Assembly: GCF_027214005.1 (NCBI RefSeq)
Contig: NZ_JAPWGY010000001.1
Span: forward strand, 868,001-932,000
Direction: 5' to 3'
From: Kiloniella laminariae
GTDB lineage: Bacteria; Pseudomonadota; Alphaproteobacteria; Kiloniellales; Kiloniellaceae
Length of the DNA: 64,000 nucleotides
The translations under genes were made by a program, and so were the position numbers. Position 1 is the first letter of the stretch, and every line of letters begins with the position of its first letter. Shown in pieces: positions 1 to 64,000 of this stretch. The notes below the pieces were generated by a model. That model was given only the letters and a program-made list of their open reading frames with translations. It had not been told where the DNA came from and made no database searches.

Positions 1-104
1 GGATACAGGATGCGGTGGTCCCGGAAACCCCGCCAGAAAACTTTGTTTCCCGGTACTGGGATATTGAAATGTTCAGCGAAATTCCGGCATCTTTCAAGTT
101 ATAG
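1..104 (+). CDS. 3' end of a gene cut by the left edge
   Basis: Frame 3 is open from the first base to a TAG at 102-104 and encodes 33 C-terminal residues ending NFVSRYWDIEMFSEIPASF-KL. The composition (aromatic, charged, no repeats) is that of a real protein tail rather than chance. The family cannot be told from so short a piece. It is followed by about 180 bp of AT-rich DNA before the next gene. Confidence 0.5.
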   Translation, partial: IQDAVVPETPPENFVSRYWDIEMFSEIPASFKL

Positions 105-282
105 TTAATTTTTTGTTAAGTATAATTTGAAAGAAATGGCAACCTATGGTATTTTATCATTTCGCCTTGAGGTTGTCTGAGTAATTTATCTCAAATGCCA
201 GATAATTTCAATATGGGGGCCTGTCCCGGGGAAACACGATCAAGTTAGTATGTGGTCGTCATAAGGGGGAGGAGGCGCAGAA

Positions 283-957
283 GTGTACTTGTCTGTTGAT
301 AAAACACTCAGGAGCCACACCATGAGCCCCTTGATCCAGGATAAAATATCAGGCGCGCGCAACGAACCGGATGTAGCCGATGTTAATGACGAAGGGCTGC
401 TGATTCAAAGCCCGGTATTGCGTGGACTTCTGAGCTATTGGCAGTCTTTGCCTCTGAAGCAGGATCTGCCGTTGAAGGCATCGTTCGATCCTCTTTCTGT
501 ACCCCGCCAGATCTGGCCGCAGCTTTTCCTGTGTCAGCTGTTTTATGAGCCTTTTTCCGTGTTGATCCGCTTGCAGGGAACCTATCTGAACGACAAGCTG
601 CATCAGCAGTTTACCGGTAAATATATTGACGAGACCACCTTTGGGGCCTCTGCCAGCAAAGTCTTGCGGGCCTATCAGCGCGCAGCCCTGAAAAGGGTTG
701 GTTATCTGTCACAGGAACGGCTCTGTTTCGGTGAAGGTTTCGGGGTGTTCCTTGAAGCAATACATCTGCCGTTGCTGGATGAGAAGGGGCAGGTCAGTCA
801 TATGCTCGGGGCGCTGGAACGCCTGCCTTGTCAGGCGGATTGTCTGGATAATTTTACCCCGCGTCGCAGGGATATCCCGCGCCAGTCGAGTGAGGAGCCG
901 TTATGTCGCCCTCCACGGCCGGGTTCCTTTTTGAACCAGTTTTCCCGGCCTGATTGA
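283..957 (+). CDS. PAS_5-type PAS domain protein
   Basis: A 224-residue soluble protein. Its middle carries the pattern of the alphaproteobacterial PAS_5 family: a segment around residues 62-90 of the type DPLSVPRQIWPQLFLCQL, then IRLQGTYLN and TGKYIDE, and a late strand HMLGALE. Members of this family are stand-alone PAS proteins of unknown ligand, often signal adaptors. A GTG start is preceded by GGGGAGGAGG at about 8 nt, which is strong. An in-frame ATG at 322 also has AGGAG before it, so the shorter form (211 residues) is possible. The last 35 residues are basic, proline-rich and probably disordered. It is monocistronic as far as can be seen. Confidence 0.7.
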   Translation: MYLSVDKTLRSHTMSPLIQDKISGARNEPDVADVNDEGLLIQSPVLRGLLSYWQSLPLKQDLPLKASFDPLSVPRQIWPQLFLCQLFYEPFSVLIRLQGTYLNDKLHQQFTGKYIDETTFGASASKVLRAYQRAALKRVGYLSQERLCFGEGFGVFLEAIHLPLLDEKGQVSHMLGALERLPCQADCLDNFTPRRRDIPRQSSEEPLCRPPRPGSFLNQFSRPD

Positions 958-1130
958 CTTCTGGCAGCTGTTACAGTTTTTCCCGATAAGCCTTCAGATA
1001 TTTTTTGGCACTCCATCTGGTCGTTCTTCTGATAAGGTCGCTCGACATCTGTGTTCTTGCCCGGATTTTGTTTTTGTCCGGGTTTTGTTCTTGTTTGGCA
1101 AAGGACGATTGCGATAATCAGGAGGCGGCA

Positions 1131-1538
1131 GTGCGACCAGAGATCAATCAATCTGTTATCTTTACCTATTGTGATGATTTGCCCCGGGCATCAGGGTTCT
1201 TCCGGGAAGTGATGGAGCTTGATCTTGTTGTTGATCAAGGGGCCTGTCATATCTATCGACTGACCGAGCAAAGTTACCTCGGGGTCTGTTGCCTTCCCGA
1301 TCGCCCCCGGTCACAGGCTGGAGTGACCATTACGCTGGTGTCAGATGACGTCGAGGGCTGGTACCGTTTTCTTACCGCCAAGGGGGTGAATTATGTCAAG
1401 CCACCTTCCCATTCAGAACAGTTCGGGGTTTTTTCCTCGCTCTTTATCTCGCCTGATGGCTATCGTATCGAGATCCAGCACTTTAATAAACCTGACTGGT
1501 GTGAGGGGAAGCTGGCCCGGGAAAACAGAGAAGGATAA
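1131..1538 (+). CDS. VOC (glyoxalase/bleomycin resistance) family protein
   Basis: A 135-residue protein with the vicinal-oxygen-chelate fold: an opening strand FTYCDDLPRASGFFREVMEL, a middle strand VTITLVSDDVEGWYRFLTAKG, and a closing strand LFISPDGYRIEIQHFN with the usual Glu near the C-terminus. Such proteins are lyases, dioxygenases or resistance proteins; the substrate cannot be read here. The start is GTG 1131, chosen because GGAGG lies 5 nt upstream and the domain begins right after it; a longer reading from 1005 would add a cysteine-rich, unlikely leader. The reading frame ends 16 bp before the stop of the opposing channel gene, so the two are convergent. Confidence 0.75.
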   Translation: MRPEINQSVIFTYCDDLPRASGFFREVMELDLVVDQGACHIYRLTEQSYLGVCCLPDRPRSQAGVTITLVSDDVEGWYRFLTAKGVNYVKPPSHSEQFGVFSSLFISPDGYRIEIQHFNKPDWCEGKLARENREG

Positions 1539-1554
1539 CAGGTTGCTACAGGAA

Positions 1555-2403
1555 CTATCTGACCTTTGGTCGGGGATAAACCAGCCAGTAGACCAGAGCG
1601 ACAAAGATGCTGCCTCCGATAATGTTGCCAGCAATGACAGGTAGAAGGTTACCTGAAAAAGCAGAGAAGGTAATGGTGTCAGCTCCGGCAAGATAGCCAA
1701 GAGGAATGATGAAGAGATTGGCAATGGAGTGTTCGAAACCCAGGGCAACAAAGGCTGTTACCGGGAAGAGCACAGCCAGAACTTTATCCGTAAGGGAGCG
1801 GGCGGCAAAACACATCCAGACGGCAAGGCAAACCAGTATGTTACAGAGCAGTCCCCGGACAAAGGCCTCGATAAAACCAAGCTGAAGTTTGGCAAGAGCT
1901 ACGGTACGGATTGTTGTCGCCAAAGCACCATCTGCCAGTCCGGGTGATGTCCCGTCAGGAGAGAGCCCAGACCAGCCGATAATGCCTGAACCATAGACCA
2001 GAACGGCTGTTCCAAGTGCGCCAAGGAGATTTCCCGTAAAGACAATGCCCCAGTTACGCAACAGTTGTCGGGTTGTGATCAGGCGATCTGCCCAGGCCAT
2101 CACAATCAGGTTGTTACCCGTAAAAAGCTCTGCTCCGGCAACGACGACCAGTATCAGGCCAAGGGAAAAAGCAAGCCCGCCGAGCAGCCTGCCAGGACCG
2201 AAACCAAGATCGTTTCCTGTCATAACCAGAAGAGAAAAAAGCCCGCCAAGGGAAATAAATGATCCAGCCAGGATTGATAAAACCAGACAGGGCAGGAACG
2301 TCAGTTGGGCTTTTCTACATCCGGCATCTTCAACCCGAAGGGCGATTTCTGACGGGCTGTAGACATCGAAATTAAAGATGGGCGGTGTCGTTTGTTTGTT
2401 CAT
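1555..2403 (-). CDS. Formate/nitrite transporter (FNT) family channel
   Basis: A 282-residue inner-membrane protein with six hydrophobic segments and FNT features: FTGNNLIVMAW after the second segment, the N-L-L-G-A-L-G turn, and a second broken-helix region around FEHSIANLF. FNT proteins are pentameric channels for formate, nitrite, hydrosulfide or related small anions (family knowledge). Which anion is carried cannot be decided. ATG 2403 is preferred; a GTG at 2418 would add five residues (MAEAS), with GGCGG overlapping. No formate or nitrite enzyme lies beside it. Confidence 0.85.
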   Translation of the reverse strand: MNKQTTPPIFNFDVYSPSEIALRVEDAGCRKAQLTFLPCLVLSILAGSFISLGGLFSLLVMTGNDLGFGPGRLLGGLAFSLGLILVVVAGAELFTGNNLIVMAWADRLITTRQLLRNWGIVFTGNLLGALGTAVLVYGSGIIGWSGLSPDGTSPGLADGALATTIRTVALAKLQLGFIEAFVRGLLCNILVCLAVWMCFAARSLTDKVLAVLFPVTAFVALGFEHSIANLFIIPLGYLAGADTITFSAFSGNLLPVIAGNIIGGSIFVALVYWLVYPRPKVR

Positions 2404-2599
2404 TGAAGCTTCCGCCACCTTTCTGGTTTTGGTTTCAAGTCCTGATTCAAAAGGCCAGACTTCTGTTTCCCCTCAATCTGGCGGCTATGTGCTCGGGCCT
2501 CCCATTATGCAGGTACGGGAAATACTGTCGTTGATCTGTCTCAAGCAGGATCAGAGCCGGATCTTTTGTCAGTGCCTAATGCCTGTTCTATCCGGAAAC

Positions 2600-2632
2600 A
2601 AAAAAAGGCCCCGGAAATTCCTTTCCGGGGCC
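2600..2632 (-). terminator. Rho-independent terminator of the chemoreceptor gene
   Basis: A perfect 11-bp stem (arms 2607-2617 and 2622-2632, GGCCCCGGAAA / TTTCCGGGGCC) closes a 4-nt loop. On the minus strand it is followed by seven U residues. It lies 50 bp after the stop of the methyl-accepting protein. Confidence 0.9.
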
Positions 2633-2681
2633 TTGGGCTCACAGGTACCAGTTGTACATAGAGTCTGTGGTCAGTCAGTGG

Positions 2682-4655
2682 TCAGGCGGATTTTACATCA
2701 CGTATGAAATTGGAAACGTAACTGTTCAGCTTGTCAGACTCACCGGAAAGTTCGGTTGAGGCCAGTTTGACCTTCTTAGCGGCGGCTTCACTGTCATTTG
2801 CAGCAACACTGACCGACCCGATGTTATGGGTTACAGCTTCTGTGCCGCGGGCAGCCTGTTCAACGTTTCTGGCAATTTCCTGGGTGGCAGCCATCTGTTC
2901 CTCGACCGCTGCGGATATGGCTGCTGCAATTTCGTCGATATCACCAATGGTTTTCCCGATACCGCCAATGGCATCGACTGCTGCCTTCGTTGCAGTTTGA
3001 ATATCGGTGATCTGGGCACCGATTTCGTCGGTGGCCCGCCCGGTCTGGTTGGCCAGATTTTTAACCTCGGCTGCAACCACGGCAAAGCCTTTGCCGGCTT
3101 CCCCGGCGCGTGCGGCCTCAATCGTGGCGTTGAGGGCCAGCAGATTGGTCTGTTCGGCGATATCGCTGATCAGTTTCAGAACCTCACCAATTTTTTCTGC
3201 AGAGGAAGCCAGTCCCAGTATGGCCTTGTTGGTGCTGTCAGCCTGTTTCACTGCATCGGAAGAAATGTGGGTCGAACGGGAGACCTGGGAGCCAATTTCG
3301 CGGATCGAAGCCGCCAGTTCTTCCGAAGCAGAAGCCACGGTCTGAACGTTGGTTGAGGCCTCGGTTGCGGCCCGGCTGACCTCACCAGACTGGCGGCTGA
3401 CCTGATCGGCAGAGGAATTCATCACCGTGGCTGTATCATCCATCTGGTTAACTGCAGAGGCAACGGTGCTGAGAATACTCTGGATCTGGGTCTCGAAGTC
3501 CTGGGTCAAACGGTTCAGGTTGTCCGTTCGGCGGAGCTTTTCGGCCTGATCGGCTGCCTGGGCTGCGGCGAGTTCTTCGGCCTTGATCATGTTCTCTTTG
3601 AAAACCAGAACCGCCCGTCCCATCTCGCCCAGTTCATTCTGACGATCTGTCGCCGGAATTTCGATTGTTTTATCCCCTGCGGCCAGAGCTGCCATGGCAT
3701 CGGTCAGGCCTTTGAGCGGGGTGGCGATCGCCCGGCCAATCAGGGTTCCGATTGTCAGTACCAGCAGGGTGATAATACCGATAAGCGAAAGGGTAAGGAC
3801 CCGGCTGTTTTCCACAGCGGCAGTGCCCTGGTCACTGGCGTGATTAAATTTCGCAAAAGTCGTATCAAACACCAGATCAAAATGGGGTTCCATGTCAGAA
3901 AAAATCTTGCTCAGGATTTTTATGTTTTCTTCTACAGAAAGGCGTATCTGAGCCAGAGCATTAAAATCCTTGTGGTAGGTCGCCAGCAAATCCAGAATGG
4001 TTTTCTGTTCGGAAGCGGGAATATCCGAACTGGCCATTTGCGTTGTAAACTCTGTCACCCGGTCATTCATGTTGCCGATATATTTATCGTCCAGACGCAT
4101 GAGGAAGTCTTTTTCATGGCGTCGCATCATCAGCATGGTGACCAGCAGGGCATCATTGTCGAATTCCTCGAGCTTGGTCTCTACATTATGAACCGAGTTG
4201 CGCAGATTCCCCCTCAAACCGGTTTCTTCATCCAGACCGAGAGCCTGCCATTCGTCCGTAACTTTTTTGAATTGTGCCTGATAGAGCTTGACGCCTTCCA
4301 GGGTTGCATCGATGGCGGCCAGGGTTTCCGGGGTGGAGTAGTATGTCCGCAGTTCTTTTAATTCGTTCTGGGCCTTTTCCATCGTTTCGGCGTGCTGGCC
4401 AATATATTTGGCATCAAGACGGATCAGAAAGTCCTTTTCCCGGCGGCGGGCGTTAAGGAACTCATACTTGACGTCATCAACCAGCACCATGCTTCTGGCA
4501 GAGTCAGTTTGCGATTTCTGTGAGGTAAGCACGGTAGAGGAGCTGTTATAGAGAATTATCCCGATCAGGACAAAACCGAGAAGGGCTACAATGCTGGTCA
4601 AATTGGCTTGATAGATCAGTTTGGCGTTTTTTAAAGACAGATATCGCGTTAACAC
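2682..4655 (-). CDS. Methyl-accepting chemotaxis protein with HBM-type sensor
   Basis: A 657-residue chemoreceptor. Transmembrane helix 1 is at about 17-37 and helix 2 at 286-307, followed by HAMP (308-360) and a signalling coiled coil whose tip contains [19 protein letters not shown]. The periplasmic part (about 38-285) is all-helical and carries two similar motifs, [14 protein letters not shown] near 71 and [14 protein letters not shown] near 180, as in helical bimodular (HBM) sensors. HBM receptors such as McpS bind organic acids (family knowledge); the ligand here is not known. It would feed CheA/CheW, which are not in this window. The start is GTG 4655 with GGGAG 7 nt upstream. A strong terminator follows. 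Confidence 0.93.
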
Positions 4656-5109
4656 GGTTTGTCTCCCGTATAGTTATTAAGTTACAATGACTTGGCGCGA
4701 GCTTTATCTTGTTTTGCATACCTGCTGGCAAACAAGCATACGATTGTGAACGTATACAAAATATATTCACAAATGATTAAATTGTTAGGTATTATGTTTT
4801 TGTTTGTTTGTGATGGTGGGAATTCTTTATTTCAACATATGGTTTTATTATTTTGAATTTCTTCTTTTAGTTGTTTTTTTGTGTCGCTATTCCGGACGGA
4901 TTGAGAAGAGGCTGCTGATTTTCAGGTATGATCTTTGGCCAGGCCTTGTTTTCTTGGGGACAAAGGCTGCAGACAGCTGTGCATCCAGCCGCACAGGATA
5001 CGGGTTATTGACAAAAGTCGACTGTTCTTGCTGCCGAAATTCTGCAATTTTGAGTGGTGTCCGGTGTGAACCCCTACCCGGAGGGCCACAATCCTGCAAC
5101 CATGTAACC
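4656..5109. other. Gene-free AT-rich spacer upstream of the chemoreceptor
   Basis: No convincing coding frame is seen. The part next to the receptor (4690-4860) is very AT-rich and should hold its promoter. It contains an inverted repeat ATACG-N8-CGTAT at 4738-4755. The part nearer 5100 is more GC-rich and holds nothing I recognise. Confidence 0.4.
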
Positions 5110-5811
5110 CTACAGGCCTTCAGTGTAGTGGCCGAAGAGATAATCGTGCAGCCAGGCCCGGTCTTCGGGGCGCAGGTCAGGGGCGAGATAAAAACCTTCG
5201 TCTCCATTGATAAAAACCAGGGGGGTCTCTTCTTCGGGTTTCCCCAGATGCAGGACTGTCAGGGCGGCAGGCGTCAGGGTCAACTTGCGACGAAATCCGA
5301 ACAAGGCCATCGGGGAACTTGTTCTGTCACAGATGCGAATGATAAAGGCACCGATGCTGGCACGGGTGCAGCCCGTATCAAAAACACAGTGAGTCTTTTT
5401 AAGCAGGAAAACCTGTGGCAGAGGCGGTCCCATCAAACGGTAGCTGAAGATACCGGAAATTGCGCCTGCTCCCATGACGATAATCGCCATGGTGATGCGG
5501 TCGCCGATGGAGAGCGTTTCACTCGGTTGAATGAAGCTAAAGGTTGCCAAGAGGCACAAGCCGCAAATAAACAGGAAAATCGTCCCGAAGAGATAATGCC
5601 AGATCCGCGCTTTACGATAGGGAATTACCAAACGGGGATAGCCCTGGTTCCAGTCAAGCTTGATGCGGGAGCCTGCAGGCGGGCGGATGGAGAGACGGGC
5701 GGCCAGATGTTGACGGGCCGATAGCGCCGGGTCAGGCAGTTCTTCCTCGGGAGTATCCTGCCGGATTTCAGTTGCGGCTTTGTTGGTCTGGTCAGGTATC
5801 TGGCTGTTCAC
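5110..5811 (-). CDS. Two-helix membrane protein of unknown function
   Basis: A 233-residue protein. After a 60-residue charged, proline-rich N-terminus come two hydrophobic helices (about 72-93 and 105-125), then a C-terminal soluble part of strands that ends DRAWLHDYLFGHYTEGL. The layout (tail, helix pair, beta-rich domain) resembles PH-like membrane proteins, but I see no signature that fixes a family. The stop of this gene is far from the chemoreceptor. The guanidinium exporter starts 338 bp upstream on the same strand and ends 18 bp before this start, so the two may be cotranscribed. Confidence 0.6.
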   Translation of the reverse strand: MNSQIPDQTNKAATEIRQDTPEEELPDPALSARQHLAARLSIRPPAGSRIKLDWNQGYPRLVIPYRKARIWHYLFGTIFLFICGLCLLATFSFIQPSETLSIGDRITMAIIVMGAGAISGIFSYRLMGPPLPQVFLLKKTHCVFDTGCTRASIGAFIIRICDRTSSPMALFGFRRKLTLTPAALTVLHLGKPEEETPLVFINGDEGFYLAPDLRPEDRAWLHDYLFGHYTEGL

Positions 5812-5829
5812 TGATTATGTATCCGCAGT

Positions 5830-6150
5830 TTATGCCGGGGAAAATATCTTTAACCCGGCAATGCCCGCGACGATCATGAGCAGGCAGAGAATACGCATGA
5901 TATCGCGCGGTTCGTCAAACAGGATCATCCCGAGAACCGCCACGCCAATGGTGCCGATCCCGGTCCAGACCGCGTAGGCGGTGCCGACGGGAATGCTTTT
6001 CATTGCAACGGAGAGAAGCCAGAAACTTACCGCCATGGCGGCAACCGTCAGCAGAGAGGGGACAAGCCTGGTCCAGCCGTCGGCGTATTTTAATCCGATG
6101 GCCCAGCCACACTCGAACAACCCTGCCAGTATCAGATAGGCCCACGCCAT
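5830..6150 (-). CDS. gdx: SMR-family guanidinium exporter Gdx (SugE type)
   Basis: A 106-residue four-helix small multidrug resistance protein. It has the Gdx/SugE signature SIPVGTAYAVWTGIGTIG, and the residues that line the guanidinium site in Gdx-Clo fall at the same numbers: Glu13, Trp16, Ser42, Tyr59 and Trp62. Family knowledge: such proteins exchange guanidinium for two protons as an antiparallel dimer. The start at ATG 6150 gives the standard length; an 18-residue N-terminal extension is possible but atypical. The gene stands alone with no obvious partner subunit, as expected for a homodimer. I did not find a guanidine riboswitch in its leader. Confidence 0.88.
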   Translation of the reverse strand: MAWAYLILAGLFECGWAIGLKYADGWTRLVPSLLTVAAMAVSFWLLSVAMKSIPVGTAYAVWTGIGTIGVAVLGMILFDEPRDIMRILCLLMIVAGIAGLKIFSPA

Positions 6151-6290
6151 TTTTATTCCCTTTTCCGGTTCTGCTCTCAAACGGTCTTGTTTTCTCTGCG
6201 CCAAGATTATGCCGGATGTGGTTGAGGAAACAGGAGGAAAATACTCCCGGAATGAAATTTCTTTTGCCTTGTCGGGTCAGAGGCCAGCCA

Positions 6291-6324
6291 CAGAACCGAG
6301 AACAGAACCGAGAACAGAACCGAG
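6291..6324. repeat. 12-bp tandem repeat, just under three copies
   Basis: The unit CAGAACCGAGAA is present twice and is followed by a third copy lacking the last two bases. It lies between gdx and the end of the next upstream gene. Slippage is the likely origin. Confidence 0.85.
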
Positions 6325-6343
6325 CACAGGATCAATCACGGGA

Positions 6344-7042
6344 TCAGTGAAAGGGCGCACGATAGCCCTGGTTGGTCTGGGAAGAAGTTTCCTGTCTGGT
6401 TGCTTCTTGCTGCTGCTGGTGCTCTTCCGCGCTCAAGGATCTGGTCTGGACCGGGGTTTCCCCGGCTTTGATTTCGGGATTTACAGCTTGTGCGATACGT
6501 GTCGTTTGATAGGCGTTAAAATAGTCAGTGAAAATTTCCATCAGTTCATCATTGCTGGTTTTCAATCCGACCATCATGATGTTGACCGGACTCCCGGACA
6601 GAAAGTTGTTTGCTGCGTTGATTGTCTGTCTCAGGATGTTCCCCCGCCGGATGTATTTTCCCGGATCCTTGAGCAAAACGGTGATCATGGTCTGGTTCTT
6701 CATCTCGGCCTGATGCAGTTCACGGACATCTGACCAGAGGACAAGACCGGCAGGAATGGCGGAGGAGTTGTCGAAAAAGCCGTCTTTGGTCAGGCGCAGA
6801 CCGGGAGCCTTGCTACGTAAAACCTTGATCCCGGCAAGGAAGCAGAGCAGGAAAAAGACAATCGCGAACAGCGCGACATCATGCATGTTCAACAGCCCGC
6901 CATAGATCTCGAAATCAGAATATTCGTCAGCAGGGATTTGATACATATAAAACCCGGCAGCAACAAAACCAAGCGCGCCCAACAGTATGAGGATAGCCAT
7001 GCCACGGCTTTTTTCTATAATGATTTCATCTGGATAGCGCAC
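6344..7042 (-). CDS. Membrane protein resembling the STM3941 family
   Basis: A 232-residue protein with two N-terminal helices (about 16-37 and 53-75), then a beta-rich cytoplasmic part with LRLTKDGFFDNSSAIPAGLVLWSDV, a strand pattern seen in STM3941-like proteins of unknown function. The last 45 residues are glutamine- and threonine-rich and probably disordered. ATG 7042 opens a charged leader and the first helix. It is transcribed divergently from the binding protein at 7337. Assignment to the family is from memory of the pattern and is moderate. Confidence 0.6.
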   Translation of the reverse strand: MRYPDEIIIEKSRGMAILILLGALGFVAAGFYMYQIPADEYSDFEIYGGLLNMHDVALFAIVFFLLCFLAGIKVLRSKAPGLRLTKDGFFDNSSAIPAGLVLWSDVRELHQAEMKNQTMITVLLKDPGKYIRRGNILRQTINAANNFLSGSPVNIMMVGLKTSNDELMEIFTDYFNAYQTTRIAQAVNPEIKAGETPVQTRSLSAEEHQQQQEATRQETSSQTNQGYRAPFH

Positions 7043-7122
7043 TGTCGTTCCCTTGTCTGGTAATCTTTGGTATCACATGCAGCGAATTTTGTTCATGGTG
7101 CCAATTAATTTCAGCTTTCACA

Positions 7123-7182
7123 ATCAGGAATTGAATCCTGATCTTCGTATCCCCGGATCTGTACCCCTGAACTGTATCCGGG
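7123..7182. promoter_or_regulatory. Two inverted repeats in a divergent promoter region
   Basis: ATCAGGA-N6-TCCTGAT (7123-7142) and CCCGGAT-N17-ATCCGGG (7152-7182) sit between two divergent genes. They may be operators or RNA hairpins in the leader of the gene at 7337. No factor can be named. Confidence 0.35.
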
Positions 7183-7336
7183 TTGTTTCCAGCGGGACCT
7201 GGTATGGGCTGCCAGCCAGGAAAGCCATTACAGCAAAGATCCGCAATTCTACAGGACAGAAAGGGATTTTTTTGCTAGACTCCTGCCTGTGAGGGGCACT
7301 GGATCTAATGAACAATTTACCTCCTGCAGGTGACTG

Positions 7337-8140
7337 ATGACCCTTGTGGCATGGCGTAATAAAAAAACGGGATCTGTTTGTCTTTCGCGCTTCTCTTTTG
7401 TCTGTGCCTTGATTTTCTTCGTCTTTTTCTCCGGATTTCTCTTTTTCAGCAGCACGGGCCGAGCGGAGGCTCCGCTTTCTATCGGACTTTATACCTGGGC
7501 GCCCTATACCGGAACGGATTTACCTGGAAGCGGATTTGCGACTGAGGTGATACAGGAAGGCATGAAACGGGCGGGTTATGAAACAGTGGTCAGGCCTGCA
7601 CCCTGGTCGCGGGTTCTGAAACAGGTAGAGCAGGGCAGTGTCGATATTATTCCCGGGCTGTGGTTTGCCGAAGAGCGTCTTGATATCATTGCCTATGGTC
7701 CGGTTCTGGCTTTCAACAGTCTGGTTTTGATCACCCGCAAGGATGCGGCCCGAAAGGTCGAGGCGATATCAGATCTGGCAGGGCTGGTGGTCGGGGTCGG
7801 GCGGGATTATGCCTATCCGGAAGAGTTTCTGGCAGCGGGCAATTTCAAACGCGATGAGTCCATTGATCTGGAAACCAATATCCGCAAGCTGGTTGATGGC
7901 CGGATCGATGCCACAATAGGGGATGCCTTTGTCGCCAGCTATACCAACCGCCAGATCCTGAAGAACGACGTCCCCCTGCATTATTCCAGCAAGCCTGTTG
8001 AGATCAAAAACCTTTACATAGGCATCAGTCGCCAGCGGGCGGATTACCAGATTATCCTCGACAAGTTCGAGGAAAAGCTCAGGGAAATGTGGCTGGACGG
8101 AACCTATAAGGCGATCATAAAACGCCATGGGCTGGAATAG
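7337..8140 (+). CDS. Periplasmic substrate-binding protein, SBP_bac_3 family (orphan)
   Basis: A 267-residue exported protein. The signal peptide spans residues 1 to about 39 (hydrophobic core, then GRAEA), and the mature protein is a type II periplasmic binding fold. It opens LSIGLYTWAPYTG and contains GFATEVIQEGMKRAGYE, PWSRVLKQVEQGSVDIIPG, and a C-terminal FEEKLREMWLDGTYKAI. Such proteins usually deliver amino acids or other polar solutes to ABC permeases, but none is encoded nearby. A close paralogue lies at 17543 and a more distant one at 36339. The ATG start has AGGTGA just upstream, an arrangement repeated at the paralogue. Confidence 0.88.
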   Translation: MTLVAWRNKKTGSVCLSRFSFVCALIFFVFFSGFLFFSSTGRAEAPLSIGLYTWAPYTGTDLPGSGFATEVIQEGMKRAGYETVVRPAPWSRVLKQVEQGSVDIIPGLWFAEERLDIIAYGPVLAFNSLVLITRKDAARKVEAISDLAGLVVGVGRDYAYPEEFLAAGNFKRDESIDLETNIRKLVDGRIDATIGDAFVASYTNRQILKNDVPLHYSSKPVEIKNLYIGISRQRADYQIILDKFEEKLREMWLDGTYKAIIKRHGLE

Positions 8141-8296
8141 GGCCTGCAACTTCCACTGGGCCAATATTGGAGAGTTAGTGTGACGCGCCCGGGGGGTGTG
8201 AAAGTAATTGTAACAGGGCTGGAAGGTAGCGGGGCCAGAAAGTAGAGATTTTGTCTCTCGAGCAAACGGGTCTGTACAAAGGTTAGGGCTGGCTGG

Positions 8297-11167
8297 TCAT
8301 AATTTATTTGCGGCGTGTTTGTCAGGTTTTTGGGTGATGGAGCTGAAGCAGAAGTATTCATATCCGAACAAGGTCACGCCCCCAAGGATAATCACGCCAA
8401 TGGCAAAAATTGCGGCGGCAAGACCCAGGTAACCCGCAATGGCGGCGATAATCAGCAGACCAACAATACTTCCGCAGCGTTCAAACAGACGCAGAGCCCC
8501 CAGCACGGAATTGGTGCCGAGTTGTTTGAGTTCTGTTTCTGCCAGTTTCATCGTCAATTCGACCTGTGGGCCACGAAGGAGGCCATGGCCAAATCCTGTA
8601 CTGGCTGCCGCGACCAGCATGGTCCACTGGGCCGGCATTCCCGCAGTGAGAAGCAGCCCGGTGCCTGTCAGCAGAGAACCGAGCAGAGCGATGGCACGGT
8701 CTTCGAGCCCCAGCGCGTTCAGCCAGCCGAGAATGGTCCCCGAAATCATAATGGTCAGGAAATAGAGCATTAACATGCGGGCTATATCTGCCGCCGAAGC
8801 GTCAAGAGCATCGAGTTGCAGGGAGAAAAGATAGGAAATAAAGACCTGGTCCATCAGGCTTTGCGGGATGGCAAGGCCAACAACGACGGCAAAAAACTTG
8901 CGGTTTCTGAAAGGAGCCAGAATGGATTTGAGCGTCAGTGGCGGCTCTTTTTCTACCGTAACCCGGACCCCTTGAGGAATCATATTGTAAAAAAGCAGGG
9001 CAGAAAAAAGGATCAGTCCGGCGCTGAACATAAATACGGCTGATGGGCCAAAGCGATCGGCAAGCACACCACCAAGAGCGGTCCCTGCGTAAATCCCGCC
9101 AAAGAGCGCGGCAGAGAAGATGCCAAGGGATTTGCTGCGCTGATCCCTTGGGGTCATGTCGATGACATAGTCCTGACAGGCAAGAACAGCCAGTGCGTAG
9201 CCTGCTCCGGCCAGGGTGCGCAAAAGAATGATTTCAATGACATTTGTCGCAAAGAACATCCCAATGTTGGTCAAAAGTACCAGCGTAAGCACACAAGGAA
9301 TAAACTTTCTGGGTCCCCATTTTTCGCAGAGGCCGCGGGAAAAGGGAGTGGCGATCATATAGGCAATCAGATAACCGGCCAGCGGGAGGCTGATGACAAT
9401 GGCCGGGTCAATCCAGGTTAGGGGATTTTCCGCTGCACGGGTAAAGATCGGGAAGAAGGAAAGGGCGATTTCATCGGCAGCAGCAAAGAGAAAAAGTGCC
9501 AGCCGGATGTCATTGATATAGGGAAAGGTCAGGATGCGTGGTTTTCCTGCGCCCAGGTGGAATTTTTCAGCCTGCTGCTGAAGTCTGGCCACAAGGGAGC
9601 ATTTTTCAGGGTTCTGGCCGGCAAGCCTGGTGAGCTTGTCCCGCTGTATCCGATACTGTTGGTTGATTTGTATCACCCGGTCGGAAAGGTGGTTGATCAG
9701 TGCTTCGCCAAGATGCCCGCGCCGCTGTCTGACGTGGTTGGAGAAATCGCTGTCAGCCTGAAGTCTGGCAAGATGTTTGAGACGGTTGAGCGGAGAGGTC
9801 AAAGATTGGGTCATGACCAGTGTCATCGTTTCATAGGCCAATAGCAGAACCACCAGAATAACCACTAGAAGATCAAGGGCTACCGAACGGAATTGTAACG
9901 CGATATAGTCCGAGCTGGGGTCAATCAGAAGATAGCCGATCTGTTCCCCTGAAGCGGTCAGGGGATAAACAGGCATCTTCTGGCTCTGGTTTAGGGCCGT
10001 AGGTAAAAGCGAGTGTTGCCAGTCCCCGGCCTGAAAGACCAGCTTTCCGGTGGCGACGCCAAAGAAGGAGACTTCGGGGAAGTTTGCCAACAGCTTGTCA
10101 AAATAGTCTTCCAGCCCGATCATCTGTTCAAGCATGACCCCGGCATCAATGCTGCGTTGAATATTACTGCTCGCGATCTGTGCAATCAATTCGGTTCGCC
10201 TGGACAACTCGGGCGCCAGAGAACTGTCGATGCTTTTATAGGTGACAAACCCGAGCGAAAGAGCAGAGAGCAGAATAAGGGAGATCGCCCAGGGCAGAAG
10301 CTGGCGTCCATAGCTTCGGCCCAATGAGGTCAAGGTCAAGGGGGACATGATGATCTGGACAGTCTGATCTGTCAGATCAGGTTGATCGGTTGACACAGGG
10401 TGAGCTTGTGTTGCCTCGGCTGTTTCAGCCAGTCTGGTTTTCAGCAGTGTATAGTTTTTATCGGCAGTTAAAAGATCCTGCTGCAGTTCAAGAAACTGGG
10501 GGTCCAGATCCGGATCACCTGGCCGCGGCGGATGGTTGTTTTTCGACGTAAGCAACCAGTTGTGCAGCATCCGGGCACCCTTGATGGCACGGGCAAGACG
10601 CAGGCGAAAGATAAGGAAGGTCAGCAGGGAAAAAATCAGGAGCAGGGCCGCCGTTGCGATGGTAACTGTCCAGGAGACCCTGTCAATCATACGTTTAAAG
10701 GTCTGCTTTGCGTAAATGATTTCTATGGTGCCGACAGCCTTCTTGTTTGTATCAAAAAGTGTGCGATAGCTTTTTAAATGTTCTTCCGTATTCAGAGCCC
10801 AATTGCCGGATTGATTCTGGGGCCGCTGGTCAAGGTCTTCGAGGGAGAGTCTGGCCGGAAATTGGGCCTGACTGGAATGAACCGGGGTGCCGTTGGGCGT
10901 GAAAACATGAATGGCTTCGATTTCCGGATCCAGTGATTTGGCCTGGACAAGCAGGTTGTGGGCATTGTCCAGACCGGAGAGCGGTAAGCCGGGATCTGTC
11001 ACCGGAGAGAAAGAGGTGGCAAGAGACTGGGTTATCACGTTGAGACGTTGATGTATCAGATCAGACAGCAAGGCATTGTGCTGCAAGACTGACAAGAGAG
11101 CCAGAATACAAAGCACGGTCGCTATGAGAGCAGTAAAGGCACTCCAGCAACGCCAAAGCAAAAACAT
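8297..11167 (-). CDS. Fusion of two extracytoplasmic sensor modules with an MFS transporter
   Basis: A 956-residue membrane protein. Residues 8-28 and 166-190 are helices bracketing a first periplasmic domain. Residues 292-310 and 429-450 bracket a second periplasmic domain with a Cache-like run (VSFFGVATGKLVFQAG, then YLLIDPSSD), and a HAMP-like helix pair follows at about 452-505. From about 545 to the end there is a 12-helix major facilitator domain (WGPRKFIPCVL loop, LRTLAGAGYALAVLACQDYVID, second half QVELTMKLAETELKQLGTNS). No kinase, cyclase or chemotaxis output is present, so the permease itself appears to be the output. Transport substrate unknown. The ATG at 11167 is preceded by a G10 run at the Shine-Dalgarno position. 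Confidence 0.85.
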   Translation of the reverse strand: MFLLWRCWSAFTALIATVLCILALLSVLQHNALLSDLIHQRLNVITQSLATSFSPVTDPGLPLSGLDNAHNLLVQAKSLDPEIEAIHVFTPNGTPVHSSQAQFPARLSLEDLDQRPQNQSGNWALNTEEHLKSYRTLFDTNKKAVGTIEIIYAKQTFKRMIDRVSWTVTIATAALLLIFSLLTFLIFRLRLARAIKGARMLHNWLLTSKNNHPPRPGDPDLDPQFLELQQDLLTADKNYTLLKTRLAETAEATQAHPVSTDQPDLTDQTVQIIMSPLTLTSLGRSYGRQLLPWAISLILLSALSLGFVTYKSIDSSLAPELSRRTELIAQIASSNIQRSIDAGVMLEQMIGLEDYFDKLLANFPEVSFFGVATGKLVFQAGDWQHSLLPTALNQSQKMPVYPLTASGEQIGYLLIDPSSDYIALQFRSVALDLLVVILVVLLLAYETMTLVMTQSLTSPLNRLKHLARLQADSDFSNHVRQRRGHLGEALINHLSDRVIQINQQYRIQRDKLTRLAGQNPEKCSLVARLQQQAEKFHLGAGKPRILTFPYINDIRLALFLFAAADEIALSFFPIFTRAAENPLTWIDPAIVISLPLAGYLIAYMIATPFSRGLCEKWGPRKFIPCVLTLVLLTNIGMFFATNVIEIILLRTLAGAGYALAVLACQDYVIDMTPRDQRSKSLGIFSAALFGGIYAGTALGGVLADRFGPSAVFMFSAGLILFSALLFYNMIPQGVRVTVEKEPPLTLKSILAPFRNRKFFAVVVGLAIPQSLMDQVFISYLFSLQLDALDASAADIARMLMLYFLTIMISGTILGWLNALGLEDRAIALLGSLLTGTGLLLTAGMPAQWTMLVAAASTGFGHGLLRGPQVELTMKLAETELKQLGTNSVLGALRLFERCGSIVGLLIIAAIAGYLGLAAAIFAIGVIILGGVTLFGYEYFCFSSITQKPDKHAANKL

Positions 11168-11174
11168 CGGAAAT

Positions 11175-11184
11175 CCCCCCCCCC
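11175..11184 (-). repeat. G10 homopolymer at the ribosome-binding position of the sensor-MFS gene
   Basis: Ten C on the plus strand, so ten G on the coding strand, end 7 nt before the ATG at 11167. No other purine-rich site is near, so the tract itself seems to serve as the Shine-Dalgarno sequence. Its length could change by slippage. Confidence 0.8.
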
Positions 11185-11350
11185 AGGGTTTGATTTTTAC
11201 TACCCTAACGTGCCTGTATCCTGATTGACAGGACTATTAAGTCTTTATTTACCATGATTTTTTCCTGTCTCTCATCAGTTCTCTGCAGATTGCCTGACCA
11301 GCTTGTGTTTGGATTTCATTGAAATCATTCTAAAAACTCATGAGCAAATG

Positions 11351-11367
11351 AGAAAACACTGTTTTCT
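11351..11367. promoter_or_regulatory. Inverted repeat upstream of hglS, possible operator
   Basis: AGAAAAC-ACT-GTTTTCT lies about 130 bp before the hglS start, in a 329-bp spacer (11168-11496) that otherwise holds only AT-rich promoter-like DNA and no gene. Confidence 0.4.
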
Positions 11368-11496
11368 TTGGTGCATTGCAAGGTGTTATACCAAGGCAGA
11401 TGGTCTCTTGTTTAGTCGCCTGTTTCGGCTGTATAAGCCCGGCGATGAGAACAGTAGATAGTTTCTGTTGCTGCGTGTGCGAAGGAAGATAAAGTG

Positions 11497-12942
11497 ATGA
11501 GTAACGATAATATCCAGTCCAGGTCCACTTTTGTTCCGGCGAATGAAATCAGATCGCAGTTTTCCCAGGCCATGTCGGCCATGTACCGCGAGGAAGTTCC
11601 GGCCTATGGCGAGCTGATGGCGCTGGTCGAGGAAATCAATGCCACACGTCTGGCGGATGACGCGCAGTTGCGCGATCAGCTGGATCACAGCAACGGGCTG
11701 GACCGGATCACCGAGGAGCGCCACGGGGCGATCCGGGTGGGAACCGCGGCGGAACTCAACACCCTGCGGCGTCTGTTTGCGGTGATGGGCATGGAGCCTG
11801 TGGGCTATTACGATCTGGCGGTTGCGGGCATTCCGGTGCATTCCACCGCCTTTCGCCCGGTGGCTGAAGCAGACCTGAATATCAATCCTTTCCGGGTTTT
11901 CACCTCGCTGTTGCGGCTGGAACTGATCGAGGATGCCGAGCTTCGCCGGGCTGCCGAAGCCGTTCTGGCTGCCCGTGATATCTTTACCCCGGCGGCGCGC
12001 AACCTGATTGACCGGGCCGAGGCCCAGGGGGGGCTCAACGAAGAAGACGCGGCGCGTTTTGTCACCGAGGCACTGGAAACATTCCGTTGGCACAGCAAGG
12101 CGATTGTTGATGCGGATCTCTATCAGAAGCTGCACGACGAGCACCGCCTGATCGCCGATATCGTGTCGTTCCACGGCCCGCATATCAACCACCTGACCCC
12201 GCGCACCCTGGATATTGACGCGGTTCAACGCGCCATGCCGGGCCGGGGCATCAATCCGAAAGAGGTGATCGAAGGCCCGCCCGAACGGAACTGCCCGATC
12301 CTGCTGCGCCAGACATCGTTCAAGGCGCTGGAAGAAAAGGTGCTGTTCAGGACGGCTGAGGGAACAGGCTGGAGCGAAGGATCACACACGGCCCGTTTTG
12401 GCGAGATTGAACAGCGCGGTATTGCCCTGACAGCCAAGGGGCGCAAGCTCTATGACGATCTGCTGGAGGCAACGCGGGCGGCGGTGCGCGCGGGTGAGGG
12501 AACCTATGAGACCCTGCTGCTGGAAAAGTTCCGCGCCTTTCCGGACAGCTATGCCGAACTGCGTGCAGAGGGACTGGCGTTTTTCCGCTACTCCCTGACC
12601 GACAAAGGGGCAGAGCTGGCCCGTTCTGTCGGCATCAGCGGAACCCTTGAAGGACTGTTGGAAATCGGACTGATCCGTTTTGATCCGATTATCTATGAAG
12701 ACTTCCTTCCGGTATCCGCCGCCGGAATTTTCCAGTCCAATCTGGGCGATACAGGGGCGGAGATCGTCTATGCCAACCCGAGCCAGAGCAGCTTTGAAGC
12801 GGATCTGGGGGCAAAGGTCCATGACGAACTGGCCCTCTATGCCGAGCTGGAGCAGGCCTCTTTTGCCGCCTGTCAGGCCCTGTTGTCGGAAAAAGCCCAA
12901 CCTGCAAAAGCTTCAATCGACAAGGCAGATGTCGCGGCTTGA
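11497..12942 (+). CDS. hglS: 2-oxoadipate dioxygenase/decarboxylase HglS (DUF1338, YdcJ family)
   Basis: A 481-residue protein of the DUF1338 family, whose characterised member HglS of Pseudomonas converts 2-oxoadipate to D-2-hydroxyglutarate with loss of CO2 (Fe(II) enzyme of VOC ancestry). The expected metal ligands are visible: His76 in ERHG, His232 in NHLTPRTLDID, and Glu303 in RFGEIEQRG, with Arg80 as the likely substrate arginine. RNCPILLRQTSFKALEE is also typical. ATG 11497 is preferred over GTG 11494, with GGAAG 8 nt upstream. An FAD-dependent dehydrogenase follows after 101 bp and would consume the product. Confidence 0.9.
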   Translation: MSNDNIQSRSTFVPANEIRSQFSQAMSAMYREEVPAYGELMALVEEINATRLADDAQLRDQLDHSNGLDRITEERHGAIRVGTAAELNTLRRLFAVMGMEPVGYYDLAVAGIPVHSTAFRPVAEADLNINPFRVFTSLLRLELIEDAELRRAAEAVLAARDIFTPAARNLIDRAEAQGGLNEEDAARFVTEALETFRWHSKAIVDADLYQKLHDEHRLIADIVSFHGPHINHLTPRTLDIDAVQRAMPGRGINPKEVIEGPPERNCPILLRQTSFKALEEKVLFRTAEGTGWSEGSHTARFGEIEQRGIALTAKGRKLYDDLLEATRAAVRAGEGTYETLLLEKFRAFPDSYAELRAEGLAFFRYSLTDKGAELARSVGISGTLEGLLEIGLIRFDPIIYEDFLPVSAAGIFQSNLGDTGAEIVYANPSQSSFEADLGAKVHDELALYAELEQASFAACQALLSEKAQPAKASIDKADVAA

Positions 12943-13043
12943 TCCCCTGACCGCAGCAGGCCTATAAAGAATACACCGGAACGGGGGGACGATAGCGTCC
13001 CCTTCGTTTGTGTTGCTGAAATATACCGAGTTCTGGAACTGTC

Positions 13044-14528
13044 ATGTCTGATCCTGTTGTAGCCGCGTCTTCTTCTTGCGTAACCGCATCCTCTGTAACG
13101 GAAAGACAGCTTGCTGATCTGCAGGAAATTCTTGGCGACAAGGGGCTGCTACAGGGAACAGCGGATCTGGCGACTTATGAAACCTGCGTGCGCTATGGCG
13201 CTGGGACAGCGGCTTTTGTCGCCCGCCCGCAAAACAGTGCAGAACTGTCGCGGGTGCTGGCCTATTGCGTAACCCAGGGCATCTGCCTGATCCCGCAGTC
13301 GGGCAACAGCGGTCTGGTCGGGGCCTCGACCCCGGACGGCACTGGCACGCAAGGCGTGCTGTCGCTGGATCGCCTGACTTTACGGGATCAGAATGGAAAG
13401 ATCGAACTGGACGAAGACAACCGCTCGGTCACCGTCGGGGCCGGGGTGCGGCTGTCAGATCTCAACAGCTTTCTGGCCGAACGCGGTTACAGCTTTCCCA
13501 TCGATCTGGGTGCAGACCCGCGCATTGGCGGCATGATCGCAACCAATACCGGCGGCGCGCGCTTCCTGCGCTATGGTGATGTGCGCCAGAACACACTGGG
13601 TATCAAGGTTGTGCTGGCCGATGCACAGGGCACCGAGCTGGATTTCATGTCGGGCCTGCGCAAGGACAACACCGGGGTGGACTGGAAGCAGATCTTTATC
13701 GGCACCTCAGGCGTTTACGGCGTGATTACCGAAGCCGTGCTCAATGTCGAGCGCCTGCCGAAACAGTCTGCCGCCGCCCTGCTGGTGCCGCGCGATGAAG
13801 AAGCTGTGCTGCCGCTGTTGCGCGCGCTTGAAGAACGATGTGGCAGTCAGCTCACCGCCTTTGAAGGCATGTCCGCCGAGGCCATGGCTTGTGCCTTTGA
13901 TCATGTGCCTTCGCTGCGCAATCCCTTTCCCGGCGGCGAACTGCCCGGCTATGCCATTCTTGCCGAGGTCTCTCGCAGCTGGGACAAACGCGATGCGGAA
14001 GAAAGCCTGGATGACCTGCTCGAAGCCGTGTTGGCTGAGATCTGGGAATTTGACGGCGAACCGCTGGCCAATGCCTTTATCGGGCGGCCCGAGGAAATGT
14101 GGTCTCTGCGCCACGCCCTGTCAGAAGGGGTCAAACACGCGGGCAAGCTGGTGCCCTTCGACGTTTCCTTCCGCCGCGGTGTGCTGATGGAATTCCGTGC
14201 GGCCATGGCGCAGGACCTGCCCAAGCACTTTCCCGAGGTGCGCATCTGTGACTTCGGCCATATCGGCGACGGGGGCCTGCACTTTAACCTCGCCATCGCC
14301 AAAGACGACCCGCGCCTTGCTGACGAGAGCTTTATCCCCTCCTTGCGCAACTGGGTCGTCACCCGCGTGGTCGAGGATTTCAACGGCAGCTTCTCGGCCG
14401 AACACGCGATAGGCCGCAGCAACCAGGGCTTTTACGACGCCTATACCCCGGAAAAAATCAAAAACCTCGCCGCCGGACTGAAAGACCTGACCTCGCCCGG
14501 TAAACTGGGCGCAGTCAAACTGGGCTAG
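13044..14528 (+). CDS. FAD-binding oxidase, probable D-2-hydroxyglutarate dehydrogenase
   Basis: A 494-residue flavoprotein with an N-terminal FAD_binding_4 domain (QSGNSGLVGASTPDG near 92-106; PRIGGMIATNTGG, the covalent or tight FAD loop, near 158) and a C-terminal FAD-oxidase domain with CDFGHIGDGGLHFN and FSAEHAIGRSN. This is the D-lactate/D-2-hydroxyglutarate dehydrogenase family; the GHxGDGxxH motif supplies metal- and substrate-binding histidines. Placement directly behind hglS argues for oxidation of D-2-hydroxyglutarate to 2-oxoglutarate (inference). No iron-sulfur domain is fused, so electrons must pass to ETF or quinone via other proteins. A stable hairpin follows. Confidence 0.85.
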   Translation: MSDPVVAASSSCVTASSVTERQLADLQEILGDKGLLQGTADLATYETCVRYGAGTAAFVARPQNSAELSRVLAYCVTQGICLIPQSGNSGLVGASTPDGTGTQGVLSLDRLTLRDQNGKIELDEDNRSVTVGAGVRLSDLNSFLAERGYSFPIDLGADPRIGGMIATNTGGARFLRYGDVRQNTLGIKVVLADAQGTELDFMSGLRKDNTGVDWKQIFIGTSGVYGVITEAVLNVERLPKQSAAALLVPRDEEAVLPLLRALEERCGSQLTAFEGMSAEAMACAFDHVPSLRNPFPGGELPGYAILAEVSRSWDKRDAEESLDDLLEAVLAEIWEFDGEPLANAFIGRPEEMWSLRHALSEGVKHAGKLVPFDVSFRRGVLMEFRAAMAQDLPKHFPEVRICDFGHIGDGGLHFNLAIAKDDPRLADESFIPSLRNWVVTRVVEDFNGSFSAEHAIGRSNQGFYDAYTPEKIKNLAAGLKDLTSPGKLGAVKLG

Positions 14529-14546
14529 GGGCAGGGGCTTAAGACC

Positions 14547-14567
14547 GGAAGGGGAATTTCCCCTTCC
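14547..14567 (+). terminator. Hairpin after the dehydrogenase gene, probable terminator
   Basis: GGAAGGGGA-ATT-TCCCCTTCC, a perfect 9-bp stem starting 19 bp after the stop codon. There is no clear U tract, so termination is not certain. The core resembles the hairpin inside the 78-bp repeats at 59.2 and 61.0 kb. Confidence 0.55.
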
Positions 14568-14697
14568 AGACCATCCCGTTTGGGGACTTTCCATCCGGCG
14601 CATTTTCAGGAGCATAAAATGACTATTCGTTATGGTCATTTTGGATTATGATGACCATATGAAGCCGTCATCAGAGGAAATCCAGGAAACTCAGGTA

Positions 14698-14925
14698 ATG
14701 GAAACTGTCTCGAAAACTGAATTCAAGGCCAAGGCGCTTGAGCTTTTCCGCGGGATAGAGCAAACCGGGGAAAGCAAGATCATAACCGATCATGGCAAGC
14801 CGACATTGGAAATCCGTAAATTGCTGCAGGATAAACCCGATCCGCTGACCCTGCTTCGGGGAACCGTGGTAAAGTTTGAAACGCCCCATGATCCGGTGGG
14901 CGAGAACGATTGGGATCTGGCCTGA
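14698..14925 (+). CDS. Phd/YefM-type antitoxin
   Basis: A 75-residue protein beginning METVSKTEFKAKALELFRGI and continuing ESKIITDHGKPTLEIRKL, the DNA-binding fold of Phd/YefM antitoxins. The C-terminus (VVKFETPHDPVGENDWDLA) would wrap the toxin. An in-frame ATG at 14659 would add 13 residues, but the family usually starts at METVSK. The stop codon overlaps the toxin start by one base (TGATG), so the pair is translationally coupled. The complex normally represses its own promoter; the short spacer before it (14568-14697) would hold that site. Confidence 0.85.
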   Translation: METVSKTEFKAKALELFRGIEQTGESKIITDHGKPTLEIRKLLQDKPDPLTLLRGTVVKFETPHDPVGENDWDLA

Positions 14926-15323
14926 TGATCTTGCTGGATACCCATGTACTGGTCTGGTGGGTGTCGGGGGATAGTGCGCTTTCTGATAATGCAGCAAAGG
15001 CGATTGAGCAGGCCCGGGCAGAGCAGGGGGAAATCCTTGTCTCTTCGATATCTGCTTGGGAAATTGCCATGCTGATACAGAAAGAACGGCTGGTTTTGAC
15101 CATGGAAGTCGACCGTTGGCTTGAACAGGTTTCACAAATAGAAGGACTGCGTTTTGTTCCGGTAGATAATGAGATTGCAGTCAAATCAACTCTGCTGCCC
15201 GGACTGTTTCACAAAGACCCGGCGGACCGGATGATTGTTGCCACTGCCCGGAAGTTCGCCATCCCCCTGCTTACTGCCGATAGCAAGATTCTGGCTTATG
15301 AGCATGTTGCGACAATCTGGTGA
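14925..15323 (+). CDS. PIN-domain toxin, VapC type
   Basis: A 132-residue PIN nuclease: MILLDTHVLVWW (catalytic Asp5), SISAWEIAML (acidic residue), KDPADRMIVATA and LLTADSKI (remaining acidic residues of the metal site). VapC toxins are ribonucleases that cut tRNA or rRNA when freed from the antitoxin (family knowledge). The ATG at 14925 overlaps the antitoxin stop, which excludes a longer reading from 14910. Length is normal and all four acidic positions are kept, so it is probably active. Confidence 0.9.
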   Translation: MILLDTHVLVWWVSGDSALSDNAAKAIEQARAEQGEILVSSISAWEIAMLIQKERLVLTMEVDRWLEQVSQIEGLRFVPVDNEIAVKSTLLPGLFHKDPADRMIVATARKFAIPLLTADSKILAYEHVATIW

Positions 15324-15428
15324 GCAGGTTTTCAGAACGGTGGGTCATCAGGGTTTACCCCGTTTTTTACTGAAAAGCCCGGTCTGTTCTTTTCCTCCCT
15401 GCTAGAAGGAATAATTTCTCTCACTTAC

Positions 15429-16232
15429 TTAAAAAATCGGATTAATTCTATTCACGGTCTTTAATACAAAGGACAGGCGCGGGTAGAGGGTTTTTGTGAT
15501 CTTGGCAGTGTAGATTTTGGCCTGTTTTTCTTCGTCCCTGTCGTGATCTCTGTGCCCGAAAACACAATGCGCGACTTCCTGGTATAAACTGATTTCACGC
15601 AGGAAATTCAGCCCCCTGCCAAAGACGAGCTGTAAAAACCGGTTGTCCGGTCTGGCATATCGATCCCATCTCAGGGTGATAACATTGAACCAGGCGAGGT
15701 GAAAGCTGGCGTAATCGTAGTCCTCCCGACCTGGAAGGATAAAAATTCGCGAAATCCGGGAACGATCCTCGGCAGAGATATTGTGCAACCAGCTTTCGAC
15801 TTTGGCACTCGCCTGCTGTTCGGGATCGATGGTTTTGTCTTCAAAGATCTGGATCTGCCCAAGTGTGATTGTGCGGTAATTGTCAAGGCTGAAGCGTGCG
15901 ACAATCCCAAGCGTCCGCCGGATCGAGGGATGACATTCCTGTTGCAAGGCCTCGGTGATAAAGGCGCGGGAACTGGCTTCGTCGAGATCATGTAGAATGG
16001 TACTGATACTGCTGATCAGGGATATTATATTTTTGTGTTCAAGCCGGGTCAGGTCAACTTTTCGCAGTTCCTGAAGCAGAGGGGACACGGCATCCCCGCG
16101 AAAGCCATAGAGCTTGACACAAGCCTCGGCAATCATCCCGGGATGCTCGATAAACGCCGCTTTTTTAAGTTGCTGGATCGCCAGATCAACGGGATCACGC
16201 GGGATATTTTTTGAAACCTGAGTTTCCGTCAT
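15429..16232 (-). CDS. HEAT-like protein with a degenerate zincin-like motif
   Basis: A 267-residue soluble protein. Residues 15-115 form short paired helices like HEAT repeats. The C-terminal half holds YQEVAHCVFGHRDHDRDEE (217-235), which looks like the zinc metallopeptidase pattern H-E-x-x-H with a downstream acidic Glu/Asp cluster, except that the first His is Gln218. His222, His227 and His230 remain. I do not know the family. It may be a pseudo-protease, or a metal-binding protein with a different site. It stands between the toxin-antitoxin pair and the AT-rich orphan gene, convergent with the toxin. Confidence 0.6.
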   Translation of the reverse strand: MTETQVSKNIPRDPVDLAIQQLKKAAFIEHPGMIAEACVKLYGFRGDAVSPLLQELRKVDLTRLEHKNIISLISSISTILHDLDEASSRAFITEALQQECHPSIRRTLGIVARFSLDNYRTITLGQIQIFEDKTIDPEQQASAKVESWLHNISAEDRSRISRIFILPGREDYDYASFHLAWFNVITLRWDRYARPDNRFLQLVFGRGLNFLREISLYQEVAHCVFGHRDHDRDEEKQAKIYTAKITKTLYPRLSFVLKTVNRINPIF

Positions 16233-16432
16233 GAAAACCTTGTCGCTGATTGTTCCATGGGATTTTTGCTAACTCTGTTCCGCCCGTCGGAATAAAGTTT
16301 TAGATCCTGATTAACACCAAAACAGGTCTTTATCGTGGGCTTTCCAAGATCAGAAAAAAAGGGGGAAAATCAAAAAAAGTTGCCTAAACTAGAACAAGCC
16401 AGAAACGGGAATGTCAACCTGTTACCATCTCT

Positions 16433-17236
16433 TTACAGGCATTCCGGAGTTAGTGGGATCAGATCACTTTCAGCAATTAACGAAATATCATTACTGCCGC
16501 TAGGGACTAAACCAAATATCTCAAAATTCATTTTAACGAGTTTCTCAAGAAATGGCAGAGTATCTTCGATACACCTGCTAATACGATAGCCAGCCATGGC
16601 ATTAGCGGGTAGTGCTCCCTGTCCTTTTGGGAAATCAAATAATTTTGCCAAAAACATTAAAGGTTTGGGAATTTTGTTATGAAGCTCTTGAATTCGTGCT
16701 GAATTTGGGACAGAACCGCTTTGAAGCAGTCCCTCATAGTCTTTAACAATTTTCAAAAAATCTTCACTCTTAATTGCATATGTAGACAGCACCTCATGTG
16801 AACTTTCAGGGTGTTTGAGATACCATGCTCGTGCGAGAAGTTGGGCTTGTGTAATATTGAGAAAGATATGTTTCTTCCCTTCAAGTTGGCCGAAATGAAT
16901 CAAGGGAAGGACACCGCCAGCATAATTATCCACAAGAGATCCAGAAGACTGGACTAATATACGACCAGGTATAGAAATCATCGTTGGTGGCAAACCAGTC
17001 GAATTGACGACACGATAAATTGCTTTTACAAACTTCGCATATGCTGAATCATCTTTTCGACGAATATTTTCCTGATACAGACTTTCCAGTATATAATATT
17101 CAGTATCAATATATTTGTTTCTATTATCGCCCTCTTCTTGAGAGTGTGCCAAAAGAGAAAAACTACAAACAAGAGTTACTATAGTAATCAATGAGTTGCT
17201 TATTCTCTTACTACCACTTAGGAGAATATCTTTCAT
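16433..17236 (-). CDS. AT-rich exported protein of unknown function
   Basis: A 267-residue protein with a signal peptide (residues 1 to about 32: charged start, core LITIVTLVCSFSLLAH, then SQEEG). The mature part is mostly helical and has no motif I recognise; it contains GLPPTMISIPGRIL and KPLMFLAKLFDFPKGQGA. Base composition is clearly more AT-rich than its neighbours, which suggests recent acquisition. It has no obvious partner gene. The 200 bp beyond its stop, towards 16233, hold only purine-rich A tracts. Confidence 0.65.
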   Translation of the reverse strand: MKDILLSGSKRISNSLITIVTLVCSFSLLAHSQEEGDNRNKYIDTEYYILESLYQENIRRKDDSAYAKFVKAIYRVVNSTGLPPTMISIPGRILVQSSGSLVDNYAGGVLPLIHFGQLEGKKHIFLNITQAQLLARAWYLKHPESSHEVLSTYAIKSEDFLKIVKDYEGLLQSGSVPNSARIQELHNKIPKPLMFLAKLFDFPKGQGALPANAMAGYRISRCIEDTLPFLEKLVKMNFEIFGLVPSGSNDISLIAESDLIPLTPECL

Positions 17237-17310
17237 TTAACACCGTTTAATCGCCCGTTTTTTTGCTTTTTCCCCGAATCATCTGATATTGCCGGGTCAT
17301 AAGTGCTTGT

Positions 17311-17345
17311 TCATTCCGCAGTTACTAAAGCAGTTCGCGGAATGA
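17311..17345. promoter_or_regulatory. Inverted repeat between divergent genes, possible operator
   Basis: TCATTCCGC-N17-GCGGAATGA, a perfect 9-bp dyad in the 306-bp spacer between the exported orphan (minus) and the binding protein (plus). The rest of the spacer contains AT-rich promoter-like DNA and no gene. Confidence 0.45.
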
Positions 17346-17542
17346 TCGTAAATAAAATATAGGAACTTAGTATTGCGATTGTTCAGGGCGACCCCGGCTC
17401 ATGCAATTGTCAGAAAAGATCAAATCCAGCCACATCCGTAACAAACAGGTAAGGATTTTGACGATAGGATAGGCTAGAATATCTCGGGGAATATCTTGGC
17501 CGCAGGAGATTGGCAACGCGGGGGCAGCTGGCAGGTGATTAT

Positions 17543-18358
17543 TTGTACAGTTACTGGAAAAATGGAAAAGGTCTGAGGCGTTTTTTTGCCTCTGGAATTT
17601 TCCTGTTTCTTGCCGGGCTTCTGGTGCCGGTGATTTCCAGTGCAGACACACTGGCAAAACCGGGCAAACGACCGCTGGTCATTGGCGTGTCAGACTGGGC
17701 ACCCTATACCGGGGCGGAGCTGCCGGGGCACGGCTTTCTGACCGAGTTGACCAGCATCGGCATGAAACGTGCGGGCTATGATACCGTGATCCGGGACCTG
17801 CCTTGGTCGCGTATCCTCAAGGAAGCCCAGCGCGGCGAGGTCGATCTGATCCCGCATATATGGTACACCGACGAACGGAATGAATATGTGGCTTTTGGCC
17901 CGGTTCTGGCGCAGAACAGGCTGGTGCTGATTTCCTGTCTTGATCGCGATCCCGAAATTGAAACCATTGCCGATCTGGACAACCTGATTGTCGGCACGAT
18001 GCAGGACTATGCCTATCCGGAAGAGTTCCTTGCCGCGACCGGGTTCAAACGCGACCCGACGCAAAGTCTGGAAGGCAATCTGATGAAGCTGGCCAATGGC
18101 CGGGTTGATGCCGTGATCGATGATGAACTGGTTGTTCGCCATACCGCCCGGATGCTCTATCCCGAAGGCGATCCCTTTCGTTATGCAAAGCACGTGCTGG
18201 AGGCCAAGGATCTCTTCCTTGCCATTTCCCGAAAGAGCCCGGACCATCAAAAGATCATGGCGCTTTTTACCCGGGAACTGGAGCAGATGAAGGCCGACGG
18301 GAGTTATGACAAGCTGCTGGAAAAACACGGTTTGTCCCCATCTGTTCCGCCGTCCTGA
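17543..18358 (+). CDS. Periplasmic substrate-binding protein, SBP_bac_3 family (paralogue)
   Basis: A 271-residue exported binding protein closely related to the one at 7337. Shared blocks are WAPYTG, GHGFLTEL, MKRAGYDTVIRDLPWSRILK, DYAYPEEFLAA and a C-terminal YDKLLEKHGL. The signal peptide ends near SADTLA. I place the start at TTG 17543, because AGGTGA then 4 nt lie upstream exactly as before the ATG of the paralogue; an earlier TTG at 17510 has its GGAG only 1 nt away. No ABC permease is nearby, so it too is an orphan receptor or depends on distant permeases. The DUF1835 gene converges on it, 8 bp away. Confidence 0.85.
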   Translation: MYSYWKNGKGLRRFFASGIFLFLAGLLVPVISSADTLAKPGKRPLVIGVSDWAPYTGAELPGHGFLTELTSIGMKRAGYDTVIRDLPWSRILKEAQRGEVDLIPHIWYTDERNEYVAFGPVLAQNRLVLISCLDRDPEIETIADLDNLIVGTMQDYAYPEEFLAATGFKRDPTQSLEGNLMKLANGRVDAVIDDELVVRHTARMLYPEGDPFRYAKHVLEAKDLFLAISRKSPDHQKIMALFTRELEQMKADGSYDKLLEKHGLSPSVPPS

Positions 18359-18366
18359 GGGGGGAG

Positions 18367-19782
18367 TTAGTCCCCCGGATTGAGGAACCCTTTAGCCGCA
18401 ACCCTGATCCCACCGACCCAGCGGTCACGGCTGGTCAGGTCAAGATAATTGGCTTTTCCGGCCAGCACATCTCGCCCGCATTGTGTAATATGGATCAGAC
18501 GATCCGGCCAGATCTGCGGCGGTGCATCCGGATCGCGGTTGTCGTCCAGCAAAGGCTCTGCCGCCTGTCGCAACATCACCAGTTCATGCCAGTACATCAG
18601 ATCACCCAGATAGGGCAGGGGTTCACGTTCGCGCATCAGCTGGCCAAAAAGCCTGCCCCCCGTAAGCGGCCCGTCCTGATCGAGGATTTCCAGCGTCAGA
18701 CGCTGGGTCAGGCTCAACCCGGTGAGCGGATCGGGCAGTTCCTGCAGGTGGCGTTTCAAAGCCGCAGCCATAGGCGGAATTGCGGCGGTGCCTTCTGTGA
18801 CCAGCGTCTCAAGCGCCTGTGGGGTGGGCTGGCGCAGGGCGTTCCAGACCCGGGTACCAAGTTTGAGCTGTTCGGGTGTGATTTTTTCCCGTCGGTTTTC
18901 CCACAGCCAGATCAGCAGTTCCGGTGCCAGTTGTCCCAGCCCGGTAAAATCAGGCAGGCCGGGAACCTGATCGACGCAGATCAGCTCGAAGCGGGGGAGG
19001 CCTTCTGCCGGAGAGGGGCCGTTGCCGGAAGTCGTGCTGTCCGGATCAGCCACAGGGGAAAGCAGTGACGGGAAAGCGCGGGCGATATAATCCAGCAGAA
19101 AAGCCAGGATCAGCTGGTCATAGCTGTCGTGTTCAAACCAGAGCACAACCCGGCTGTAGTCCTGCAGCCTGTCCAGCCCGTCATAGGCCTGACGCTGTCG
19201 GCCCAGAGTATCTTCCGGATCAAGTCCGTAGGCCGAGGTGATAAAATCAGCCCGCTGTTTCAGAAACCCCTCAAGGGGCAGGTCGGGCAAGGGGCCTTGA
19301 CAGAAGGGGTCGGAAAATTCGTGGAAAGCCCCGGTAAATCCAGCGATCTCAAGCGCATGGCGGATGTCCGAACCACAGCGAAGATGCAGGGTTTGCGGAC
19401 TGTCCAGCCGGGGAACAGTGCTTGTGGCAATCTGTTTTTTGCGCAGGGCCAGACGGTCGCAATGGGTCTTGAGTTTGGGCCAGCTGGCAAAACCGGCCTC
19501 GCGGGCGATCACCAGCTGGGCATCGGCCAGTCTGGCAGTGGCTACACCTGACGCGTGGCCAGAGGAATGGCAGGCGGCAAAGCGCTGCAGGGCAGATCTG
19601 TTTCCGGTTGCAAAGGCCTTGAGCAGATCCTTGGCACGTTTTTTCTGTTGTTCAAGATTGAGCGCCCCGCTGAACATGGATCGCGAGGCCGGGGTCTGCT
19701 GTGGCTGTTGCGGTGTTTTTGCCTTGGCGTTGTCGTTGTTGTCGGGGCGTGGGGCCGGGCTTTCCGGTTTTTGTGAAGACAT
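18367..19782 (-). CDS. DUF1835 domain protein
   Basis: A 471-residue soluble protein. The N-terminal 35 residues are proline- and glutamine-rich. Then comes a helical segment of the kind often seen before ankyrin-type repeats (ARLADAQLVIAREAGFASWP, about 80-100). The DUF1835 domain follows from about 130: LHLRCGSDIRHALEIAGF, FCQGPLPDLP, LWFEHDSYDQLIL and FELICVDQVPG. The function of DUF1835 is unknown; some members are linked to RNA or stress contexts. The C-terminal 150 residues look like winged-helix and helical regions. ATG 19782 follows GGGA at about 7 nt. Confidence 0.75.
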   Translation of the reverse strand: MSSQKPESPAPRPDNNDNAKAKTPQQPQQTPASRSMFSGALNLEQQKKRAKDLLKAFATGNRSALQRFAACHSSGHASGVATARLADAQLVIAREAGFASWPKLKTHCDRLALRKKQIATSTVPRLDSPQTLHLRCGSDIRHALEIAGFTGAFHEFSDPFCQGPLPDLPLEGFLKQRADFITSAYGLDPEDTLGRQRQAYDGLDRLQDYSRVVLWFEHDSYDQLILAFLLDYIARAFPSLLSPVADPDSTTSGNGPSPAEGLPRFELICVDQVPGLPDFTGLGQLAPELLIWLWENRREKITPEQLKLGTRVWNALRQPTPQALETLVTEGTAAIPPMAAALKRHLQELPDPLTGLSLTQRLTLEILDQDGPLTGGRLFGQLMREREPLPYLGDLMYWHELVMLRQAAEPLLDDNRDPDAPPQIWPDRLIHITQCGRDVLAGKANYLDLTSRDRWVGGIRVAAKGFLNPGD

Positions 19783-19990
19783 ACGATTATCCCATGAAAA
19801 AGCCTGCGTCCGCCTGACAGGTCAGGAAATCGTTTATGAAAAACTCTGGTTTCTTGTGGGCGCAGCCCTTTCCGCGGACGGGGAGGCTTCGGGAAAAGCC
19901 CTGCTCATTTTATGCCACGGCTTTTGACCGGGCGTCAACTGCATCCGCTATCTCATGCAGGGCTTCGATCCATCCCCGTCAAAAGGATGA

Positions 19991-21241
19991 TTATTGCAGC
20001 AACAGCTTGAGCTGGGCGGTGCGGCTGTTGCTCAGCCAGCTCAGCAGATCCGGTTGCTGGAGAGAGGGGTTGAGAGCCTGTAACAGCTTTGCGGTGCTGT
20101 CGCGGTAGGGCAGCCAGAGGCGCTGGACCTCGCGCAGATCGTCCGGGGTCGGCAGATAATCGGGCTGATCCGGTTGGGCGAGAAAGGCCATGGCGTCTTT
20201 ATAGGCGCTGTTCAGGGCGCGGTCAGTGCTGGCGAAATCCTGCGGGCTGCGGGGAACCAGCTTTCGGTTCTGGACCTGCCGAACCATGGCAATCCAGGCG
20301 TTTTTCTGTTCCATGGCCGAATTGTTGATCCAGGCGGCGCGCCCGGTGCCGCCGTGGCCTTCTTCCTTTGTTGTTTTGGCATTGATGAAAAGGCTGGCAT
20401 CGCTATAGGCCTGCTCTAGCAGCGGGTGGAGTTCCGGGGCGATTCCGGCCTTGAGCAGGTCAAGCTGATCGTTGCGGGTCTGGTTGTCCTGTTTTTCACT
20501 GCGGGCGGCGCAAAAGCCCATGCCTGATCCACTGGTGACATAGTCACAGATATTGAAGGGAACAACCTTGTCGGCTTTCCAGTTGGTGTAGCTGTCGCGG
20601 ATCGCCGCCGCGGTTTCCGCCGGGACGGAGCCGCCGCGGATCACAAGATTAAGCACCAGTTCCGGGTCAGGCTTGCCAAAGCGTCCGCCGCGCGAGGCTT
20701 CCTCGGCCAGTTGCCAGATGCCATAAAAATCATCTTCCAGGGCGGCTTCGTCCAGCTTGTAACGGGTGATGAAAGCGTCGGGGTCAAAGTTCCGGGGTTC
20801 TGCCGCCATCTGTAACACCCGCAGCTTTGCTTCGCCGTCGTAAAGTTCCAGCGCCGGATTGACCTGCTGGGCCTGATAAAACAGATCGAGGGCGGCTTGG
20901 GGATTGGCGCGGCGCAGGCTGTCGGCGCGAAAGACCAGGGCATCAAGCACATAACCCAGCGCCTCGCCATGGCCGAGTTTTGCTGCCTCGCTCAGGTGAT
21001 AAAGCCGTTGTTCTTCCGGCAGGATGTATTTGTAGGACAGCTCGAAATGGCCTTCGGCAGAACCAAGCCCGGCGGCCTGAAGATACAGGGCTCTGGCGGC
21101 TTCCTGATCGCCGTCATCATAAAGTGCGTCGGCCTGTTCCAGCAACTCCAGCGCCGGGAAGCTGGTTGCTGAAGAGGTTTGGGCAAGGGCCGGACTGCTG
21201 AGACCGAGAGAGACAAAAAAGGCGAGGAACAGGCTTTTCAT
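19991..21241 (-). CDS. Exported Sel1/TPR-like protein with LprI-type domain
   Basis: A 416-residue protein with a classical signal peptide (MKSLFLAFFVSLGLSSPALA). Residues 30-130 form short alpha-alpha repeats (ALYDDGDQEAARALYLQAAG) like Sel1/TPR units. From about 228 it has NICDYVTSGSGMGFCAA and a long helical segment with paired cysteines, followed by LNSAYKDAM and LWLPYRDS, the pattern of lysozyme-inhibitor LprI (DUF1311) domains. It probably acts in the periplasm or outer membrane. The ThrE-type gene ends 132 bp upstream. Confidence 0.7.
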   Translation of the reverse strand: MKSLFLAFFVSLGLSSPALAQTSSATSFPALELLEQADALYDDGDQEAARALYLQAAGLGSAEGHFELSYKYILPEEQRLYHLSEAAKLGHGEALGYVLDALVFRADSLRRANPQAALDLFYQAQQVNPALELYDGEAKLRVLQMAAEPRNFDPDAFITRYKLDEAALEDDFYGIWQLAEEASRGGRFGKPDPELVLNLVIRGGSVPAETAAAIRDSYTNWKADKVVPFNICDYVTSGSGMGFCAARSEKQDNQTRNDQLDLLKAGIAPELHPLLEQAYSDASLFINAKTTKEEGHGGTGRAAWINNSAMEQKNAWIAMVRQVQNRKLVPRSPQDFASTDRALNSAYKDAMAFLAQPDQPDYLPTPDDLREVQRLWLPYRDSTAKLLQALNPSLQQPDLLSWLSNSRTAQLKLLLQ

Positions 21242-21373
21242 AATGCGACCATGGCTGAAGGACAGGGTTCGAGCGTTACAGCTAACACCCGCATTGTGGA
21301 ATTTTCATGGCTTGTGAGCAAGTCGTGTTGGACGAAGCGATCAAAGCCGGAGAAATGATCCCAAATACAAGGG

Positions 21374-22612
21374 TTACAACGTAACCTTGGGACGCAGGAT
21401 GGTGTTGGAGACCAGCAGGCCCGCGGCAATGGTCAGGGCAACGATAAACATCTGCATGAACTGGTCCACCCCCTTGTCGGTTTCACCTGCGGCGGCAACA
21501 ATCAGGCCGCGGAAACCGATCGAACCACTGACCAGCACGGTGATGGCCGGGATCAGCACGATCGAGGTCGGGCGTCCGGTGGCCCGTGACCAGAGGTTGG
21601 CAAAAATCCCGGCAACGATAGCGCCAAAAAGTGCCCCGAGATTGGCCGAGAGCAGCTGGCTGGACAGCATCACCCCGCCATAGGAGAGCGCGCAGCTGAC
21701 CAGGACCCAGAAGACATCGCGCCAGAGAGTCTGGTAGGCGACACAAAGCCCCATGAACAGCAGGCTGATATAGAGCCAGATGAAATGATCGCCGAGGGTT
21801 GATTCCGTGGTGCCGGGGGCGGCATCCCAGAGCACACCGACCGAGGCAATGCCGAGCCAGGCCCCGGTGAACTGTTTGATCAGATAGACCAGCCCGCCGA
21901 TAAGGCGCGCGGAACCGGCGACTACATAGTTATCGACAATTTCGATAATCCCTGCACTGACGGCAAAGCCGGGAATCAGAATGACAATGGCCGAGAGGGT
22001 AACAACCGTGTGGTTGATTTCGGGCAGGAACAGCTTGAGCGCGGCAGCGCAGAGCCCGGCAATATAGGCACTGACAAAGGGCAGGGCATCGGCCAGCCGT
22101 CCGCCGACCCGTTCCGATATCACGGCGATGGCATAGACCAGCAAAGACAGCAGGCCGGAAAAGAGAATGTCCCAGCGGTTGCCCTGGATCAGCCCGGCAA
22201 ACCCGAGGCCGACCAGCGCAAAGCTGAGAGCGTAGCTGGTGACGCCCCAGGGATTGGGCAGGCCGTCAATTTCGTCAAGGCGCTTTGAGGCCCTGGCAAG
22301 AGACAGCTCGCCCGCGACCAGCTTGTCGACCAACTCGCCGACATAGGCCAGCTTGGCCATGTTGTAGCCGCCCGCCGGGACCGCGACAATATGGGTGCGC
22401 TGCCACAGCTGGTCTTCTTGCCAGAAGGCAAAGGTGATTTCGGAAGGTGTCGAGCGAAAGACTCCGTGATAGCCAAGAGATTCCGTGACCCGGACAAGGA
22501 ATGATTCCAGCCGGGCGGCAGAAGGGCCATAGCCATTTACCGCTGTGCCGAGCTTGATGATAAACTGGCAGGCCTCGTCAAAGGCGCGATCATTTCTCTT
22601 GAGCTTGTTCAT
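21374..22612 (-). CDS. ThrE-family threonine/serine exporter
   Basis: A 412-residue inner-membrane protein. A soluble N-terminal segment of about 120 residues (with LVRVTESLGYHGVF and LDEIDGLPNPWG) precedes about ten hydrophobic helices, including the IVILIPGFAVSAGIIEI block and a second set near LIPAITVLVSGSIGFRG. This is the DUF1212/ThrE + ThrE_2 arrangement in one chain. Members export threonine and serine with proton-motive force (family knowledge from Corynebacterium ThrE); the amino acid here is inferred only. Monocistronic. Confidence 0.85.
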   Translation of the reverse strand: MNKLKRNDRAFDEACQFIIKLGTAVNGYGPSAARLESFLVRVTESLGYHGVFRSTPSEITFAFWQEDQLWQRTHIVAVPAGGYNMAKLAYVGELVDKLVAGELSLARASKRLDEIDGLPNPWGVTSYALSFALVGLGFAGLIQGNRWDILFSGLLSLLVYAIAVISERVGGRLADALPFVSAYIAGLCAAALKLFLPEINHTVVTLSAIVILIPGFAVSAGIIEIVDNYVVAGSARLIGGLVYLIKQFTGAWLGIASVGVLWDAAPGTTESTLGDHFIWLYISLLFMGLCVAYQTLWRDVFWVLVSCALSYGGVMLSSQLLSANLGALFGAIVAGIFANLWSRATGRPTSIVLIPAITVLVSGSIGFRGLIVAAAGETDKGVDQFMQMFIVALTIAAGLLVSNTILRPKVTL

Positions 22613-22670
22613 GGCCTGTCTGGTGATACTTCAGTTTGTTAGGAGGTTGGTTGTTCAGCTTGCTGTTCTC

Positions 22671-23012
22671 TTATGGATGAGGGGCTGCACCACCAAATTC
22701 TTCTGCAAGATAGCGGGTGATTGCGACCGGATCGGTGATGGTCTGCTTTTCCCCGTCCTTTTGCCCTTCCCAGTCGGAGAGTACCAGTACGGGCAACCAC
22801 TGTTTGTCTTCTCCGAGTAAGGCCACCAGTTCCTGTCTCGGGCGGGGAAAGGCGATCCGTTTGAGTTCAATATGATCCAGCCATTGCGGGTTGACCATCA
22901 GGGCGCCTTCGATCAGGGCACAGTGGCTGCAAAACCAGCTGTCGCTTGATGACGGGGGAACAAGTTCAGGATCGGTGAAAGGCATCTCAAGGACAAACAG
23001 GCGTGGTTTCAT
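22671..23012 (-). CDS. DUF3088 family thioredoxin-fold protein
   Basis: A 113-residue protein beginning MKPRLFVLEMPFTDPE, with WFCSHCALIEGAL (a CxxC pair at a helix start), an arginine-rich FPRPRQELVALLGE, then PVLVLSDW, TDPVAITRYLAEEFGG and a C-terminal PHP. This matches DUF3088, a small thioredoxin-like family with unknown redox or binding role. ATG 23012 is chosen over an upstream in-frame start that would overlap the kinase stop. The hybrid kinase ends 44 bp upstream on the same strand. Confidence 0.8.
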   Translation of the reverse strand: MKPRLFVLEMPFTDPELVPPSSSDSWFCSHCALIEGALMVNPQWLDHIELKRIAFPRPRQELVALLGEDKQWLPVLVLSDWEGQKDGEKQTITDPVAITRYLAEEFGGAAPHP

Positions 23013-23055
23013 GGCAGATCTTACCTTGCGCAGGTGGCCGTCGACAGGAAAGAGT

Positions 23056-26000
23056 TTACTTGTTCTTTTGAGTATACTCGCTGGCCACACTTTGCAACTT
23101 TTTGAGGATGTCTTCGACCTCTGCTGTAAATTCAGCCGGGGGTTCTGCGTCAGCGTCTGCGTCTGCGTCTACACCTGCTTCCGGCTCTGGTATGGGGACG
23201 GGGGCTTTTGTGGATTTTTTGGCAGGTTTTTTAGGCAGCTCTTTTCCGGATAGAGGCTGACTGGCCCCCTCTTTCTCCTGGCCGTCCGGCCGGGTGTCAG
23301 GGCTGTGGATTTCTGTACTCATAACCCGATTGATTGCCGCGACAAGTTCATCGCGATCAATCGGTTTGGTGACACAGTCATTCATGCCGCTATCAAAATA
23401 TTCCTGCCGGTTTTCAATCATTGCATCCGCCGTGACGGCAATAATCGGGATCGACGCCTTTTCACCCTCCAACTGGCGGATCGCAAGCGTCGCTTCTGGC
23501 CCGGACATCTCCGGCATGCGGACATCCATCAAGATAAGATCATACTGACCCTTCTTATGGGCCAACATTACCTCGCGTCCGTTGCTTGTGAAGGTGGTTT
23601 TATGCCCCAGGGCCGTGATCACCGCCTCGATAATTTTCTGGTTGATCCGGTTGTCCTCGGCAATGAGAATATCGAGAGAACGGTTGGTGTTGTAGTTCGA
23701 CTGCGGCAGGATCTGATCCAGCTTGGTGATGTTGCCCGTTGCCTCGATCCAGGGCAGGGAGAACCAGAAACAGCTTCCCTGACCAAGCTTGCTGGTTGCG
23801 CCGATTTTACCGCCCATCAGTTCAGCCAGACGTTTGCAAATAACCAGCCCCAGACCTGTGCCTTCGAACTTGCGGGAAATAGAGGCGTCAGCCTGACTGA
23901 ATTCCCTGAAAAGTCGTGGCAGTATATCCGGGTGAATGCCAATCCCGGTATCGGTGACAGAGATTTTGAACTTGTCAGTCCCGGTACCAACAGCCTTTTC
24001 AAGGCTGCCCTCAATCGTGATACTGCCTTTCTGGGTGAATTTGTAGGCATTGCCGATGAGATTGATCAGGATCTGGCGGATACGGGTCGGGTCAGCCTTG
24101 AGAGCTGTTGGAAAGTCCTCTGAAAGTTTGAGAACGAGCTCAACTTCCTTTTTTTCCTTTTGCTGAGGGGCAAAGAGAGTCAGTACATCGTCTATCAATT
24201 CCGGAAGGGAAAAATCTATCGGGGCGATTTGCATCTTGCCGGCATCAATTTTCGACATATCAAGGATATCGTTGAGAATGCGGAGCAGAGCATTTGAGCA
24301 GTCCTTGATCCAGCCGACTTTTTCCCGGTTTCCAGGGGCAAGATCCCCAGCCAGCAGCAGGTCGGCAAAGCCGATGACGCCGGTCATGGGGGTTCGGATT
24401 TCATGGCTCATGGTCGCCAGAAATTCGGACTTGCTTCTGCTGGCCTGTTCTGCTTCGGCTTTGGCAACCAGTAATGCCTGTTCCGCCAGTTTGCGTTCTG
24501 CAATCTCGCGCCGGAGATCCTTGGTTCTCTCGTCAATGGACTGTTCCATCTGTAAAAAATGGCCCGTGCGGAAAAGGGTAAAGAGGCCAATCAGGGAAGA
24601 GATGATCAGGCCGGGAATCAGGACATCCCACCCGCTTTTCTCGAGGCGCTGGCTCAAAAAGCTCTGTTGTACGTACGTACAGAGTTCCCAATCACGACCG
24701 GGCATCGGGATTTTATAGGTCCAGCTTGCGGTTTTGCTTGTTGAATGATCGAGGTTGATATCCTCAACCGAGACATTGGGAGCGAAGGTACTGAAGAGAA
24801 GCTGCTGTCCAGGCTCGGCAGTGCGATCGAACAGCTGAAGATCCAGGCCATAGGTCCGGGCATAGGGAGCCACTGTTTCAAGAATGTCTCCAATACGCAG
24901 TACTGCAGTGTGATAGCCAACCAGATTATCTTGCCTGCTTTGCGGCGTATCACGAGGCAGGTTCTGGGGGAAATGGGGGCGGAATACGAGCACAGCAGAT
25001 TGCGTGCCGGTTTCCTGAATAAGTCTTATTCTTCCTGTCATGGTCTGTTGAGCAGTGTCCCGGGCAAGGTCGAGGGCCTGCTGGGCCACCGGGTTAGACA
25101 GAACATTAAACCCCAGTGCCTTGAGGTTTTTTTCCAGAGGCTCGATCATCATCACCGATACATATTCCGGGTTTTTCTCAGCCGGGATCAGGGTGCCATC
25201 AGCTGTACGCTGGGTTATGCGGCGTTTCGGGCCGTAGTGTTGTCGATAAAATGCTTCTATGTCAGGGCGTTCTTCGTCGCTGAAACGCTGGTTCCAGGAC
25301 AGGGCGTGGAGGGCCGGGAATTCTGTTAAGGCCGGAGAAGAAAAATCCCTGAACTGGGCCGGGGTAACATTTTGTAATGCGTGGAAAACCCCTTCCTGGG
25401 TTGCAAGCACGCTGAGATGCCCTTTGAGAGTCAGTTCAAGCTTCTTCGAGATGTCCTCTGCCCGGGTATGCAGATCATCAATGACATTTTTTTTGTCGAG
25501 GGAGAGTACATAGAGATAGGCGCCAATCGCCACAACGAAAGTCGTGAGCAGTAAAAGAGTAACCGGGAGGCGACGGTTTCCTTTGGCATCCAGTCCCCAC
25601 ACGAGGATCAGGGGGGTGAAAATCAACACGCCGAGGGTATCACCGCTCCACCAGGTGAAGGCTGTAACGAGCCAGGCTTCTGAGGGAATGGTGCCTGTCA
25701 GCAGAAGGGTTGATGAACCGACGAGGGCATTGATCAGGCAGCCGAGTGGTCCGGCATAAATGAAAAAAAGAATGATTTTTCCCGGTTCGATAAGGGGATT
25801 GGGATAGCCACCGAAACGCCGGACGAGCCAAGCCGAACCCGCGGCCTGGAGAGTGGCTCCCCCCGCAATCACGGCGGCAGCCAGATAAGCTGTCGGAGTT
25901 GTCTGGCTCAACATCTCAAATGAATTTACTGAAAGAATATTGGCAAAAAAACTTCCGAGGAAAACAGCGGGGGCGACGCGATAGCCAAACAGGAGAAGCC

Positions 26001-26292
26001 CAGCGAGAGCAATACCGGAGGGGGGCCAGATTGCTGTGGCAAAGCCCGTGTCAATCGCCCAGGTCAGCCCGGCCCAACCGGTAATGAAATAGGTTGTGGC
26101 CACAAGCAGAATGGCAAGGGGAAAGGAAATGTTATTCGGAGAATGGGAGGACGCTGATGGTTGCGGTGAGACACTAACGGTTTCCGCGGAGGAGGATGCA
26201 TCCTCAATAACTGGATCCTCCCTGGTGGTTCCTGCTTCCCGGGAGGGAGCAAAGACGGGGCGGGAAAGTGACGTATCTATACCGAGATCCAT
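23056..26292 (-). CDS. Hybrid sensor histidine kinase (MASE1-CHASE-HisKA-HATPase-REC)
   Basis: A 1078-residue membrane protein. After a 55-residue serine/proline-rich start comes a MASE1 membrane sensor (57-265, with ATAIWPPSGIALAGLLLFGYR split as WPPSGIALAG), a periplasmic CHASE domain (about 300-500), a last helix at 557-575 and a short coiled coil. HisKA has MSHEIRTP (His630); the HATPase has NLIGNAYKF, DTGIGI and GTGLGL. A receiver domain (about 875-990) has phospho-acceptor Asp923 in LILMDVRMPEM. No HPt domain is fused; the tail is lysine/proline-rich with a DADADADA run from a repeated GCGTCT codon pair. All catalytic boxes are intact. The partner HPt or regulator is not in the window. 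Confidence 0.93.
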   Translation of the reverse strand: MDLGIDTSLSRPVFAPSREAGTTREDPVIEDASSSAETVSVSPQPSASSHSPNNISFPLAILLVATTYFITGWAGLTWAIDTGFATAIWPPSGIALAGLLLFGYRVAPAVFLGSFFANILSVNSFEMLSQTTPTAYLAAAVIAGGATLQAAGSAWLVRRFGGYPNPLIEPGKIILFFIYAGPLGCLINALVGSSTLLLTGTIPSEAWLVTAFTWWSGDTLGVLIFTPLILVWGLDAKGNRRLPVTLLLLTTFVVAIGAYLYVLSLDKKNVIDDLHTRAEDISKKLELTLKGHLSVLATQEGVFHALQNVTPAQFRDFSSPALTEFPALHALSWNQRFSDEERPDIEAFYRQHYGPKRRITQRTADGTLIPAEKNPEYVSVMMIEPLEKNLKALGFNVLSNPVAQQALDLARDTAQQTMTGRIRLIQETGTQSAVLVFRPHFPQNLPRDTPQSRQDNLVGYHTAVLRIGDILETVAPYARTYGLDLQLFDRTAEPGQQLLFSTFAPNVSVEDINLDHSTSKTASWTYKIPMPGRDWELCTYVQQSFLSQRLEKSGWDVLIPGLIISSLIGLFTLFRTGHFLQMEQSIDERTKDLRREIAERKLAEQALLVAKAEAEQASRSKSEFLATMSHEIRTPMTGVIGFADLLLAGDLAPGNREKVGWIKDCSNALLRILNDILDMSKIDAGKMQIAPIDFSLPELIDDVLTLFAPQQKEKKEVELVLKLSEDFPTALKADPTRIRQILINLIGNAYKFTQKGSITIEGSLEKAVGTGTDKFKISVTDTGIGIHPDILPRLFREFSQADASISRKFEGTGLGLVICKRLAELMGGKIGATSKLGQGSCFWFSLPWIEATGNITKLDQILPQSNYNTNRSLDILIAEDNRINQKIIEAVITALGHKTTFTSNGREVMLAHKKGQYDLILMDVRMPEMSGPEATLAIRQLEGEKASIPIIAVTADAMIENRQEYFDSGMNDCVTKPIDRDELVAAINRVMSTEIHSPDTRPDGQEKEGASQPLSGKELPKKPAKKSTKAPVPIPEPEAGVDADADADAEPPAEFTAEVEDILKKLQSVASEYTQKNK

Positions 26293-26412
26293 AGGAGAAA
26301 AGGCTTACCTGATCTGTTAAGTAAACGGGAGGCGGTGCGGGTTTCTTAAAGCCAAGTATACTGTCGAGTGGTTTGCACAGAGTTAATTTTCACAATTAAT
26401 AATGAGTGATGA

Positions 26413-27909
26413 TCAAAAGGCTACTGACCCTCCGGAAACTCTCTTAACAGGAATGTCATTGAAAAGGCGATGACAGGGCAAAGTGATACAAAAAGTGGTT
26501 CCCTCACCCAGATGACTTGACAGTGTCAGGGTACCTCCATGCAGTTCGATCAGAGCCTTGGCAATCGGAAGCCCCAACCCTGTTCCCCCTGCTTTGCTGA
26601 TATAGTTGTTTTCGACCCGGCCAAAGGGAGTTAATACCAAAGGAATATCCTCGTCGGCTATACCAATACCAGTGTCGGTGACAGAGATATGAAGATTTCC
26701 TTCCGGGCTTTGTCCTGCGGTTACGCAAACCTGCCCCTGTTCAGGTGTAAACTTGATTGCATTGGCAAGGCCATTGACCAATGCCTGTTTCAGGTGGAGT
26801 TCGTCTCCCCGGAAAATATGCTGCTGTACATTAAGCTCACATGAAATTGTGATGTTTTTCCGCTGGGCGTTCTTCTCGACCAGCTTTATGCTTTTGGTAA
26901 TGAGGGTATTGATATTACAGTCGGTTTCTTCGAGTTCAAAGTGCCCGCTTTCTATCCGGGACATATTCAGAACATCTTCAATAACGGCCAGCAAATGCTG
27001 TCCGCTTGAAGTGATGTCATCAAGGTATTCCAGATATTTTGGCGAGCCAATTGGACCAAATATCTGCAGGGATAGAGTTTCGGAGAAACCAAGAATGGCA
27101 TTGAGAGGGGTCCTGAATTCATGGCTCAGGTTTGCCAGAATCTCCGACTTTGATTTGCTGCGTGCCTCTGCTGCTGAAGCAGCCTTGATCAGATCAAGTT
27201 TCTCCCAGTTCTGGATTTGGGTGAGCCTCTCGCTTCTCCAGACAACAAAAAGCAGAAGCAGGTAAAGTATCAAGAAGATCGATCCAACAACCGTAATCAG
27301 AATAATCACAGATTGTCGGGCATGGGCCATAAAGGCTGTAATATCCTGATAGATTTCAAAGACGCCAAGTAGTTTCCCCTTTTCATCATAGCTTGGAACA
27401 TAGCTTTCCAGGAGATCCAGATTTTCCACCACACCTTCCAGACTGTTGAAGGTATCCCGGTAGGTCAAAGCGCTGACAACCTCTCCTCCTGTTGCTGCCA
27501 GGTACCCAAGGTGCAGACTTTTGTCGTCACCGATCTGGGCTGGATCGGTCGAAAAGACTGTAAGGCCATAGCGGTCATAGATCTTGACCTTGACCACCGG
27601 CAGGTTTCTGATCTGTTTGACGACGTCCTGTTGAAGGCGGGCTATATGTTCATGCTGAGGCAGGGAGCTGATCTCCAGCCTGTGGGCTTCTTCAATAAAA
27701 GCTGCGTGGTCATCCATGAGTGTATTGGAGAGGGCACGGGCCAGAACGACATTATTCTCCTCAGCCATTTCCTGCAGATCATTGAGGGCATGCTGGCGAC
27801 TGAACAGGGTAAGAGCAACTGAAGCCGTGATAAGGCAAAGACCGGCAATAATACCAAAACGCAAAGTCTGGCTATATGATATTATCCTCAAAAAATTCTC
27901 CCGGAGCAT
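26413..27909 (-). CDS. Sensor histidine kinase, DivJ/PleC-like core
   Basis: A 498-residue kinase. Transmembrane helices are at about 17-36 and 200-223, enclosing a periplasmic sensor of about 160 residues (VVKVKIYDRYGLTVFS is Cache-like). HisKA has LSHEFRTPLNAILGF (His263). The HATPase lid reads LTPFGRVENN followed by GGTGLGLPIAKALIELHGG, the form found in alphaproteobacterial DivJ/PleC-type kinases. No receiver domain and no adjacent response regulator. It lies 120 bp from the hybrid kinase on the same strand, so they could share a transcript. The same core occurs in the kinase at 38651. Confidence 0.9.
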   Translation of the reverse strand: MLRENFLRIISYSQTLRFGIIAGLCLITASVALTLFSRQHALNDLQEMAEENNVVLARALSNTLMDDHAAFIEEAHRLEISSLPQHEHIARLQQDVVKQIRNLPVVKVKIYDRYGLTVFSTDPAQIGDDKSLHLGYLAATGGEVVSALTYRDTFNSLEGVVENLDLLESYVPSYDEKGKLLGVFEIYQDITAFMAHARQSVIILITVVGSIFLILYLLLLFVVWRSERLTQIQNWEKLDLIKAASAAEARSKSKSEILANLSHEFRTPLNAILGFSETLSLQIFGPIGSPKYLEYLDDITSSGQHLLAVIEDVLNMSRIESGHFELEETDCNINTLITKSIKLVEKNAQRKNITISCELNVQQHIFRGDELHLKQALVNGLANAIKFTPEQGQVCVTAGQSPEGNLHISVTDTGIGIADEDIPLVLTPFGRVENNYISKAGGTGLGLPIAKALIELHGGTLTLSSHLGEGTTFCITLPCHRLFNDIPVKRVSGGSVAF

Positions 27910-28516
27910 AAGCTCTCTGCAACAGCCTCTTGGGACTGAACAGTTTAAACCGTTGCGAGCCGGCTTTGCTGATCGGTTGTAAGGTTCCTAACTCCCCAGA
28001 TATTCCCTCTTGATTCTGGTAATAAAACACCTTGTATGTTGTGCCTGAATTATGTGGTCAATCTTGAATTTGTATACATATCGTATGATAGTCGACCTGG
28101 AGATAATAAAGGGTTAATGAGGCCATGATCACGCTGTAGACCTGGGCTTTGTACAGATGATCAGTGTTATACGACTCTGTCGAAACAGGCAGTGGGGCGG
28201 CTGTTCCGCAATTTTCTTGATGGCATGCTATTTGTCGCTGGGCGGAATCGCCTATGACGTGTAAAAGATCAAAATTACAACATTTTGCAGTCATATTTTA
28301 CCGCCACTCTTTGGTTGTCAGTCCCAATACCTGCCGATTTTACAGTTCGTAAATCCTGGTAAGGAGCTGAATCCGGGCGGCTGTTTTCTTTTACTTTCGC
28401 CGGGGCTGTTTCCATGCCGTTCTTCCGGTGAGACCACTTTCGTGAGCCGGTTCAGGTTCACATCTTGTAGCTACATCCAGATATGACCCTCGAGAGGGCA
28501 AAACAGGAAAAATTCG
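27910..28516. other. 607-bp gene-free spacer before the A2M operon
   Basis: No convincing coding frame on either strand. The segment 28058-28100 holds TTGTATACATATCGTATG, which resembles an element ahead of the chemoreceptor gene (4738-4758, minus strand, TTGTATAC ... ATCGTATG with a longer gap). The rest should contain the promoters of the kinase (left) and of the A2M gene (right). No terminator stands out. Confidence 0.4.
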
Positions 28517-31500
28517 ATGCGATATACTCAGGCAGGCAGGTTGTTAAGGCTTTGTGGGCTTTTTCTGATGACCGTTCTGGCACTTTCTGCGGTTACTGGC
28601 GGGAACACGCTGTTGACCGTGGCCCAGGCCCAGGTTGAAGCCGCGCCCGCGCCCATACCCGCGCCCATAACGGAGACTGTTGCCGCGGTTGAGAGCAGCG
28701 AGACTGAATCATCGCTGATTGATCCTGAGTTTGTCGTACCGGATTATTCCGACAAGGCCCGCAAGCTGGACCGCACCCTGAAGGAACTGGTTGCCCGGCT
28801 CAAGGACAAGGAAAGGCGCAAGCAGAAGCTTGAGGGCAGTGATCTCTATGCCGATATGATCCTGCCTGATCAAGACAGTGGCTGGGAAAATAACTATCGC
28901 GACGAAATATCTTCGATCGAGTATCCGGATTACCGCGGGAATTGGGAGAGTATGTATCGCCGGTATCTTCGCGATGGCAATTATGAAGCAGCCATGGGGG
29001 CGGCCTATCGTACATATGAACTGAGTGGCTATGCGATCGAAACTGCGTCGGGAATTTTTGCCATGGCGCAGGTTGCGATGGCTCAGGGAGATCCGAAACT
29101 CGGGCTTAATCTCATTCGAAAAGGGCTTGAGCTTGCGAACAATGAAGGGATGCAGAACTGGTATCAGACCCAGCTTGGACGCTTTGATCTGCGGCTGGTG
29201 AATATCGCGGTCGATCTGGAGAAAGCCCGGCCAAGTGCCTGTCTGGTCTTTTCAGCCCTGCTGCCCCGGGATCCCGGGTTTCATGGGGAAGACTATGTGA
29301 GCCTGAGCGAAGCAAGCGATGTGGACATATCAGTTGCGGGCGAGCGGATCTGTCTCAATGGGCTGGAATTTGGCAAGAGCTATGACGTAACGATCAAGGC
29401 AGGTATGCCCGGTGAAGAGGGGGGCAAGCTCTATCAGGCGACAACCCGGTCTTTCAAAGTCGGAGATATGCGGTCGCGTATTCTGCTGGGCCGGGATAAC
29501 TATGTTCTGCCAGCCCAGAGCAACAATGTCGTGCCATTGAAGACGGTCAATCAGGATGATGTCCAGCTGAGCCTTTATCGCATTGGCAGCCGCAATCTGG
29601 ATACCGTCCTGATCCAGGGATTACTGAGCAGCGACCTTAATGCCTATATGGAGCAGGAGATCGAGTATAACAGCGGGATGCTGGTCTGGAAGGGAACAGT
29701 AGAGATCGCCAGCCAGCCCAACCGGGAGGTGGTGACCAATATCCCGCTCGATGGCCTGTTCGAAACCAAAAGTGAAGCCCGCAAGCCGGGGATCTATGCC
29801 CTGGTGGCAAGTCCGGGTGATCGCGATGAGCAAATGCGCTGGCAGGCCCAGGCCACCCAGTGGCTGGTGGTTTCAGATCTTGGCCTGACCAGTTTTACCG
29901 GCGCTGATGGCCTTCATGTCTTTACCCGCTCGCTGGAAAGTGCTGAGGCACTGGAGGATGTGACGCTGGAACTTGTTGCGCGTAACAACGAGATCCTCGG
30001 AACGCTCGAGAGTGATGATCAGGGAATGGTTTCCTTTGCGCCTGGACTTCTGCGCGGCAAGGGGGGGAACAGTCCCGCCTATCTGACAGCCCGCAGTGAA
30101 AAGGGCGACTACAATTTTATCCAGCTTGATGGTCCGGCACTGGATCTGAGCGAGCGCGGGGTTTCCGGCCGTCAGGCGCCCCAGTCCATGGATGCTTTTC
30201 TCTTTACTGAACGCGGCGTTTACCGCCCGGGCGAAACCGTCCGGCTGTCTGCGATTTTGCGCGATGCCGAAGCCAAAGCGGCGGGTAATGTTCCCCTGAC
30301 CCTGCGGGTTATGCGCCCCGGGGGTGTCGAGCTGTGGAAAAAGACCGTATCAAGTGATGCCCAGGGCGGTCTCGGGCTGGATATTCCAATCTCTGGCGCG
30401 GCACGGTCGGGCACCTGGCAAGTGACGGCCCATGTGGGCGAGGACAGCAGTATTCTGGGATCGGTCGGTTTCCAGGTAGAGGACTTTGTTCCGCAACGGA
30501 TGGCCGTCGAGCTGAGTAACACGGACGTGTTTCTGACGCCCGAAAGTCTGGCCAATTTCTGGATTGAGGGGAAATTCTATTTTGGACCGCCTGCGGCTGA
30601 CCTGAAAGGGGAGATGGCCTTTTCAATCGAAGCCAACCCGACGCCCTATCCTGCCTTTAAGGACTATCAGTTTGGCGAGGTTCAGGAAAACTATGTGACC
30701 CACCAGTTCAATTCCGAAGCGTTTAGAACCAACGCGGAAGGAAAGGCCTATATCAGCCGGAATATGGAAGGAACACCGGAAGTTTCAACCCCGCTTCAGG
30801 CTGTGTTTGCCGGCAGTGTTTTTGACAGCGGTGGTCGTCCTGTGACCGGGATCAAGCGTATCCCTATTCGCCCACGGGAAGTTGAAGTGGGTCTCAAGCC
30901 CCGATTTGCCGGAAATATCGGTGAAAACGAAGAGGCGGTCTTTGATGTTCTTGCCCTGTCGCGAGAAGGGGAGGTCCTCGGCGGACGCAAGATCGCTTAT
31001 CAGTGGGTCGAGGAGCTGTATGACTATAACTGGTACTGGCAGAATGGTTCCTGGTATTCCCGCAGTGATTATTATGACAAGTCCTTTGCTGCTGGCGAGG
31101 TGACCACCAATGAAACCGGGCTGGCAGAGATCAGCCAGCCGCTGGGTTATGGGCGCTATCGTCTGGATATCCGGGATGCAGATGGAACCTCTACAGCCAG
31201 CTATCGCTTTTATGCTGGCTGGTGGTCTGCTTCAAATCAGCCGAATACGCCGGACCAGCTGGAACTGACCCTTTCTGAAAAGGATCTGGAGCCCGGTGAA
31301 ACAATCAAGGTTTTTGTCCGGGCGCCTTTCGAGGGCAAGGCGCTGATCTCGGTGGTCAACGAACGCCTGCGCCATAGCCAGGTTATCGATCTGGATGCCG
31401 AGGGTTCCGAAGTCGAGATTGAAGTCGAAGACGACTGGGGACCTGGTGCTTACGTGATGGTTACGGGCTTCCGGCCTGAAGCCGGGAAGGTTTCGCTTTT

Positions 31501-33949
31501 GCCGATCCGGGCCATGGGGCTGGAGTGGTTTTCGATCGGACGCAAGGATCACGAACTGGCTGTCGAGATAACCGCACCGGAAGTAACCCTGCCACGCCAG
31601 AGCATTGACATTGCGTTGCAGGTTAAAAAACTGTCGGGTGAAAAGCTTTCCGGTCCTGTTCGCGTGGTACTTGCGGCAGTGGATGAAGGTATTTTGGCCC
31701 TGACCGGGTATCAGAGCCCGGATCCGGCGGAACACTTCCTTGGGCAACGTTCTCTGGGGCTGGATATCCGCGATATCTATGGTCGCCTGATCCGTAGCGA
31801 AGAAGGAGCAGTAGGGGAATTGCGCAGTGGTGGTGATGGCATCGCCCTGCAGAACACCAAGGGCACAAATACCCGTACGGTCAAGACGGTTGCCTTGTTC
31901 GAGCGTAATGTCGAGCTTGATAAAAAAGGTCATGGCGTGATCACGCTTGAGCTGCCGGACTTTGCCGGACAGCTGCGGCTGATGGCCGTCACCTATAGCA
32001 GCGATGCTGTCGGGGCGGATGCTGCAGATATGATTGTCCGCGATCCGGTGGTTGCCGATCTGCTGTTGCCACGTTTTCTGGCACCGGGAGATGAGGCGCA
32101 GACAACCCTGTCGGTCCATAATCTTTCCGGTGGCGATCAGAAACTGATGGTGAGCTTCAGCTATAGCGATGGGGTCGAGCTGTCGAACAGTGGCAAGACC
32201 GGTGTGGCGGAGACGGAAAGCCAGAAGCTGGCCTTTGATATTCCACCCTTTATTGTCAAGGATGGCGGGAAACGCGACATTGATCTGCCGCTGCGCGGCA
32301 GGAAGGTCGGGGACGCCAAAATCTCGATGCAGGTGAGGGCTGAGAAGGTCGGGGATGCAAAAGCGCCAGCCCTGTCGTTTGATCGGGAATGGGATATTGC
32401 GGTTCGTGCGGCCCAGCCTTTTGTAACCGACCGTCTGGTCAGCTATCTGAAACCAGGAGAAAAGTTTACGCTTAATTCGATGGGTGAAGATCAGTATCTG
32501 GACGGCACCAGCGAAATGAACATTACGCTGGCAACCCGTCCCGATTTTGATGTGCCGGGTCTGCTGGAAGAGCTGAACCATTATCCCTATGGCTGTACGG
32601 AACAGACCGTGAGTGCCAGCTTGCCGTTGCTCTATCTTGCTGATGTGGCGGAGCAGTGGGAACAGGATCTCGACCGGAATGACTTGCGTTTCAAGGTGGA
32701 CAGCGGGATCGCGCGGGTTCTGGAACGCCAGCGCCCAGATGGCAGCTTTGCCACCTGGCATGGTTTCGGTTCGCCCCAGCCCTGGCTGACGGCCTATACT
32801 TTTGATTTCCTGACACGGGCCCGGGAACAGGGGTACGAGGTTCCGACCGCGGCCTATAATCTGACCCGGACCTGGCTGAAGGGATATCTGGAGGATCGTT
32901 ACTCTCCGGACCCAAGGTCTCATGTGCTGGTAACCCAGGCCTATGGGTACTATGTGCTGGCGCGGACCGGGGATGTTCGAGCCAGTGAGGTGAGATATTT
33001 TGCCGAACAGAATGCCGGAAATCTTGAAACCCGTCTGGCAAAGGGCCAGCTGGCAGCGGCTCTTGCCATTACCGGGGAGAAGGAACGGGCGACTGAGCTG
33101 TTTGCATCTGCCATGGCTTTCGAACGGCCCTGGAACCAGTGGTATCACGATTATGGTTCGGACCTGCGTGATGGTGCAGCCTTGCTGGCGTTGATGAGCG
33201 AAAATCTGGACGATTCCCAGAAAATGCAGGAAATGGGCAATGCGGTGGAGGAGATCTTTACCGAGCGTCGTTACTTCAGCACCCAGGAACAGGCCTGGCT
33301 GTTACAGGCGACCCATGCCATGGCCACCGCGTCACAAACCGATATGACGGTCACCCTGAACGGGGAACAGCAGTCTCCTAGACGGGCACCGCTTTATCTG
33401 CGTCGGGAAGTCGAGCAGATGGCACAGGCGCTTGATGTGACCAACAGCGGGGAGGGCAGCCTCCGGGTTATCCGCTCGATCAGAGGCGTGCCGACGGCTG
33501 ATTTGCCCGCGGTTGAAGAAGGCTTCCGGATCAAGCGCCGTTACTACAGCATGGATGGGGAGTATCTTGAGCTGGAGAAGGTTCAGCAGAACGACCTGCT
33601 GGTGGTGGAGATCGAAGGCCATGTTCTTGGCGATACCCAGCATGAAGCCCTCGTGGTGGATCTTTTGCCTGCCGGGTTTGAAATCGAGAATTCGGCCCTT
33701 GGTAACGGTCGGGATGCCGAGGATCTGGCGTTTCTTGGCGAGCTGAGTTTCACAGAGTTCGTCATGGCCCGCGATGATCGCTATGTCGCGGCGATCAATC
33801 TCTGGGGCGACCAGACTTTCAAACTGGCCTATATCGTCCGGGCAGTTACGCCGGGAAGTTTTGTCCAGCCCGGGGTGTTCATCGAGGATATGTATCAGCC
33901 TCAATTCCATGCCCGGGGTGAAAAAGCCGGGATCACGGTGACTAAATAA
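28517..33949 (+). CDS. Bacterial alpha-2-macroglobulin (YfhM/ECAM type)
   Basis: An 1810-residue exported protein. A signal peptide (about 1-40, ending QAQ) is followed by a proline/alanine linker and a chain of beta-sandwich macroglobulin domains (e.g. TERGVYRPGETVRLSAILRD near 570). The thioester domain carries YPYGCTEQT (Cys1360 to Gln1363), followed by alpha/alpha repeats, so the thioester trap should form. Family knowledge: these proteins guard the periplasm against proteases and are encoded with PBP1C, as here. Unlike the Escherichia coli protein, no lipobox cysteine is seen after the signal peptide, so it may be soluble. ATG 28517 with AGGA upstream. PbpC follows after 41 bp. Confidence 0.93.
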   Translation: MRYTQAGRLLRLCGLFLMTVLALSAVTGGNTLLTVAQAQVEAAPAPIPAPITETVAAVESSETESSLIDPEFVVPDYSDKARKLDRTLKELVARLKDKERRKQKLEGSDLYADMILPDQDSGWENNYRDEISSIEYPDYRGNWESMYRRYLRDGNYEAAMGAAYRTYELSGYAIETASGIFAMAQVAMAQGDPKLGLNLIRKGLELANNEGMQNWYQTQLGRFDLRLVNIAVDLEKARPSACLVFSALLPRDPGFHGEDYVSLSEASDVDISVAGERICLNGLEFGKSYDVTIKAGMPGEEGGKLYQATTRSFKVGDMRSRILLGRDNYVLPAQSNNVVPLKTVNQDDVQLSLYRIGSRNLDTVLIQGLLSSDLNAYMEQEIEYNSGMLVWKGTVEIASQPNREVVTNIPLDGLFETKSEARKPGIYALVASPGDRDEQMRWQAQATQWLVVSDLGLTSFTGADGLHVFTRSLESAEALEDVTLELVARNNEILGTLESDDQGMVSFAPGLLRGKGGNSPAYLTARSEKGDYNFIQLDGPALDLSERGVSGRQAPQSMDAFLFTERGVYRPGETVRLSAILRDAEAKAAGNVPLTLRVMRPGGVELWKKTVSSDAQGGLGLDIPISGAARSGTWQVTAHVGEDSSILGSVGFQVEDFVPQRMAVELSNTDVFLTPESLANFWIEGKFYFGPPAADLKGEMAFSIEANPTPYPAFKDYQFGEVQENYVTHQFNSEAFRTNAEGKAYISRNMEGTPEVSTPLQAVFAGSVFDSGGRPVTGIKRIPIRPREVEVGLKPRFAGNIGENEEAVFDVLALSREGEVLGGRKIAYQWVEELYDYNWYWQNGSWYSRSDYYDKSFAAGEVTTNETGLAEISQPLGYGRYRLDIRDADGTSTASYRFYAGWWSASNQPNTPDQLELTLSEKDLEPGETIKVFVRAPFEGKALISVVNERLRHSQVIDLDAEGSEVEIEVEDDWGPGAYVMVTGFRPEAGKVSLLPIRAMGLEWFSIGRKDHELAVEITAPEVTLPRQSIDIALQVKKLSGEKLSGPVRVVLAAVDEGILALTGYQSPDPAEHFLGQRSLGLDIRDIYGRLIRSEEGAVGELRSGGDGIALQNTKGTNTRTVKTVALFERNVELDKKGHGVITLELPDFAGQLRLMAVTYSSDAVGADAADMIVRDPVVADLLLPRFLAPGDEAQTTLSVHNLSGGDQKLMVSFSYSDGVELSNSGKTGVAETESQKLAFDIPPFIVKDGGKRDIDLPLRGRKVGDAKISMQVRAEKVGDAKAPALSFDREWDIAVRAAQPFVTDRLVSYLKPGEKFTLNSMGEDQYLDGTSEMNITLATRPDFDVPGLLEELNHYPYGCTEQTVSASLPLLYLADVAEQWEQDLDRNDLRFKVDSGIARVLERQRPDGSFATWHGFGSPQPWLTAYTFDFLTRAREQGYEVPTAAYNLTRTWLKGYLEDRYSPDPRSHVLVTQAYGYYVLARTGDVRASEVRYFAEQNAGNLETRLAKGQLAAALAITGEKERATELFASAMAFERPWNQWYHDYGSDLRDGAALLALMSENLDDSQKMQEMGNAVEEIFTERRYFSTQEQAWLLQATHAMATASQTDMTVTLNGEQQSPRRAPLYLRREVEQMAQALDVTNSGEGSLRVIRSIRGVPTADLPAVEEGFRIKRRYYSMDGEYLELEKVQQNDLLVVEIEGHVLGDTQHEALVVDLLPAGFEIENSALGNGRDAEDLAFLGELSFTEFVMARDDRYVAAINLWGDQTFKLAYIVRAVTPGSFVQPGVFIEDMYQPQFHARGEKAGITVTK

Positions 33950-33990
33950 ACCAAGTGGAGATGTGACCCAGTAGAGATGTGCAGGTAAGA

Positions 33991-36153
33991 ATGTTGCTTT
34001 ATTCCCGGTTCCAGTGGATGGAGAAGCTGATCAGGCAAGTGCAGGTTTCTGCAGTGGGCCTGATGGTGCTTGCCCTACTGCTGGGCGGGGGGGCAGCAAT
34101 CCTTGACCGGATATTCCCGCCGAACCTGGCCCGTTATCACGACCTTGCCCGTGTGGTGGTGGATCGTCATGGAATGCCGTTGCGCTATTACCTGAGCCGG
34201 GATGAAAGCTTTCGCCTGCCGGTTCTGAGCACCGGCGTTGATTCCGGCTATCTGGAAATGCTGGTTGCCTATGAGGACAAACGTTTCTATGAGCATCCCG
34301 GAGTTGATGTGCTGGCGCTTCTCCGGGCCAGCGGGCAGATTCTGGGATCGGGCCGGGTTGTTTCCGGTGCCTCGACCCTGACGATGCAGGCGGCGCGTTT
34401 GCTTGAACCCCGCCCGCGGACTCTTGCCAATAAACTGGTCGAGATGGCCCGGGCACTGCAGCTTGAGCGACACTACAGCAAGGAAGAAATCCTTTCGCTC
34501 TATCTGACACTGGCCCCCTTTGGTGGCAATGTTGAAGGGGTGGAAGCAGGGGCGCAGGTTCTATTGGGACGTCCCCCGCGGAATCTGACCCCGACGGAAG
34601 CCGCCCTGCTGGTTGCCTTGCCGCAATCCCCCACCCGCTTGCGGCCGGATCGGCATCCCCTTGCGGCCCGGGCAGCAAGGGACAAGGTGCTGACCCGTGT
34701 TGCGGAACCTCTAGAAATAGAGGCGGGACATCTGACGCGCCTGCTGGCGGAAGATCTGCCCCGGGGGCGGTCTGAACAGCCTTTTATCGCGCCGCTTCTG
34801 GCCGAGCGGATGCAACGGGGCCATCCGGACAAAAAACTGATCAAGACCACGCTTGATGGTGCTTTGCAACAGGGGCTTGAACAGCTGGTCAGGCGGAGCG
34901 CAAGCGATCTGGGGCCGGCGGTGAGTATCTCGGTATTGGTGGTGGAGAATGCAAGCCGGGAAGTCCGGGCCTATATCGGGTCCGCCGACTTTCGGGCCGA
35001 GGAAAGCCAGGGGCAGGTGGATATGGTCAGCGCAGTGCGTTCACCGGGTTCAACCCTCAAGCCCCTGATTTACGGACTGGCCTTTGAACGCGGACTTGCC
35101 CATCCTGCCAGCCGTGTAAATGATGCGCCGCGCCCCTTTGGTGCCTATATGCCAAAGAACTTTCAGGATCGCTATTACGGTGAGGTTGATCTGACCGAAG
35201 CCCTGAGAAAATCGCTCAATGTTCCGGCGGTCCTGTTGTTGGAACGCCTTGGACCGGTCAATTTTGTAGAACGGTTGCGTCGTAACAAAATTTCTATGGA
35301 TTTCCCCGATGACAGTCAGCCTGCCTTGCCTGTTGCGCTTGGCGGTGTGGGGATGCAACTGGAAGATCTGGTGCGGCTTTATGCGGCAATGGCGGATGAC
35401 GGCGTGGTGCGCCCGCTGGTTTTTGGTCCGGAAGATCTACAAGGTAATAAAGAAACACAGGAGGATAGTCCTCTGTTGAAGCCCGGGGTCCGGGCACAGA
35501 TCCGCCAGATCCTGCTGGGCGTTGACCGTCCGGTTTTTGCGGCATCGGGCAAGGCGAAGAACGTCGCGTATAAAACAGGAACATCTTATGGTTTCCGTGA
35601 TGCCTGGGCGCTGGGGTTTAACGACACCTATAGTGTGGGTGTGTGGATCGGTCGCCCTGATGGAACACCAAATCCGGGGCATTACGGATACAAGACAGCT
35701 GCGCCACTGATGTTCGAGGTTTTTGACGCGCTGCCGGAAAATCCGGGAGGGAAACCGAGAGCCAAGCTAGTGACTGTTTCCCTGGAAGATCCGGATCTGC
35801 CGCCGGGACTGCAGTATATCGACAGACCCCTGGCCGAACGGGGAGAGCGTAGTCGCCCGGGACCGCGTATACTCTTCCCTCTTTCGGGGGCGGAGATCCC
35901 CCTGGATCTTGTCGAGAGAGGGATTCCTCTTCAGGCGGAAGGCGGCAGCAGACCCTATCGCTGGATCATCAATGGTCGGCCTTATCAGACCGAGCAGGTC
36001 CAGGGGTTTTCAACTGCGCCGCGATTGATGCCGGATGGGCTGGGCTTTACCGAGATCACACTGGTTGATGCCCTGGGGCGGAAAAGCACAAGCCAGGTCC
36101 GGTTTGTCAAGGAAGCAGCCAGCGTGCTGAAGCGTTCCGCGCCGACGTTGTAA
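33991..36153 (+). CDS. pbpC: Penicillin-binding protein 1C
   Basis: A 720-residue bifunctional peptidoglycan synthase. One N-terminal helix (about 20-40) anchors it. The GT51 transglycosylase has VAYEDKRFYEHPGVD (Glu95), SGASTLTMQAARLL and QLERHYSKEEILSLYL. The transpeptidase has SPGSTLK (Ser354, Lys357), SLNVPAV and KTGTSYGFRDAW. The C-terminal 90 residues form the BiPBP_C beta-sandwich. ATG 33991 has AGGTAAGA upstream; a GTG at 33979 is less well placed. The gene follows the A2M gene in the same operon, the classic repair/defence pairing in which PBP1C mends wall damage and A2M traps proteases (inference from family). Confidence 0.95.
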   Translation: MLLYSRFQWMEKLIRQVQVSAVGLMVLALLLGGGAAILDRIFPPNLARYHDLARVVVDRHGMPLRYYLSRDESFRLPVLSTGVDSGYLEMLVAYEDKRFYEHPGVDVLALLRASGQILGSGRVVSGASTLTMQAARLLEPRPRTLANKLVEMARALQLERHYSKEEILSLYLTLAPFGGNVEGVEAGAQVLLGRPPRNLTPTEAALLVALPQSPTRLRPDRHPLAARAARDKVLTRVAEPLEIEAGHLTRLLAEDLPRGRSEQPFIAPLLAERMQRGHPDKKLIKTTLDGALQQGLEQLVRRSASDLGPAVSISVLVVENASREVRAYIGSADFRAEESQGQVDMVSAVRSPGSTLKPLIYGLAFERGLAHPASRVNDAPRPFGAYMPKNFQDRYYGEVDLTEALRKSLNVPAVLLLERLGPVNFVERLRRNKISMDFPDDSQPALPVALGGVGMQLEDLVRLYAAMADDGVVRPLVFGPEDLQGNKETQEDSPLLKPGVRAQIRQILLGVDRPVFAASGKAKNVAYKTGTSYGFRDAWALGFNDTYSVGVWIGRPDGTPNPGHYGYKTAAPLMFEVFDALPENPGGKPRAKLVTVSLEDPDLPPGLQYIDRPLAERGERSRPGPRILFPLSGAEIPLDLVERGIPLQAEGGSRPYRWIINGRPYQTEQVQGFSTAPRLMPDGLGFTEITLVDALGRKSTSQVRFVKEAASVLKRSAPTL

Positions 36154-36338
36154 TTCTGCACAGGGTAAAACAGGCTTTTCAGCAGAGGTTCTTTGAACGC
36201 GGACGCTGGCGGGGCGAAGCTTTTTTCGGCACTTAACCAAATTTAAAAGATCTTCTGCCTAATCTCGCATGGGGTTATTTGTATTGGGGCCGAAAATCTG
36301 TTCGGCTCTTTAATGAAAGCAGAGAGAGCGTGTATCTC

Positions 36339-37148
36339 ATGCCTGGAATGACCCTGCCGTGTAAATATAGCCGCACCCCGCGAGTGCTTCTGCTTTTGAG
36401 TTTTCTGACCTTGTTTCCCCTGTGGCGTACGGAAGCCACGGAACTGAAACTTGTTACCGGGAACTATCCTCCCTATACCACTGAGCAGCGTAAAGGCGGA
36501 GGCCTGGTAACAGAAGTTGTTCGGCATGTTTTTTCCCATATGGGATACGAAACCTCTGTCGATTTTCTGCCCTGGAAACGAGGATATGTTCTGGCAGAAA
36601 GGGGCGATTTTGTTGCTACCTTTCCCTATTTACGTACAAAAGAGCGAGAAGCCGCTTTTTTCTTCAGCGACCCGGTGATTGAATGGCGGAGCAAAGTGTT
36701 TGTGCACCGCAAGGCTAATATTGACTTTGAAAATCTGTCTGATCTGGCCGGGTTAACGGAATGCCTGCCGCATCATTATGGCGGACTTGAACAGCTTGAC
36801 AGGATGTATGCGGCAAACGAAATCCGTCGTATCCGGCCGCCTTTCATCAAAAGCTGCTGGCTGATGGTGCTCAAGGGGCGGGCAGATTTCTTCATTGAGG
36901 ATATCTTTGTCGCCGGGATGGCCCGACGCGAATATCTTGGTAAAGATCGGGAACAGGTTGTTGACATCGGGTCATTCGTCAGTGTCGATCTGGGGTATGT
37001 CATTTTCCCCCGAGGATTGCCCGGTTCGGAAATGAGGGTACAGAGCTTTAATCAAAGTCTGCAGGAACTGACGGATCAGGGCGAAATAGAGCAAATCGGA
37101 AATGGTTCTTTGATGCGAACAGACGGGGTGCAGGAGCTGGTTAATTGA
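36339..37148 (+). CDS. Periplasmic substrate-binding protein, SBP_bac_3 family (third copy)
   Basis: A 269-residue exported protein. Signal peptide to about residue 34 (hydrophobic core VLLLLSFLTLFPLW), mature start ELKLVTGNYPPYTT, then GGGLVTEVVRHVFSHMGYE, PWKRGYVLAERGDFVATFP and a final helix. It is a distant relative of the binding proteins at 7337 and 17543 (same type II fold, about 260 residues). A cysteine pair at CLPHHYGG and KSCWLM may form a disulfide. The exact start is uncertain (ATG 36339 or 36348; an upstream ATG at 36279 gives a longer leader). No permease is adjacent. Confidence 0.82.
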   Translation: MPGMTLPCKYSRTPRVLLLLSFLTLFPLWRTEATELKLVTGNYPPYTTEQRKGGGLVTEVVRHVFSHMGYETSVDFLPWKRGYVLAERGDFVATFPYLRTKEREAAFFFSDPVIEWRSKVFVHRKANIDFENLSDLAGLTECLPHHYGGLEQLDRMYAANEIRRIRPPFIKSCWLMVLKGRADFFIEDIFVAGMARREYLGKDREQVVDIGSFVSVDLGYVIFPRGLPGSEMRVQSFNQSLQELTDQGEIEQIGNGSLMRTDGVQELVN

Positions 37149-37300
37149 AAGCTGTGAACAGCACTTTCTTTTTTTGTGAAACCGTTTGGATTTCCTGTGC
37201 TGACCGGGCGATTCCTGTCACTCGAGCCTGCCGGAGTTAACGTCATATAAAGACATGAGAGGCTAGGATTGACCGACCAGTTCACCTTGCAAACGAAGTG

Positions 37301-38638
37301 ATGACGCGCCCAGCCAAACAGTACATTTTAAGGATGATACCCGAGGCACAGCTGATTGCCAGCCTGTGTACGGTTGTTTTTTTTCTGTTGCTCCACGGTG
37401 TTGCCATATCAGCAGAGGCAATAAGCCCGGAGGGGGAAATCAAACTGGGGATGTCAACGGCGTTGAGTGGACCTGCGGCGGATCTGGGGCAGAATATGTA
37501 CCTGGGGGTGCGCATAGGGTTGGCCGAGCAAAATGAAAAAGGGGGAATTCAAGGAAAAAAACTCCGCCTGGTTGCTCTGGATGATGGCTATGAACCCGTG
37601 CGTACTGTGCCCAATATTCATGGCCTCATTAGTGAGGAAAAGGTTCTGGCGATTATCGGGAATGTCGGGACGCCAACGGCCATTGCAGCTTTGCCAATTG
37701 TGAATGACGCCAAGGTACTGTTCTTTGCGCCCTTTACCGGGGCCGGGGGGCTGCGCAGGACCCCACCGGATCGATATGTTATCAATTACCGCGCCAGTTA
37801 TGCCCAGGAAACCTCGGCCATGGTTGAGGCCTTGATCGAACATGGGGGAGTGAAACCGGAGGAGGTCGCTTTTTTCACCCAGTGGGATTCTTATGGCGAT
37901 GCTGGATATGTCGGGGGAATTGCCGCGTTGATGCAGCATGGTCTGAGCTCGCCGTCGGCAATCACCCACGCGCGCTATGAGCGCAATACACTGGCTGTGG
38001 AAAATGCATTGGCAGATATTCTACTGGCGAACCCCAGACCGAAAGCCGTGATTATTGTTGGAGCCTATGCCCCCAGTGCACGCTTTATCCATCTGGCTCG
38101 CGATGCGGGGATAAAAGCCCTGTTTCTGAATGTTTCTTTTGTCGGCAGTGGTTCGCTGGCGCGGGAATTGACCGAAGAGCCTATGGCTATTCACGAGTAT
38201 ATGCAGGAGGGTGAAAAGGCGAGCCTGTTGACGACATTTGATATAAAACACGATGACAGTGTGGATTATTCCCGAGGGGTGATTGTGACGCAGGTTGTTC
38301 CTCATCCAAAGGACCTGTTGGTTCCAGTTGTCCGGGCGTACCACAAGGCGCTGGCAGAACATGCGCCGGGTATCCCGGAATCTTTTGGCAGTCTGGAGGG
38401 GTATATCGCGGCCCGTATCTTTATCAAAGCCCTGGAGAGCCTGAAGGAAGAGCCAACCCGGGATAATATCGTTGATGCACTTGAAAAGCTTGGGAGGTTT
38501 GATATCGGAACCGGACATACACTGTATTTCGATCCACAGCAGCATCAGGCAAGCCATGAAATCTGGCCAACAGTTTTTGTCGATGGGGAGTTCGTCCCTT
38601 TTGACTGGTCACAAATATCTTCTTTCCTTCCGCGTTGA
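37301..38638 (+). CDS. Branched-chain-type periplasmic binding protein (Peripla_BP_6)
   Basis: A 445-residue exported type I periplasmic binding protein. After a signal peptide (about 1-38) it opens EIKLGMSTALSGPAADLGQN, with GVRIGLAEQNEKGGIQGKKL, VLAIIGNVGTPTAIA and SFGSLEGYIAARIFIKALE, all typical of the LivJ-like Peripla_BP_6 family. There are no Liv permease or ATPase genes. Instead a histidine kinase starts 12 bp after its stop codon, which suggests the protein presents its ligand to that kinase rather than to a transporter (inference). Compare TorT-TorS of Escherichia coli. Confidence 0.9.
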   Translation: MTRPAKQYILRMIPEAQLIASLCTVVFFLLLHGVAISAEAISPEGEIKLGMSTALSGPAADLGQNMYLGVRIGLAEQNEKGGIQGKKLRLVALDDGYEPVRTVPNIHGLISEEKVLAIIGNVGTPTAIAALPIVNDAKVLFFAPFTGAGGLRRTPPDRYVINYRASYAQETSAMVEALIEHGGVKPEEVAFFTQWDSYGDAGYVGGIAALMQHGLSSPSAITHARYERNTLAVENALADILLANPRPKAVIIVGAYAPSARFIHLARDAGIKALFLNVSFVGSGSLARELTEEPMAIHEYMQEGEKASLLTTFDIKHDDSVDYSRGVIVTQVVPHPKDLLVPVVRAYHKALAEHAPGIPESFGSLEGYIAARIFIKALESLKEEPTRDNIVDALEKLGRFDIGTGHTLYFDPQQHQASHEIWPTVFVDGEFVPFDWSQISSFLPR

Positions 38639-38650
38639 GACGGGACGTCT

Positions 38651-40675
38651 ATGAAACCAGGGACTGATAATCTTTCTCCGAAAAAAGGATCTGCCGGATA
38701 TTCTTTATCTGGCGGAATATCTGGTTTACCGGGGGAGGCCGAGACACCGAATATGGAGGCCAGACAGGTCAACCGGATGTTATGGGCTCTGGTGGGGCTG
38801 ATTCTGGTGACAGCCCTGTCGATCAATCTTCTGATGGGATGGGGTGTTCTCAACCAACAAAAAGAACTGGCGGACCGGACAGCGGAAAAGGTCGGCTTTG
38901 CAGCACAGAGTGCCCAGATCAGACTTTTGTTCAGCCGGAGCCGGGCAACGATCAATGATATTCTTAATCCGGAGGGCGTAATCCAGCACCAGGCAGGGCC
39001 GGAGCAGGTAGAGAATTTCCGCGACAGCCTTCTGCATCTTCTGGATGGCGATGAAGATAGCGACAAGGGCGGCGGGCTGGCTTTGCGCAGTTCTGCCGAG
39101 GGCTTTGTCACCCTGCTTGACCAGGTTAACAGATGGCGCAAGGCCTATAGGCCGATCCTGAATGACATTGAAAGCAGAAAGTCGCTGGAAAAGGTCCGGG
39201 GCGAGATCACGGCCATGCACGGAATCCTGACCGCTGTTGTTGGCCGGGAGCGGATCGAGTCTGCCCGTCAGATCCAGAAATATCAGGAAGCAACAGGGGA
39301 CGAGGCGGAAAAGCTGGCCCATGAACTGGTGGATGCCCACATCCGCTACATCCGGGGAACCTGGAGCAATCTGCAGCGAGAACTGGCGGATGTACAGCGC
39401 CTGATCGAAGTCCTGTCAGGTGAAGATAACTATGATCATCTGGTTGATATCAAGGACAACAAGCTGAAACCGGCACTTGAGCGTCTGCAACGCGATATGG
39501 TCGCGCTCAATCTGGCCGGGGAAAACGGGGTTGTCTTCGGGGAAACCGAGCTGGAGGGCCTGATGAAGTCGCTTTTCGGTACGGGCTATGTGATCGATCA
39601 GCGTCATCAGACCATTCATGTCACCGGAGACGGATTTTACCCCCTGCGCCGGGATTATCTGTTCCTGCAGTTACAACGCCGAAGCCTGCAGCAAAACATG
39701 GAGGTTCTTTCCGGTAATTTTGAACGGGCCTGGGCCCGCTTTGTCCAGTTTGAACAAAATCGCCAGAAGAAGGCGGATCTCTTGTCCGGGGATGAGCTTT
39801 CCACGACCTGGATTACCGTTTCTGTTCTGAGTTTGACCGGGGCGGGGATTTTCCTGTTGCTGGTCAGTCTGATATTCCGCGAGATCAGCAAACAGGTCCG
39901 TATCCTGGCCTATCTGCGCGGTGCTGCGGAGGCATCCAACCAGGCCAAAAGCAAGTTTCTGGCGTCTATGAGCCATGAGCTGAGAACGCCCCTGAATGCG
40001 ATTATCGGTTTTTCTGAAGTAATGCAGATGAAAACCTTCGGGCCCTTGGGCAACAGCCGGTACGAGGAATATGTCCGCGATATAGGTCTTTCCGGCAAAC
40101 ACCTGCTGGATATTATCAATGATATTCTGGATATTTCCTCGATCGAGGCCGGGCGTCTGGAAATGAACGAAGCACCGTTTGATTTCAACCAGGCCTTGAA
40201 CGAGGCCCTGCAGATGGTCAAGTTCCAGGCCCAGGAAGCGCGGGTGCGGATTGAGGAAGATAGCGAAAGCGCGCCAATGCGCTTTTGGGGGGATGCCCGT
40301 CTGGTCAAGCAGATCCTGGTCAATCTGATGAGCAATGCGGTCAAGTTCACCCCGGCCAACGGATCGGTCATGCTGTCACGCTATTGGGATGAAGAAGGCC
40401 ATTTCTGCCTGGCGGTCACCGACACGGGCATCGGAATGGATGATGAGGGGCTGGTTACGGCCCTGACACCTTTTGGGATGGTCAAGGGAGCCTATGACGG
40501 CAGCAGCCGGGGCACCGGGCTTGGCCTGCCACTGGCAAAGAACATGATGGAAATGCACGGCGGCAAGATTGACATCCGCAGCAACCCCGGCGTTGGCACC
40601 GAAGTGGTGCTGATCTTCCCGGGCGAGCGTGTACTTGGCAAGGAAATCGCCCCGGCAGTAGCGATGGTGCACTAA
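38651..40675 (+). CDS. Sensor histidine kinase with long helical periplasmic domain
   Basis: A 674-residue kinase. Transmembrane helix 1 is at 43-63, helix 2 at about 386-410. The roughly 320-residue periplasmic part is helical and charged, like the helical bundles of TorS-type sensors. HisKA has MSHELRTPLNAIIGF (His442). The HATPase has NLMSNAVKF, DTGIGM and GTGLGLPLAKNMMEMHGG; the lid LTPFGMVKG is of the DivJ/PleC-like kind. No receiver domain follows. Co-location with the binding protein gene 12 bp upstream indicates a ligand-sensing pair; the response regulator must be elsewhere. Confidence 0.92.
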   Translation: MKPGTDNLSPKKGSAGYSLSGGISGLPGEAETPNMEARQVNRMLWALVGLILVTALSINLLMGWGVLNQQKELADRTAEKVGFAAQSAQIRLLFSRSRATINDILNPEGVIQHQAGPEQVENFRDSLLHLLDGDEDSDKGGGLALRSSAEGFVTLLDQVNRWRKAYRPILNDIESRKSLEKVRGEITAMHGILTAVVGRERIESARQIQKYQEATGDEAEKLAHELVDAHIRYIRGTWSNLQRELADVQRLIEVLSGEDNYDHLVDIKDNKLKPALERLQRDMVALNLAGENGVVFGETELEGLMKSLFGTGYVIDQRHQTIHVTGDGFYPLRRDYLFLQLQRRSLQQNMEVLSGNFERAWARFVQFEQNRQKKADLLSGDELSTTWITVSVLSLTGAGIFLLLVSLIFREISKQVRILAYLRGAAEASNQAKSKFLASMSHELRTPLNAIIGFSEVMQMKTFGPLGNSRYEEYVRDIGLSGKHLLDIINDILDISSIEAGRLEMNEAPFDFNQALNEALQMVKFQAQEARVRIEEDSESAPMRFWGDARLVKQILVNLMSNAVKFTPANGSVMLSRYWDEEGHFCLAVTDTGIGMDDEGLVTALTPFGMVKGAYDGSSRGTGLGLPLAKNMMEMHGGKIDIRSNPGVGTEVVLIFPGERVLGKEIAPAVAMVH

Positions 40676-40825
40676 TGCTTTACTCAGCAGGGGCCACAGG
40701 TGACGGAGTAGCGGCCGGGCCGAGGCTGAGGACAGCGGCCATGGTTTGGCCTAGTTTGGTCTGGTCTAGTTTGTCCTAATCAGGCCTGATCAGGCTTTAT
40801 GCTCCAGCTGGACAGTCAAAAGAGA

Positions 40826-40875
40826 AACAGGGCAGATCTATTGATTACAGGCTTTACATCTAAACCTGCCCTGTT
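40826..40875. terminator. Candidate bidirectional terminator between convergent genes
   Basis: Arms AACAGGGCAG (40826-40835) and CTGCCCTGTT (40866-40875) enclose a 30-nt loop, between the kinase and the permease. The same spacer has a perfect 12-bp palindrome ATCAGGCCTGAT (40779-40790) and short CTAGTTTGG-like repeats. Confidence 0.4.
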
Positions 40876-40895
40876 GGTAAACCTGTCCTGATGGC

Positions 40896-41885
40896 CTAGA
40901 TGACAAAGAGGTTGAAGGTAAAGCCGCCGATTACGGCCATGCTGAAGATCACCAGTAAAAAAGCAAGCATCAAGGGCCAGTAAAACAGGCGTTTGAGCAA
41001 AATCATTTCCGGCAGGCTGGCACCACCGCTTCCGATGACCAGCGCGATGATCGCCCCCATGCTGACGCCCTTGGCGAGAAAAGACCCCACCAGGGGAAGC
41101 AATGCCGTCACCCTGATATAGAGCGGGATACCGACAAGTGCTGCTGTGGGGATGGCAACGGGATTATCTGCACCTGCGACTTCGGCAAAAAAATCAGCAG
41201 GGACAAAGCCGTGGACCAAAGCCCCGATTGCCATGGCAACGAGCATAAAGGGAAACATGGTGCGAAAGAGAGACCAGGTCTCTTTCCAGGCTTTTTGCCA
41301 GAGGGTTGGCTCCTGTTTCTTTGGGCCTCCACAGCAGGATACTTCCTGACTTGTTGCACAACCGGTGTTGCAGCCTGAAGAATTGGTCTGGAGCATTTCC
41401 TGTTTGATGTAACGCTCAAAGCCAAAAAACTGTAACAGAACCCCGGCGATGATGGAGGCACTGAGAGCCAGGGCTGCGTAGCACAGGGTGATTTTTAGCC
41501 CTAATACCGGAATAAACAGCACGATAACAATCGGATTGAGCAGAGGGGATGTGAACAAAAAGGTCATGGTCGGACCAAATCCGGCCCGTGCTTTTAACAG
41601 TCCGATTAACATTGGAATGGTTGAGCAGCTGCAGAACGGCGTTGCGGCACCCAGCGCGGCGGCAGTCAGATAGCCCCGCCCCTTACGTCCGCCCAATAGC
41701 TTTTGTATTTTCTCGGCGGGCAATTTTTGGTTGATCAGGGCAACGGCGTAGCTGATGACGATAAACAGAAATGTTAATTCGCCGAACAGGATTACGAACA
41801 TTTCTGCACTGTCCATCAGCATGGTCTGAGTTTCAGGACTTGCCAGCAGGCCTTCAAGGTCGTCGTACATAGTTTTATTTTCCAT
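40896..41885 (-). CDS. ArsP_1/DUF318 family permease
   Basis: A 329-residue inner-membrane protein with two bundles of four to five helices. The family signature is ATPFCSCSTIPMLIGLLKA after the third helix and a second similar loop in the C-terminal half (TAALVGIPLYIRVTALLPLV). The central cytoplasmic loop is unusually cysteine-rich: SSGCNTGCATSQEVSCCGG (about 169-187), which could bind a metal or metalloid. Family members include the ArsP exporter of trivalent organoarsenicals; other members have unknown cargo. Two palindromes upstream suggest ArsR-type control. It converges with the kinase gene. Confidence 0.85.
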   Translation of the reverse strand: MENKTMYDDLEGLLASPETQTMLMDSAEMFVILFGELTFLFIVISYAVALINQKLPAEKIQKLLGGRKGRGYLTAAALGAATPFCSCSTIPMLIGLLKARAGFGPTMTFLFTSPLLNPIVIVLFIPVLGLKITLCYAALALSASIIAGVLLQFFGFERYIKQEMLQTNSSGCNTGCATSQEVSCCGGPKKQEPTLWQKAWKETWSLFRTMFPFMLVAMAIGALVHGFVPADFFAEVAGADNPVAIPTAALVGIPLYIRVTALLPLVGSFLAKGVSMGAIIALVIGSGGASLPEMILLKRLFYWPLMLAFLLVIFSMAVIGGFTFNLFVI

Positions 41886-41905
41886 ATTTCCGGTATTATG
41901 GAAAT
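41886..41905. promoter_or_regulatory. Palindrome at the permease start codon
   Basis: ATTTCC-N8-GGAAAT abuts the ATG of the permease gene and overlaps its ribosome-binding region. A repressor bound here would block initiation. It resembles the larger palindrome at 41938. Confidence 0.4.
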
Positions 41906-41937
41906 ACTATGGTTTTGAATAGTGCGGTTGTCAATGA

Positions 41938-41957
41938 ATTTCGAATAATATCGAAAT
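41938..41957. promoter_or_regulatory. ArsR-like operator candidate
   Basis: ATTTCGA-ATAATA-TCGAAAT is a 7-bp dyad with an AT-rich core, 53 bp upstream of the permease start. The form agrees with ArsR/SmtB family sites. No arsR gene lies in the window, so the regulator would act in trans. The remaining spacer up to 42133 (in the 358-bp gap 41886-42243) contains no gene. Confidence 0.45.
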
Positions 41958-42133
41958 AAGGTTTTCTGAATGCTTTTTAAGGCAATGCTTTTTCAGGGAG
42001 TTCTTTTCAGGGAAGCGGAAAGAACCGGGGAGGGTTCCGGTGTTGGTTTCTTCCACCTTCGGTGCAGGGGCAGGGCTGAAGTCCTGGAGGGCCATGGCAA
42101 ATATATCCAGGACCAGCCTATTCAAAACCCGGC

Positions 42134-42167
42134 CTATCCAGGGCCGGATATATTCGAGGCCGGATAG
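42134..42167 (-). terminator. Hairpin downstream of the FtrA gene, possible terminator
   Basis: CTATCC and GGCC pair with GGCC and GGATAG around a 12-nt loop, followed on the minus strand by GGGTTTTG. It lies about 77 nt beyond the stop codon. Confidence 0.4.
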
Positions 42168-42243
42168 ATCAAGGATCTGAATGACAGGGGGACAGTAAAG
42201 CAATACCCGGTGTATCTCTGTATGATTCCAGAGGTTAAAGGCC

Positions 42244-43461
42244 TTAACGGTTGGGGGCGGTTTCTTTCTGGGCGAAGCGTTTGCGATAGGCGGCGGGGGA
42301 GGTGCCGACCAGCTTGCGGAAGGCAACACGAAAGGTTTCGAGCGAGCGATAGCCGCACTGTTCGGCAATGTCCTCCAGCGCAGAGCGCGAGGTCTCAAGC
42401 ATCTGCTGTGCCCGGTACATGCGTTCGCGCTGCAGCCAGGTCATGGGCGGGCTGCCGACAGTTTCGCAAAAGCGGCGCAGGAAGGTACGCTCGCTCATGG
42501 CGGCACGTTTGGCCAGCGCGGACATATCCAGCGGTTCTGACAGGTGATCCCGGGCCCAGTCCATCACCTCGCTCATGTTCTGGCCGGGGCGTTGCTGGAT
42601 CGGCGCGGCGACATACTGGGCCTGTCCGCCGTCGCGATGCGGCGGAGTGACCAGCCGACGGGCCACGGTATTGGCAACCGCACTGCCAAAATCCCGGCGC
42701 ACCAGATGCAGACAGGCGTCAATCCCGGCGGCGCTGCCTGCCGAGGTGATCACTGATCCTTCATCGACATAGAGCACGTCTTCTTCGACCTGCAGATCGG
42801 GAAAGCGTTGCTTGAGAAGCGGCATGTGGCGCCAGTGGGTAGTGGCGCGTTTGTCTTGCAGGATACCCGACGCGGCGAGGACAAAAACGCCCGAGCAGAT
42901 CGAGAGACAGCGCGCCCCGCGTTCTGAGGCCGCCGCAATTGCCGCGAGCAAAGCCGCCGGGGGCTGTTCGGCCCGGTCGCGCCAGCCGGGCATGATGATG
43001 GTGCGGGCCTGCTGCAACAACTCCAGCCCGGCATCGGCCTCGACCGTGATGCCACCCGTGGCCCGGAGCTTTTTCCCTTCGGCGCTGACCACGGCAAAGC
43101 GGTACCAGGGAAAGTCGAATTCCGGTCTGGCGAGGCCAAAGACCTCGACCGCGATGCCGAATTCAAAGGTGCAGAGGCCATCATAGGCAATCACCACGAC
43201 AAGGCCGGGGTCTGCTCGTGTCGGGTTTTCCGGGTCGGGATCAGGTGGTTCGACCGGGGGAGTGATTGGGGGTTCGCCGATCTCTTCCGGGCTGACGGTG
43301 CGGGGTGCGGGAGTATCCGGATAATCTGGACAGTCAGGATGTTCAGGACAGTCCGGGTGCTCGGGGGCTGAAGGCATGGGCAAAGGCTCTGCAGGTTGGG
43401 GCCGGGGAGGGAGGAAATCACCTGATGACATGTTTGGCGAAATATTACCAGTCTTTGTCAT
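42244..43461 (-). CDS. ftrA: FtrA/GlxA family AraC-type regulator
   Basis: A 405-residue transcription factor. The core begins LVVVIAYDGLCTFEFGIAVEVFGL (split as LVVVIAYDGL and CTFEFGIAVEVFGL), a DJ-1/PfpI-like domain of about 165 residues with ARTIIMPGW and CLSICSGVFVLAASGIL, and ends with a two-helix-turn-helix AraC domain (MSEVMDWARDHL to SPAAYRKRF). An unusual 85-residue proline-rich N-terminal extension with PEHPDCPEHPDCPDYPDTP precedes the core; it makes the start uncertain (TTG 43470, ATG 43461 or ATG 43431). It is divergent from a rhodanese gene, the usual FtrA neighbour and probable target. Confidence 0.88.
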   Translation of the reverse strand: MTKTGNISPNMSSGDFLPPRPQPAEPLPMPSAPEHPDCPEHPDCPDYPDTPAPRTVSPEEIGEPPITPPVEPPDPDPENPTRADPGLVVVIAYDGLCTFEFGIAVEVFGLARPEFDFPWYRFAVVSAEGKKLRATGGITVEADAGLELLQQARTIIMPGWRDRAEQPPAALLAAIAAASERGARCLSICSGVFVLAASGILQDKRATTHWRHMPLLKQRFPDLQVEEDVLYVDEGSVITSAGSAAGIDACLHLVRRDFGSAVANTVARRLVTPPHRDGGQAQYVAAPIQQRPGQNMSEVMDWARDHLSEPLDMSALAKRAAMSERTFLRRFCETVGSPPMTWLQRERMYRAQQMLETSRSALEDIAEQCGYRSLETFRVAFRKLVGTSPAAYRKRFAQKETAPNR

Positions 43462-43541
43462 TAACGCCAATGGTGTGTTTTTGCGAACCGGGTTTATATG
43501 GGGCAGTCAAATCTGACAGACACGTTCACACCAGGGAGTTT

Positions 43542-43991
43542 ATGATGACCAGTTCCGTAACCCAGACACCAGCCGCCGCATCCGATCTGGCCCGGCACCA
43601 TTTTGAAGCCATGCTGAGCTTTGAGACCGATTGCTGGGATGTACATGAAAGCCTGGGCGCTGCGGCACAGGCCGGGGTGGAACCGGACTTTATCCTGGTC
43701 GATGTACGTGGTCCTGAAATGTATGCCAAAGGCCATGTCCCCGGTGCGATCAACCTGTTGCACGGCAAGATGATCGGCTCGCGTATGGCCAAATTCCCCA
43801 AGGATAAACTTTTTGTCGTCTATTGCGCCGGGCCACATTGCAATGGCGCGAACAAGGCGGCGGTGCGACTGGCGCGGCTGGGCCTGCCCGTCAAGATGAT
43901 GATCGGCGGGATCACCGGCTGGCTTGATGAGGGCTTTGATTTGAGTGAGGCTGCGGCGCCTGAGGTCGTGGGTCAGGCCGCGGGTGCCTGA
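43542..43991 (+). CDS. Rhodanese-domain protein
   Basis: A 149-residue single-domain sulfurtransferase. The motif DFILVDVRGPEMYAKGHVPG (48-67) is the substrate-side CH2A block, and YCAGPHCNGANKA carries the catalytic Cys95. The rest of the domain ends GGITGWLDEGFD. Rhodaneses move sulfane sulfur to cyanide or protein partners. The gene has AGGGAG before ATG 43542, faces ftrA across 80 bp, and its stop overlaps the start of the next gene region (TGAGATG). Control by FtrA is inferred. Confidence 0.88.
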   Translation: MMTSSVTQTPAAASDLARHHFEAMLSFETDCWDVHESLGAAAQAGVEPDFILVDVRGPEMYAKGHVPGAINLLHGKMIGSRMAKFPKDKLFVVYCAGPHCNGANKAAVRLARLGLPVKMMIGGITGWLDEGFDLSEAAAPEVVGQAAGA

Positions 43992-43992
43992 G

Positions 43993-44613
43993 ATGCCCGA
44001 AATGCCAGAGGTATCTGAAAGCCTCAGTCCGAATGAACTCGAGGTACCCGTGGTACCCGAGATGCCCGTGGCTCCTGTGATACGCCGCGCAGGAGTTGCG
44101 GATATCCCGGTTCTTGCCGATCTCTGCGCGGCCCATGCCGCCTTTGAACAGGCCGGGTTTGACGCCACCCATTTTACCGCGGGGATTGCTGCGGCGCTTC
44201 TGCCTCCGCCGCAATACGCAGGAGAGATAACGACAGAGCAGGAGGGGCAAGGGGAGAGGTGTAGGGCGGATCCAGCGTTTGCCTCCCCCTGGCCCCGGTT
44301 GCTGGTCTATCTTCTGTTTTGCGGGAAAGAGGCGGCGGGGTACCTTGCGCTCTCGCGCGAGTTTTCAACCTGGCGGGCCAGCGACTATCTGCATATGGAT
44401 TGTCTCTTCGTCCGCCAGGCATACCGCGGACGGGGACTGGGGCGCAGGCTGTTCAATGTTGCCTTGGAAGAAGTCCGTGAACAGGGGCTGGAGAGGCTGG
44501 AATGGCAAACCCCGGACTGGAACGACCCGGCGATCAGATTTTACCGGGAGCTAGGCGCCAGGGGGAAAAACAAGGTCCGCTTTTCGATCAGTCAGGCGCC
44601 TGTATCGCCATGA
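43993..44613 (+). CDS. GNAT-family N-acetyltransferase
   Basis: A 206-residue protein. After a low-complexity start (MPEMPEVSE-like repeats and VPVVPEMPVAP) comes an acetyltransferase fold: VIRRAGVADIPVLADLC, LHMDCLFVRQAYRGRGLGRRL with the acyl-CoA binding loop Q-A-Y-R-G-R-G-L-G, and WQTPDWNDPAIRFYRELGA. The substrate is unknown. I start it at ATG 43993, one base after the rhodanese stop (TGAG-ATG), which implies translational coupling; a longer reading would overlap the rhodanese. The middle of the protein (about 75-105) has an inserted, less ordered segment. Confidence 0.8.
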   Translation: MPEMPEVSESLSPNELEVPVVPEMPVAPVIRRAGVADIPVLADLCAAHAAFEQAGFDATHFTAGIAAALLPPPQYAGEITTEQEGQGERCRADPAFASPWPRLLVYLLFCGKEAAGYLALSREFSTWRASDYLHMDCLFVRQAYRGRGLGRRLFNVALEEVREQGLERLEWQTPDWNDPAIRFYRELGARGKNKVRFSISQAPVSP

Positions 44614-44634
44614 AAGTAATTTTTGTCTCTCCGC

Positions 44635-45216
44635 CTATTCGATCACGTCGCCTATACAGTTTACCAGGAGGTGATTGTTTCCAGAGAAACTTTCTATCAT
44701 TGCATTCATAAAATTCGTTTCATCAAGCCTGTCTTCAATGAATTTGAAGTTTGCATGTTCCACCAGCATTGTTAGCAAGGTTAGCTGGCAGCGTCCATTG
44801 CCTTCACGGAAGGGATGAACGGCATTGATTTCTGATAGATAATGGGCAGCGCGTTCCGAAAAATGGTTCTTGTCGGTGCTGTTTGACAGGTAGTTTTCTT
44901 TGGCCAGATCTGTGAATATTTTTTCCATGTAAGTATCAATATACTCGGGAAAACAAAACCAGTTCTCGCCTTTCCCGGTTCTGATCTCGCGTATTTTGCC
45001 AGCCCATTCATAAACATCCTGAAAAAAATGAAAATGAATGTCACGGTAATGGGCGTAATCCAGATTACCAACCGGAAGATCTTCCTCGGAACGGGTCAGA
45101 AACATCAATTGTTCAAACTGGTCGAGTTCGTCTTGCTCGGTCAGGTCTGCCTTGTTTCGGAGGACGTCTGAATCAGGATAACAAAGGGGATCTTTGACAG
45201 AGTTATATCGGCTCAT
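44635..45216 (-). CDS. fic: Fic-domain toxin with altered Fic motif
   Basis: A 193-residue Fic protein: CYPDSDVLRNKADLT at the start, YRDIHFHFFQDVYEWAGKIREI, and the active site HPFREGNGRCQL (His134, Glu138, Asn140, Arg142). In AMP-transferring Fic enzymes the motif ends in a second Arg that touches the ATP gamma-phosphate; here that position is Leu145. Most other features are typical of class I toxins such as VbhT. The gene overlaps the antitoxin stop by four bases (ATGA), so they are coupled. AMPylation of DNA gyrase/topoisomerase IV is the known target of related toxins; the present one may act differently. Confidence 0.88.
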   Translation of the reverse strand: MSRYNSVKDPLCYPDSDVLRNKADLTEQDELDQFEQLMFLTRSEEDLPVGNLDYAHYRDIHFHFFQDVYEWAGKIREIRTGKGENWFCFPEYIDTYMEKIFTDLAKENYLSNSTDKNHFSERAAHYLSEINAVHPFREGNGRCQLTLLTMLVEHANFKFIEDRLDETNFMNAMIESFSGNNHLLVNCIGDVIE

Positions 45217-45431
45217 GCACGCTTGGCGGCCTTGAAGTGTGCTGATATGGCCCGACGCAGCGGGTCGCCCTTTAATCCGGCTGCCTTAAACTTTTTTAAG
45301 GCCTCCGATGATTTTGGGCTTAAGGTCAGTCCCTCGACGGCCAGAAATTTTGCAGCCCTCGTGGAGCCAATCGCTTTGCTGACAAAGCGAGCATTTGCGC
45401 CAGGTTTTTCTGTATGAGTGCTTTTTTTCAT
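45213..45431 (-). CDS. Small Fic-associated antitoxin (VbhA/FicA-like)
   Basis: A 72-residue basic, helical protein. LAVEGLTLSPKSSEAL (31-45) resembles the inhibitory helix (S/T)xxxE(G/N) of FicA/VbhA antitoxins, with Glu33-Gly34 present but Phe29 in place of the usual Ser/Thr. The remainder, KFKAAGLKGDPLRRAISAHFKAA, is a helical tail. Its stop overlaps the fic start, and the promoter probably lies just upstream in TATTATAA near 45440. The identification rests on position and the EG motif. Confidence 0.75.
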   Translation of the reverse strand: MKKSTHTEKPGANARFVSKAIGSTRAAKFLAVEGLTLSPKSSEALKKFKAAGLKGDPLRRAISAHFKAAKRA

Positions 45432-45564
45432 GTTCTTATAATACCACCTATTTCAAAAGAAGGTACTGGTATTTTGTTTTGAAGATGGTGCAGTTGCAGG
45501 GGTGAAACATGCTGCCCCTTGGCTGACGATCCGGCTTTTGCCCTCGGCGATCCGGGGTGTCGGG

Positions 45565-46104
45565 TCAGGCTTTCCACTTTACCGGCGTAATATGCAGGCT
45601 GGTGTCATCGACAGAGACCATCACATCGCCGTCCTGGATGTTGACCTGCAGCTTCATCGAGCGGCTGGCCAGTGTTGCCAGGGCGCTGGTGTCTTTTCTG
45701 GAGAAATTGATCACCTGCAGATTGTCAAACCGGGTGGTGCTGTTTCTGGTTTTTTCCCACCACATATCCGCCGTGCTGCCGCCGTAACTATAGATAATGA
45801 CCCTGTCGGCCTTGCCACAGGACTGGCGCACAATCTTCTCGCCCGGCAGGCCCAGGGCCACCCACAGCTCGATCTCGCCGCTCAGGCTTTTCTGCCAGAC
45901 GTCCGGCTCGTCATCGGTTGAAATGCCCTTGGTGAATTCCAGCTGCTCATGGGCGTTGAGCGCAAAGGCCAGCAGGCGCACCATCAGGCGTTCATCGGTT
46001 TCCGAAGGGTGTCTGGCAACGGTCAGATTGTGGGTCTCGTAATAGTGACGATCCATATCGGCAACGGAAAGTTCAACTTTATAGATGGTGGCTTTCTGCG
46101 CCAT
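45565..46104 (-). CDS. yaeQ: YaeQ family protein
   Basis: A 179-residue protein of the YaeQ family: KATIYKVELSVADMDRHYYE, TVARHPSETDERLMVRLLAF, EPDVWQKSLSGEIELWVALG, IYSYGG and a final VKWKA. YaeQ proteins have a compact variant PD-(D/E)xK-like fold; the biological role is poorly known. The start ATG 46104 has AAGGA 6 nt upstream and lies 11 bp from a run of four 17-bp tandem repeats. Confidence 0.92.
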   Translation of the reverse strand: MAQKATIYKVELSVADMDRHYYETHNLTVARHPSETDERLMVRLLAFALNAHEQLEFTKGISTDDEPDVWQKSLSGEIELWVALGLPGEKIVRQSCGKADRVIIYSYGGSTADMWWEKTRNSTTRFDNLQVINFSRKDTSALATLASRSMKLQVNIQDGDVMVSVDDTSLHITPVKWKA

Positions 46105-46114
46105 GTCTTGTCCT

Positions 46115-46182
46115 TGTGAAACAATTTATGGGGTGAAACGATTTACAGGGTAAAACGATTTACGGGGTGAAAAGATTTACGG
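46115..46182. repeat. Four 17-bp tandem repeats in the yaeQ leader
   Basis: Units GGTGAAACGATTTACGG with one or two changes each: 46115-46131, 46132-46148, 46149-46165, 46166-46182. They lie immediately upstream of the yaeQ ribosome-binding site and would be transcribed or sit in the promoter. There are no spacers, so this is not a CRISPR. Confidence 0.85.
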
Positions 46183-46380
46183 GTCGTTGTTTTACGCGGA
46201 TATTGAAGACCCGGGGATGTTTAATCGGTCTGGGGACTTTGGGAAAGCAGAAAACACCCGGGTAGGCCCGGGAGCCGAATGGGGGAGCGGGCAGGAAACC
46301 GAACAAGGGGCATTCGGGCAAGCGCCTGAACAGGAGGAAACTCTGCTGGACAGGGGGCGGTCAGGGGGGGGCGAACAGGC

Positions 46381-46440
46381 GCCAGACCCAAACGAACGCT
46401 TCGATTTATCTGCGCGAAGGCGCAAGCGTTTGGGTCTGGC
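46381..46440. terminator. 60-nt hairpin between yaeQ and the DJ-1 gene
   Basis: Perfect 14-bp arms GCCAGACCCAAACG and CGTTTGGGTCTGGC enclose a further inverted pair (CTTCG / CGAAG). It lies 16 bp beyond the stop of the DJ-1-like gene and could terminate it, or act as an intergenic palindrome. The 352-bp gap 46105-46456 has no other gene. Confidence 0.55.
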
Positions 46441-46456
46441 AGTTTTATTTTGAAGG

Positions 46457-47026
46457 TCAGCTGTGTTCTGCGGCCATCATTGCCTTGAACTGGTCCACCG
46501 TTTCCGGGGCGAGGCCCACGGCGGCAAAGATTTCGGCGGTGAAGCTGGCCGGGGCGGTGCCGGGGGCAGTAATCACGCGCCCGGCTGAGACGGCGCCCGG
46601 GCTGCTGACATAATGTGCGGAGCCTGCGTAGGTCGCGGCGTTCCGGGTCAGGAAATCCGGATCGTTCGAGGTATGGCGCAGCTCATCCAGCAGTCCGGCA
46701 CGGGCCAGCGCCAGTGTGCCGCCACAGATCCCGGCAACTGCCGCGCCACGGGCATGCTGTGCCTTGAGAGGACCAGAGATATCCGGGGCCTGATCCGTCT
46801 CCCAGATCATGCCACCAACGACGACAACCGCCTCGGGCTCCCACTGCGCCATCGCATCAAGGTCCTGAGAAACAAGGGCCGTCAGCCCGCCCTGTGATTG
46901 TACTTCACCCGTCACAGGCGTAAAAAACCGGATATCCAGACCATAAAACGGCCCGCCAGTTCCCGCAATCAAAGCGTATTCCCAATCTGCAAAACCCTGT
47001 GTGAGAAGTACCGCTATCTTTGTCAT
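46457..47026 (-). CDS. DJ-1/PfpI family protein
   Basis: A 189-residue class I glutamine-amidotransferase-like protein. The nucleophile elbow AGICGGTLALA gives Cys101, and the conserved acidic residue is Glu16 in ADWEYAL. The end TSNDPDFLTR and APGTAPASFTAEI complete the domain. Such proteins include glyoxalase III, deglycase-type and chaperone members; the exact role is open. ATG 47026 is used because the domain starts there; a longer reading from 47239 lacks support. Confidence 0.85.
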   Translation of the reverse strand: MTKIAVLLTQGFADWEYALIAGTGGPFYGLDIRFFTPVTGEVQSQGGLTALVSQDLDAMAQWEPEAVVVVGGMIWETDQAPDISGPLKAQHARGAAVAGICGGTLALARAGLLDELRHTSNDPDFLTRNAATYAGSAHYVSSPGAVSAGRVITAPGTAPASFTAEIFAAVGLAPETVDQFKAMMAAEHS

Positions 47027-47562
47027 CGTTATCACCCTCTGGTTGTTCTGGTGGGAACTTAACGTGAACAAAGTGCTGGCGCAATGGTTAATCGGAGAGA
47101 TTGTAAAAGGCTTGGTTAGATCTCTTGATGAATCAATGGAACGTGGGCGTAAATAGTTAAAAACAAAATAAAAATATAATCGGAATTTTGAAATAAGTAG
47201 TAACGACCAGCGTTTCAGGAAGGGTGGTTTTGCTCTCATACGTGAGCTTTAACTTCATGTGCCAAGGTTGTTGGATTAGGGGCAGTCTCTTCGTCTGGAA
47301 AAACCCGCGCACACAGGCAGTGGTGTGCAAACTCGGGGGCGAAAGGCTGAAATTGCAATCCCAGGAACGGAGAAGAACTGCGGTCGGGTTCTATAGCAGC
47401 TTAGCTTCATTATCAAACATTTACCTGAACCTAAATAGTTTAAGCTTTCCATGGAACATGAATTGCTCTTTGTAAGATAATTCAATATCTTATATAAGAT
47501 CGAATAAGTGGGATTACCAACCACTGACATCCCTTAATGAAGAGATTTTCGAAGGCAATAAT
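47027..47562. other. Gene-free spacer at the edge of the methyltransferase cassette
   Basis: A 536-bp region without a credible gene. Base composition falls from left to right as the AT-rich cassette begins. It holds AT-rich promoter-like DNA and the palindromes listed at 47473-47500. I see no tRNA gene or integrase at this junction. Confidence 0.5.
47473..47500. promoter_or_regulatory. Overlapping palindromes upstream of the methyltransferase
   Basis: TAAGATA-N6-TATCTTA (47473-47492) overlaps a perfect 14-bp palindrome ATCTTATATAAGAT (47487-47500), so three AAGAT half-sites alternate in orientation. They end 62 bp before the TTG start. A dimeric repressor site is the simplest reading. Confidence 0.5.
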
Positions 47563-49101
47563 TTGAGCTCAGATATCCATATTGTTGACTTGTTTTCTGG
47601 GCCTGGAGGTCTTGGTGAAGGTTTTTGTTCCGCGTCTGTGCTAAATACTGAACAGAAATATAGACTCGATGTGTCGATCGAAAAAGATTTGGCTGCTTAT
47701 AGGACACTTACTCTTCGTTCATTTCTGCGTAAATTCGACGAATATCCGCCAGAGTACTACAGTTGGCTGGCGAGTAACTCAAAAGAACCTGACTGGTCAA
47801 AGTTGTATCCTACCCAATGGGAAGAGGCTCAACGTGAAGTATGGTGTGCGGAGCTGGGGACTTCTAAGACCGCAGAAATGCTTTCACAAAGGATTCAAGA
47901 GATAAAGGCCGTTGCAGGTAGTCAGACGTTATTAATTGGCGGGCCACCGTGTCAGGCTTATTCGTTAGTGGGCAGGGCTCGTAACGCTGGAATAAAAGCT
48001 TACAAACCAAGTAGAGATCAGCGACATTTTTTGTACCGGGAGTATTGTCGCGTTTTATCTGATTTCTCTCCCAGCATATTTGTCATGGAGAATGTGAAAG
48101 GAATACTTTCATCTTCAGTAGAAGGTTCAATAATCTTTGAAGCTGTTTTGAGTGATTTGGAGGCTGCAGGGGAAGGTTATACTCTATTTGCGCTATCTCG
48201 TGCTGATCGATTGTGCAATAGACCTTCTCCAAAAGATTTTATTCTTAGATCGGAAAGCTTTGGTGTTCCTCAAGGGCGGCATAGAGTTATTATCGTTGGA
48301 ATAAAAAGATCGATTGCGGATAGATTACCTCCTGAACTCATACCTGTTCTTAATAAGCATATTCATCAGTCATGTGTGAAAGATGTTCTTGGAGGGATGC
48401 CTGAACTTAGAAGTGGCCTTAGCCGGAATGATGAAAAATTGGCTTGGTATGATGCGCTTGCTGTAGCTATCGACGAAGTGAATAATTGTCTTTCCGATTA
48501 TATGGGCAACAATAAAGAAAAATTTCTTGACGAGTTAAGGAGAGTAGAGAAAACCTTAAAAAATCCAAATAAAGAGCGTATATCACATTCCTCTTCGAGT
48601 TTTCTAAAAAGTATTTCGCAAGAGCTCTGTAACTTCTTAAGTGATGAGCGATTGAGCAAGCTATCTTGCAATGAAACTCGTGGGCATATGATTCCTGATC
48701 TTACACGATATCTTTTTGCTAGTTGTTTCGCAAAGGCCGAAAATAGAAGTCCCAAAGCTCCAGAGTTTCCTTCAAAACTCGCCCCTAGTCATGCAAACTG
48801 GGAGAGTGGCAAGTTTAACGATCGATTCCGCGTCCAGTGTTGGGATTCGCCGGCAACAACGGTTACAAGTCATATTTCAAAAGATGGGCACTATTACATC
48901 CATCCCGATGCTGCTCAATGTCGTAGTTTAACAGTCAGAGAGGCGGCGAGACTTCAAACATTCCCTGACAATTATCATTTTTTAGGCAGTCGGACTCAAC
49001 AATTTGTCCAAGTAGGAAACGCAGTTCCACCATATTTAGCTAAGCAAATCGCCGACGCTTTGCTCCCAGTTTTTAAATATATTGATACCTCTGGGTTGTA
49101 G
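47563..49101 (+). CDS. DNA C5-cytosine methyltransferase (Dcm type)
   Basis: A 512-residue enzyme with the ordered C5-methylase motifs: I (IVDLFSGPGGLGEGF, 7-21), IV (GGPPCQAYS, catalytic Cys130), VI (MENVKG), VIII (VPQGRHRVIIVG) and IX-X (RSLTVREAARLQTF then QVGNAVPP). The variable region between about 260 and 430 is long and contains its target-recognition domain; the recognised site cannot be read. The start is TTG 47563 with GAAGG 7 nt upstream. Low GC compared with the flanks. The next two genes run in the same direction, separated by 78 bp. No cognate endonuclease is present. Confidence 0.93.
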   Translation: MSSDIHIVDLFSGPGGLGEGFCSASVLNTEQKYRLDVSIEKDLAAYRTLTLRSFLRKFDEYPPEYYSWLASNSKEPDWSKLYPTQWEEAQREVWCAELGTSKTAEMLSQRIQEIKAVAGSQTLLIGGPPCQAYSLVGRARNAGIKAYKPSRDQRHFLYREYCRVLSDFSPSIFVMENVKGILSSSVEGSIIFEAVLSDLEAAGEGYTLFALSRADRLCNRPSPKDFILRSESFGVPQGRHRVIIVGIKRSIADRLPPELIPVLNKHIHQSCVKDVLGGMPELRSGLSRNDEKLAWYDALAVAIDEVNNCLSDYMGNNKEKFLDELRRVEKTLKNPNKERISHSSSSFLKSISQELCNFLSDERLSKLSCNETRGHMIPDLTRYLFASCFAKAENRSPKAPEFPSKLAPSHANWESGKFNDRFRVQCWDSPATTVTSHISKDGHYYIHPDAAQCRSLTVREAARLQTFPDNYHFLGSRTQQFVQVGNAVPPYLAKQIADALLPVFKYIDTSGL

Positions 49102-49179
49102 TGACAGCTTTCGCGTAGGTGGTAATGCTTGCCAATTCTTATTATATATGCCATTGAAATTTATGAATTTGGAGTTCTC

Positions 49180-51333
49180 ATGAAAGCATCATTTAAGCCA
49201 CGTGCGAGACTACTGAAATTGTTGGGTGATCAGTTGATTGGTACACCTCAACTGGCGGTGTTCGAGCTGGTTAAGAACTCTTACGATGCCGATGCGGACA
49301 GAGTTGAAATTACGATTCTGAATCCCGAAGATGTTTCAACGGCAAGTGTTGAAATCACTGACATCGGTGGCGAAGGCATGAGCCTTGATACAATTGTTAA
49401 TATATGGCTAGAGCCGGGGGCGGATCACAAGCAGACGAAGCGCAACCAAGGTAAGCGCACGGCTAAGCATAATAGATTACCCCTAGGTGAAAAAGGTGTA
49501 GGTCGATTTGCAGTCCATAAACTCGGACAGATCATTGAACTAACTACTAAAAATAAAAATAATCCTGAAATTTTTTTGAAGATCGATTGGGCTATTCTTG
49601 ATAGCTGTAAATATATCGAAGATGCAGAAATCGTGGTTGAAGAGCGGGAGATGCCACAAGTATTCACGAATGGAAGTACTGGGACGAGGATTGTCATAAA
49701 AGAACTGAATTCCAGCCTTACACGCGGAGATGTTAGAAATCTTTATCGAAACATTCAGTCAATCAAATCCCCGTTTGAGTTTGAGGCCTATCGACTAGAT
49801 AAATCAGCTTCAACCTTTGACGTTTCGTTGAGTGTCCCAGGTCATGATGACTGGACGATTGATCTTTTTGATCTGAAAGCGATAATTGAGCAATCTTTGT
49901 TCAGGTTTTCATTTTTGTTTTCTGAAGATAAGTGGTCATGGGACTATCAGTTTGCTCCTAACGAACAACTAAAAAAACAATTTAAAGTTGAAGGTCGCAA
50001 AGCGTCCGAGACAGACAGTTATCTTGAGTTGCCGAAAGGAAAGGTTGATCTGGAAAAAAATTTTCACGCAATTTACCAAACTGATCGTACTGATTTTTTA
50101 AAAGATCTTGGTCCTATATTAGGTGAGGTTTATGTCTTTGATTTTGACGCTGCGTTAGGGGAACAGAATGCCATCAAGAGGTGGTTGAGCGAAAATCAGG
50201 GAATACGTGTCTATCGCGATGGTATTCGTGTTTACAACTATGGCGAACCTAATGATGACTGGCTCGAGATGGACAGTCGGCGAGTAAACCGACTTGGTAA
50301 AGGTATTAATCGGAGAATTGCGGTAGGAGCTATTTCGCTAGAACTTGAGCATTGCCCAAATCTTATCGAAAAAACTAACAGGGAAGGCTTCATAGAAAAT
50401 GAAACTTTTTCCAAACTAAAAGCAGTCGTAAATTCTGCCCTCGGAAAACTGGAGAGCCTTAGACAGATCGACAAAGATAGACTTCGCCAAGTAACAAAAA
50501 AGTCCACCTCAATATCTTTTCTTGGGATAGACAATCCGGTTGATGAGTTGAAGCAAATTGCGATTGCTAACGGTTGGGAAGAACAGTTGGCTCCTGCCAT
50601 TAGACGTACTGAGAAACGCTACAATGAGATGCAAGACATCATGTTAACTTCAGGTATGGCTGGATTGAATATGACGCTCGCATTTCATGAGATACAGCAT
50701 GGTATATCTGATGCAAAAAAGAACCTGCTTGCAGGTAAAGATATTAGCATAGTGATAGAGCAGTTTGACCGATTTGAACTGCTCTTGGATACCTATGCAA
50801 ACTTGCTCAAGCAGGAGAAAGCTCGTGAATGGGAGCTAGCATCAATTCTGCAATCCAACGTGGATTTAGCCGATGTTCGCTTCACATTGCATGATATTAT
50901 TTATAGTTGCCCTGTCCTAACCGGGGAGCACCCGAACTTTATTATTAAGGCTCAACGAAACCTTATCATTAGTGCAGTTAATAACCTCATTGATAATTCG
51001 ATTTACTGGTTGGACAAGCGATGGGGTGGGGAGCTTAGCAAAAAATACATTCACATAGGTGTCAGTGAAGAGTTCGATAAAGGCCCTGCCATCGTAATCG
51101 CTGACAACGGGTCTGGGTGGCGAGATATAAGTAAAGGTGAAATGATTAAGCCATTCAGAACAACTAAGTCTGGAGGCATGGGTATTGGATTGTACTATAC
51201 GGATACGGTGATGCAGATGCTTGGAGGCGAACTTGTATTACTCGATCAGGGTGAAATTGATGGAGTTCCAGAGCAGGCAGACGGCGCAATTGTAGCGCTT
51301 GTCTTTAACGGAGGCACGCCTTGCAAGAAGTGA
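49180..51333 (+). CDS. Soluble protein with two GHKL ATPase domains; histidine-kinase-like
   Basis: A 717-residue protein. The N-terminal GHKL ATPase (HATPase_c_3) has FELVKNSYDADA (Asn33), DIGGEGMS (Asp61) and LGEKGVGRFAVHKLG. A middle region of about 350 residues follows. The C-terminus repeats a GHKL fold of the histidine kinase kind: AFHEIQHGI (His503, Glu504) on a helix, NLIDNSIYWL (Asn606), IADNGSGW (Asp642) and TTKSGGMGIGLYY. No membrane segment. It combines a MutL/MORC/Hsp90-like ATPase with a kinase core. The next gene encodes a receiver-like protein and overlaps by 13 nt. The start ATG 49180 has GGAG 5 nt before it. AT-rich. Confidence 0.85.
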   Translation: MKASFKPRARLLKLLGDQLIGTPQLAVFELVKNSYDADADRVEITILNPEDVSTASVEITDIGGEGMSLDTIVNIWLEPGADHKQTKRNQGKRTAKHNRLPLGEKGVGRFAVHKLGQIIELTTKNKNNPEIFLKIDWAILDSCKYIEDAEIVVEEREMPQVFTNGSTGTRIVIKELNSSLTRGDVRNLYRNIQSIKSPFEFEAYRLDKSASTFDVSLSVPGHDDWTIDLFDLKAIIEQSLFRFSFLFSEDKWSWDYQFAPNEQLKKQFKVEGRKASETDSYLELPKGKVDLEKNFHAIYQTDRTDFLKDLGPILGEVYVFDFDAALGEQNAIKRWLSENQGIRVYRDGIRVYNYGEPNDDWLEMDSRRVNRLGKGINRRIAVGAISLELEHCPNLIEKTNREGFIENETFSKLKAVVNSALGKLESLRQIDKDRLRQVTKKSTSISFLGIDNPVDELKQIAIANGWEEQLAPAIRRTEKRYNEMQDIMLTSGMAGLNMTLAFHEIQHGISDAKKNLLAGKDISIVIEQFDRFELLLDTYANLLKQEKAREWELASILQSNVDLADVRFTLHDIIYSCPVLTGEHPNFIIKAQRNLIISAVNNLIDNSIYWLDKRWGGELSKKYIHIGVSEEFDKGPAIVIADNGSGWRDISKGEMIKPFRTTKSGGMGIGLYYTDTVMQMLGGELVLLDQGEIDGVPEQADGAIVALVFNGGTPCKK

Positions 51334-52721
51334 TTAATGCCGTTGTAATTGATGATCAGATCAAAGATATCATTGGAGTAACAACCGCATTAGCTGAGCT
51401 GGGCATATCAACGCTTCCTGTGCATTACAAGGATCCAACCTTAGCGCGAGAGTTGTGCACGAAGGTATCGACGGCTTCTCCTAGAGTGATCATTACCGAT
51501 ATTCAACTCAGAGATGGTGGTATGGAACCAACAAAGTCGGACTTATCGAATGTTGCTGCTTGTTTGGGTAATATCGTCAGAGAAACAAAGGGTCCCTACG
51601 TAGTATTGGCTTGGACTTCGAAACCGGAAGCGCTTGGTGTTTTAAGGGCGAGGGTTGAAGAATATTTCACAAAATCCGGCATCAGGTTGCCGATGTACTT
51701 TGATAGTATCTGCAAAAATGAATGTAGTATCGGTGACAATGAGTATTCAGCAGCAGCGATACTCAAACAGTTCCAAACGCATTTGGAGGGCCAAGTATCT
51801 GTCAGAGCTCTTATGCATTGGGAGTGTAGTGTATTACAGGCTGCGATCGAAAGTGTTAATACACTATCAAGTCTTGACGAGGATACACTACCCCAGAACT
51901 TGAAGTCGCTCGCTATCAGTGTTGCCGGAAGTAACTTGAGGGGCTTTGAAGCGACAGCTATTAATGAGGCATTTTCATACGTTCTTAAGGACAAACTGGG
52001 GCTTCTTAGCCTTACTGATAACACTCAGGAAATTTGGAATAATGTGTTTGCTGAGGCTGCTGGCGTCGTGCATGAAACTTCGAAACATCAGCTAAACACA
52101 ATCTTACATATAGAAACCTCTCCACAAGATAAAATCATTTGCCCTGGAGATGTATGGATTTCTGAAAATCCTAAAACATTGTTTCAAAAGGTTGATGTTG
52201 GAAAAGAAGCGAACAATCAAGCGGAACGAATGAAGGACGAATTTCTTACCCTGACACAGAAGGGACACGCTCTAAACCAGAAAATAAGGGGTGAGACCGA
52301 TACAGAAAAAAAGTCAGGGCTCAAAACACAGTATCAAGAACTTTGTTCCACCCCGCTTCGTGTTGCAAAAACTGCTTGCAAAATAGCTATGGTAGAAATC
52401 AGCCCAGCGTGTGATTTTGCCAATCAAAAAAAACCTTTAAAAACGATAGCACTTGGCATCTTGGTTCCAGTGACGAGCATAACAAACGAAGTTCATTTAA
52501 AACAATCGGACTCAACAATAGTAGTCAAAATCATGCTCGATGGTACGAACTATCTCTTAGGATTTTCCTCTAAATATATCACAGCATTGTCCGAAAAAAT
52601 GATATTATCAGATGAATTGAAATTGACAAAAAAACTGCGAATTCGTGAGAGTTTATTGCAGAGTTGGATCCATCGGTTTTCAGCATATAACTCAAGAATT
52701 GGTACAATTTCTTTTCAATAA
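51321..52721 (+). CDS. Receiver-like protein with an unknown C-terminal domain
   Basis: A 466-residue protein. The first 125 residues look like a response-regulator receiver: NAVVIDDQIKD (acidic pair Asp11-Asp12), VIITDIQLRDGG (possible phospho-acceptor Asp60), and YVVLAWTSKPEAL (Thr/Ser position). The remaining 340 residues are unknown; they include a motif EISPACDFANQKK (Cys364-Asp365), a helical hydrophilic stretch (about 295-345) and a C-terminal basic region. No DNA-binding domain is recognised. TTG 51321 has GGAGG 6 nt upstream and lies inside the end of the kinase gene, implying coupled translation. Partner of the dual-GHKL protein by position. Confidence 0.75.
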   Translation: MQEVINAVVIDDQIKDIIGVTTALAELGISTLPVHYKDPTLARELCTKVSTASPRVIITDIQLRDGGMEPTKSDLSNVAACLGNIVRETKGPYVVLAWTSKPEALGVLRARVEEYFTKSGIRLPMYFDSICKNECSIGDNEYSAAAILKQFQTHLEGQVSVRALMHWECSVLQAAIESVNTLSSLDEDTLPQNLKSLAISVAGSNLRGFEATAINEAFSYVLKDKLGLLSLTDNTQEIWNNVFAEAAGVVHETSKHQLNTILHIETSPQDKIICPGDVWISENPKTLFQKVDVGKEANNQAERMKDEFLTLTQKGHALNQKIRGETDTEKKSGLKTQYQELCSTPLRVAKTACKIAMVEISPACDFANQKKPLKTIALGILVPVTSITNEVHLKQSDSTIVVKIMLDGTNYLLGFSSKYITALSEKMILSDELKLTKKLRIRESLLQSWIHRFSAYNSRIGTISFQ

Positions 52722-52775
52722 CTCGAATTTTTTCTGGGTTTTGACACATATGCAACTTATAGTAAGTCTCTCCCT

Positions 52776-52942
52776 TCACACCCAATCAACCGCTGCTTTC
52801 GGGGCAAGGAGGATGGCGAGGTCGCGGGGGTGGGTCAGGGCGCTGTAGAGGGTTTGTTTTTCCTCTGGCGTGGGGGCGCCCGGGAAGTTCGGGGTGTCTG
52901 TTGCGCTGGCTGTGGCTTTGCTGTCGGTTTTTGCCGGGGTCG
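52776..52942 (-). pseudogene. Duplicated 3' end of the topoisomerase-helicase gene
   Basis: This segment encodes about 50 residues nearly identical to the C-terminus of the protein at 54634-59061 (shared PNFPGAPTPEEKQTLYSALT and HPRDLAILLAPK), then breaks off. It has no start of its own and is a remnant or a duplicated junction. The stretch 52943-53242 beyond it contains no gene that I can support. Confidence 0.85.
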
Positions 52943-53242
52943 AATGATCGACTTCAACTCCCTGTTCTTCCATCATTTCTTCGAGATCTCTCTAGCTGAT
53001 ACCATATTTGCAGTACCAACGGACACATTGAAGGATGACCGTGCCATGATAGTGACGCCACCTGAACTCAGATATCGAGAAATCCCCCTATAGAAAATGA
53101 AAACCTGAAGAGGAATAACCTGGAGTTAAGTTCTTGCAACGGAGCCATAAATATTGAAAGACCAAAGATATTTTGTCTTCAAGTCAACTTTGCAAAAGCG
53201 CCAGTGAGTTCTGGCTGATGGGGCCTCAGCCCAAAAACCATA

Positions 53243-53683
53243 TCACCGATCCAGATGCGTCTGCGTTACAACATGGGTTTGAACTTTGTCGACCAGCTCG
53301 TGATCGCTGATCAGGCTAGTGATATCTCCGAGGCGCTCCACATTGGACACCTGCAGTAACAGCGTCACATCAAGCTCTCCCGTCAATGACCAGAATTTTC
53401 GCAGCTCTGGCAAATGCCCCAACGCGGCCACCAGCTTTTTACAATGAGCGCCTTTCAGATTAAGGATCATGATCACCTTGATCCCCGCCTCCTCATCACC
53501 GCGCTTCATGTCAATGGTATAGCGTTTGATGACCTGATCTTTTTCCATCCGCGCAATGCGCTGGCGTACTGCCGTGGGCGACAGAGTGATCTGCCGCGCC
53601 AGTTCGCTGATCGGCAGGCGGGCATCGCGTTCCAGCAAAGCCAGGATTTTTTGGTCGCGCTCATCAAGTTTTTTCATCGACAT
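53243..53683 (-). CDS. Lrp/AsnC family transcriptional regulator
   Basis: A 146-residue regulator. The N-terminal winged helix reads KLDERDQKILALLERDARLP then SELARQITLSPTAVRQRIARM; the C-terminal RAM domain reads KVIMILNLKGAHCKKLVAALG and TGELDVTLLLQV. Such proteins form octamers that bind amino acids. It is transcribed divergently from an isochorismatase-type gene across a 141-bp gap and probably controls it. Starts at ATG 53683 or 53677 are both possible. The pair lies between the two copies of the 167-bp repeat. Confidence 0.9.
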   Translation of the reverse strand: MSMKKLDERDQKILALLERDARLPISELARQITLSPTAVRQRIARMEKDQVIKRYTIDMKRGDEEAGIKVIMILNLKGAHCKKLVAALGHLPELRKFWSLTGELDVTLLLQVSNVERLGDITSLISDHELVDKVQTHVVTQTHLDR

Positions 53684-53824
53684 ATGTAAATTCAACTTTT
53701 CACCTGGTGGATCTGACTGGAACGCATCGTCTTTGGTCAAACCGTCATATTGCCACTGAACCCCAAATTTCAGACCATTGTGACAAGAGGTTTACTCCAT
53801 ATCACGACCATAAGGAACTCAACA

Positions 53825-54382
53825 ATGACCGACAGTAATAACGCCACCCTCATCCTGGTTGATTGCCAGGAAGGTTTTCATGACTGGGATTATTGGGGGG
53901 GAAACAGGAACAATCCGGATGTGGAGCAAAATTTAAAATCCCTGCTGGAATTCTGGCGTGACAACAACCGGCCCGTCGCCCACGTCATTCACCACAGCCT
54001 TAACCCGGAAAGCCCGCTGCGTACTGACAAACCCACGGGCAAAATCATGGCATCGCTCACCCCTAAAAAAGGTGAACCCGTGATCATCAAACGAGCGAAT
54101 TCAGCTTTCGCCGGCACTGACCTTGATGGCTATCTACGTCGCATAAATACCAACAGGTTGGTCATCGCCGGACTGACCACCAACCATTGCGTTGGCACCT
54201 CGGTAAGAATGGCTGAAAATATGGGCTACACAGTCAAGATGGTAGCAGACGCTTGCGCCACTTTCGACCGCGTGGGTCCCACCGGCAAAATATACAAAGC
54301 CCAACAAATTCACGAAATGGCTCTTGCAGACCTGCACGGAGAATTTTGCCAGGTCGTGGATGTAGCGGAGGTTGTGGGGTAG
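53825..54382 (+). CDS. Isochorismatase-family cysteine hydrolase
   Basis: A 185-residue enzyme with the catalytic triad Asp13 (ILVDCQEGF), Lys89 (VIIKRANSAF) and Cys122 (LTTNHCVGTSVRMA). Residues ADACATFDR complete the family pattern. Members hydrolyse nicotinamide, isochorismate, N-carbamoylsarcosine or related amides; the substrate is not decided here. AAGGA lies 8 nt before ATG 53825. Divergent from the Lrp-type regulator, which suggests an amino-acid- or amide-responsive switch. Confidence 0.9.
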   Translation: MTDSNNATLILVDCQEGFHDWDYWGGNRNNPDVEQNLKSLLEFWRDNNRPVAHVIHHSLNPESPLRTDKPTGKIMASLTPKKGEPVIIKRANSAFAGTDLDGYLRRINTNRLVIAGLTTNHCVGTSVRMAENMGYTVKMVADACATFDRVGPTGKIYKAQQIHEMALADLHGEFCQVVDVAEVVG

Positions 54383-54633
54383 CCACTAATCCTCGTCATC
54401 AATAAAAAATATCAACAAAAAAATTTATCGTGACGATCAGGTGCCCGGATATGGACTTGCGGTCTATATCCGGGCAGCTGGTCCCTTCGTTGTATTGGAT
54501 CATGGGGATAGATCTTCCGCGCCTTGGCGGCCTCTGGAATTCTCAGTTGATGACTGCTTATGGCACAAAGCAGTCTTTTAATTACTGCCTGACAGGTTTC
54601 CGTCAAACCTGCTCTACCAGAAAAAACTCTCCC

Positions 54634-54800
54634 CTAAACCCAGTCGACGGCGGATTTGGGGGCGAGGAGGATGGCGAGGTCGCGGGGGTGGGTCAGGGCG
54701 CTGTAGAGGGTTTGTTTTTCCTCTGGCGTGGGGGCGCCCGGGAAGTTCGGGGTGTCTGTTGCGCTGGCTGTGCCTTTGTTGCCGCTTTTTGCCGGGGTCG
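54634..54800. repeat. 167-bp segment duplicated at 52776-52942
   Basis: This is the full-length gene's own 3' end. Its central 120 bp are almost base-for-base identical to the copy at 52776-52942, same orientation, 1.86 kb apart. Confidence 0.9.
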
Positions 54801-57800
54801 GGGCGATGATCAGGGCGGCGGTGCTTTGCTGGGCGCGGCTGCGCGGCGCGTGCAGGGCGTAGGCAAGGGACAGGCGGTCGAGTTCGTCAAAGGCGAGGTC
54901 GTGGCTTTTGCCCTGGAAGTCGATGGTCACCCGGCCTGTGTCGAGCCTCGGGCCACTATCCAACTGGGGGCCAGTCTCCAGCCGGGGGGCTGCATCCAAC
55001 TGCGGACCCGTGTCCGGTCGGGAGTTGTTTTCCAGATTTTGCGCGGATTCAGATGTCGCGTCTGTTGCCGCTTCTGTTACTGGTGACGTTCCGGCGGTCA
55101 GGGCGGCGGTGGCGGATACAGGCCGGGCAGACTGTGGGGTCAGGGGCGGCAGGTCATCGCGGGTGATGTCCTTGATGATACCACAGTCGCCCGCGAGCAG
55201 GTCGCGCTCGGGGTCATTATCGCTCACTGTAACCTTGTCACCAACCCTGAAACGCCAGCCGAAACGATCGACAAACAGGCCGTCTTCGGGCGGGTTGAGC
55301 AGCTGTTGCAGCCGCAGGTTCAGCTTGCGCGGGCCAAGCTCGCCGACCGCGGAAAGACAGATGATCTGCAGGTCCCTGAGCGGATCAAGCTTGAAGGATT
55401 TTGGCAGGCGGTTGGTGATGATTTCGGTGATCTTGCGCAGGCTGTCGGCCGGATCTGCGGCCTCGACCAGATAAAAGCTGCCCTGGGCGTTGGGCCCGGT
55501 TTTCAGGGTCACGGGCTTGCCATCCTTGATCCGCGAGGGGTGGGGATGTTTGTCCTCGGCGATTTTTTGCTGCATTTCTGCAGCTGGCTTTTCGCGCTTC
55601 AGGTTGGGCGGTCTGCCGTGGAACAGGCGCAGCTGGTTATCGGACAGGCGGTTGTGTTCCAGCTCTGGCGGCAGATCCCACAGCGCCAGCCAGGGCACAT
55701 CGGCCTGACGGGTCAGTTCTTCAAGCACCCGGCCCGATCCGGCGGCGGGCAGGCGGGTCATGTCATCGATCAGCAGCAGTCCGGCGTCTTCGGGCAGGGC
55801 GTCGAGTGCCGCCAGCAGCAGGGCGCGATCCATCAGCGCGGCAGAGGTAATCACCAGCAGCTGGCAGTCCAGCGGCTTGCGGTTTGTGTGTTTGAAGCTG
55901 CCTGTTTTGACGTTGTAATCCAGCAGCTTGACCAGAGAGGTGACGCCGAGGTCCTTGAGTGCCGGGTCTTTTGCCAGATCACGGGTCAGCGCGCGGGCCT
56001 CGCCAGCGCTGGTCGAGGTCAGGGCGATTTTGAAGCCCTTGGCTGAAAGGATGCGCAGGAAGGCGCGGGTGACGGTCATCTTGCCTGTGTTCGGGCTGCC
56101 ATTGAGCAGGCGGATCTTGCCCGTGTCGGGTTTGGCGAGCAGGCCGATCACCGTCTGTTTCTGGTTGATGGTCAGGGGGATCTTGCCCTTGTCCCGCACC
56201 CAGTCCACCGCCTTGTCGGCTTCGATATCCGCCCAGAGCGCGGTGCCAGTGCGCAAGGTCTTGAGCTGTTTGCCGATCTTTTGTTCCGCCTGCCAGTGAT
56301 CGCGCAGGATCAGCTCTTCGGCCTCGTAACCAGCAGGTTTTTCTTCATAGCGTTTGCGGTCCTTGACCAGATGGATCTGTTTGTCATCCAGTTCCGCCTG
56401 AAGCGCCGCTGTCAGCAGATCCAGCGGCAGGCCGAGGCGTTTTTCCAGCTGGCTGAGCAGGGCGTTCTTGCCGCGGTAATCCGCCGCCTGGGCCAGCGCG
56501 TGATAAAGCGCGGCACGGGCGCGGGGCAGGCTGTTGGCTTCCCGGCCCAGATGCCTGGCCAGGGTATCGGCCATGTCAAAGGGCAGGCCGCGGGTGAGGC
56601 GCAGGAAACAATAGGGATCGGCGCTGAGCAGATCGGCAATCTCGGCAGCTGTCTTGTCGGGCCAGGCCTGAAGCAGGCGCAGGGCGCGGCCGGGCTCAAC
56701 CCCGTGGCTGTGCAGAAAGCCGGAGAGTTCCTGCCCCCTGCGGCGTTCGTTGACCCAGTCGTTGAGCAAAGTGAGCTTGGCCTTGCTCAGGCCGAGGTCC
56801 TTGGCCTGAGCTTCCAGCTTTTCCGGTTGCTCGCAGATGACGGTGAAAGTCTCCGGCCCAAAGCTTTCCGCCAGCTGCTTGGCCGCCTTGGCCCCCAGTC
56901 CCCTGATCATGCCGCCGGAGAGCTGTTTTTCTATGCTGGCGATCTGGCGCTCGCGGACTTTCTCGGGACTTTCCGTCTTGCCCTTGCCGCCGAGATGTTC
57001 ATCGAGAAAGTCGCGGCAGGTCTCAAAGTCCGAGGTATAACCCTTGGGCAGTTTGAGGCCGCGGGCGGCGGCGATGGACTTTGCCGTTTCCTTCATCTTG
57101 TCGGTCGGTTTGCCCCGTCCGGCCCCCTTGGGCATGGCAACCCCGGTGTTGATCTTGGGGGCCGAGGCGGCGTTGGTCTTGATGATGTTGATCAGGCGGG
57201 CGGTGTCGTTGCCGATATCATCCCAGACCTTGCGGGCCGACTGTTTGCCCTCAAGCACGTCATCAAGATGCATTTCCCAGATCGCGGTCACGCCGGGATC
57301 AACCAGTTCAGGCGCGGCGGTCTTCAGCGTGGTGTAAAGCGTCAGGCCTGCCTCGGTCGGGATGATGTGCTTGCCGCTCTGGGCCAGAAAGTTCTGTACC
57401 TTCAGCCCGGTGATCACCGAGGCACGGGTGGCCGGGGTGCCGATGCCCTTGGCTTCCTTGAGCCGTTCTTTCAGCTCCTTGTCCTCGACAAAACGCCAGG
57501 CGTTCTGCATGGCATCAATCAGCGTGCCTTCGTTATATCTGGGCGGGGCCTTGGTTTTTTTGCTGTCGGTGGTCACGGGGGTCAGCGTGGCCAGGTCGCC
57601 GTCCTGCACCGGGGGCAGCTCGCGCCCGTCTTCGCTGGCGTCCTCGTCCTTTTTCTCCATCACATCGGTGTAGACCGCTTTCCAGCCCGGCTCCTTGGGA
57701 ATGTTCCCCGTGACCTTGAAGTCGAGGATCTTTTCCTTTCCCGCGCTGCCGTCCGGATTGGGCAGCGTCACAGGCACATCCATGGCCACGGTGGTGGACT

Positions 57801-59061
57801 CATAGATATAATCCGGCAGGAGAATGGCGAGGTAGGAACTGGCGACCAGATCAAACATGCGTTGTTCGTCTTCGGTCAGGCGCGGATAGATCGTGGTGAT
57901 CCGGTCCATGGTGTTCTTGTTCGGCACAATCGCGTGGTGCGAAACCCCCTTGAGCCCGGCGTCCGAGAAATGCCCGCTTTTGCCCTTGCGCACTTCGGGT
58001 TTGCTCAGGTCGATGTTCTGGTACTGCGGCAGACCCGTCAGGCCCTGAATGATCTCGCCGATGTCCTCGATCTGGTTTTCCGCCAGATAGCGAGATTCCG
58101 CGCGGGGGTAGGTCTGGATCTTCTTGCCTTCGCCGTCGTACAGTTCCTGCGCGATGTTCAGGGTCTTGTCAGCGGTCCAGCCCCAGCGGCGCGCGCAGAT
58201 CTTTTGCAGTTCCGGCAGATCGAGCAGGCGCGGCGGTTTGGTCGACTTGATCTTCTTCTCGGCCTTGATCGGCCCCTGATAGCCCTCGACCGCCGCGCGC
58301 AGGGCCTCGGCCTGATCCGGGTCGAGGATCTTGTCTTTCGGCGCATGGCGCAGGTCCAGCGTGCCGCTTTCTTCCCTCGGTTCGGCCTCTGTGCCCAGCT
58401 GCAGCGTGACATTGGCCGTGGCGACGAGGTGGAAATAGTCCTGGGGTGTGAAGTCCCTGATTTCCAGCTCGCGCATGCAGACAATCGCCATGGTCGGGGT
58501 CTTGACCCGGCCAATGCCGATGGCCCCGTACTGTCCGGGCTGTTTCAAGGCCACCGTCGCCGCGCGGGTCAGCGACAGGTTATAGACCTGATCGGCCTGC
58601 TGGCGCACAATCGCCGCCTGTCCGAGATTGAAATACTTCTCGTTCGGTTCCAGATGGGCAAAGGCATGACGCAGGGTCTTTTCATCCTGCGCGGTGAACA
58701 TGGCCCGTTCGACCTTGCCGGAAAACTTGTAGTGTCGCAGGATTTCTTCGCCGATCAGCTGGCCTTCGCGGTCACAGTCGGTCGCGATAATGACGCGGGT
58801 GGCGGTCTTGAGCGCATCGGCAATGGCCTGCAGCTTTGACTTGGCCGAGGGCGAGGCATCGGGCGCGGGGCAGGTGGGGTAAAAATCATCGGGCTTGAGC
58901 AGATCAAAGGACCAGCGCCCCCAGCTGCTTTCGACCTGCTGCGGTTCCTGCAGACTCAGCAGGTGACCCTCTGCCGGAAGAATGCGCCCGTAGTCATTGC
59001 CAATCGCCGCCTGGACATCCCGCTTCTGAGAGGTCTTTTCCGTAATAACTATGGTCGACAA
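54634..59061 (-). CDS. Topoisomerase III fused to a degenerate RecD2-like helicase
   Basis: A 1475-residue protein. Residues 1 to about 620 are a type IA topoisomerase: TOPRIM with VITEKTSQ and ATDCDREGQLIGEE, catalytic Tyr318 in QTYPRAESRY, and GIGTPATRASVI. From about 700 there are helix-hairpin-helix elements, a RecD2 N-terminal region (DPYCFLRLTRGLPFDMADTL), a P-loop LLNGSPNTGKMT (Lys994) and Walker B LLLIDDMTRL (Asp1099-Asp1100). In the C-terminal part the RecD2 signature HKSQGSE is replaced by HAPRSRAQQS (about 1400), and the arginine-finger block reads LYSALTHPRD. The topoisomerase looks active, the helicase probably not. TTG start with AAGGA 8 nt upstream. A 3'-end copy lies at 52776. 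Confidence 0.88.
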   Translation of the reverse strand: MSTIVITEKTSQKRDVQAAIGNDYGRILPAEGHLLSLQEPQQVESSWGRWSFDLLKPDDFYPTCPAPDASPSAKSKLQAIADALKTATRVIIATDCDREGQLIGEEILRHYKFSGKVERAMFTAQDEKTLRHAFAHLEPNEKYFNLGQAAIVRQQADQVYNLSLTRAATVALKQPGQYGAIGIGRVKTPTMAIVCMRELEIRDFTPQDYFHLVATANVTLQLGTEAEPREESGTLDLRHAPKDKILDPDQAEALRAAVEGYQGPIKAEKKIKSTKPPRLLDLPELQKICARRWGWTADKTLNIAQELYDGEGKKIQTYPRAESRYLAENQIEDIGEIIQGLTGLPQYQNIDLSKPEVRKGKSGHFSDAGLKGVSHHAIVPNKNTMDRITTIYPRLTEDEQRMFDLVASSYLAILLPDYIYESTTVAMDVPVTLPNPDGSAGKEKILDFKVTGNIPKEPGWKAVYTDVMEKKDEDASEDGRELPPVQDGDLATLTPVTTDSKKTKAPPRYNEGTLIDAMQNAWRFVEDKELKERLKEAKGIGTPATRASVITGLKVQNFLAQSGKHIIPTEAGLTLYTTLKTAAPELVDPGVTAIWEMHLDDVLEGKQSARKVWDDIGNDTARLINIIKTNAASAPKINTGVAMPKGAGRGKPTDKMKETAKSIAAARGLKLPKGYTSDFETCRDFLDEHLGGKGKTESPEKVRERQIASIEKQLSGGMIRGLGAKAAKQLAESFGPETFTVICEQPEKLEAQAKDLGLSKAKLTLLNDWVNERRRGQELSGFLHSHGVEPGRALRLLQAWPDKTAAEIADLLSADPYCFLRLTRGLPFDMADTLARHLGREANSLPRARAALYHALAQAADYRGKNALLSQLEKRLGLPLDLLTAALQAELDDKQIHLVKDRKRYEEKPAGYEAEELILRDHWQAEQKIGKQLKTLRTGTALWADIEADKAVDWVRDKGKIPLTINQKQTVIGLLAKPDTGKIRLLNGSPNTGKMTVTRAFLRILSAKGFKIALTSTSAGEARALTRDLAKDPALKDLGVTSLVKLLDYNVKTGSFKHTNRKPLDCQLLVITSAALMDRALLLAALDALPEDAGLLLIDDMTRLPAAGSGRVLEELTRQADVPWLALWDLPPELEHNRLSDNQLRLFHGRPPNLKREKPAAEMQQKIAEDKHPHPSRIKDGKPVTLKTGPNAQGSFYLVEAADPADSLRKITEIITNRLPKSFKLDPLRDLQIICLSAVGELGPRKLNLRLQQLLNPPEDGLFVDRFGWRFRVGDKVTVSDNDPERDLLAGDCGIIKDITRDDLPPLTPQSARPVSATAALTAGTSPVTEAATDATSESAQNLENNSRPDTGPQLDAAPRLETGPQLDSGPRLDTGRVTIDFQGKSHDLAFDELDRLSLAYALHAPRSRAQQSTAALIIAPTPAKSGNKGTASATDTPNFPGAPTPEEKQTLYSALTHPRDLAILLAPKSAVDWV

Positions 59062-59253
59062 TCCGCAATCCTTAACTCACTAACCCAACCGTCCATGCTT
59101 TTAGCCCAAAGCCGACAAAAGCATAAGTCCCTAATAGAGATTTTTTTAACCCGGGGAGTTATGAGGATGGGTTTTGGTGGCGGTTTTGTCTTGGTGATTT
59201 TATCTGGCCGGTTTTGGACTTTGTCAGTCCGGGCTGGTTCGGGAGGACGGTCA

Positions 59254-59331
59254 GGAGTGACGAGCAGCGGGGATGGGCGCAGAAGGGACGGGGGAACCGC
59301 CTTTTCCGAAAGGGAATGCTTCCCTTCCGGG
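59254..59331. repeat. 78-bp direct repeat, copy 1
   Basis: Identical over 78 bp to 61030-61107. It contains a hairpin core AAGGGAA-TGC-TTCCCTT. The surrounding gap 59062-59402 otherwise holds only promoter-type sequence. Confidence 0.95.
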
Positions 59332-59402
59332 TCCTCCCGATAATGTACCGTTGCTTTTTTCTATCTCAGGCTGCATTGTTTTTGTGTGATTTCAATCGGG
59401 GT

Positions 59403-61007
59403 ATGGGGATGCAGGTGAGGCAGGCACAAAAAAGCCAGTGGGTTGTTGAGTTCAGAAGAACGTTTTCCCCACGATTTTTGTTGATGAGCGGCCTGATGAC
59501 GGCTGGATTGTTGGGGATGAAAGTGCCTGCCGTGTCTGCTGCGGAAACATTGCCAGAGTTTACCGAAGCTGTGGCCTATCAATGTGCGTTTTACAATCTT
59601 GATGATCTTGAGACAGACGCAGGGAGCTGTCGGGATTTCTTTTTGCAGGCCCGCGTGATTATCGATCCGCTTTTTGGGGTTTTTGATCCTGCTGTTTACA
59701 AAGATCTCGCTGGCAAGCTTGGTCTGAATGAAAGGGTTGCCTCCAGTCTTCTTTTCTTTTCAACTCCTGAAGGGAGGGAGCGCCAGCAACAAAGGTGGAA
59801 TGACAGTGCTGCCCAGAGCATGTTGCAACAACTGGTGCTGCTGGCTGAAGTTCGTAAGGCCGATTGGCCCGAAATCACCGGATTTGCAGAGCTCAGGAGA
59901 AAAATATCAGATGGTGAAGCAAATCGTTTTCATAAAGATTATATCAATCTGTTCAAAGAGCTTGAGGTGATCGGGCAAAAGGAACTGTCGGCGAACCCGG
60001 TTATGGCTTCTGCCCTTTATTCGGTTTTGGGTGCTGATGCCCTGACCATTTATAACACTAGCCAGGGGCGTCAGCTGGAAGCCGCCCGGTACTATGGCAA
60101 GGCCGCGGAAGCTGTCGCGGGAATATCAGACTATCACCGGTATCTGTTTATGCGTCGGGAAGCTTATGCACATGTTGTCTATGGTATAAGGGCCCAGGAT
60201 TATGAGGAGGTTAAAACCGGAAGTGATGCCTATAATACCCTCTCGTTACGACTGATACTCCAAGGTGTTGCCGATGAGGGAAGCTATTGGCCCGAAACCA
60301 TGATGGGCTATGCATATGTGCAGTCCATCCTTGCGGCCATGACGGGTGATCCTTCCTATTATGCAGAGGCCCTTGAGGCTTATCAGGAGGTTGTTGCGGC
60401 AAGCTCACCAGAAAATCATTTGCCAGAAAATCATTTGCCAGAAAATCATTTGTATGACTGGGCGGCTGCCCAATTTGCAATGGCCGGAATTGAATATAAC
60501 CTGGCCGAATTGACCGGAATAAACAGACATCTTGTTGCCTCTGTCGCCAGATATCAGGACGTCATGACGGCTTTGCCGAATAGCTCCTGGTTCTGGAAAG
60601 ATGCTTTGCGAGGGCAGATTAAAGGCCTAAATCTCTTGATGGCTGTAGAAAATAACTCGGATTATCTTGAAGAAGCCCTTGTTGCTTTTGAGCTGCTGGA
60701 CAGCCTCGTAATTGATGATGAAGACATCTATAGTAAAATTTACTGGGCAGAAGGAAAAGACGGGCATGGCTCCATCCTTCACAGACTGGGCGTTGCCAAG
60801 AAGAAAACTGATTATTTGAGGCAGGCCTTGCGGATCAAAGCTGATGCCTATCAATTCTATCTTGATAATCCTGATATCAGCAAATCAATCGCGGCCAGTT
60901 CAAACTTTGATCCTGAAAAACCGGGATATGAAGAGCAACTGGGGTTAATCCAGAAAGATATCGCCCGCATTCAATCCGATTTAAAAAATCTGGAACAGGG
61001 TAATTGA
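59403..61007 (+). CDS. Exported TPR-like protein of unknown function
   Basis: A 534-residue protein with a signal peptide (core LMSGLMTAGLLGMKVPA, ending VSAAE). The mature chain is all-helical with TPR-like pairs (EAARYYGKAAEAVAGISDYH; PSYYAEALEAYQEVVAAS). Near residue 340 it has three PENHL pentapeptides from a 15-bp tandem repeat. I cannot assign a family. It is framed by the perfect 78-bp repeats and faces away from the topoisomerase gene. ATG 59403 (or 59409) is the best start. Confidence 0.65.
   Translation: MGMQVRQAQKSQWVVEFRRTFSPRFLLMSGLMTAGLLGMKVPAVSAAETLPEFTEAVAYQCAFYNLDDLETDAGSCRDFFLQARVIIDPLFGVFDPAVYKDLAGKLGLNERVASSLLFFSTPEGRERQQQRWNDSAAQSMLQQLVLLAEVRKADWPEITGFAELRRKISDGEANRFHKDYINLFKELEVIGQKELSANPVMASALYSVLGADALTIYNTSQGRQLEAARYYGKAAEAVAGISDYHRYLFMRREAYAHVVYGIRAQDYEEVKTGSDAYNTLSLRLILQGVADEGSYWPETMMGYAYVQSILAAMTGDPSYYAEALEAYQEVVAASSPENHLPENHLPENHLYDWAAAQFAMAGIEYNLAELTGINRHLVASVARYQDVMTALPNSSWFWKDALRGQIKGLNLLMAVENNSDYLEEALVAFELLDSLVIDDEDIYSKIYWAEGKDGHGSILHRLGVAKKKTDYLRQALRIKADAYQFYLDNPDISKSIAASSNFDPEKPGYEEQLGLIQKDIARIQSDLKNLEQGN
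60408..60452 (+). repeat. Three tandem 15-bp units inside the TPR-like gene
   Basis: CCAGAAAATCATTTG three times, encoding PENHLPENHLPENHL. The reading frame is preserved whatever the copy number. Confidence 0.9.
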
Positions 61008-61029
61008 GTTTGTGAAAATGGGGCGGCCG

Positions 61030-61107
61030 GGAGTGACGAGCAGCGGGGATGGGCGCAGAAGGGACGGGGGAACCGCCTTTTCCGAAAGGGAATGCTTCCC
61101 TTCCGGG
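61030..61107. repeat. 78-bp direct repeat, copy 2
   Basis: Exact copy of 59254-59331. It begins 22 bp after the stop of the TPR-like gene, so its hairpin may end that transcript. Confidence 0.95.
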
Positions 61108-61214
61108 CCATCCGGTTTTGATTATGTTGTCTTGTGCATGATGAATTGAGTGGCGGCTCTAGCTCGCTTAAAATTCTGTTCAGTCTATTGATCTTGAACG
61201 GTTTTGGAGGGGTT

Positions 61215-61772
61215 GTGCAGCAGAAGTCAAAACCGGAAGCCGGGAAGGCCGGTGCGTCAGATCCTGACAAGGCATCTGAAAATCTACAGACGAAGTCCAC
61301 CGTAAAGTCCAGAGTAAAGCCCAACACAAGATTATCTGTGCGGCAAAGCCGCTTTGTTGCGGAGTATCTGATTGATCTCAATGCCACACAGGCGGCGATC
61401 CGGGCGGGCTATTCCGAGGCGGGAGCGCAGCAGAGCGGCAGCCGGGTTCTGTCCATGCCAGCGGTGCGCTTGGCGGTGGATCAGGCGTTGGCGGAACGAT
61501 CCGAACGGCTGAAGATTGATGCGGACTATGTATTGCGCGGGGCGGTCGAGCTGTTCGAACGCTGTATGCAGCGCAGCCCGGTGCCTGATGCGGCGGGGGA
61601 ATACAAGTTCCAGTACGCCGGGGCGGGCAAGGCGCTGGAGCTGATCGGCAAACATGTTGCGGTGCAGGCCTTCAAGGAACGCGTTGATGTCGGCATCGAA
61701 AGCGCCTTGATGGAACGCCTCGCCCGCGGGCGCAAGCGGGTGCAGGGGACAGCCCCCGACAAGGCCGACTGA
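61215..61772 (+). CDS. Phage terminase small subunit
   Basis: A 185-residue protein. The core LSVRQSRFVAEYLIDLNATQ then AAIRAGYSEAGAQQSGSRVL is the DNA-binding block of the Terminase_2 (TerS) family, followed by a helical oligomerisation region and a basic tail (RLARGRKRVQG). It would bind the packaging site and feed TerL. GTG 61215 has GGAGG 4 nt upstream; a longer reading from 61134 adds a hydrophobic leader unlike TerS. TerL follows directly, so this is a packaging operon. Confidence 0.85.
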   Translation: MQQKSKPEAGKAGASDPDKASENLQTKSTVKSRVKPNTRLSVRQSRFVAEYLIDLNATQAAIRAGYSEAGAQQSGSRVLSMPAVRLAVDQALAERSERLKIDADYVLRGAVELFERCMQRSPVPDAAGEYKFQYAGAGKALELIGKHVAVQAFKERVDVGIESALMERLARGRKRVQGTAPDKAD

Positions 61773-61828
61773 CCCGCCTTGCGGGCTTGTTTAAGAGATT
61801 TCATAACATCACAGGATTGGAACCGCCT

Positions 61829-63286
61829 ATGGCCAGGGTTGATCTGGACATTGCCGAGGATTGTGCGCGTTTTTATGCTGATCCGCTGGGGTTTGTGCTT
61901 TGGGCTTTTGACTGGGGCCGGGGCGATCTGGCGGATTTCGCCGGGCCGCGTGCCTGGCAGCGCGAATATCTGGCCCATCTGGGCGAGCAAATCCGCAGCA
62001 AGGGTTTTGACGGCGTGCATCCCGTTGCGCCAACCGATATTGCCACGGCATCAGGGCACGGTATTGGCAAGTCGGCCATGTCGGCCTGGCTGATCCTGTT
62101 TATTCTCTCGACCCGGCCCTTTGCCAAGGGTGTCGTGACATCGAACACCGGGGATCAGCTGCGGACCAAGACCTGGGCCGAGCTGGGCAAGTGGCATCGT
62201 CGTTGCCTGACCGGGCACTGGTTTCAGTACACCGCCAGCAAGGGCAACATGTCGCTGAGCCACAAAAGCCACGGCGAGAGCTGGCGCTGTGATGCCCAGA
62301 CCTGCCGCGAGGAAAATTCCGAAAGCTTTGCCGGGCTGCACGCCGCCAACTCGACGCCCTTTTACCTGTTTGATGAAGCATCGGCAGTACCGGATAAAAT
62401 CTGGGAGGTGTCGGACGGGGGCCTGACCGATGGCGAACCGATGCGTTTTGTCTTTGGCAACCCGACGCGCAATTCCGGGCGCTTTTTCGAATGTTTCAAC
62501 CGCCTGCGCCACCGCTGGCACAGCCGCCAGATCGACAGCCGCGCGGTCGAAGGCACAAATGCCGCGCTGATGCAGCAGTGGGTCGAGGACTATGGCGAGG
62601 ACAGCGATTTTGTTCGTGTGCGGGTGCGCGGGGTGTTCCCGCGGGCGGGCTCGACCCAGTTTATCTCTGGCCAGCTGGTGGCCGAGGCCCAGGCGCGCAA
62701 CCTGCCGCCACAGGCCGGGCAGGCGATTGTTATCGGTGTCGATGTGGCAAGGTTTGGTGATGACCAGTCGGTGATCCTGATCCGTCAGGGGCGCAAGCTG
62801 CTGGAAATCCGCAAATACCGGGTTGATACCATGGCGCTGGCCAGCTTTGTGATCGAGGCCATCGGGCAGTACAAACCCGACGGGGTGCTGGTCGACGGGG
62901 TCGGGGTTGGCGGCGGTGTGGTCGATCGGCTGCACCAGCTGGGCCATGATGTGATCGACGTCAATGCCGGGGCGGCGGCGCAGGACCAGAAGACCTACCT
63001 CAACAAACGCGCCGAAATGTGGGGTCGCCTGCGCGACTGGCTCAAATCAGGCGATATTCCCGCCGACGACCCGGAACTGGAAACAGATCTGACCGGGATC
63101 GAGTACGGCTTTGATGCCAAAAACCGCCTGCAGCTGGAGAAAAAAGCCGATATGAAAAAGCGCGGCCTGCACTCGCCCGACGTCGCCGACGCGCTGGCCC
63201 TGACCTTCGCCGAACAGGTGGTCAAATGGGGCGACGATATCGGCGACTTCGATACGGCGATTATGGATTACGAACCGGGAGGGTAA
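61829..63286 (+). CDS. Phage terminase large subunit
   Basis: A 485-residue packaging motor. The ATPase half has Walker A GHGIGKS (Lys81), Walker B FYLFDEASAV (Asp182-Glu183) and a coupling region around FGNPTRNSGRF. The nuclease half, RNase H fold, has IGVDVARFGDDQSV (Asp305), VDGVGVGGGVVDRL and HSPDVADALALTF. All catalytic acids are visible, so it may be functional. ATG 61829 is the start suggested by the domain; an upstream TTG at 61787 is possible. Only TerS and TerL are seen; no portal, capsid or integrase lies in the window. Confidence 0.88.
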   Translation: MARVDLDIAEDCARFYADPLGFVLWAFDWGRGDLADFAGPRAWQREYLAHLGEQIRSKGFDGVHPVAPTDIATASGHGIGKSAMSAWLILFILSTRPFAKGVVTSNTGDQLRTKTWAELGKWHRRCLTGHWFQYTASKGNMSLSHKSHGESWRCDAQTCREENSESFAGLHAANSTPFYLFDEASAVPDKIWEVSDGGLTDGEPMRFVFGNPTRNSGRFFECFNRLRHRWHSRQIDSRAVEGTNAALMQQWVEDYGEDSDFVRVRVRGVFPRAGSTQFISGQLVAEAQARNLPPQAGQAIVIGVDVARFGDDQSVILIRQGRKLLEIRKYRVDTMALASFVIEAIGQYKPDGVLVDGVGVGGGVVDRLHQLGHDVIDVNAGAAAQDQKTYLNKRAEMWGRLRDWLKSGDIPADDPELETDLTGIEYGFDAKNRLQLEKKADMKKRGLHSPDVADALALTFAEQVVKWGDDIGDFDTAIMDYEPGG

Positions 63287-64000
63287 GGGAGTGCAATTTG
63301 TGTAAGCTCATTAATCTTTCTGGATAATGAAGGTCTACCCAGTATTGACGTTCCTATAGAAAAATAGGTGGCAAAATTTGTTTTTGTTAATAGACCATGA
63401 ATTTCTTGTGCAAGGTTTTTATCTTTGTTGTGCTTTGAGTATTCTTTGCGTTTTATTTCAAATTCTTGCTCATATAGTTCAGTATAAATTTTGTCACGTG
63501 CTAAATAAAATATTGTTTCGAAATCGGCTAACTCATCAATTGAAAAGTGATTTTCGATTTTTTTTATTACTGAATGTCTAGCCTCCTGTGCTCGTCTACA
63601 TTCCTTGCTACTATAATTATTGGGAGGAAGTCGAAATCCTGGTGCCCTTGGTGGGTGAATTTGTAACCATTGCTGAATGAGAAAAAGAGCACGATCATCT
63701 CTTATATGTAATAGTTCGTGTTCGATATCAATATTGGTACACATTTCGCGATTTATTAGTATTTTATCTAATGCTAATGAAAATTGTTTATTTGAGAGGC
63801 CATATCGTTTTTTTATTATAGTTTTAATGGTGTTAAATTCTGATCGACCCCAGTCACTCCTTTTTGGTAACATCTTAGAAATGTTAAATAAATCATTTCT
63901 GGAGCATTTGGAGGTATGTGATTTTGTTTTTATTTCTCTGCAATAATCAAATGTTCTATATTTTAGATCAGATAATATTTTCGATAGTGATTTTAAACTA
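63268..64000 (-). CDS. AT-rich protein, 5' end beyond the right edge
   Basis: The frame runs open from the window edge to a stop at 63268, giving at least 244 residues of C-terminal sequence; an ATG at 63873 is internal to this open frame and need not be the start. The part near 63720 has IDIEHELLHIRDD, an HExxH that could be a zinc-peptidase motif but may be chance. No family is recognised. The protein is lysine- and tyrosine-rich and the DNA very AT-rich, so it is likely acquired. It overlaps the end of TerL by 19 bp on the opposite strand. Confidence 0.55.
   Translation of the reverse strand, partial: SLKSLSKILSDLKYRTFDYCREIKTKSHTSKCSRNDLFNISKMLPKRSDWGRSEFNTIKTIIKKRYGLSNKQFSLALDKILINREMCTNIDIEHELLHIRDDRALFLIQQWLQIHPPRAPGFRLPPNNYSSKECRRAQEARHSVIKKIENHFSIDELADFETIFYLARDKIYTELYEQEFEIKRKEYSKHNKDKNLAQEIHGLLTKTNFATYFSIGTSILGRPSLSRKINELTQIALPYPPGS

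What the first reader, a model, noticed from the sequence alone, without database searches (positions are those of the whole stretch)
47563..52721. Methyltransferase, dual-GHKL kinase-like protein and receiver-like protein form a candidate new defence system
Three AT-rich genes in one direction encode a C5-cytosine methylase, a protein with both a MutL/MORC-type and a histidine-kinase-type GHKL ATPase domain, and a receiver-like protein with a new 340-residue C-terminal domain. The last two overlap by 13 nt. GHKL ATPases are known beside methylases in restriction-type systems, and phosphorelay-based phage defence exists (Detocs), but I do not recall this exact trio. No endonuclease is present, so methylation may mark self DNA while the relay triggers the unknown C-terminal effector. 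The function is inferred.
Basis: partly seen in the sequence, partly recalled or inferred. Interest (0 to 1): 0.85.

Follow-up and report, generated by a model that had tools for sequence, protein, structure and literature searches.

The report
Methylase-linked two-component module, new clade
Three neighbouring genes pair a DNA-marking enzyme with a kinase and its receiver protein, a recurring set already predicted in 2021 to belong to bacterial restriction-modification loci; this copy lies in a separate, widespread branch that nobody has tested, probably a mobile defence cassette.

Summary
Window 47563-52721 holds an intact C5-cytosine methylase, a 717-aa protein with an N-terminal MutL/MORC-type GHKL ATPase plus a histidine-kinase core (H503), and a 466-aa protein whose N-terminus carries all receiver residues (D11, D12, D60, T99, K132) and is modelled as a receiver. 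Genes 2 and 3 overlap by 13 nt.

The trio is not unknown. Bellieny-Rabelo et al. 2021 (PMC8011034) described the same layout (HATPase_c_3-HEF_HK-HATPase_c kinase, Response_reg_2 regulator, C5 methylase, restriction-modification genes). The window proteins do not match those Pfam models; gene 2 falls in a separate, fully supported clade spanning at least seven phyla. The "new" C-terminal domain of gene 3 appears to be the shared output domain of the wider family (invariant CD motif, terminal RxG).

In 20 of 20 clade loci genes 2 and 3 are adjacent; 19 of 20 have a C5 methylase within about 7 kb; Vsr and various endonucleases often join. Genes 2 and 3 co-evolve (r=0.96); methylases are exchanged more freely. 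A same-genus genome carries a different GHKL gene at the same site.

Most likely: a methylation-linked, phosphorelay-gated restriction-type defence. Function, phosphotransfer and effector are inferred. New variant of a known, untested kind.

The parts
47563..49101 (+). Gene 1: C5-cytosine DNA methyltransferase, 512 aa, TTG start, all catalytic motifs present
   Evidence: PF00145 2e-42; TIGR00675 dcm 137.9 bits over cut-off 100.65; motifs located
49180..51333 (+). Gene 2: soluble dual-GHKL protein, 717 aa: MutL/MORC-type ATPase + middle domain, then DHp helices with H503 and HATPase_c
   Evidence: PF13589 and PF02518; AF2 model and Foldseek to SMCHD1, MORC3, MORC2, MutL and HK853; HMMER to LvrB and MutL structures
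50686..50691 (+). Codons of H503 and E504 (H-box, predicted phospho-accepting histidine)
   Evidence: invariant in 14 of 14; aligned with the LvrB HEIN histidine; codon position
49360..49380 (+). Motif II of the first GHKL domain reads DIGGEGM, one residue longer than DxGxGM in all aligned relatives
   Evidence: alignment of 14; possible effect on ATP binding unknown
51321..52721 (+). Gene 3: receiver-like protein, 466 aa, TTG start; REC domain about residues 1-140, then alpha-helical linker and output domain with CDxA motif and terminal SRxG
   Evidence: alignments, AF2, Foldseek, profile comparison with related regulators
51498..51500 (+). Codon of D60, predicted phospho-accepting aspartate
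   Evidence: invariant in 14 of 14; codon position
52410..52421 (+). CDxA motif (C364-D365-F-A367) of the output domain
   Evidence: invariant in the clade; CD also invariant in PF19192 proteins
51321..51333 (+). 13-nt overlap of genes 2 and 3 (translational coupling likely)
47093..52771 (.). Segment exchanged at a variable site between a DJ-1/PfpI gene and the 3' end of a topoisomerase/RecD-like gene
   Evidence: a same-genus genome (G007) has the same flanks with a different 657-aa GHKL gene between them

Best explanation
The cassette is a mobile restriction-type defence module in which DNA methylation is coupled to a soluble two-component relay. Gene 1 methylates cytosines of the host's DNA (activity inferred from intact motifs). 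The MutL/MORC-type ATPase of gene 2 acts as an ATP-driven clamp that engages DNA and responds to foreign (unmethylated or otherwise abnormal) DNA (inferred). That state switches the histidine-kinase core, which phosphorylates itself on H503 and passes the phosphate to D60 of gene 3 (inferred from invariant residues). Phosphorylation releases the output domain of gene 3 (CDxA...SRxG), which either acts itself or recruits and activates a nuclease; several relatives encode a nuclease beside it, this copy does not. Shown by computation here: the domains, the conserved catalytic residues, the fixed pairing of genes 2 and 3, the association with C5 methylases, and cassette exchange at one chromosomal site. 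Not shown: phage protection, the signal, phosphotransfer, and the effector activity.
For: Genes 2 and 3 are adjacent in every locus found and their identity matrices correlate at r=0.96, against 0.53 and 0.60 with the methylase, so the pair is the unit and the methylase is more often exchanged. C5 methylase within about 7 kb in 19 of 20 loci. Relatives sit with Vsr, HNH_2, AspBHI-type, HaeII, Z1 and MORC genes, that is in restriction-modification loci. H503/E504, N-, G1- and G2-box residues and receiver residues D11, D12, D60, T99, K132 are conserved. Gene 2 models onto MORC/SMCHD1/MutL/Hsp90 and onto the HK853 kinase core. Low G+C and replacement by a different GHKL gene, with weak likeness to PADLOC TmtA, at the same site in a same-genus genome. 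Published large-scale linkage of the sister family to R-M genes (PMC8011034).
Against: No member of this family was found with a published phage test in the papers searched. No nuclease or other effector is recognised in the window, and the model of gene 3 is of modest confidence (mean pLDDT 68). PADLOC holds no model that fits genes 2 and 3 beyond weak REase_II likeness of the first ATPase. The first ATPase of this copy has a one-residue insertion in motif II. Phosphotransfer rests on conserved residues only. Loci were partly found by a conserved-motif scan, which may favour some lineages.
Confidence: 0.52

Rival explanations
1. Genes 2 and 3 form a regulatory two-component system that tunes expression or activity of the neighbouring restriction-modification genes (the reading suggested in PMC8011034), and are not themselves part of the attack.
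For: The published authors propose signalling that controls R-M; some loci carry a complete type II R-M pair beside the module, for example HaeII with its own methylase in L015.
Against: No DNA-binding domain is recognised in gene 3 or its relatives; several loci, the window included, have no restriction enzyme to regulate; the kinase has an ATPase clamp in place of a sensor domain.
Confidence: 0.17
2. Gene 2 is an ATP-dependent restriction subunit of the paraMORC/BbrUII-HgiDII type; gene 3 is its partner, and the kinase-like part works by ATP-driven shape change without phosphotransfer.
For: The first GHKL domain matches the BbrUII/HgiDII restriction-enzyme model over residues 44-209 (79 bits) and PADLOC REase_II; MORC/MutL ATPases act with nucleases (PMC2292703).
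Against: The match is far below the model's cut-off of 550 bits; H503 is invariant and all five receiver residues are kept, which is hard to explain without phosphotransfer.
Confidence: 0.15
3. The module is an epigenetic regulator or selfish element with no defence role; the methylase is orphan and the relay reports methylation state to the cell.
For: No endonuclease in the window; intact methylase; no Vsr anywhere in the genome.
Against: Repeated association with restriction and repair nucleases across at least seven phyla, plasmid carriage, fast divergence of gene 3, and position at a site that carries a different GHKL gene in a same-genus genome.
Confidence: 0.1
4. The copy in this window is decayed: it lost its nuclease, or its first ATPase is impaired by the motif II insertion, and it no longer functions.
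For: DIGGEGM in place of DxGxGM, seen in none of 13 aligned relatives; no nuclease in the cassette.
Against: All three frames are open, overlaps and ribosome-binding sites are kept, all other motifs are intact.
Confidence: 0.08

Closest known systems
HEF_HK (PF19191) / Response_reg_2 (PF19192) predicted two-component system of Bellieny-Rabelo et al. 2021 (PMC8011034)
   Same: Order methylase - HATPase_c_3/DHp/HATPase_c kinase - receiver-like regulator; adjacency; Vsr and R-M neighbours; CD motif and terminal SRxG in the regulator; homologous kinase over its length (hhalign 100%, E 1e-49).
   Different: Window proteins do not match the two Pfam models; kinase about 720 against about 1000 aa, regulator 466 against about 590 aa; gene 2 lies in a separate clade.
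paraMORC / MORC ATPases of R-M systems (Iyer et al. 2008, PMC2292703)
   Same: N-terminal GHKL plus middle domain, location in R-M gene clusters with methylases and Vsr.
   Different: A histidine-kinase core follows and a receiver protein is encoded next door; no helicase in the window.
Detocs phage defence (from memory, paper not read)
   Same: Histidine kinase and receiver used in a defence cassette.
   Different: No nucleosidase-type effector domain found on the receiver protein; a methylase and a MORC-type ATPase are present.
BbrUII/HgiDII family type II restriction enzymes (NF050001)
   Same: Related N-terminal GHKL domain (79 bits).
   Different: Far below the cut-off of 550 bits; the C-terminal half here is a kinase core.
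VcSduA-type Shedu (paraMORC3; PMC12137116)
   Same: GHKL ATPase as the control domain of a defence protein, shown needed for protection in that system.
   Different: The nuclease is fused to the ATPase there; here no nuclease is recognised and a kinase/receiver pair takes its place.

Membership tests
HEF_HK / Response_reg_2 two-component-like family (PF19191, PF19192) | Match to the Pfam models | tested here: not met
   No PF19191 or PF19192 match for window genes 2 and 3 at E up to 1; no PF19192 in 14 clade members at E up to 10, while true members match
HEF_HK / Response_reg_2 two-component-like family (PF19191, PF19192) | Kinase with HATPase_c_3, DHp-like region with invariant H followed by E/D, and HATPase_c | tested here: met
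HEF_HK / Response_reg_2 two-component-like family (PF19191, PF19192) | Receiver-like regulator gene adjacent to the kinase gene | tested here: met
   13-nt overlap in the window; 20 of 20 clade loci
HEF_HK / Response_reg_2 two-component-like family (PF19191, PF19192) | Common descent of the kinase with PF19191 proteins | tested here: met
   hhalign 100% probability, E 1e-49; but separate clades, each 100/100, sister relation only 80/88
HEF_HK / Response_reg_2 two-component-like family (PF19191, PF19192) | Common descent of the regulator's output domain | tested here: inconclusive
   Shared CD and SRxG motifs; hhalign score 31.8 against at most 17.4 in 40 shuffles, E 3e-4, but a short aligned stretch of 34 columns
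Type II restriction-modification | DNA methyltransferase | tested here: met
Type II restriction-modification | Cognate restriction endonuclease | tested here: not met
   None recognised in 47563-52721 or directly beside it
Classical two-component response regulator (PF00072) | Receiver domain with DD, D, T/S, K | tested here: met
   residues and fold; a sequence match to PF00072 is not reached by the window protein, only by Campylobacter-type relatives, below the curated cut-off
Classical two-component response regulator (PF00072) | Phosphotransfer from the kinase | not testable with these tools
   needs biochemistry
Detocs | Receiver protein with purine nucleosidase-like effector | tested here: not met
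   no Pfam match in the output domain; the feature itself is recalled from memory
paraMORC ATPase | N-terminal GHKL + middle domain, in an R-M neighbourhood | tested here: met
   Foldseek to SMCHD1, MORC3, MORC2, MutL; neighbourhoods
BbrUII/HgiDII restriction enzymes (NF050001) | Score over the curated cut-off of 550 bits | tested here: not met
   79 bits over residues 44-209

The most novel reading that the evidence does not exclude
Restriction decided by phosphorelay: the gene 2/gene 3 pair is itself the restricting machinery, plugged onto exchangeable methylases, with the CDxA/SRxG output domain of gene 3 as a previously unknown effector fold switched on by phosphotransfer from a MORC-type DNA clamp.
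Probability: 0.2. Interest if true: 0.82.

Novelty: new variant of a known kind. Interest (0 to 1): 0.5.

Why it matters
If right, it would join three things usually studied apart: self-marking by DNA methylation, MORC/MutL ATPases, and histidine-aspartate signalling. The family was predicted in 2021 without, as far as the searched papers show, any functional test, and this clade is not seen by the existing Pfam models, so it would be missed by current annotation. The minimal three-gene copy here, without extra nuclease, is a clean object for asking whether the pair alone restricts DNA, and the same question bears on what MORC proteins do with DNA.

Tried and rejected
Detocs membership: rejected, no nucleosidase-type domain. 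BbrUII/HgiDII restriction enzyme: only the first ATPase is alike, 79 of 550 bits. Vsr as the effector: thought unlikely, since Vsr repairs deaminated 5mC beside C5 methylases and one relative (L024) has an HhH-GPD glycosylase at that place; inference. Full-length profile comparison of regulators from the two families was weak (E 2e-3); trimming to the C-terminus helped. Phage-borne copies: no relative in viral contigs; one 5.5-kb unverified faecal 'phage' scaffold carries the trio but may be bacterial DNA. Promoter and terminator scans gave no clear excess over shuffles.

Full report
Observation. The window (strand +) holds three open frames at 47563-49101, 49129-51333 and 51321-52721. The better start of the second is ATG at 49180, with GGAG just upstream; the third starts with TTG behind GGAGG and overlaps the second by 13 nt. 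The cassette has 41.9% G+C against 55-57% around it. The gap between genes 1 and 2 is 78 nt.

Gene 1 is a C5-cytosine DNA methyltransferase (PF00145, 2e-42; dcm model over its cut-off) with all catalytic motifs. Its target sequence cannot be told from these data.

Gene 2 has PF13589 and PF02518 domains. An AlphaFold2 model from 14 sequences (mean pLDDT 75.5) matches SMCHD1, MORC3, MORC2, MutL and Hsp90/TRAP1 over its first part and HK853-type kinase cores over its last part. A profile search of PDB sequences finds histidine kinases over residues 470-683 and MutL over 24-93; in the LvrB alignment the His of 'HEIN' falls on H503. H503-E504, the N box, G1 and G2 are kept in all 14 aligned sequences. 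One oddity is that motif II of the first ATPase reads DIGGEGM, one residue longer than in every aligned relative.

Gene 3 matches no Pfam family. Its first 140 residues carry D11, D12, D60, T99 and K132, of which D11 and D60 are invariant in 14 sequences and the others conserved with few exceptions. The model (mean pLDDT 68, but 75-86 over most of the N-terminal domain) has the receiver order of strands and helices, and Foldseek returns receivers of NtrX, CheY and Spo0F with probability 1.00, E about 2e-3. Related regulators of the Campylobacter type match PF00072 by sequence, though below the curated cut-off (2e-5 and 1.5e-6). So the receiver reading is well supported. The rest of the protein has an invariant C-D-x-A motif and an invariant R-x-G near the C-terminus.

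Co-occurrence. tblastn in plasmids found relatives of gene 3 in seven records (Agrobacterium, Rhizobium, Burkholderia); in the five whose surroundings were read, gene 2 lies directly upstream, with methylase, Vsr and sometimes a type II enzyme close by. A scan of one genome per species found 14 more loci, from Bacteroidota, Chlorobiota, Chloroflexota, Verrucomicrobiota, Acidobacteriota, Cloacimonadota and Pseudomonadota. Counting distinct loci (window, L002-L005, L011-L016, L018-L024, L044, L100), gene 2 lies next to gene 3 in 20 of 20, and a C5 methylase lies within about 7 kb in 19 of 20, the exception being a Magnetococcales contig. In 398 sampled genomes of the phylum the family occurs in three, each time as the pair. 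Vsr is present in 14 of 20. Recognisable restriction endonucleases (HNH_2, AspBHI-type with Mrr catalytic domain, HaeII, or annotated type II enzymes) are close in seven. The window has neither, and its genome has no Vsr. These counts are of loci found by search, not of a random sample.

Co-evolution. Over 16 loci the identity matrices of genes 2 and 3 correlate at r=0.96, while those with the methylase correlate at 0.53 and 0.60. Close pairs of loci inflate all three values, but the difference fits a fixed kinase-regulator pair and exchangeable methylases of several subfamilies. Gene 3 diverges much faster (20-25% identity to the window) than gene 2 (34-42%).

Wider family and prior art. The literature search found the key paper: Bellieny-Rabelo et al. 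2021 (PMC8011034) predicted HEF_HK (PF19191) and Response_reg_2 (PF19192), 91.6% linked in 644 regions, with C5 methylases and R-M genes around them, and the predominant kinase architecture HATPase_c_3+HEF_HK+HATPase_c. Real members fetched here show methylase, about 1000-aa kinase, about 590-aa regulator and often Vsr. The window proteins do not match these models, but the kinases are homologous (hhalign E 1e-49). The regulators share the CD motif and terminal SRxG; the profile score of their C-terminal parts, 31.8, exceeds all of 40 shuffles, whose highest was 17.4, though the aligned stretch is short. The Campylobacter-type regulator aligns with the window's over most of the output part (193 columns, E 2e-3). 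A maximum-likelihood tree of 38 kinases puts the window in a clade of 18 with 100/100 support, separate from the HEF_HK clade (100/100) and the Campylobacter type (100/100); the sister relation to HEF_HK is weakly supported, 80/88. Other branches use N6-type methylases, some with a metallo-beta-lactamase-fold protein in line. The 2021 paper lists Azotobacter, Rhizobium, Agrobacterium and Chlorobium among its Vsr-bearing loci; since the A. vinelandii genome examined here has this clade and no PF19192 match, the authors' clusters may already have included it. That is inference.

Mobility. A same-genus genome has the same left flank (YaeQ, DJ-1/PfpI) and right flank (topoisomerase/RecD-like gene), but between them a 657-aa GHKL protein with weak likeness to PADLOC TmtA (E 3e-8) in place of the three genes. 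Together with low G+C, plasmid carriage of relatives and integrases near two of them, this supports a mobile cassette at a variable site.

Mechanism. The most likely reading is a restriction-type defence in which the methylase marks self, the MORC-type ATPase engages DNA, and a His-Asp relay from H503 to D60 releases the output domain of gene 3, which either acts or recruits a nuclease. Domain content, residues, pairing and context are shown; the signal, phosphotransfer, effector and protection are inferred. Rivals are a regulator of R-M genes, a relay-free ATPase restriction subunit, an epigenetic or selfish element, and a decayed copy.

Verdict. Real, conserved and interesting, but a new variant of a kind already predicted in print and not yet, in the papers searched, tested by experiment.

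Noticed in passing
52780-52942 and 54638-54800: 163-nt direct repeat (93% identical): the 3' end of the large topoisomerase/RecD-like gene is duplicated just behind the cassette, bracketing an AsnC-type regulator and an isochorismatase gene; suggests a separate insertion or rearrangement at the same site.
   Followed up: partly
54634-59061 (-): 1475-aa fusion of a type IA topoisomerase (Toprim + Topoisom_bac) with RecD2-like HHH, AAA and SH3 helicase parts in one frame.
   Followed up: no
44635-45216 (-): Fic-family gene of 43% G+C, strong match to PADLOC candidate PDC-S04 (1.8e-66) and similar to the VbhT and E. coli Fic models; no antitoxin was looked for.
   Followed up: no
L098:2182-4152 (-): In a same-genus genome, a 657-aa HATPase_c_3 protein with weak likeness to TmtA sits at the site of the cassette; candidate defence gene.
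   Followed up: partly
L006:4637-9771 and L007:4622-9791: Related cassettes with an N6-type methylase, dual-GHKL kinase, short receiver protein (227-228 aa) and a metallo-beta-lactamase-fold protein in line, in Hymenobacter and Burkholderia plasmids.
   Followed up: no
16433-17236 (-) and 63268-63873 (-): Two low-G+C frames (38% and 34%) without Pfam match in a 53% G+C window.
   Followed up: no
49360-49380: One-residue insertion in motif II of the first GHKL domain (DIGGEGM), unique among 14 aligned sequences.
   Followed up: partly

Follow-up and report, generated by a model that had tools for sequence, protein, structure and literature searches.

The fusion gene and its surroundings

The window (the whole 64,000-nucleotide stretch of Kiloniella DNA analyzed here) carries on its reverse strand, at 54634..59061, a gene for a protein of 1,475 amino acids. 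The reading frame has no internal stop and was recovered uninterrupted in a whole-genome search, and its TTG start codon is preceded by an AAGGA-like site. Pfam places Toprim at residues 3-112, Topoisom_bac at 142-612, HHH_RecD2 at 777-864, AAA_30 at 966-1122, and SH3_13 at 1247-1302, the last 0.7 bits below the Pfam cut-off. Among NCBIfam models, topoisomerase III fits the first half best and RecD2 the second; none of the scores reaches the curated cut-off of its model. Support beyond chance comes from the E values of HHH_RecD2 (7.5e-14) and TIGR01448 (1.5e-73, below the curated cut-off) and from a junction string that is identical in all 12 fusions checked. Judged by sequence, the protein consists of an intact type IA enzyme of the topoisomerase III type (residues 1-690) and a derivative of the RecD2 helicase (residues from about 691 to 1475). 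The preliminary description of the locus, topoisomerase III fused to an eroded RecD2-like helicase, is thus borne out by the Pfam and NCBIfam matches and by the single 1,475-residue frame.

The closest homologue is found in K. laminariae DSM 19542 (88% over the protein). A low-complexity insert that is predicted to be disordered (residues 1306-1366; 54964..55146, reverse strand) occurs only in these two proteins. The gene is single in its own genome except for a 56-residue copy of its end. At the nucleotide level, a 163-nt copy (93% identical) of the 3' end, 54638-54800, lies 1,858 nt downstream at 52780-52942, and between both copies are genes for an AsnC-type regulator and an isochorismatase-type protein, as if DNA had been inserted at the end of the gene. 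An Rfam search of window positions 53000-62000 gave zero matches.

Further away on the forward strand, positions 47563-52721 encode three proteins: a C5-cytosine methyltransferase, one with a pair of GHKL-type ATPase domains, and one of 466 residues without Pfam match. These genes do not align to K. laminariae at this locus and are possibly a defense or modification module. On the other side of the fusion, a forward-strand frame of 597 residues (59214-61007), without Pfam or PHROG match, separates it from terS. Most of this frame (59340-61077) is unaligned with K. laminariae, so it looks inserted.

A phage-type terminase pair adjoins the fusion, divergently transcribed, in all eight Kiloniella loci that were compared, that of the window included. 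The pair starts a podovirus-like cluster with a head-tail adaptor, a major head protein, tail proteins, an internal virion protein, a tail fiber, and an endolysin; from terS and terL onward, it occupies 61134-63286 of the window on the forward strand and continues in L130, L131, and L139 (G000 C11, to about 969043). Adaptor identity between distant Kiloniella species (83-85%) equals that of TopA (85%), and omega for the major head protein and the adaptor is 0.003-0.038 where computable. No integrase or replication family was found among 28 scanned proteins (27 of the cluster stretch and one inserted frame). The Kiloniella cluster looks vertically inherited, selected, and domesticated, and it is a candidate for a podovirus-type gene-transfer agent. 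Of the 9 Kiloniella genomes, 7 have the adaptor gene; it was found in none of the three tested Sneathiella-order genomes that carry the fusion, and the Aestuariispira relative is about 45-46% identical to it. The association of the fusion with the cluster therefore does not hold across genera, and we do not base the function of the fusion on it. Aestuariispira has another, different podovirus-like cluster some 10 kb downstream of its fusion gene (L136, L137; G249:C2:183461-205748), which makes this a second fusion locus near phage-type genes. A DEAD-box gene was rejected as a constant neighbor: it stands beside the fusion in G206 and Aestuariispira and not in G448.

The topoisomerase half

The TOPRIM domain (PF01751, residues 3-112; 58726..59055, reverse strand) contains E8 and D95-x-D97-x-E99, and the type IA core (PF01131, E 2e-85, residues 142-612; 57226..58638, reverse strand) contains the catalytic Tyr318 (58108..58110, reverse strand) in QTYPRAESRYL, which aligns to TYPRSDCRYL of Escherichia coli topoisomerase III. 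Both Pfam matches are above their cut-offs, and all five residues, whose retention had been pointed out from the window alone, are unchanged in 11 of 11 aligned fusions; the half has what defines a type IA DNA topoisomerase. The closest solved structures are those of E. coli topoisomerase III (1i7d, 1d6m; 204 bits), and the best topoisomerase I reaches 84 bits. TIGR01056 (topB), though among the best models for the fusion, scores 395 bits, below its cut-off of 515.75 bits. In comparison with topoisomerase III, the fusion adds about 785 C-terminal residues from RecD2. Besides the fusion, the topoisomerase half matches only TopA in Kiloniella, and no second TopB was found there. From its sequence, this half should be able to cut, pass, and reseal single strands.

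The RecD2 half keeps its predicted fold and has lost its motor motifs

An AlphaFold2 model of the fused half, built from 11 aligned fusions (mean pLDDT 75.8), has the RecD2 fold, with 3e1s, 3gp8, and 3gpl as best matches. The top Foldseek match is Deinococcus radiodurans RecD2 3gpl (E 4e-27); against 3e1s, Z is 32.5 over 481 residues with an rmsd of 4.1, and the best non-RecD chain reaches Z 24.9. It is therefore predicted that the RecD2 fold is kept. HHH_RecD2 (PF14490; 56470..56733, reverse strand) and SH3_13 (PF18335, 40.3 bits against a cut-off of 41; 55156..55323, reverse strand) are likewise common to the fusion and RecD2 (SF1B). On the other hand, the fusion is without the N-terminal region of stand-alone RecD2 (the first about 110 residues), and it scores 248 bits with TIGR01448, for which the cut-off is 500.

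Motifs were compared column by column between 12 distinct fusions and 28 stand-alone RecD2s (27 alphaproteobacterial and 1 from another class of the phylum), with D. radiodurans RecD2 as an additional reference. The intact SF1B motifs of RecD2 are not found in the fusions. While each of the following residues is present in 28 of 28 stand-alone proteins, the P-loop Lys is kept by 8 of the 12 fusions, the Thr after it by 1, the motif Ia Gly by none, the Walker-B Asp by 6, the Walker-B Glu by none, the motif III Gly by 1, the motif IV Arg by none, the motif V His and first Gly by none, and the motif VI Arg by 1. Two more distinct fusions, the contig-edge piece L091 and the IMG/VR contig L129, are also without the Walker-B Glu, which is hence missing in 14 of 14 (Kiloniella, Sneathiella-type, and Aestuariispira).

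The alignment also corrects the assignment of motifs in the window protein (all on the reverse strand). The P-loop remnant GSPNTGKM (residues 988-995; 56077..56100) has kept its lysine, K994, as the preliminary description said, and has lost the following Thr. The same description read Walker B as DD, which is wrong: this DD belongs to LLIDDMTRLP (about 1096-1105; 55747..55776), the counterpart of motif III LLVGDxDQLP. The true Walker B position is LLVITSAALM (about 1068-1077; 55831..55860), where both acids of RecD2 LLVVDETSM are gone. For the motif V remnant (residues 1402-1414; 54820..54858), the letters had been given correctly and the register had not, with H-K-S-Q-G-S-E now aligned to P-R-S-R-A-Q-Q (1406-1412). 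The arginine-finger segment is altered as claimed, the motif VI remnant LYSALTHPRDLAILL (residues 1452-1466; 54664..54708) having H1458 in place of the arginine.

In SF1 helicases, losing the Walker-B Glu plus motifs IV-VI abolishes ATP hydrolysis. We strongly infer from these alignments that the helicase motor of the fusion is dead and would not hydrolyze ATP; the earlier suspicion of a dead motor agrees with the absence of the Walker-B Glu in all distinct fusions checked. Fusions with intact motifs were not found in the class sample of 385 genomes, whose four fusions (G000, G004, G206, and G249) are all eroded, and in a phylum sample of 398 genomes (E at most 1e-40), the sole genome with a fusion is that of the window. 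Since every relative checked is both eroded and in frame, we reject decay confined to this strain, and likewise a sequencing fault, as the cause. A helicase fold that is kept, as predicted, while the catalytic motifs are lost across the clade is what characterizes a pseudohelicase.

Purifying selection on the fused half

We estimated omega by the NG86 method for the fused half (residues 691-1475) and the topoisomerase half (residues 1-640); some values were not computable, and the L039-L040 pair was saturated. Comparison of the window with K. laminariae gives an omega of 0.282 for the fused half and 0.065 for the topoisomerase half; four other Kiloniella pairs give 0.085-0.115 and 0.018-0.025, respectively. 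Intact stand-alone RecD2s give 0.064-0.085 (six pairs). The fused half is under purifying selection. Because its omega is low yet higher than that of intact RecD2, it appears constrained, though more loosely than an active RecD2. The frame is uninterrupted in 13 of 14 distinct fusions, and that of L091 is open up to the contig edge.

Retention was also counted over 112 RecD2-invariant columns from the junction onward. The fusions keep 53% of the 60 columns outside motifs and 31% of the 52 columns inside them (permutation p 0.0006; the columns are not independent). Outside motifs, retention is highest in the HhH/HHH region (67%) and lowest at the C-terminal end (13%); the motif V-VI end is the worst-kept part of the fused half.

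Distribution and origin

The fusion is present in 8 of 9 Kiloniella genomes, the ninth (G005) being 77% complete, and in 0 of 52 other genomes of the order Kiloniellales. It occurs in 4 of 25 genomes of the order of G206, one member of which is titled Sneathiella (one of the four is a contig-edge piece), in 1 of 43 genomes of the order of Aestuariispira (G249), and in 4 of 385 genomes of the class sample. None of the 9 Kiloniella genomes has a RecD2 match above the TIGR01448 cut-off; a single additional RecD2-like frame in K. litopenaei (G004; 739 residues, 296 bits) is below it.

Besides sharing the junction string, the fusions form one clade in the tree of the topoisomerase half and in that of the helicase half; long branches occur in both trees, and a long-branch warning applies to that of the topoisomerase half. 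Inside the genus Kiloniella, the topoisomerase half and TopA are similarly conserved: identity to K. litopenaei is 86% for the former and 85% for the latter, and identity to K. laminariae is 96% and 94%. In comparisons across genera, the topoisomerase half has 75-77% identity and TopA 58-61%. This difference, together with the patchy presence of the fusion, argues that the fusion spread partly by horizontal transfer between genera.

Azospirillum, Bradyrhizobium, Sulfitobacter, Roseomonas, and Methylosinus have plasmids that encode stand-alone proteins related to the topoisomerase half at about 50% identity, and RecD2 relatives are found on other alphaproteobacterial plasmids. In G119, an integrase gene, topB, and an intact recD2 are consecutive on one strand, unfused. 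A standing topB-recD2 gene pair was nevertheless rejected as the precursor because it was seen only this once: no such partner was found next to the gene in the other TopB and RecD2 stretches compared or in five RecD2 plasmids, and some of the stretches are short. In G482 (L088:716-12789), an intact stand-alone recD2 (8004-10235) lies between two oppositely oriented copies of three insertion-sequence-like frames, in a composite-transposon-like arrangement. A phage origin was rejected as well, since the match reaches 80% coverage of the protein in none of the 51 matching phage records. The fusion is also found on two IMG/VR contigs; one of them has exactly the fused half of K. litopenaei, so at least this contig looks like a bacterial chromosome called a provirus.

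Function of the fused half

The best explanation, which is based on in silico evidence (fusion, motif loss, selection, predicted fold, and one clade), is that an element-type topB and recD2 were fused a single time, that the fusion was spread partly by HGT, and that it is now a topoisomerase with an ATP-independent pseudohelicase arm; we regard this as probable. Under this scenario, (i) the two genes would be of the kinds seen on alphaproteobacterial plasmids and elements, and the topoisomerase would have replaced the N-terminal region of RecD2 while the HhH/HHH, RecA1, SH3, and RecA2 parts remained; (ii) the fusion would have moved among Kiloniella, Sneathiella-type, and Aestuariispira lineages; and (iii) the ATPase motifs would have been lost with frame and fold retained, leaving a pseudohelicase. 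The HhH region and the helicase-fold cleft may then bind and orient single-stranded or forked DNA, which would be the substrate of the enzyme, without ATP hydrolysis, and the arm may present it to the topoisomerase gate, which would cut, pass, and reseal a strand. Candidate outcomes are decatenation and the resolution of replication or recombination intermediates. We infer a DNA-binding arm as a role that fits the purifying selection, the predicted RecD2 fold, and the HhH/HHH region being the best kept; the role of a regulator fits the same observations.

Published work bears on parts of this scheme. Topoisomerase III is reported to act as a decatenase at available single-stranded regions and to be stimulated in vitro by RecQ (PMC7140829), and forks and unstructured single strands are the preferred substrates of Bacillus subtilis RecD2 (PMC12143592, in whose text a term search gave no occurrence of "topoisomerase"). 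Our own analysis compared the fusion with reverse gyrase, a likeness suggested in the preliminary description: TIGR01054 gives 54.9 bits against a cut-off of 471.7. The helicase of reverse gyrase is N-terminal and of another superfamily than RecD2. A type IA topoisomerase is likewise joined to, or works with, a helicase in reverse gyrase and in pairs of topoisomerase III with RecQ-family helicases (PMC7140829, PMC4109787), but there the helicase is an active motor. The likeness therefore holds as a loose analogy and fails in the helicase superfamily, the order of the halves, which is reversed, and the motor, whose motifs are lost. PriA of D. radiodurans, an SF2-type protein, stands alone and is not fused to a topoisomerase. 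In its clade, the helicase motifs are reported to be degenerate while the protein is kept, and it still binds DNA (PMC4504706), which provides a precedent for a pseudohelicase that retains DNA binding; its lack of ATPase activity was measured, whereas the loss of the motor in the fusion is deduced from sequence.

Could the fused half serve as a protein-docking or autoregulatory domain, by scaffolding a partner or by covering the topoisomerase gate like a lid? A predicted fold that is kept with nearly all catalytic columns lost would suit such a role, as would conserved blocks outside the catalytic motifs, e.g., KPLDCQLL and NRLPKxFK. However, the best-kept part is HhH/HHH, which is a DNA-binding fold, and the gene neighborhood varies between genera, so we consider this role unlikely. 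Less likely still, ATP might be bound as a static or switch-like ligand, or a residual ATPase might drive a slow reverse-gyrase-like machine. Five Kiloniella fusions combine the P-loop Lys with D-Q or D-R at Walker B, and several of them read GTGK with DQ, which is the pattern of hydrolysis-dead, binding-competent mutants; given the lysine in 8 of 12 fusions, ATP binding without hydrolysis is possible. Against this stand the P-loop destroyed in L039, L040, G206, and L091 and the near-complete loss, described above, of the Thr after the lysine, the Walker-B Glu, and the residues of motifs IV to VI. It is very improbable that the fused half is decaying as a passenger that does little or nothing, because, in spite of the lower identity of this half (36-51%, against 75-86% for the topoisomerase half, between the window and 9 of 10 homologues) and an omega that reaches about four times the value for intact RecD2, omega is well under 1 in five close pairs, the frames are maintained, and the loss is concentrated in catalytic columns rather than even.

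Returning to the pseudohelicase arm, one may tentatively go further and think of the fusion as a self-contained, ATP-independent decatenase or dissolvase, in which the dead RecD2 would be a fixed strand-guiding clamp and the geometry of helicase binding, not the motor, would be what the topoisomerase needs. A literature search by titles and abstract openings found no published description of a topoisomerase-pseudohelicase fusion. The parts are ordinary and their assembly is unusual: a conserved topoisomerase and a disarmed helicase, for which the function of an arm is plausible. The usual explanation for pairs of a topoisomerase and a helicase is that the helicase works as a motor and supplies the topoisomerase with strands. 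With a selected fusion in which the motor is off, whether the role of a helicase can be structural becomes directly testable. In this clade, the label "RecD-like helicase" stands for a protein that is very likely unable to unwind DNA.
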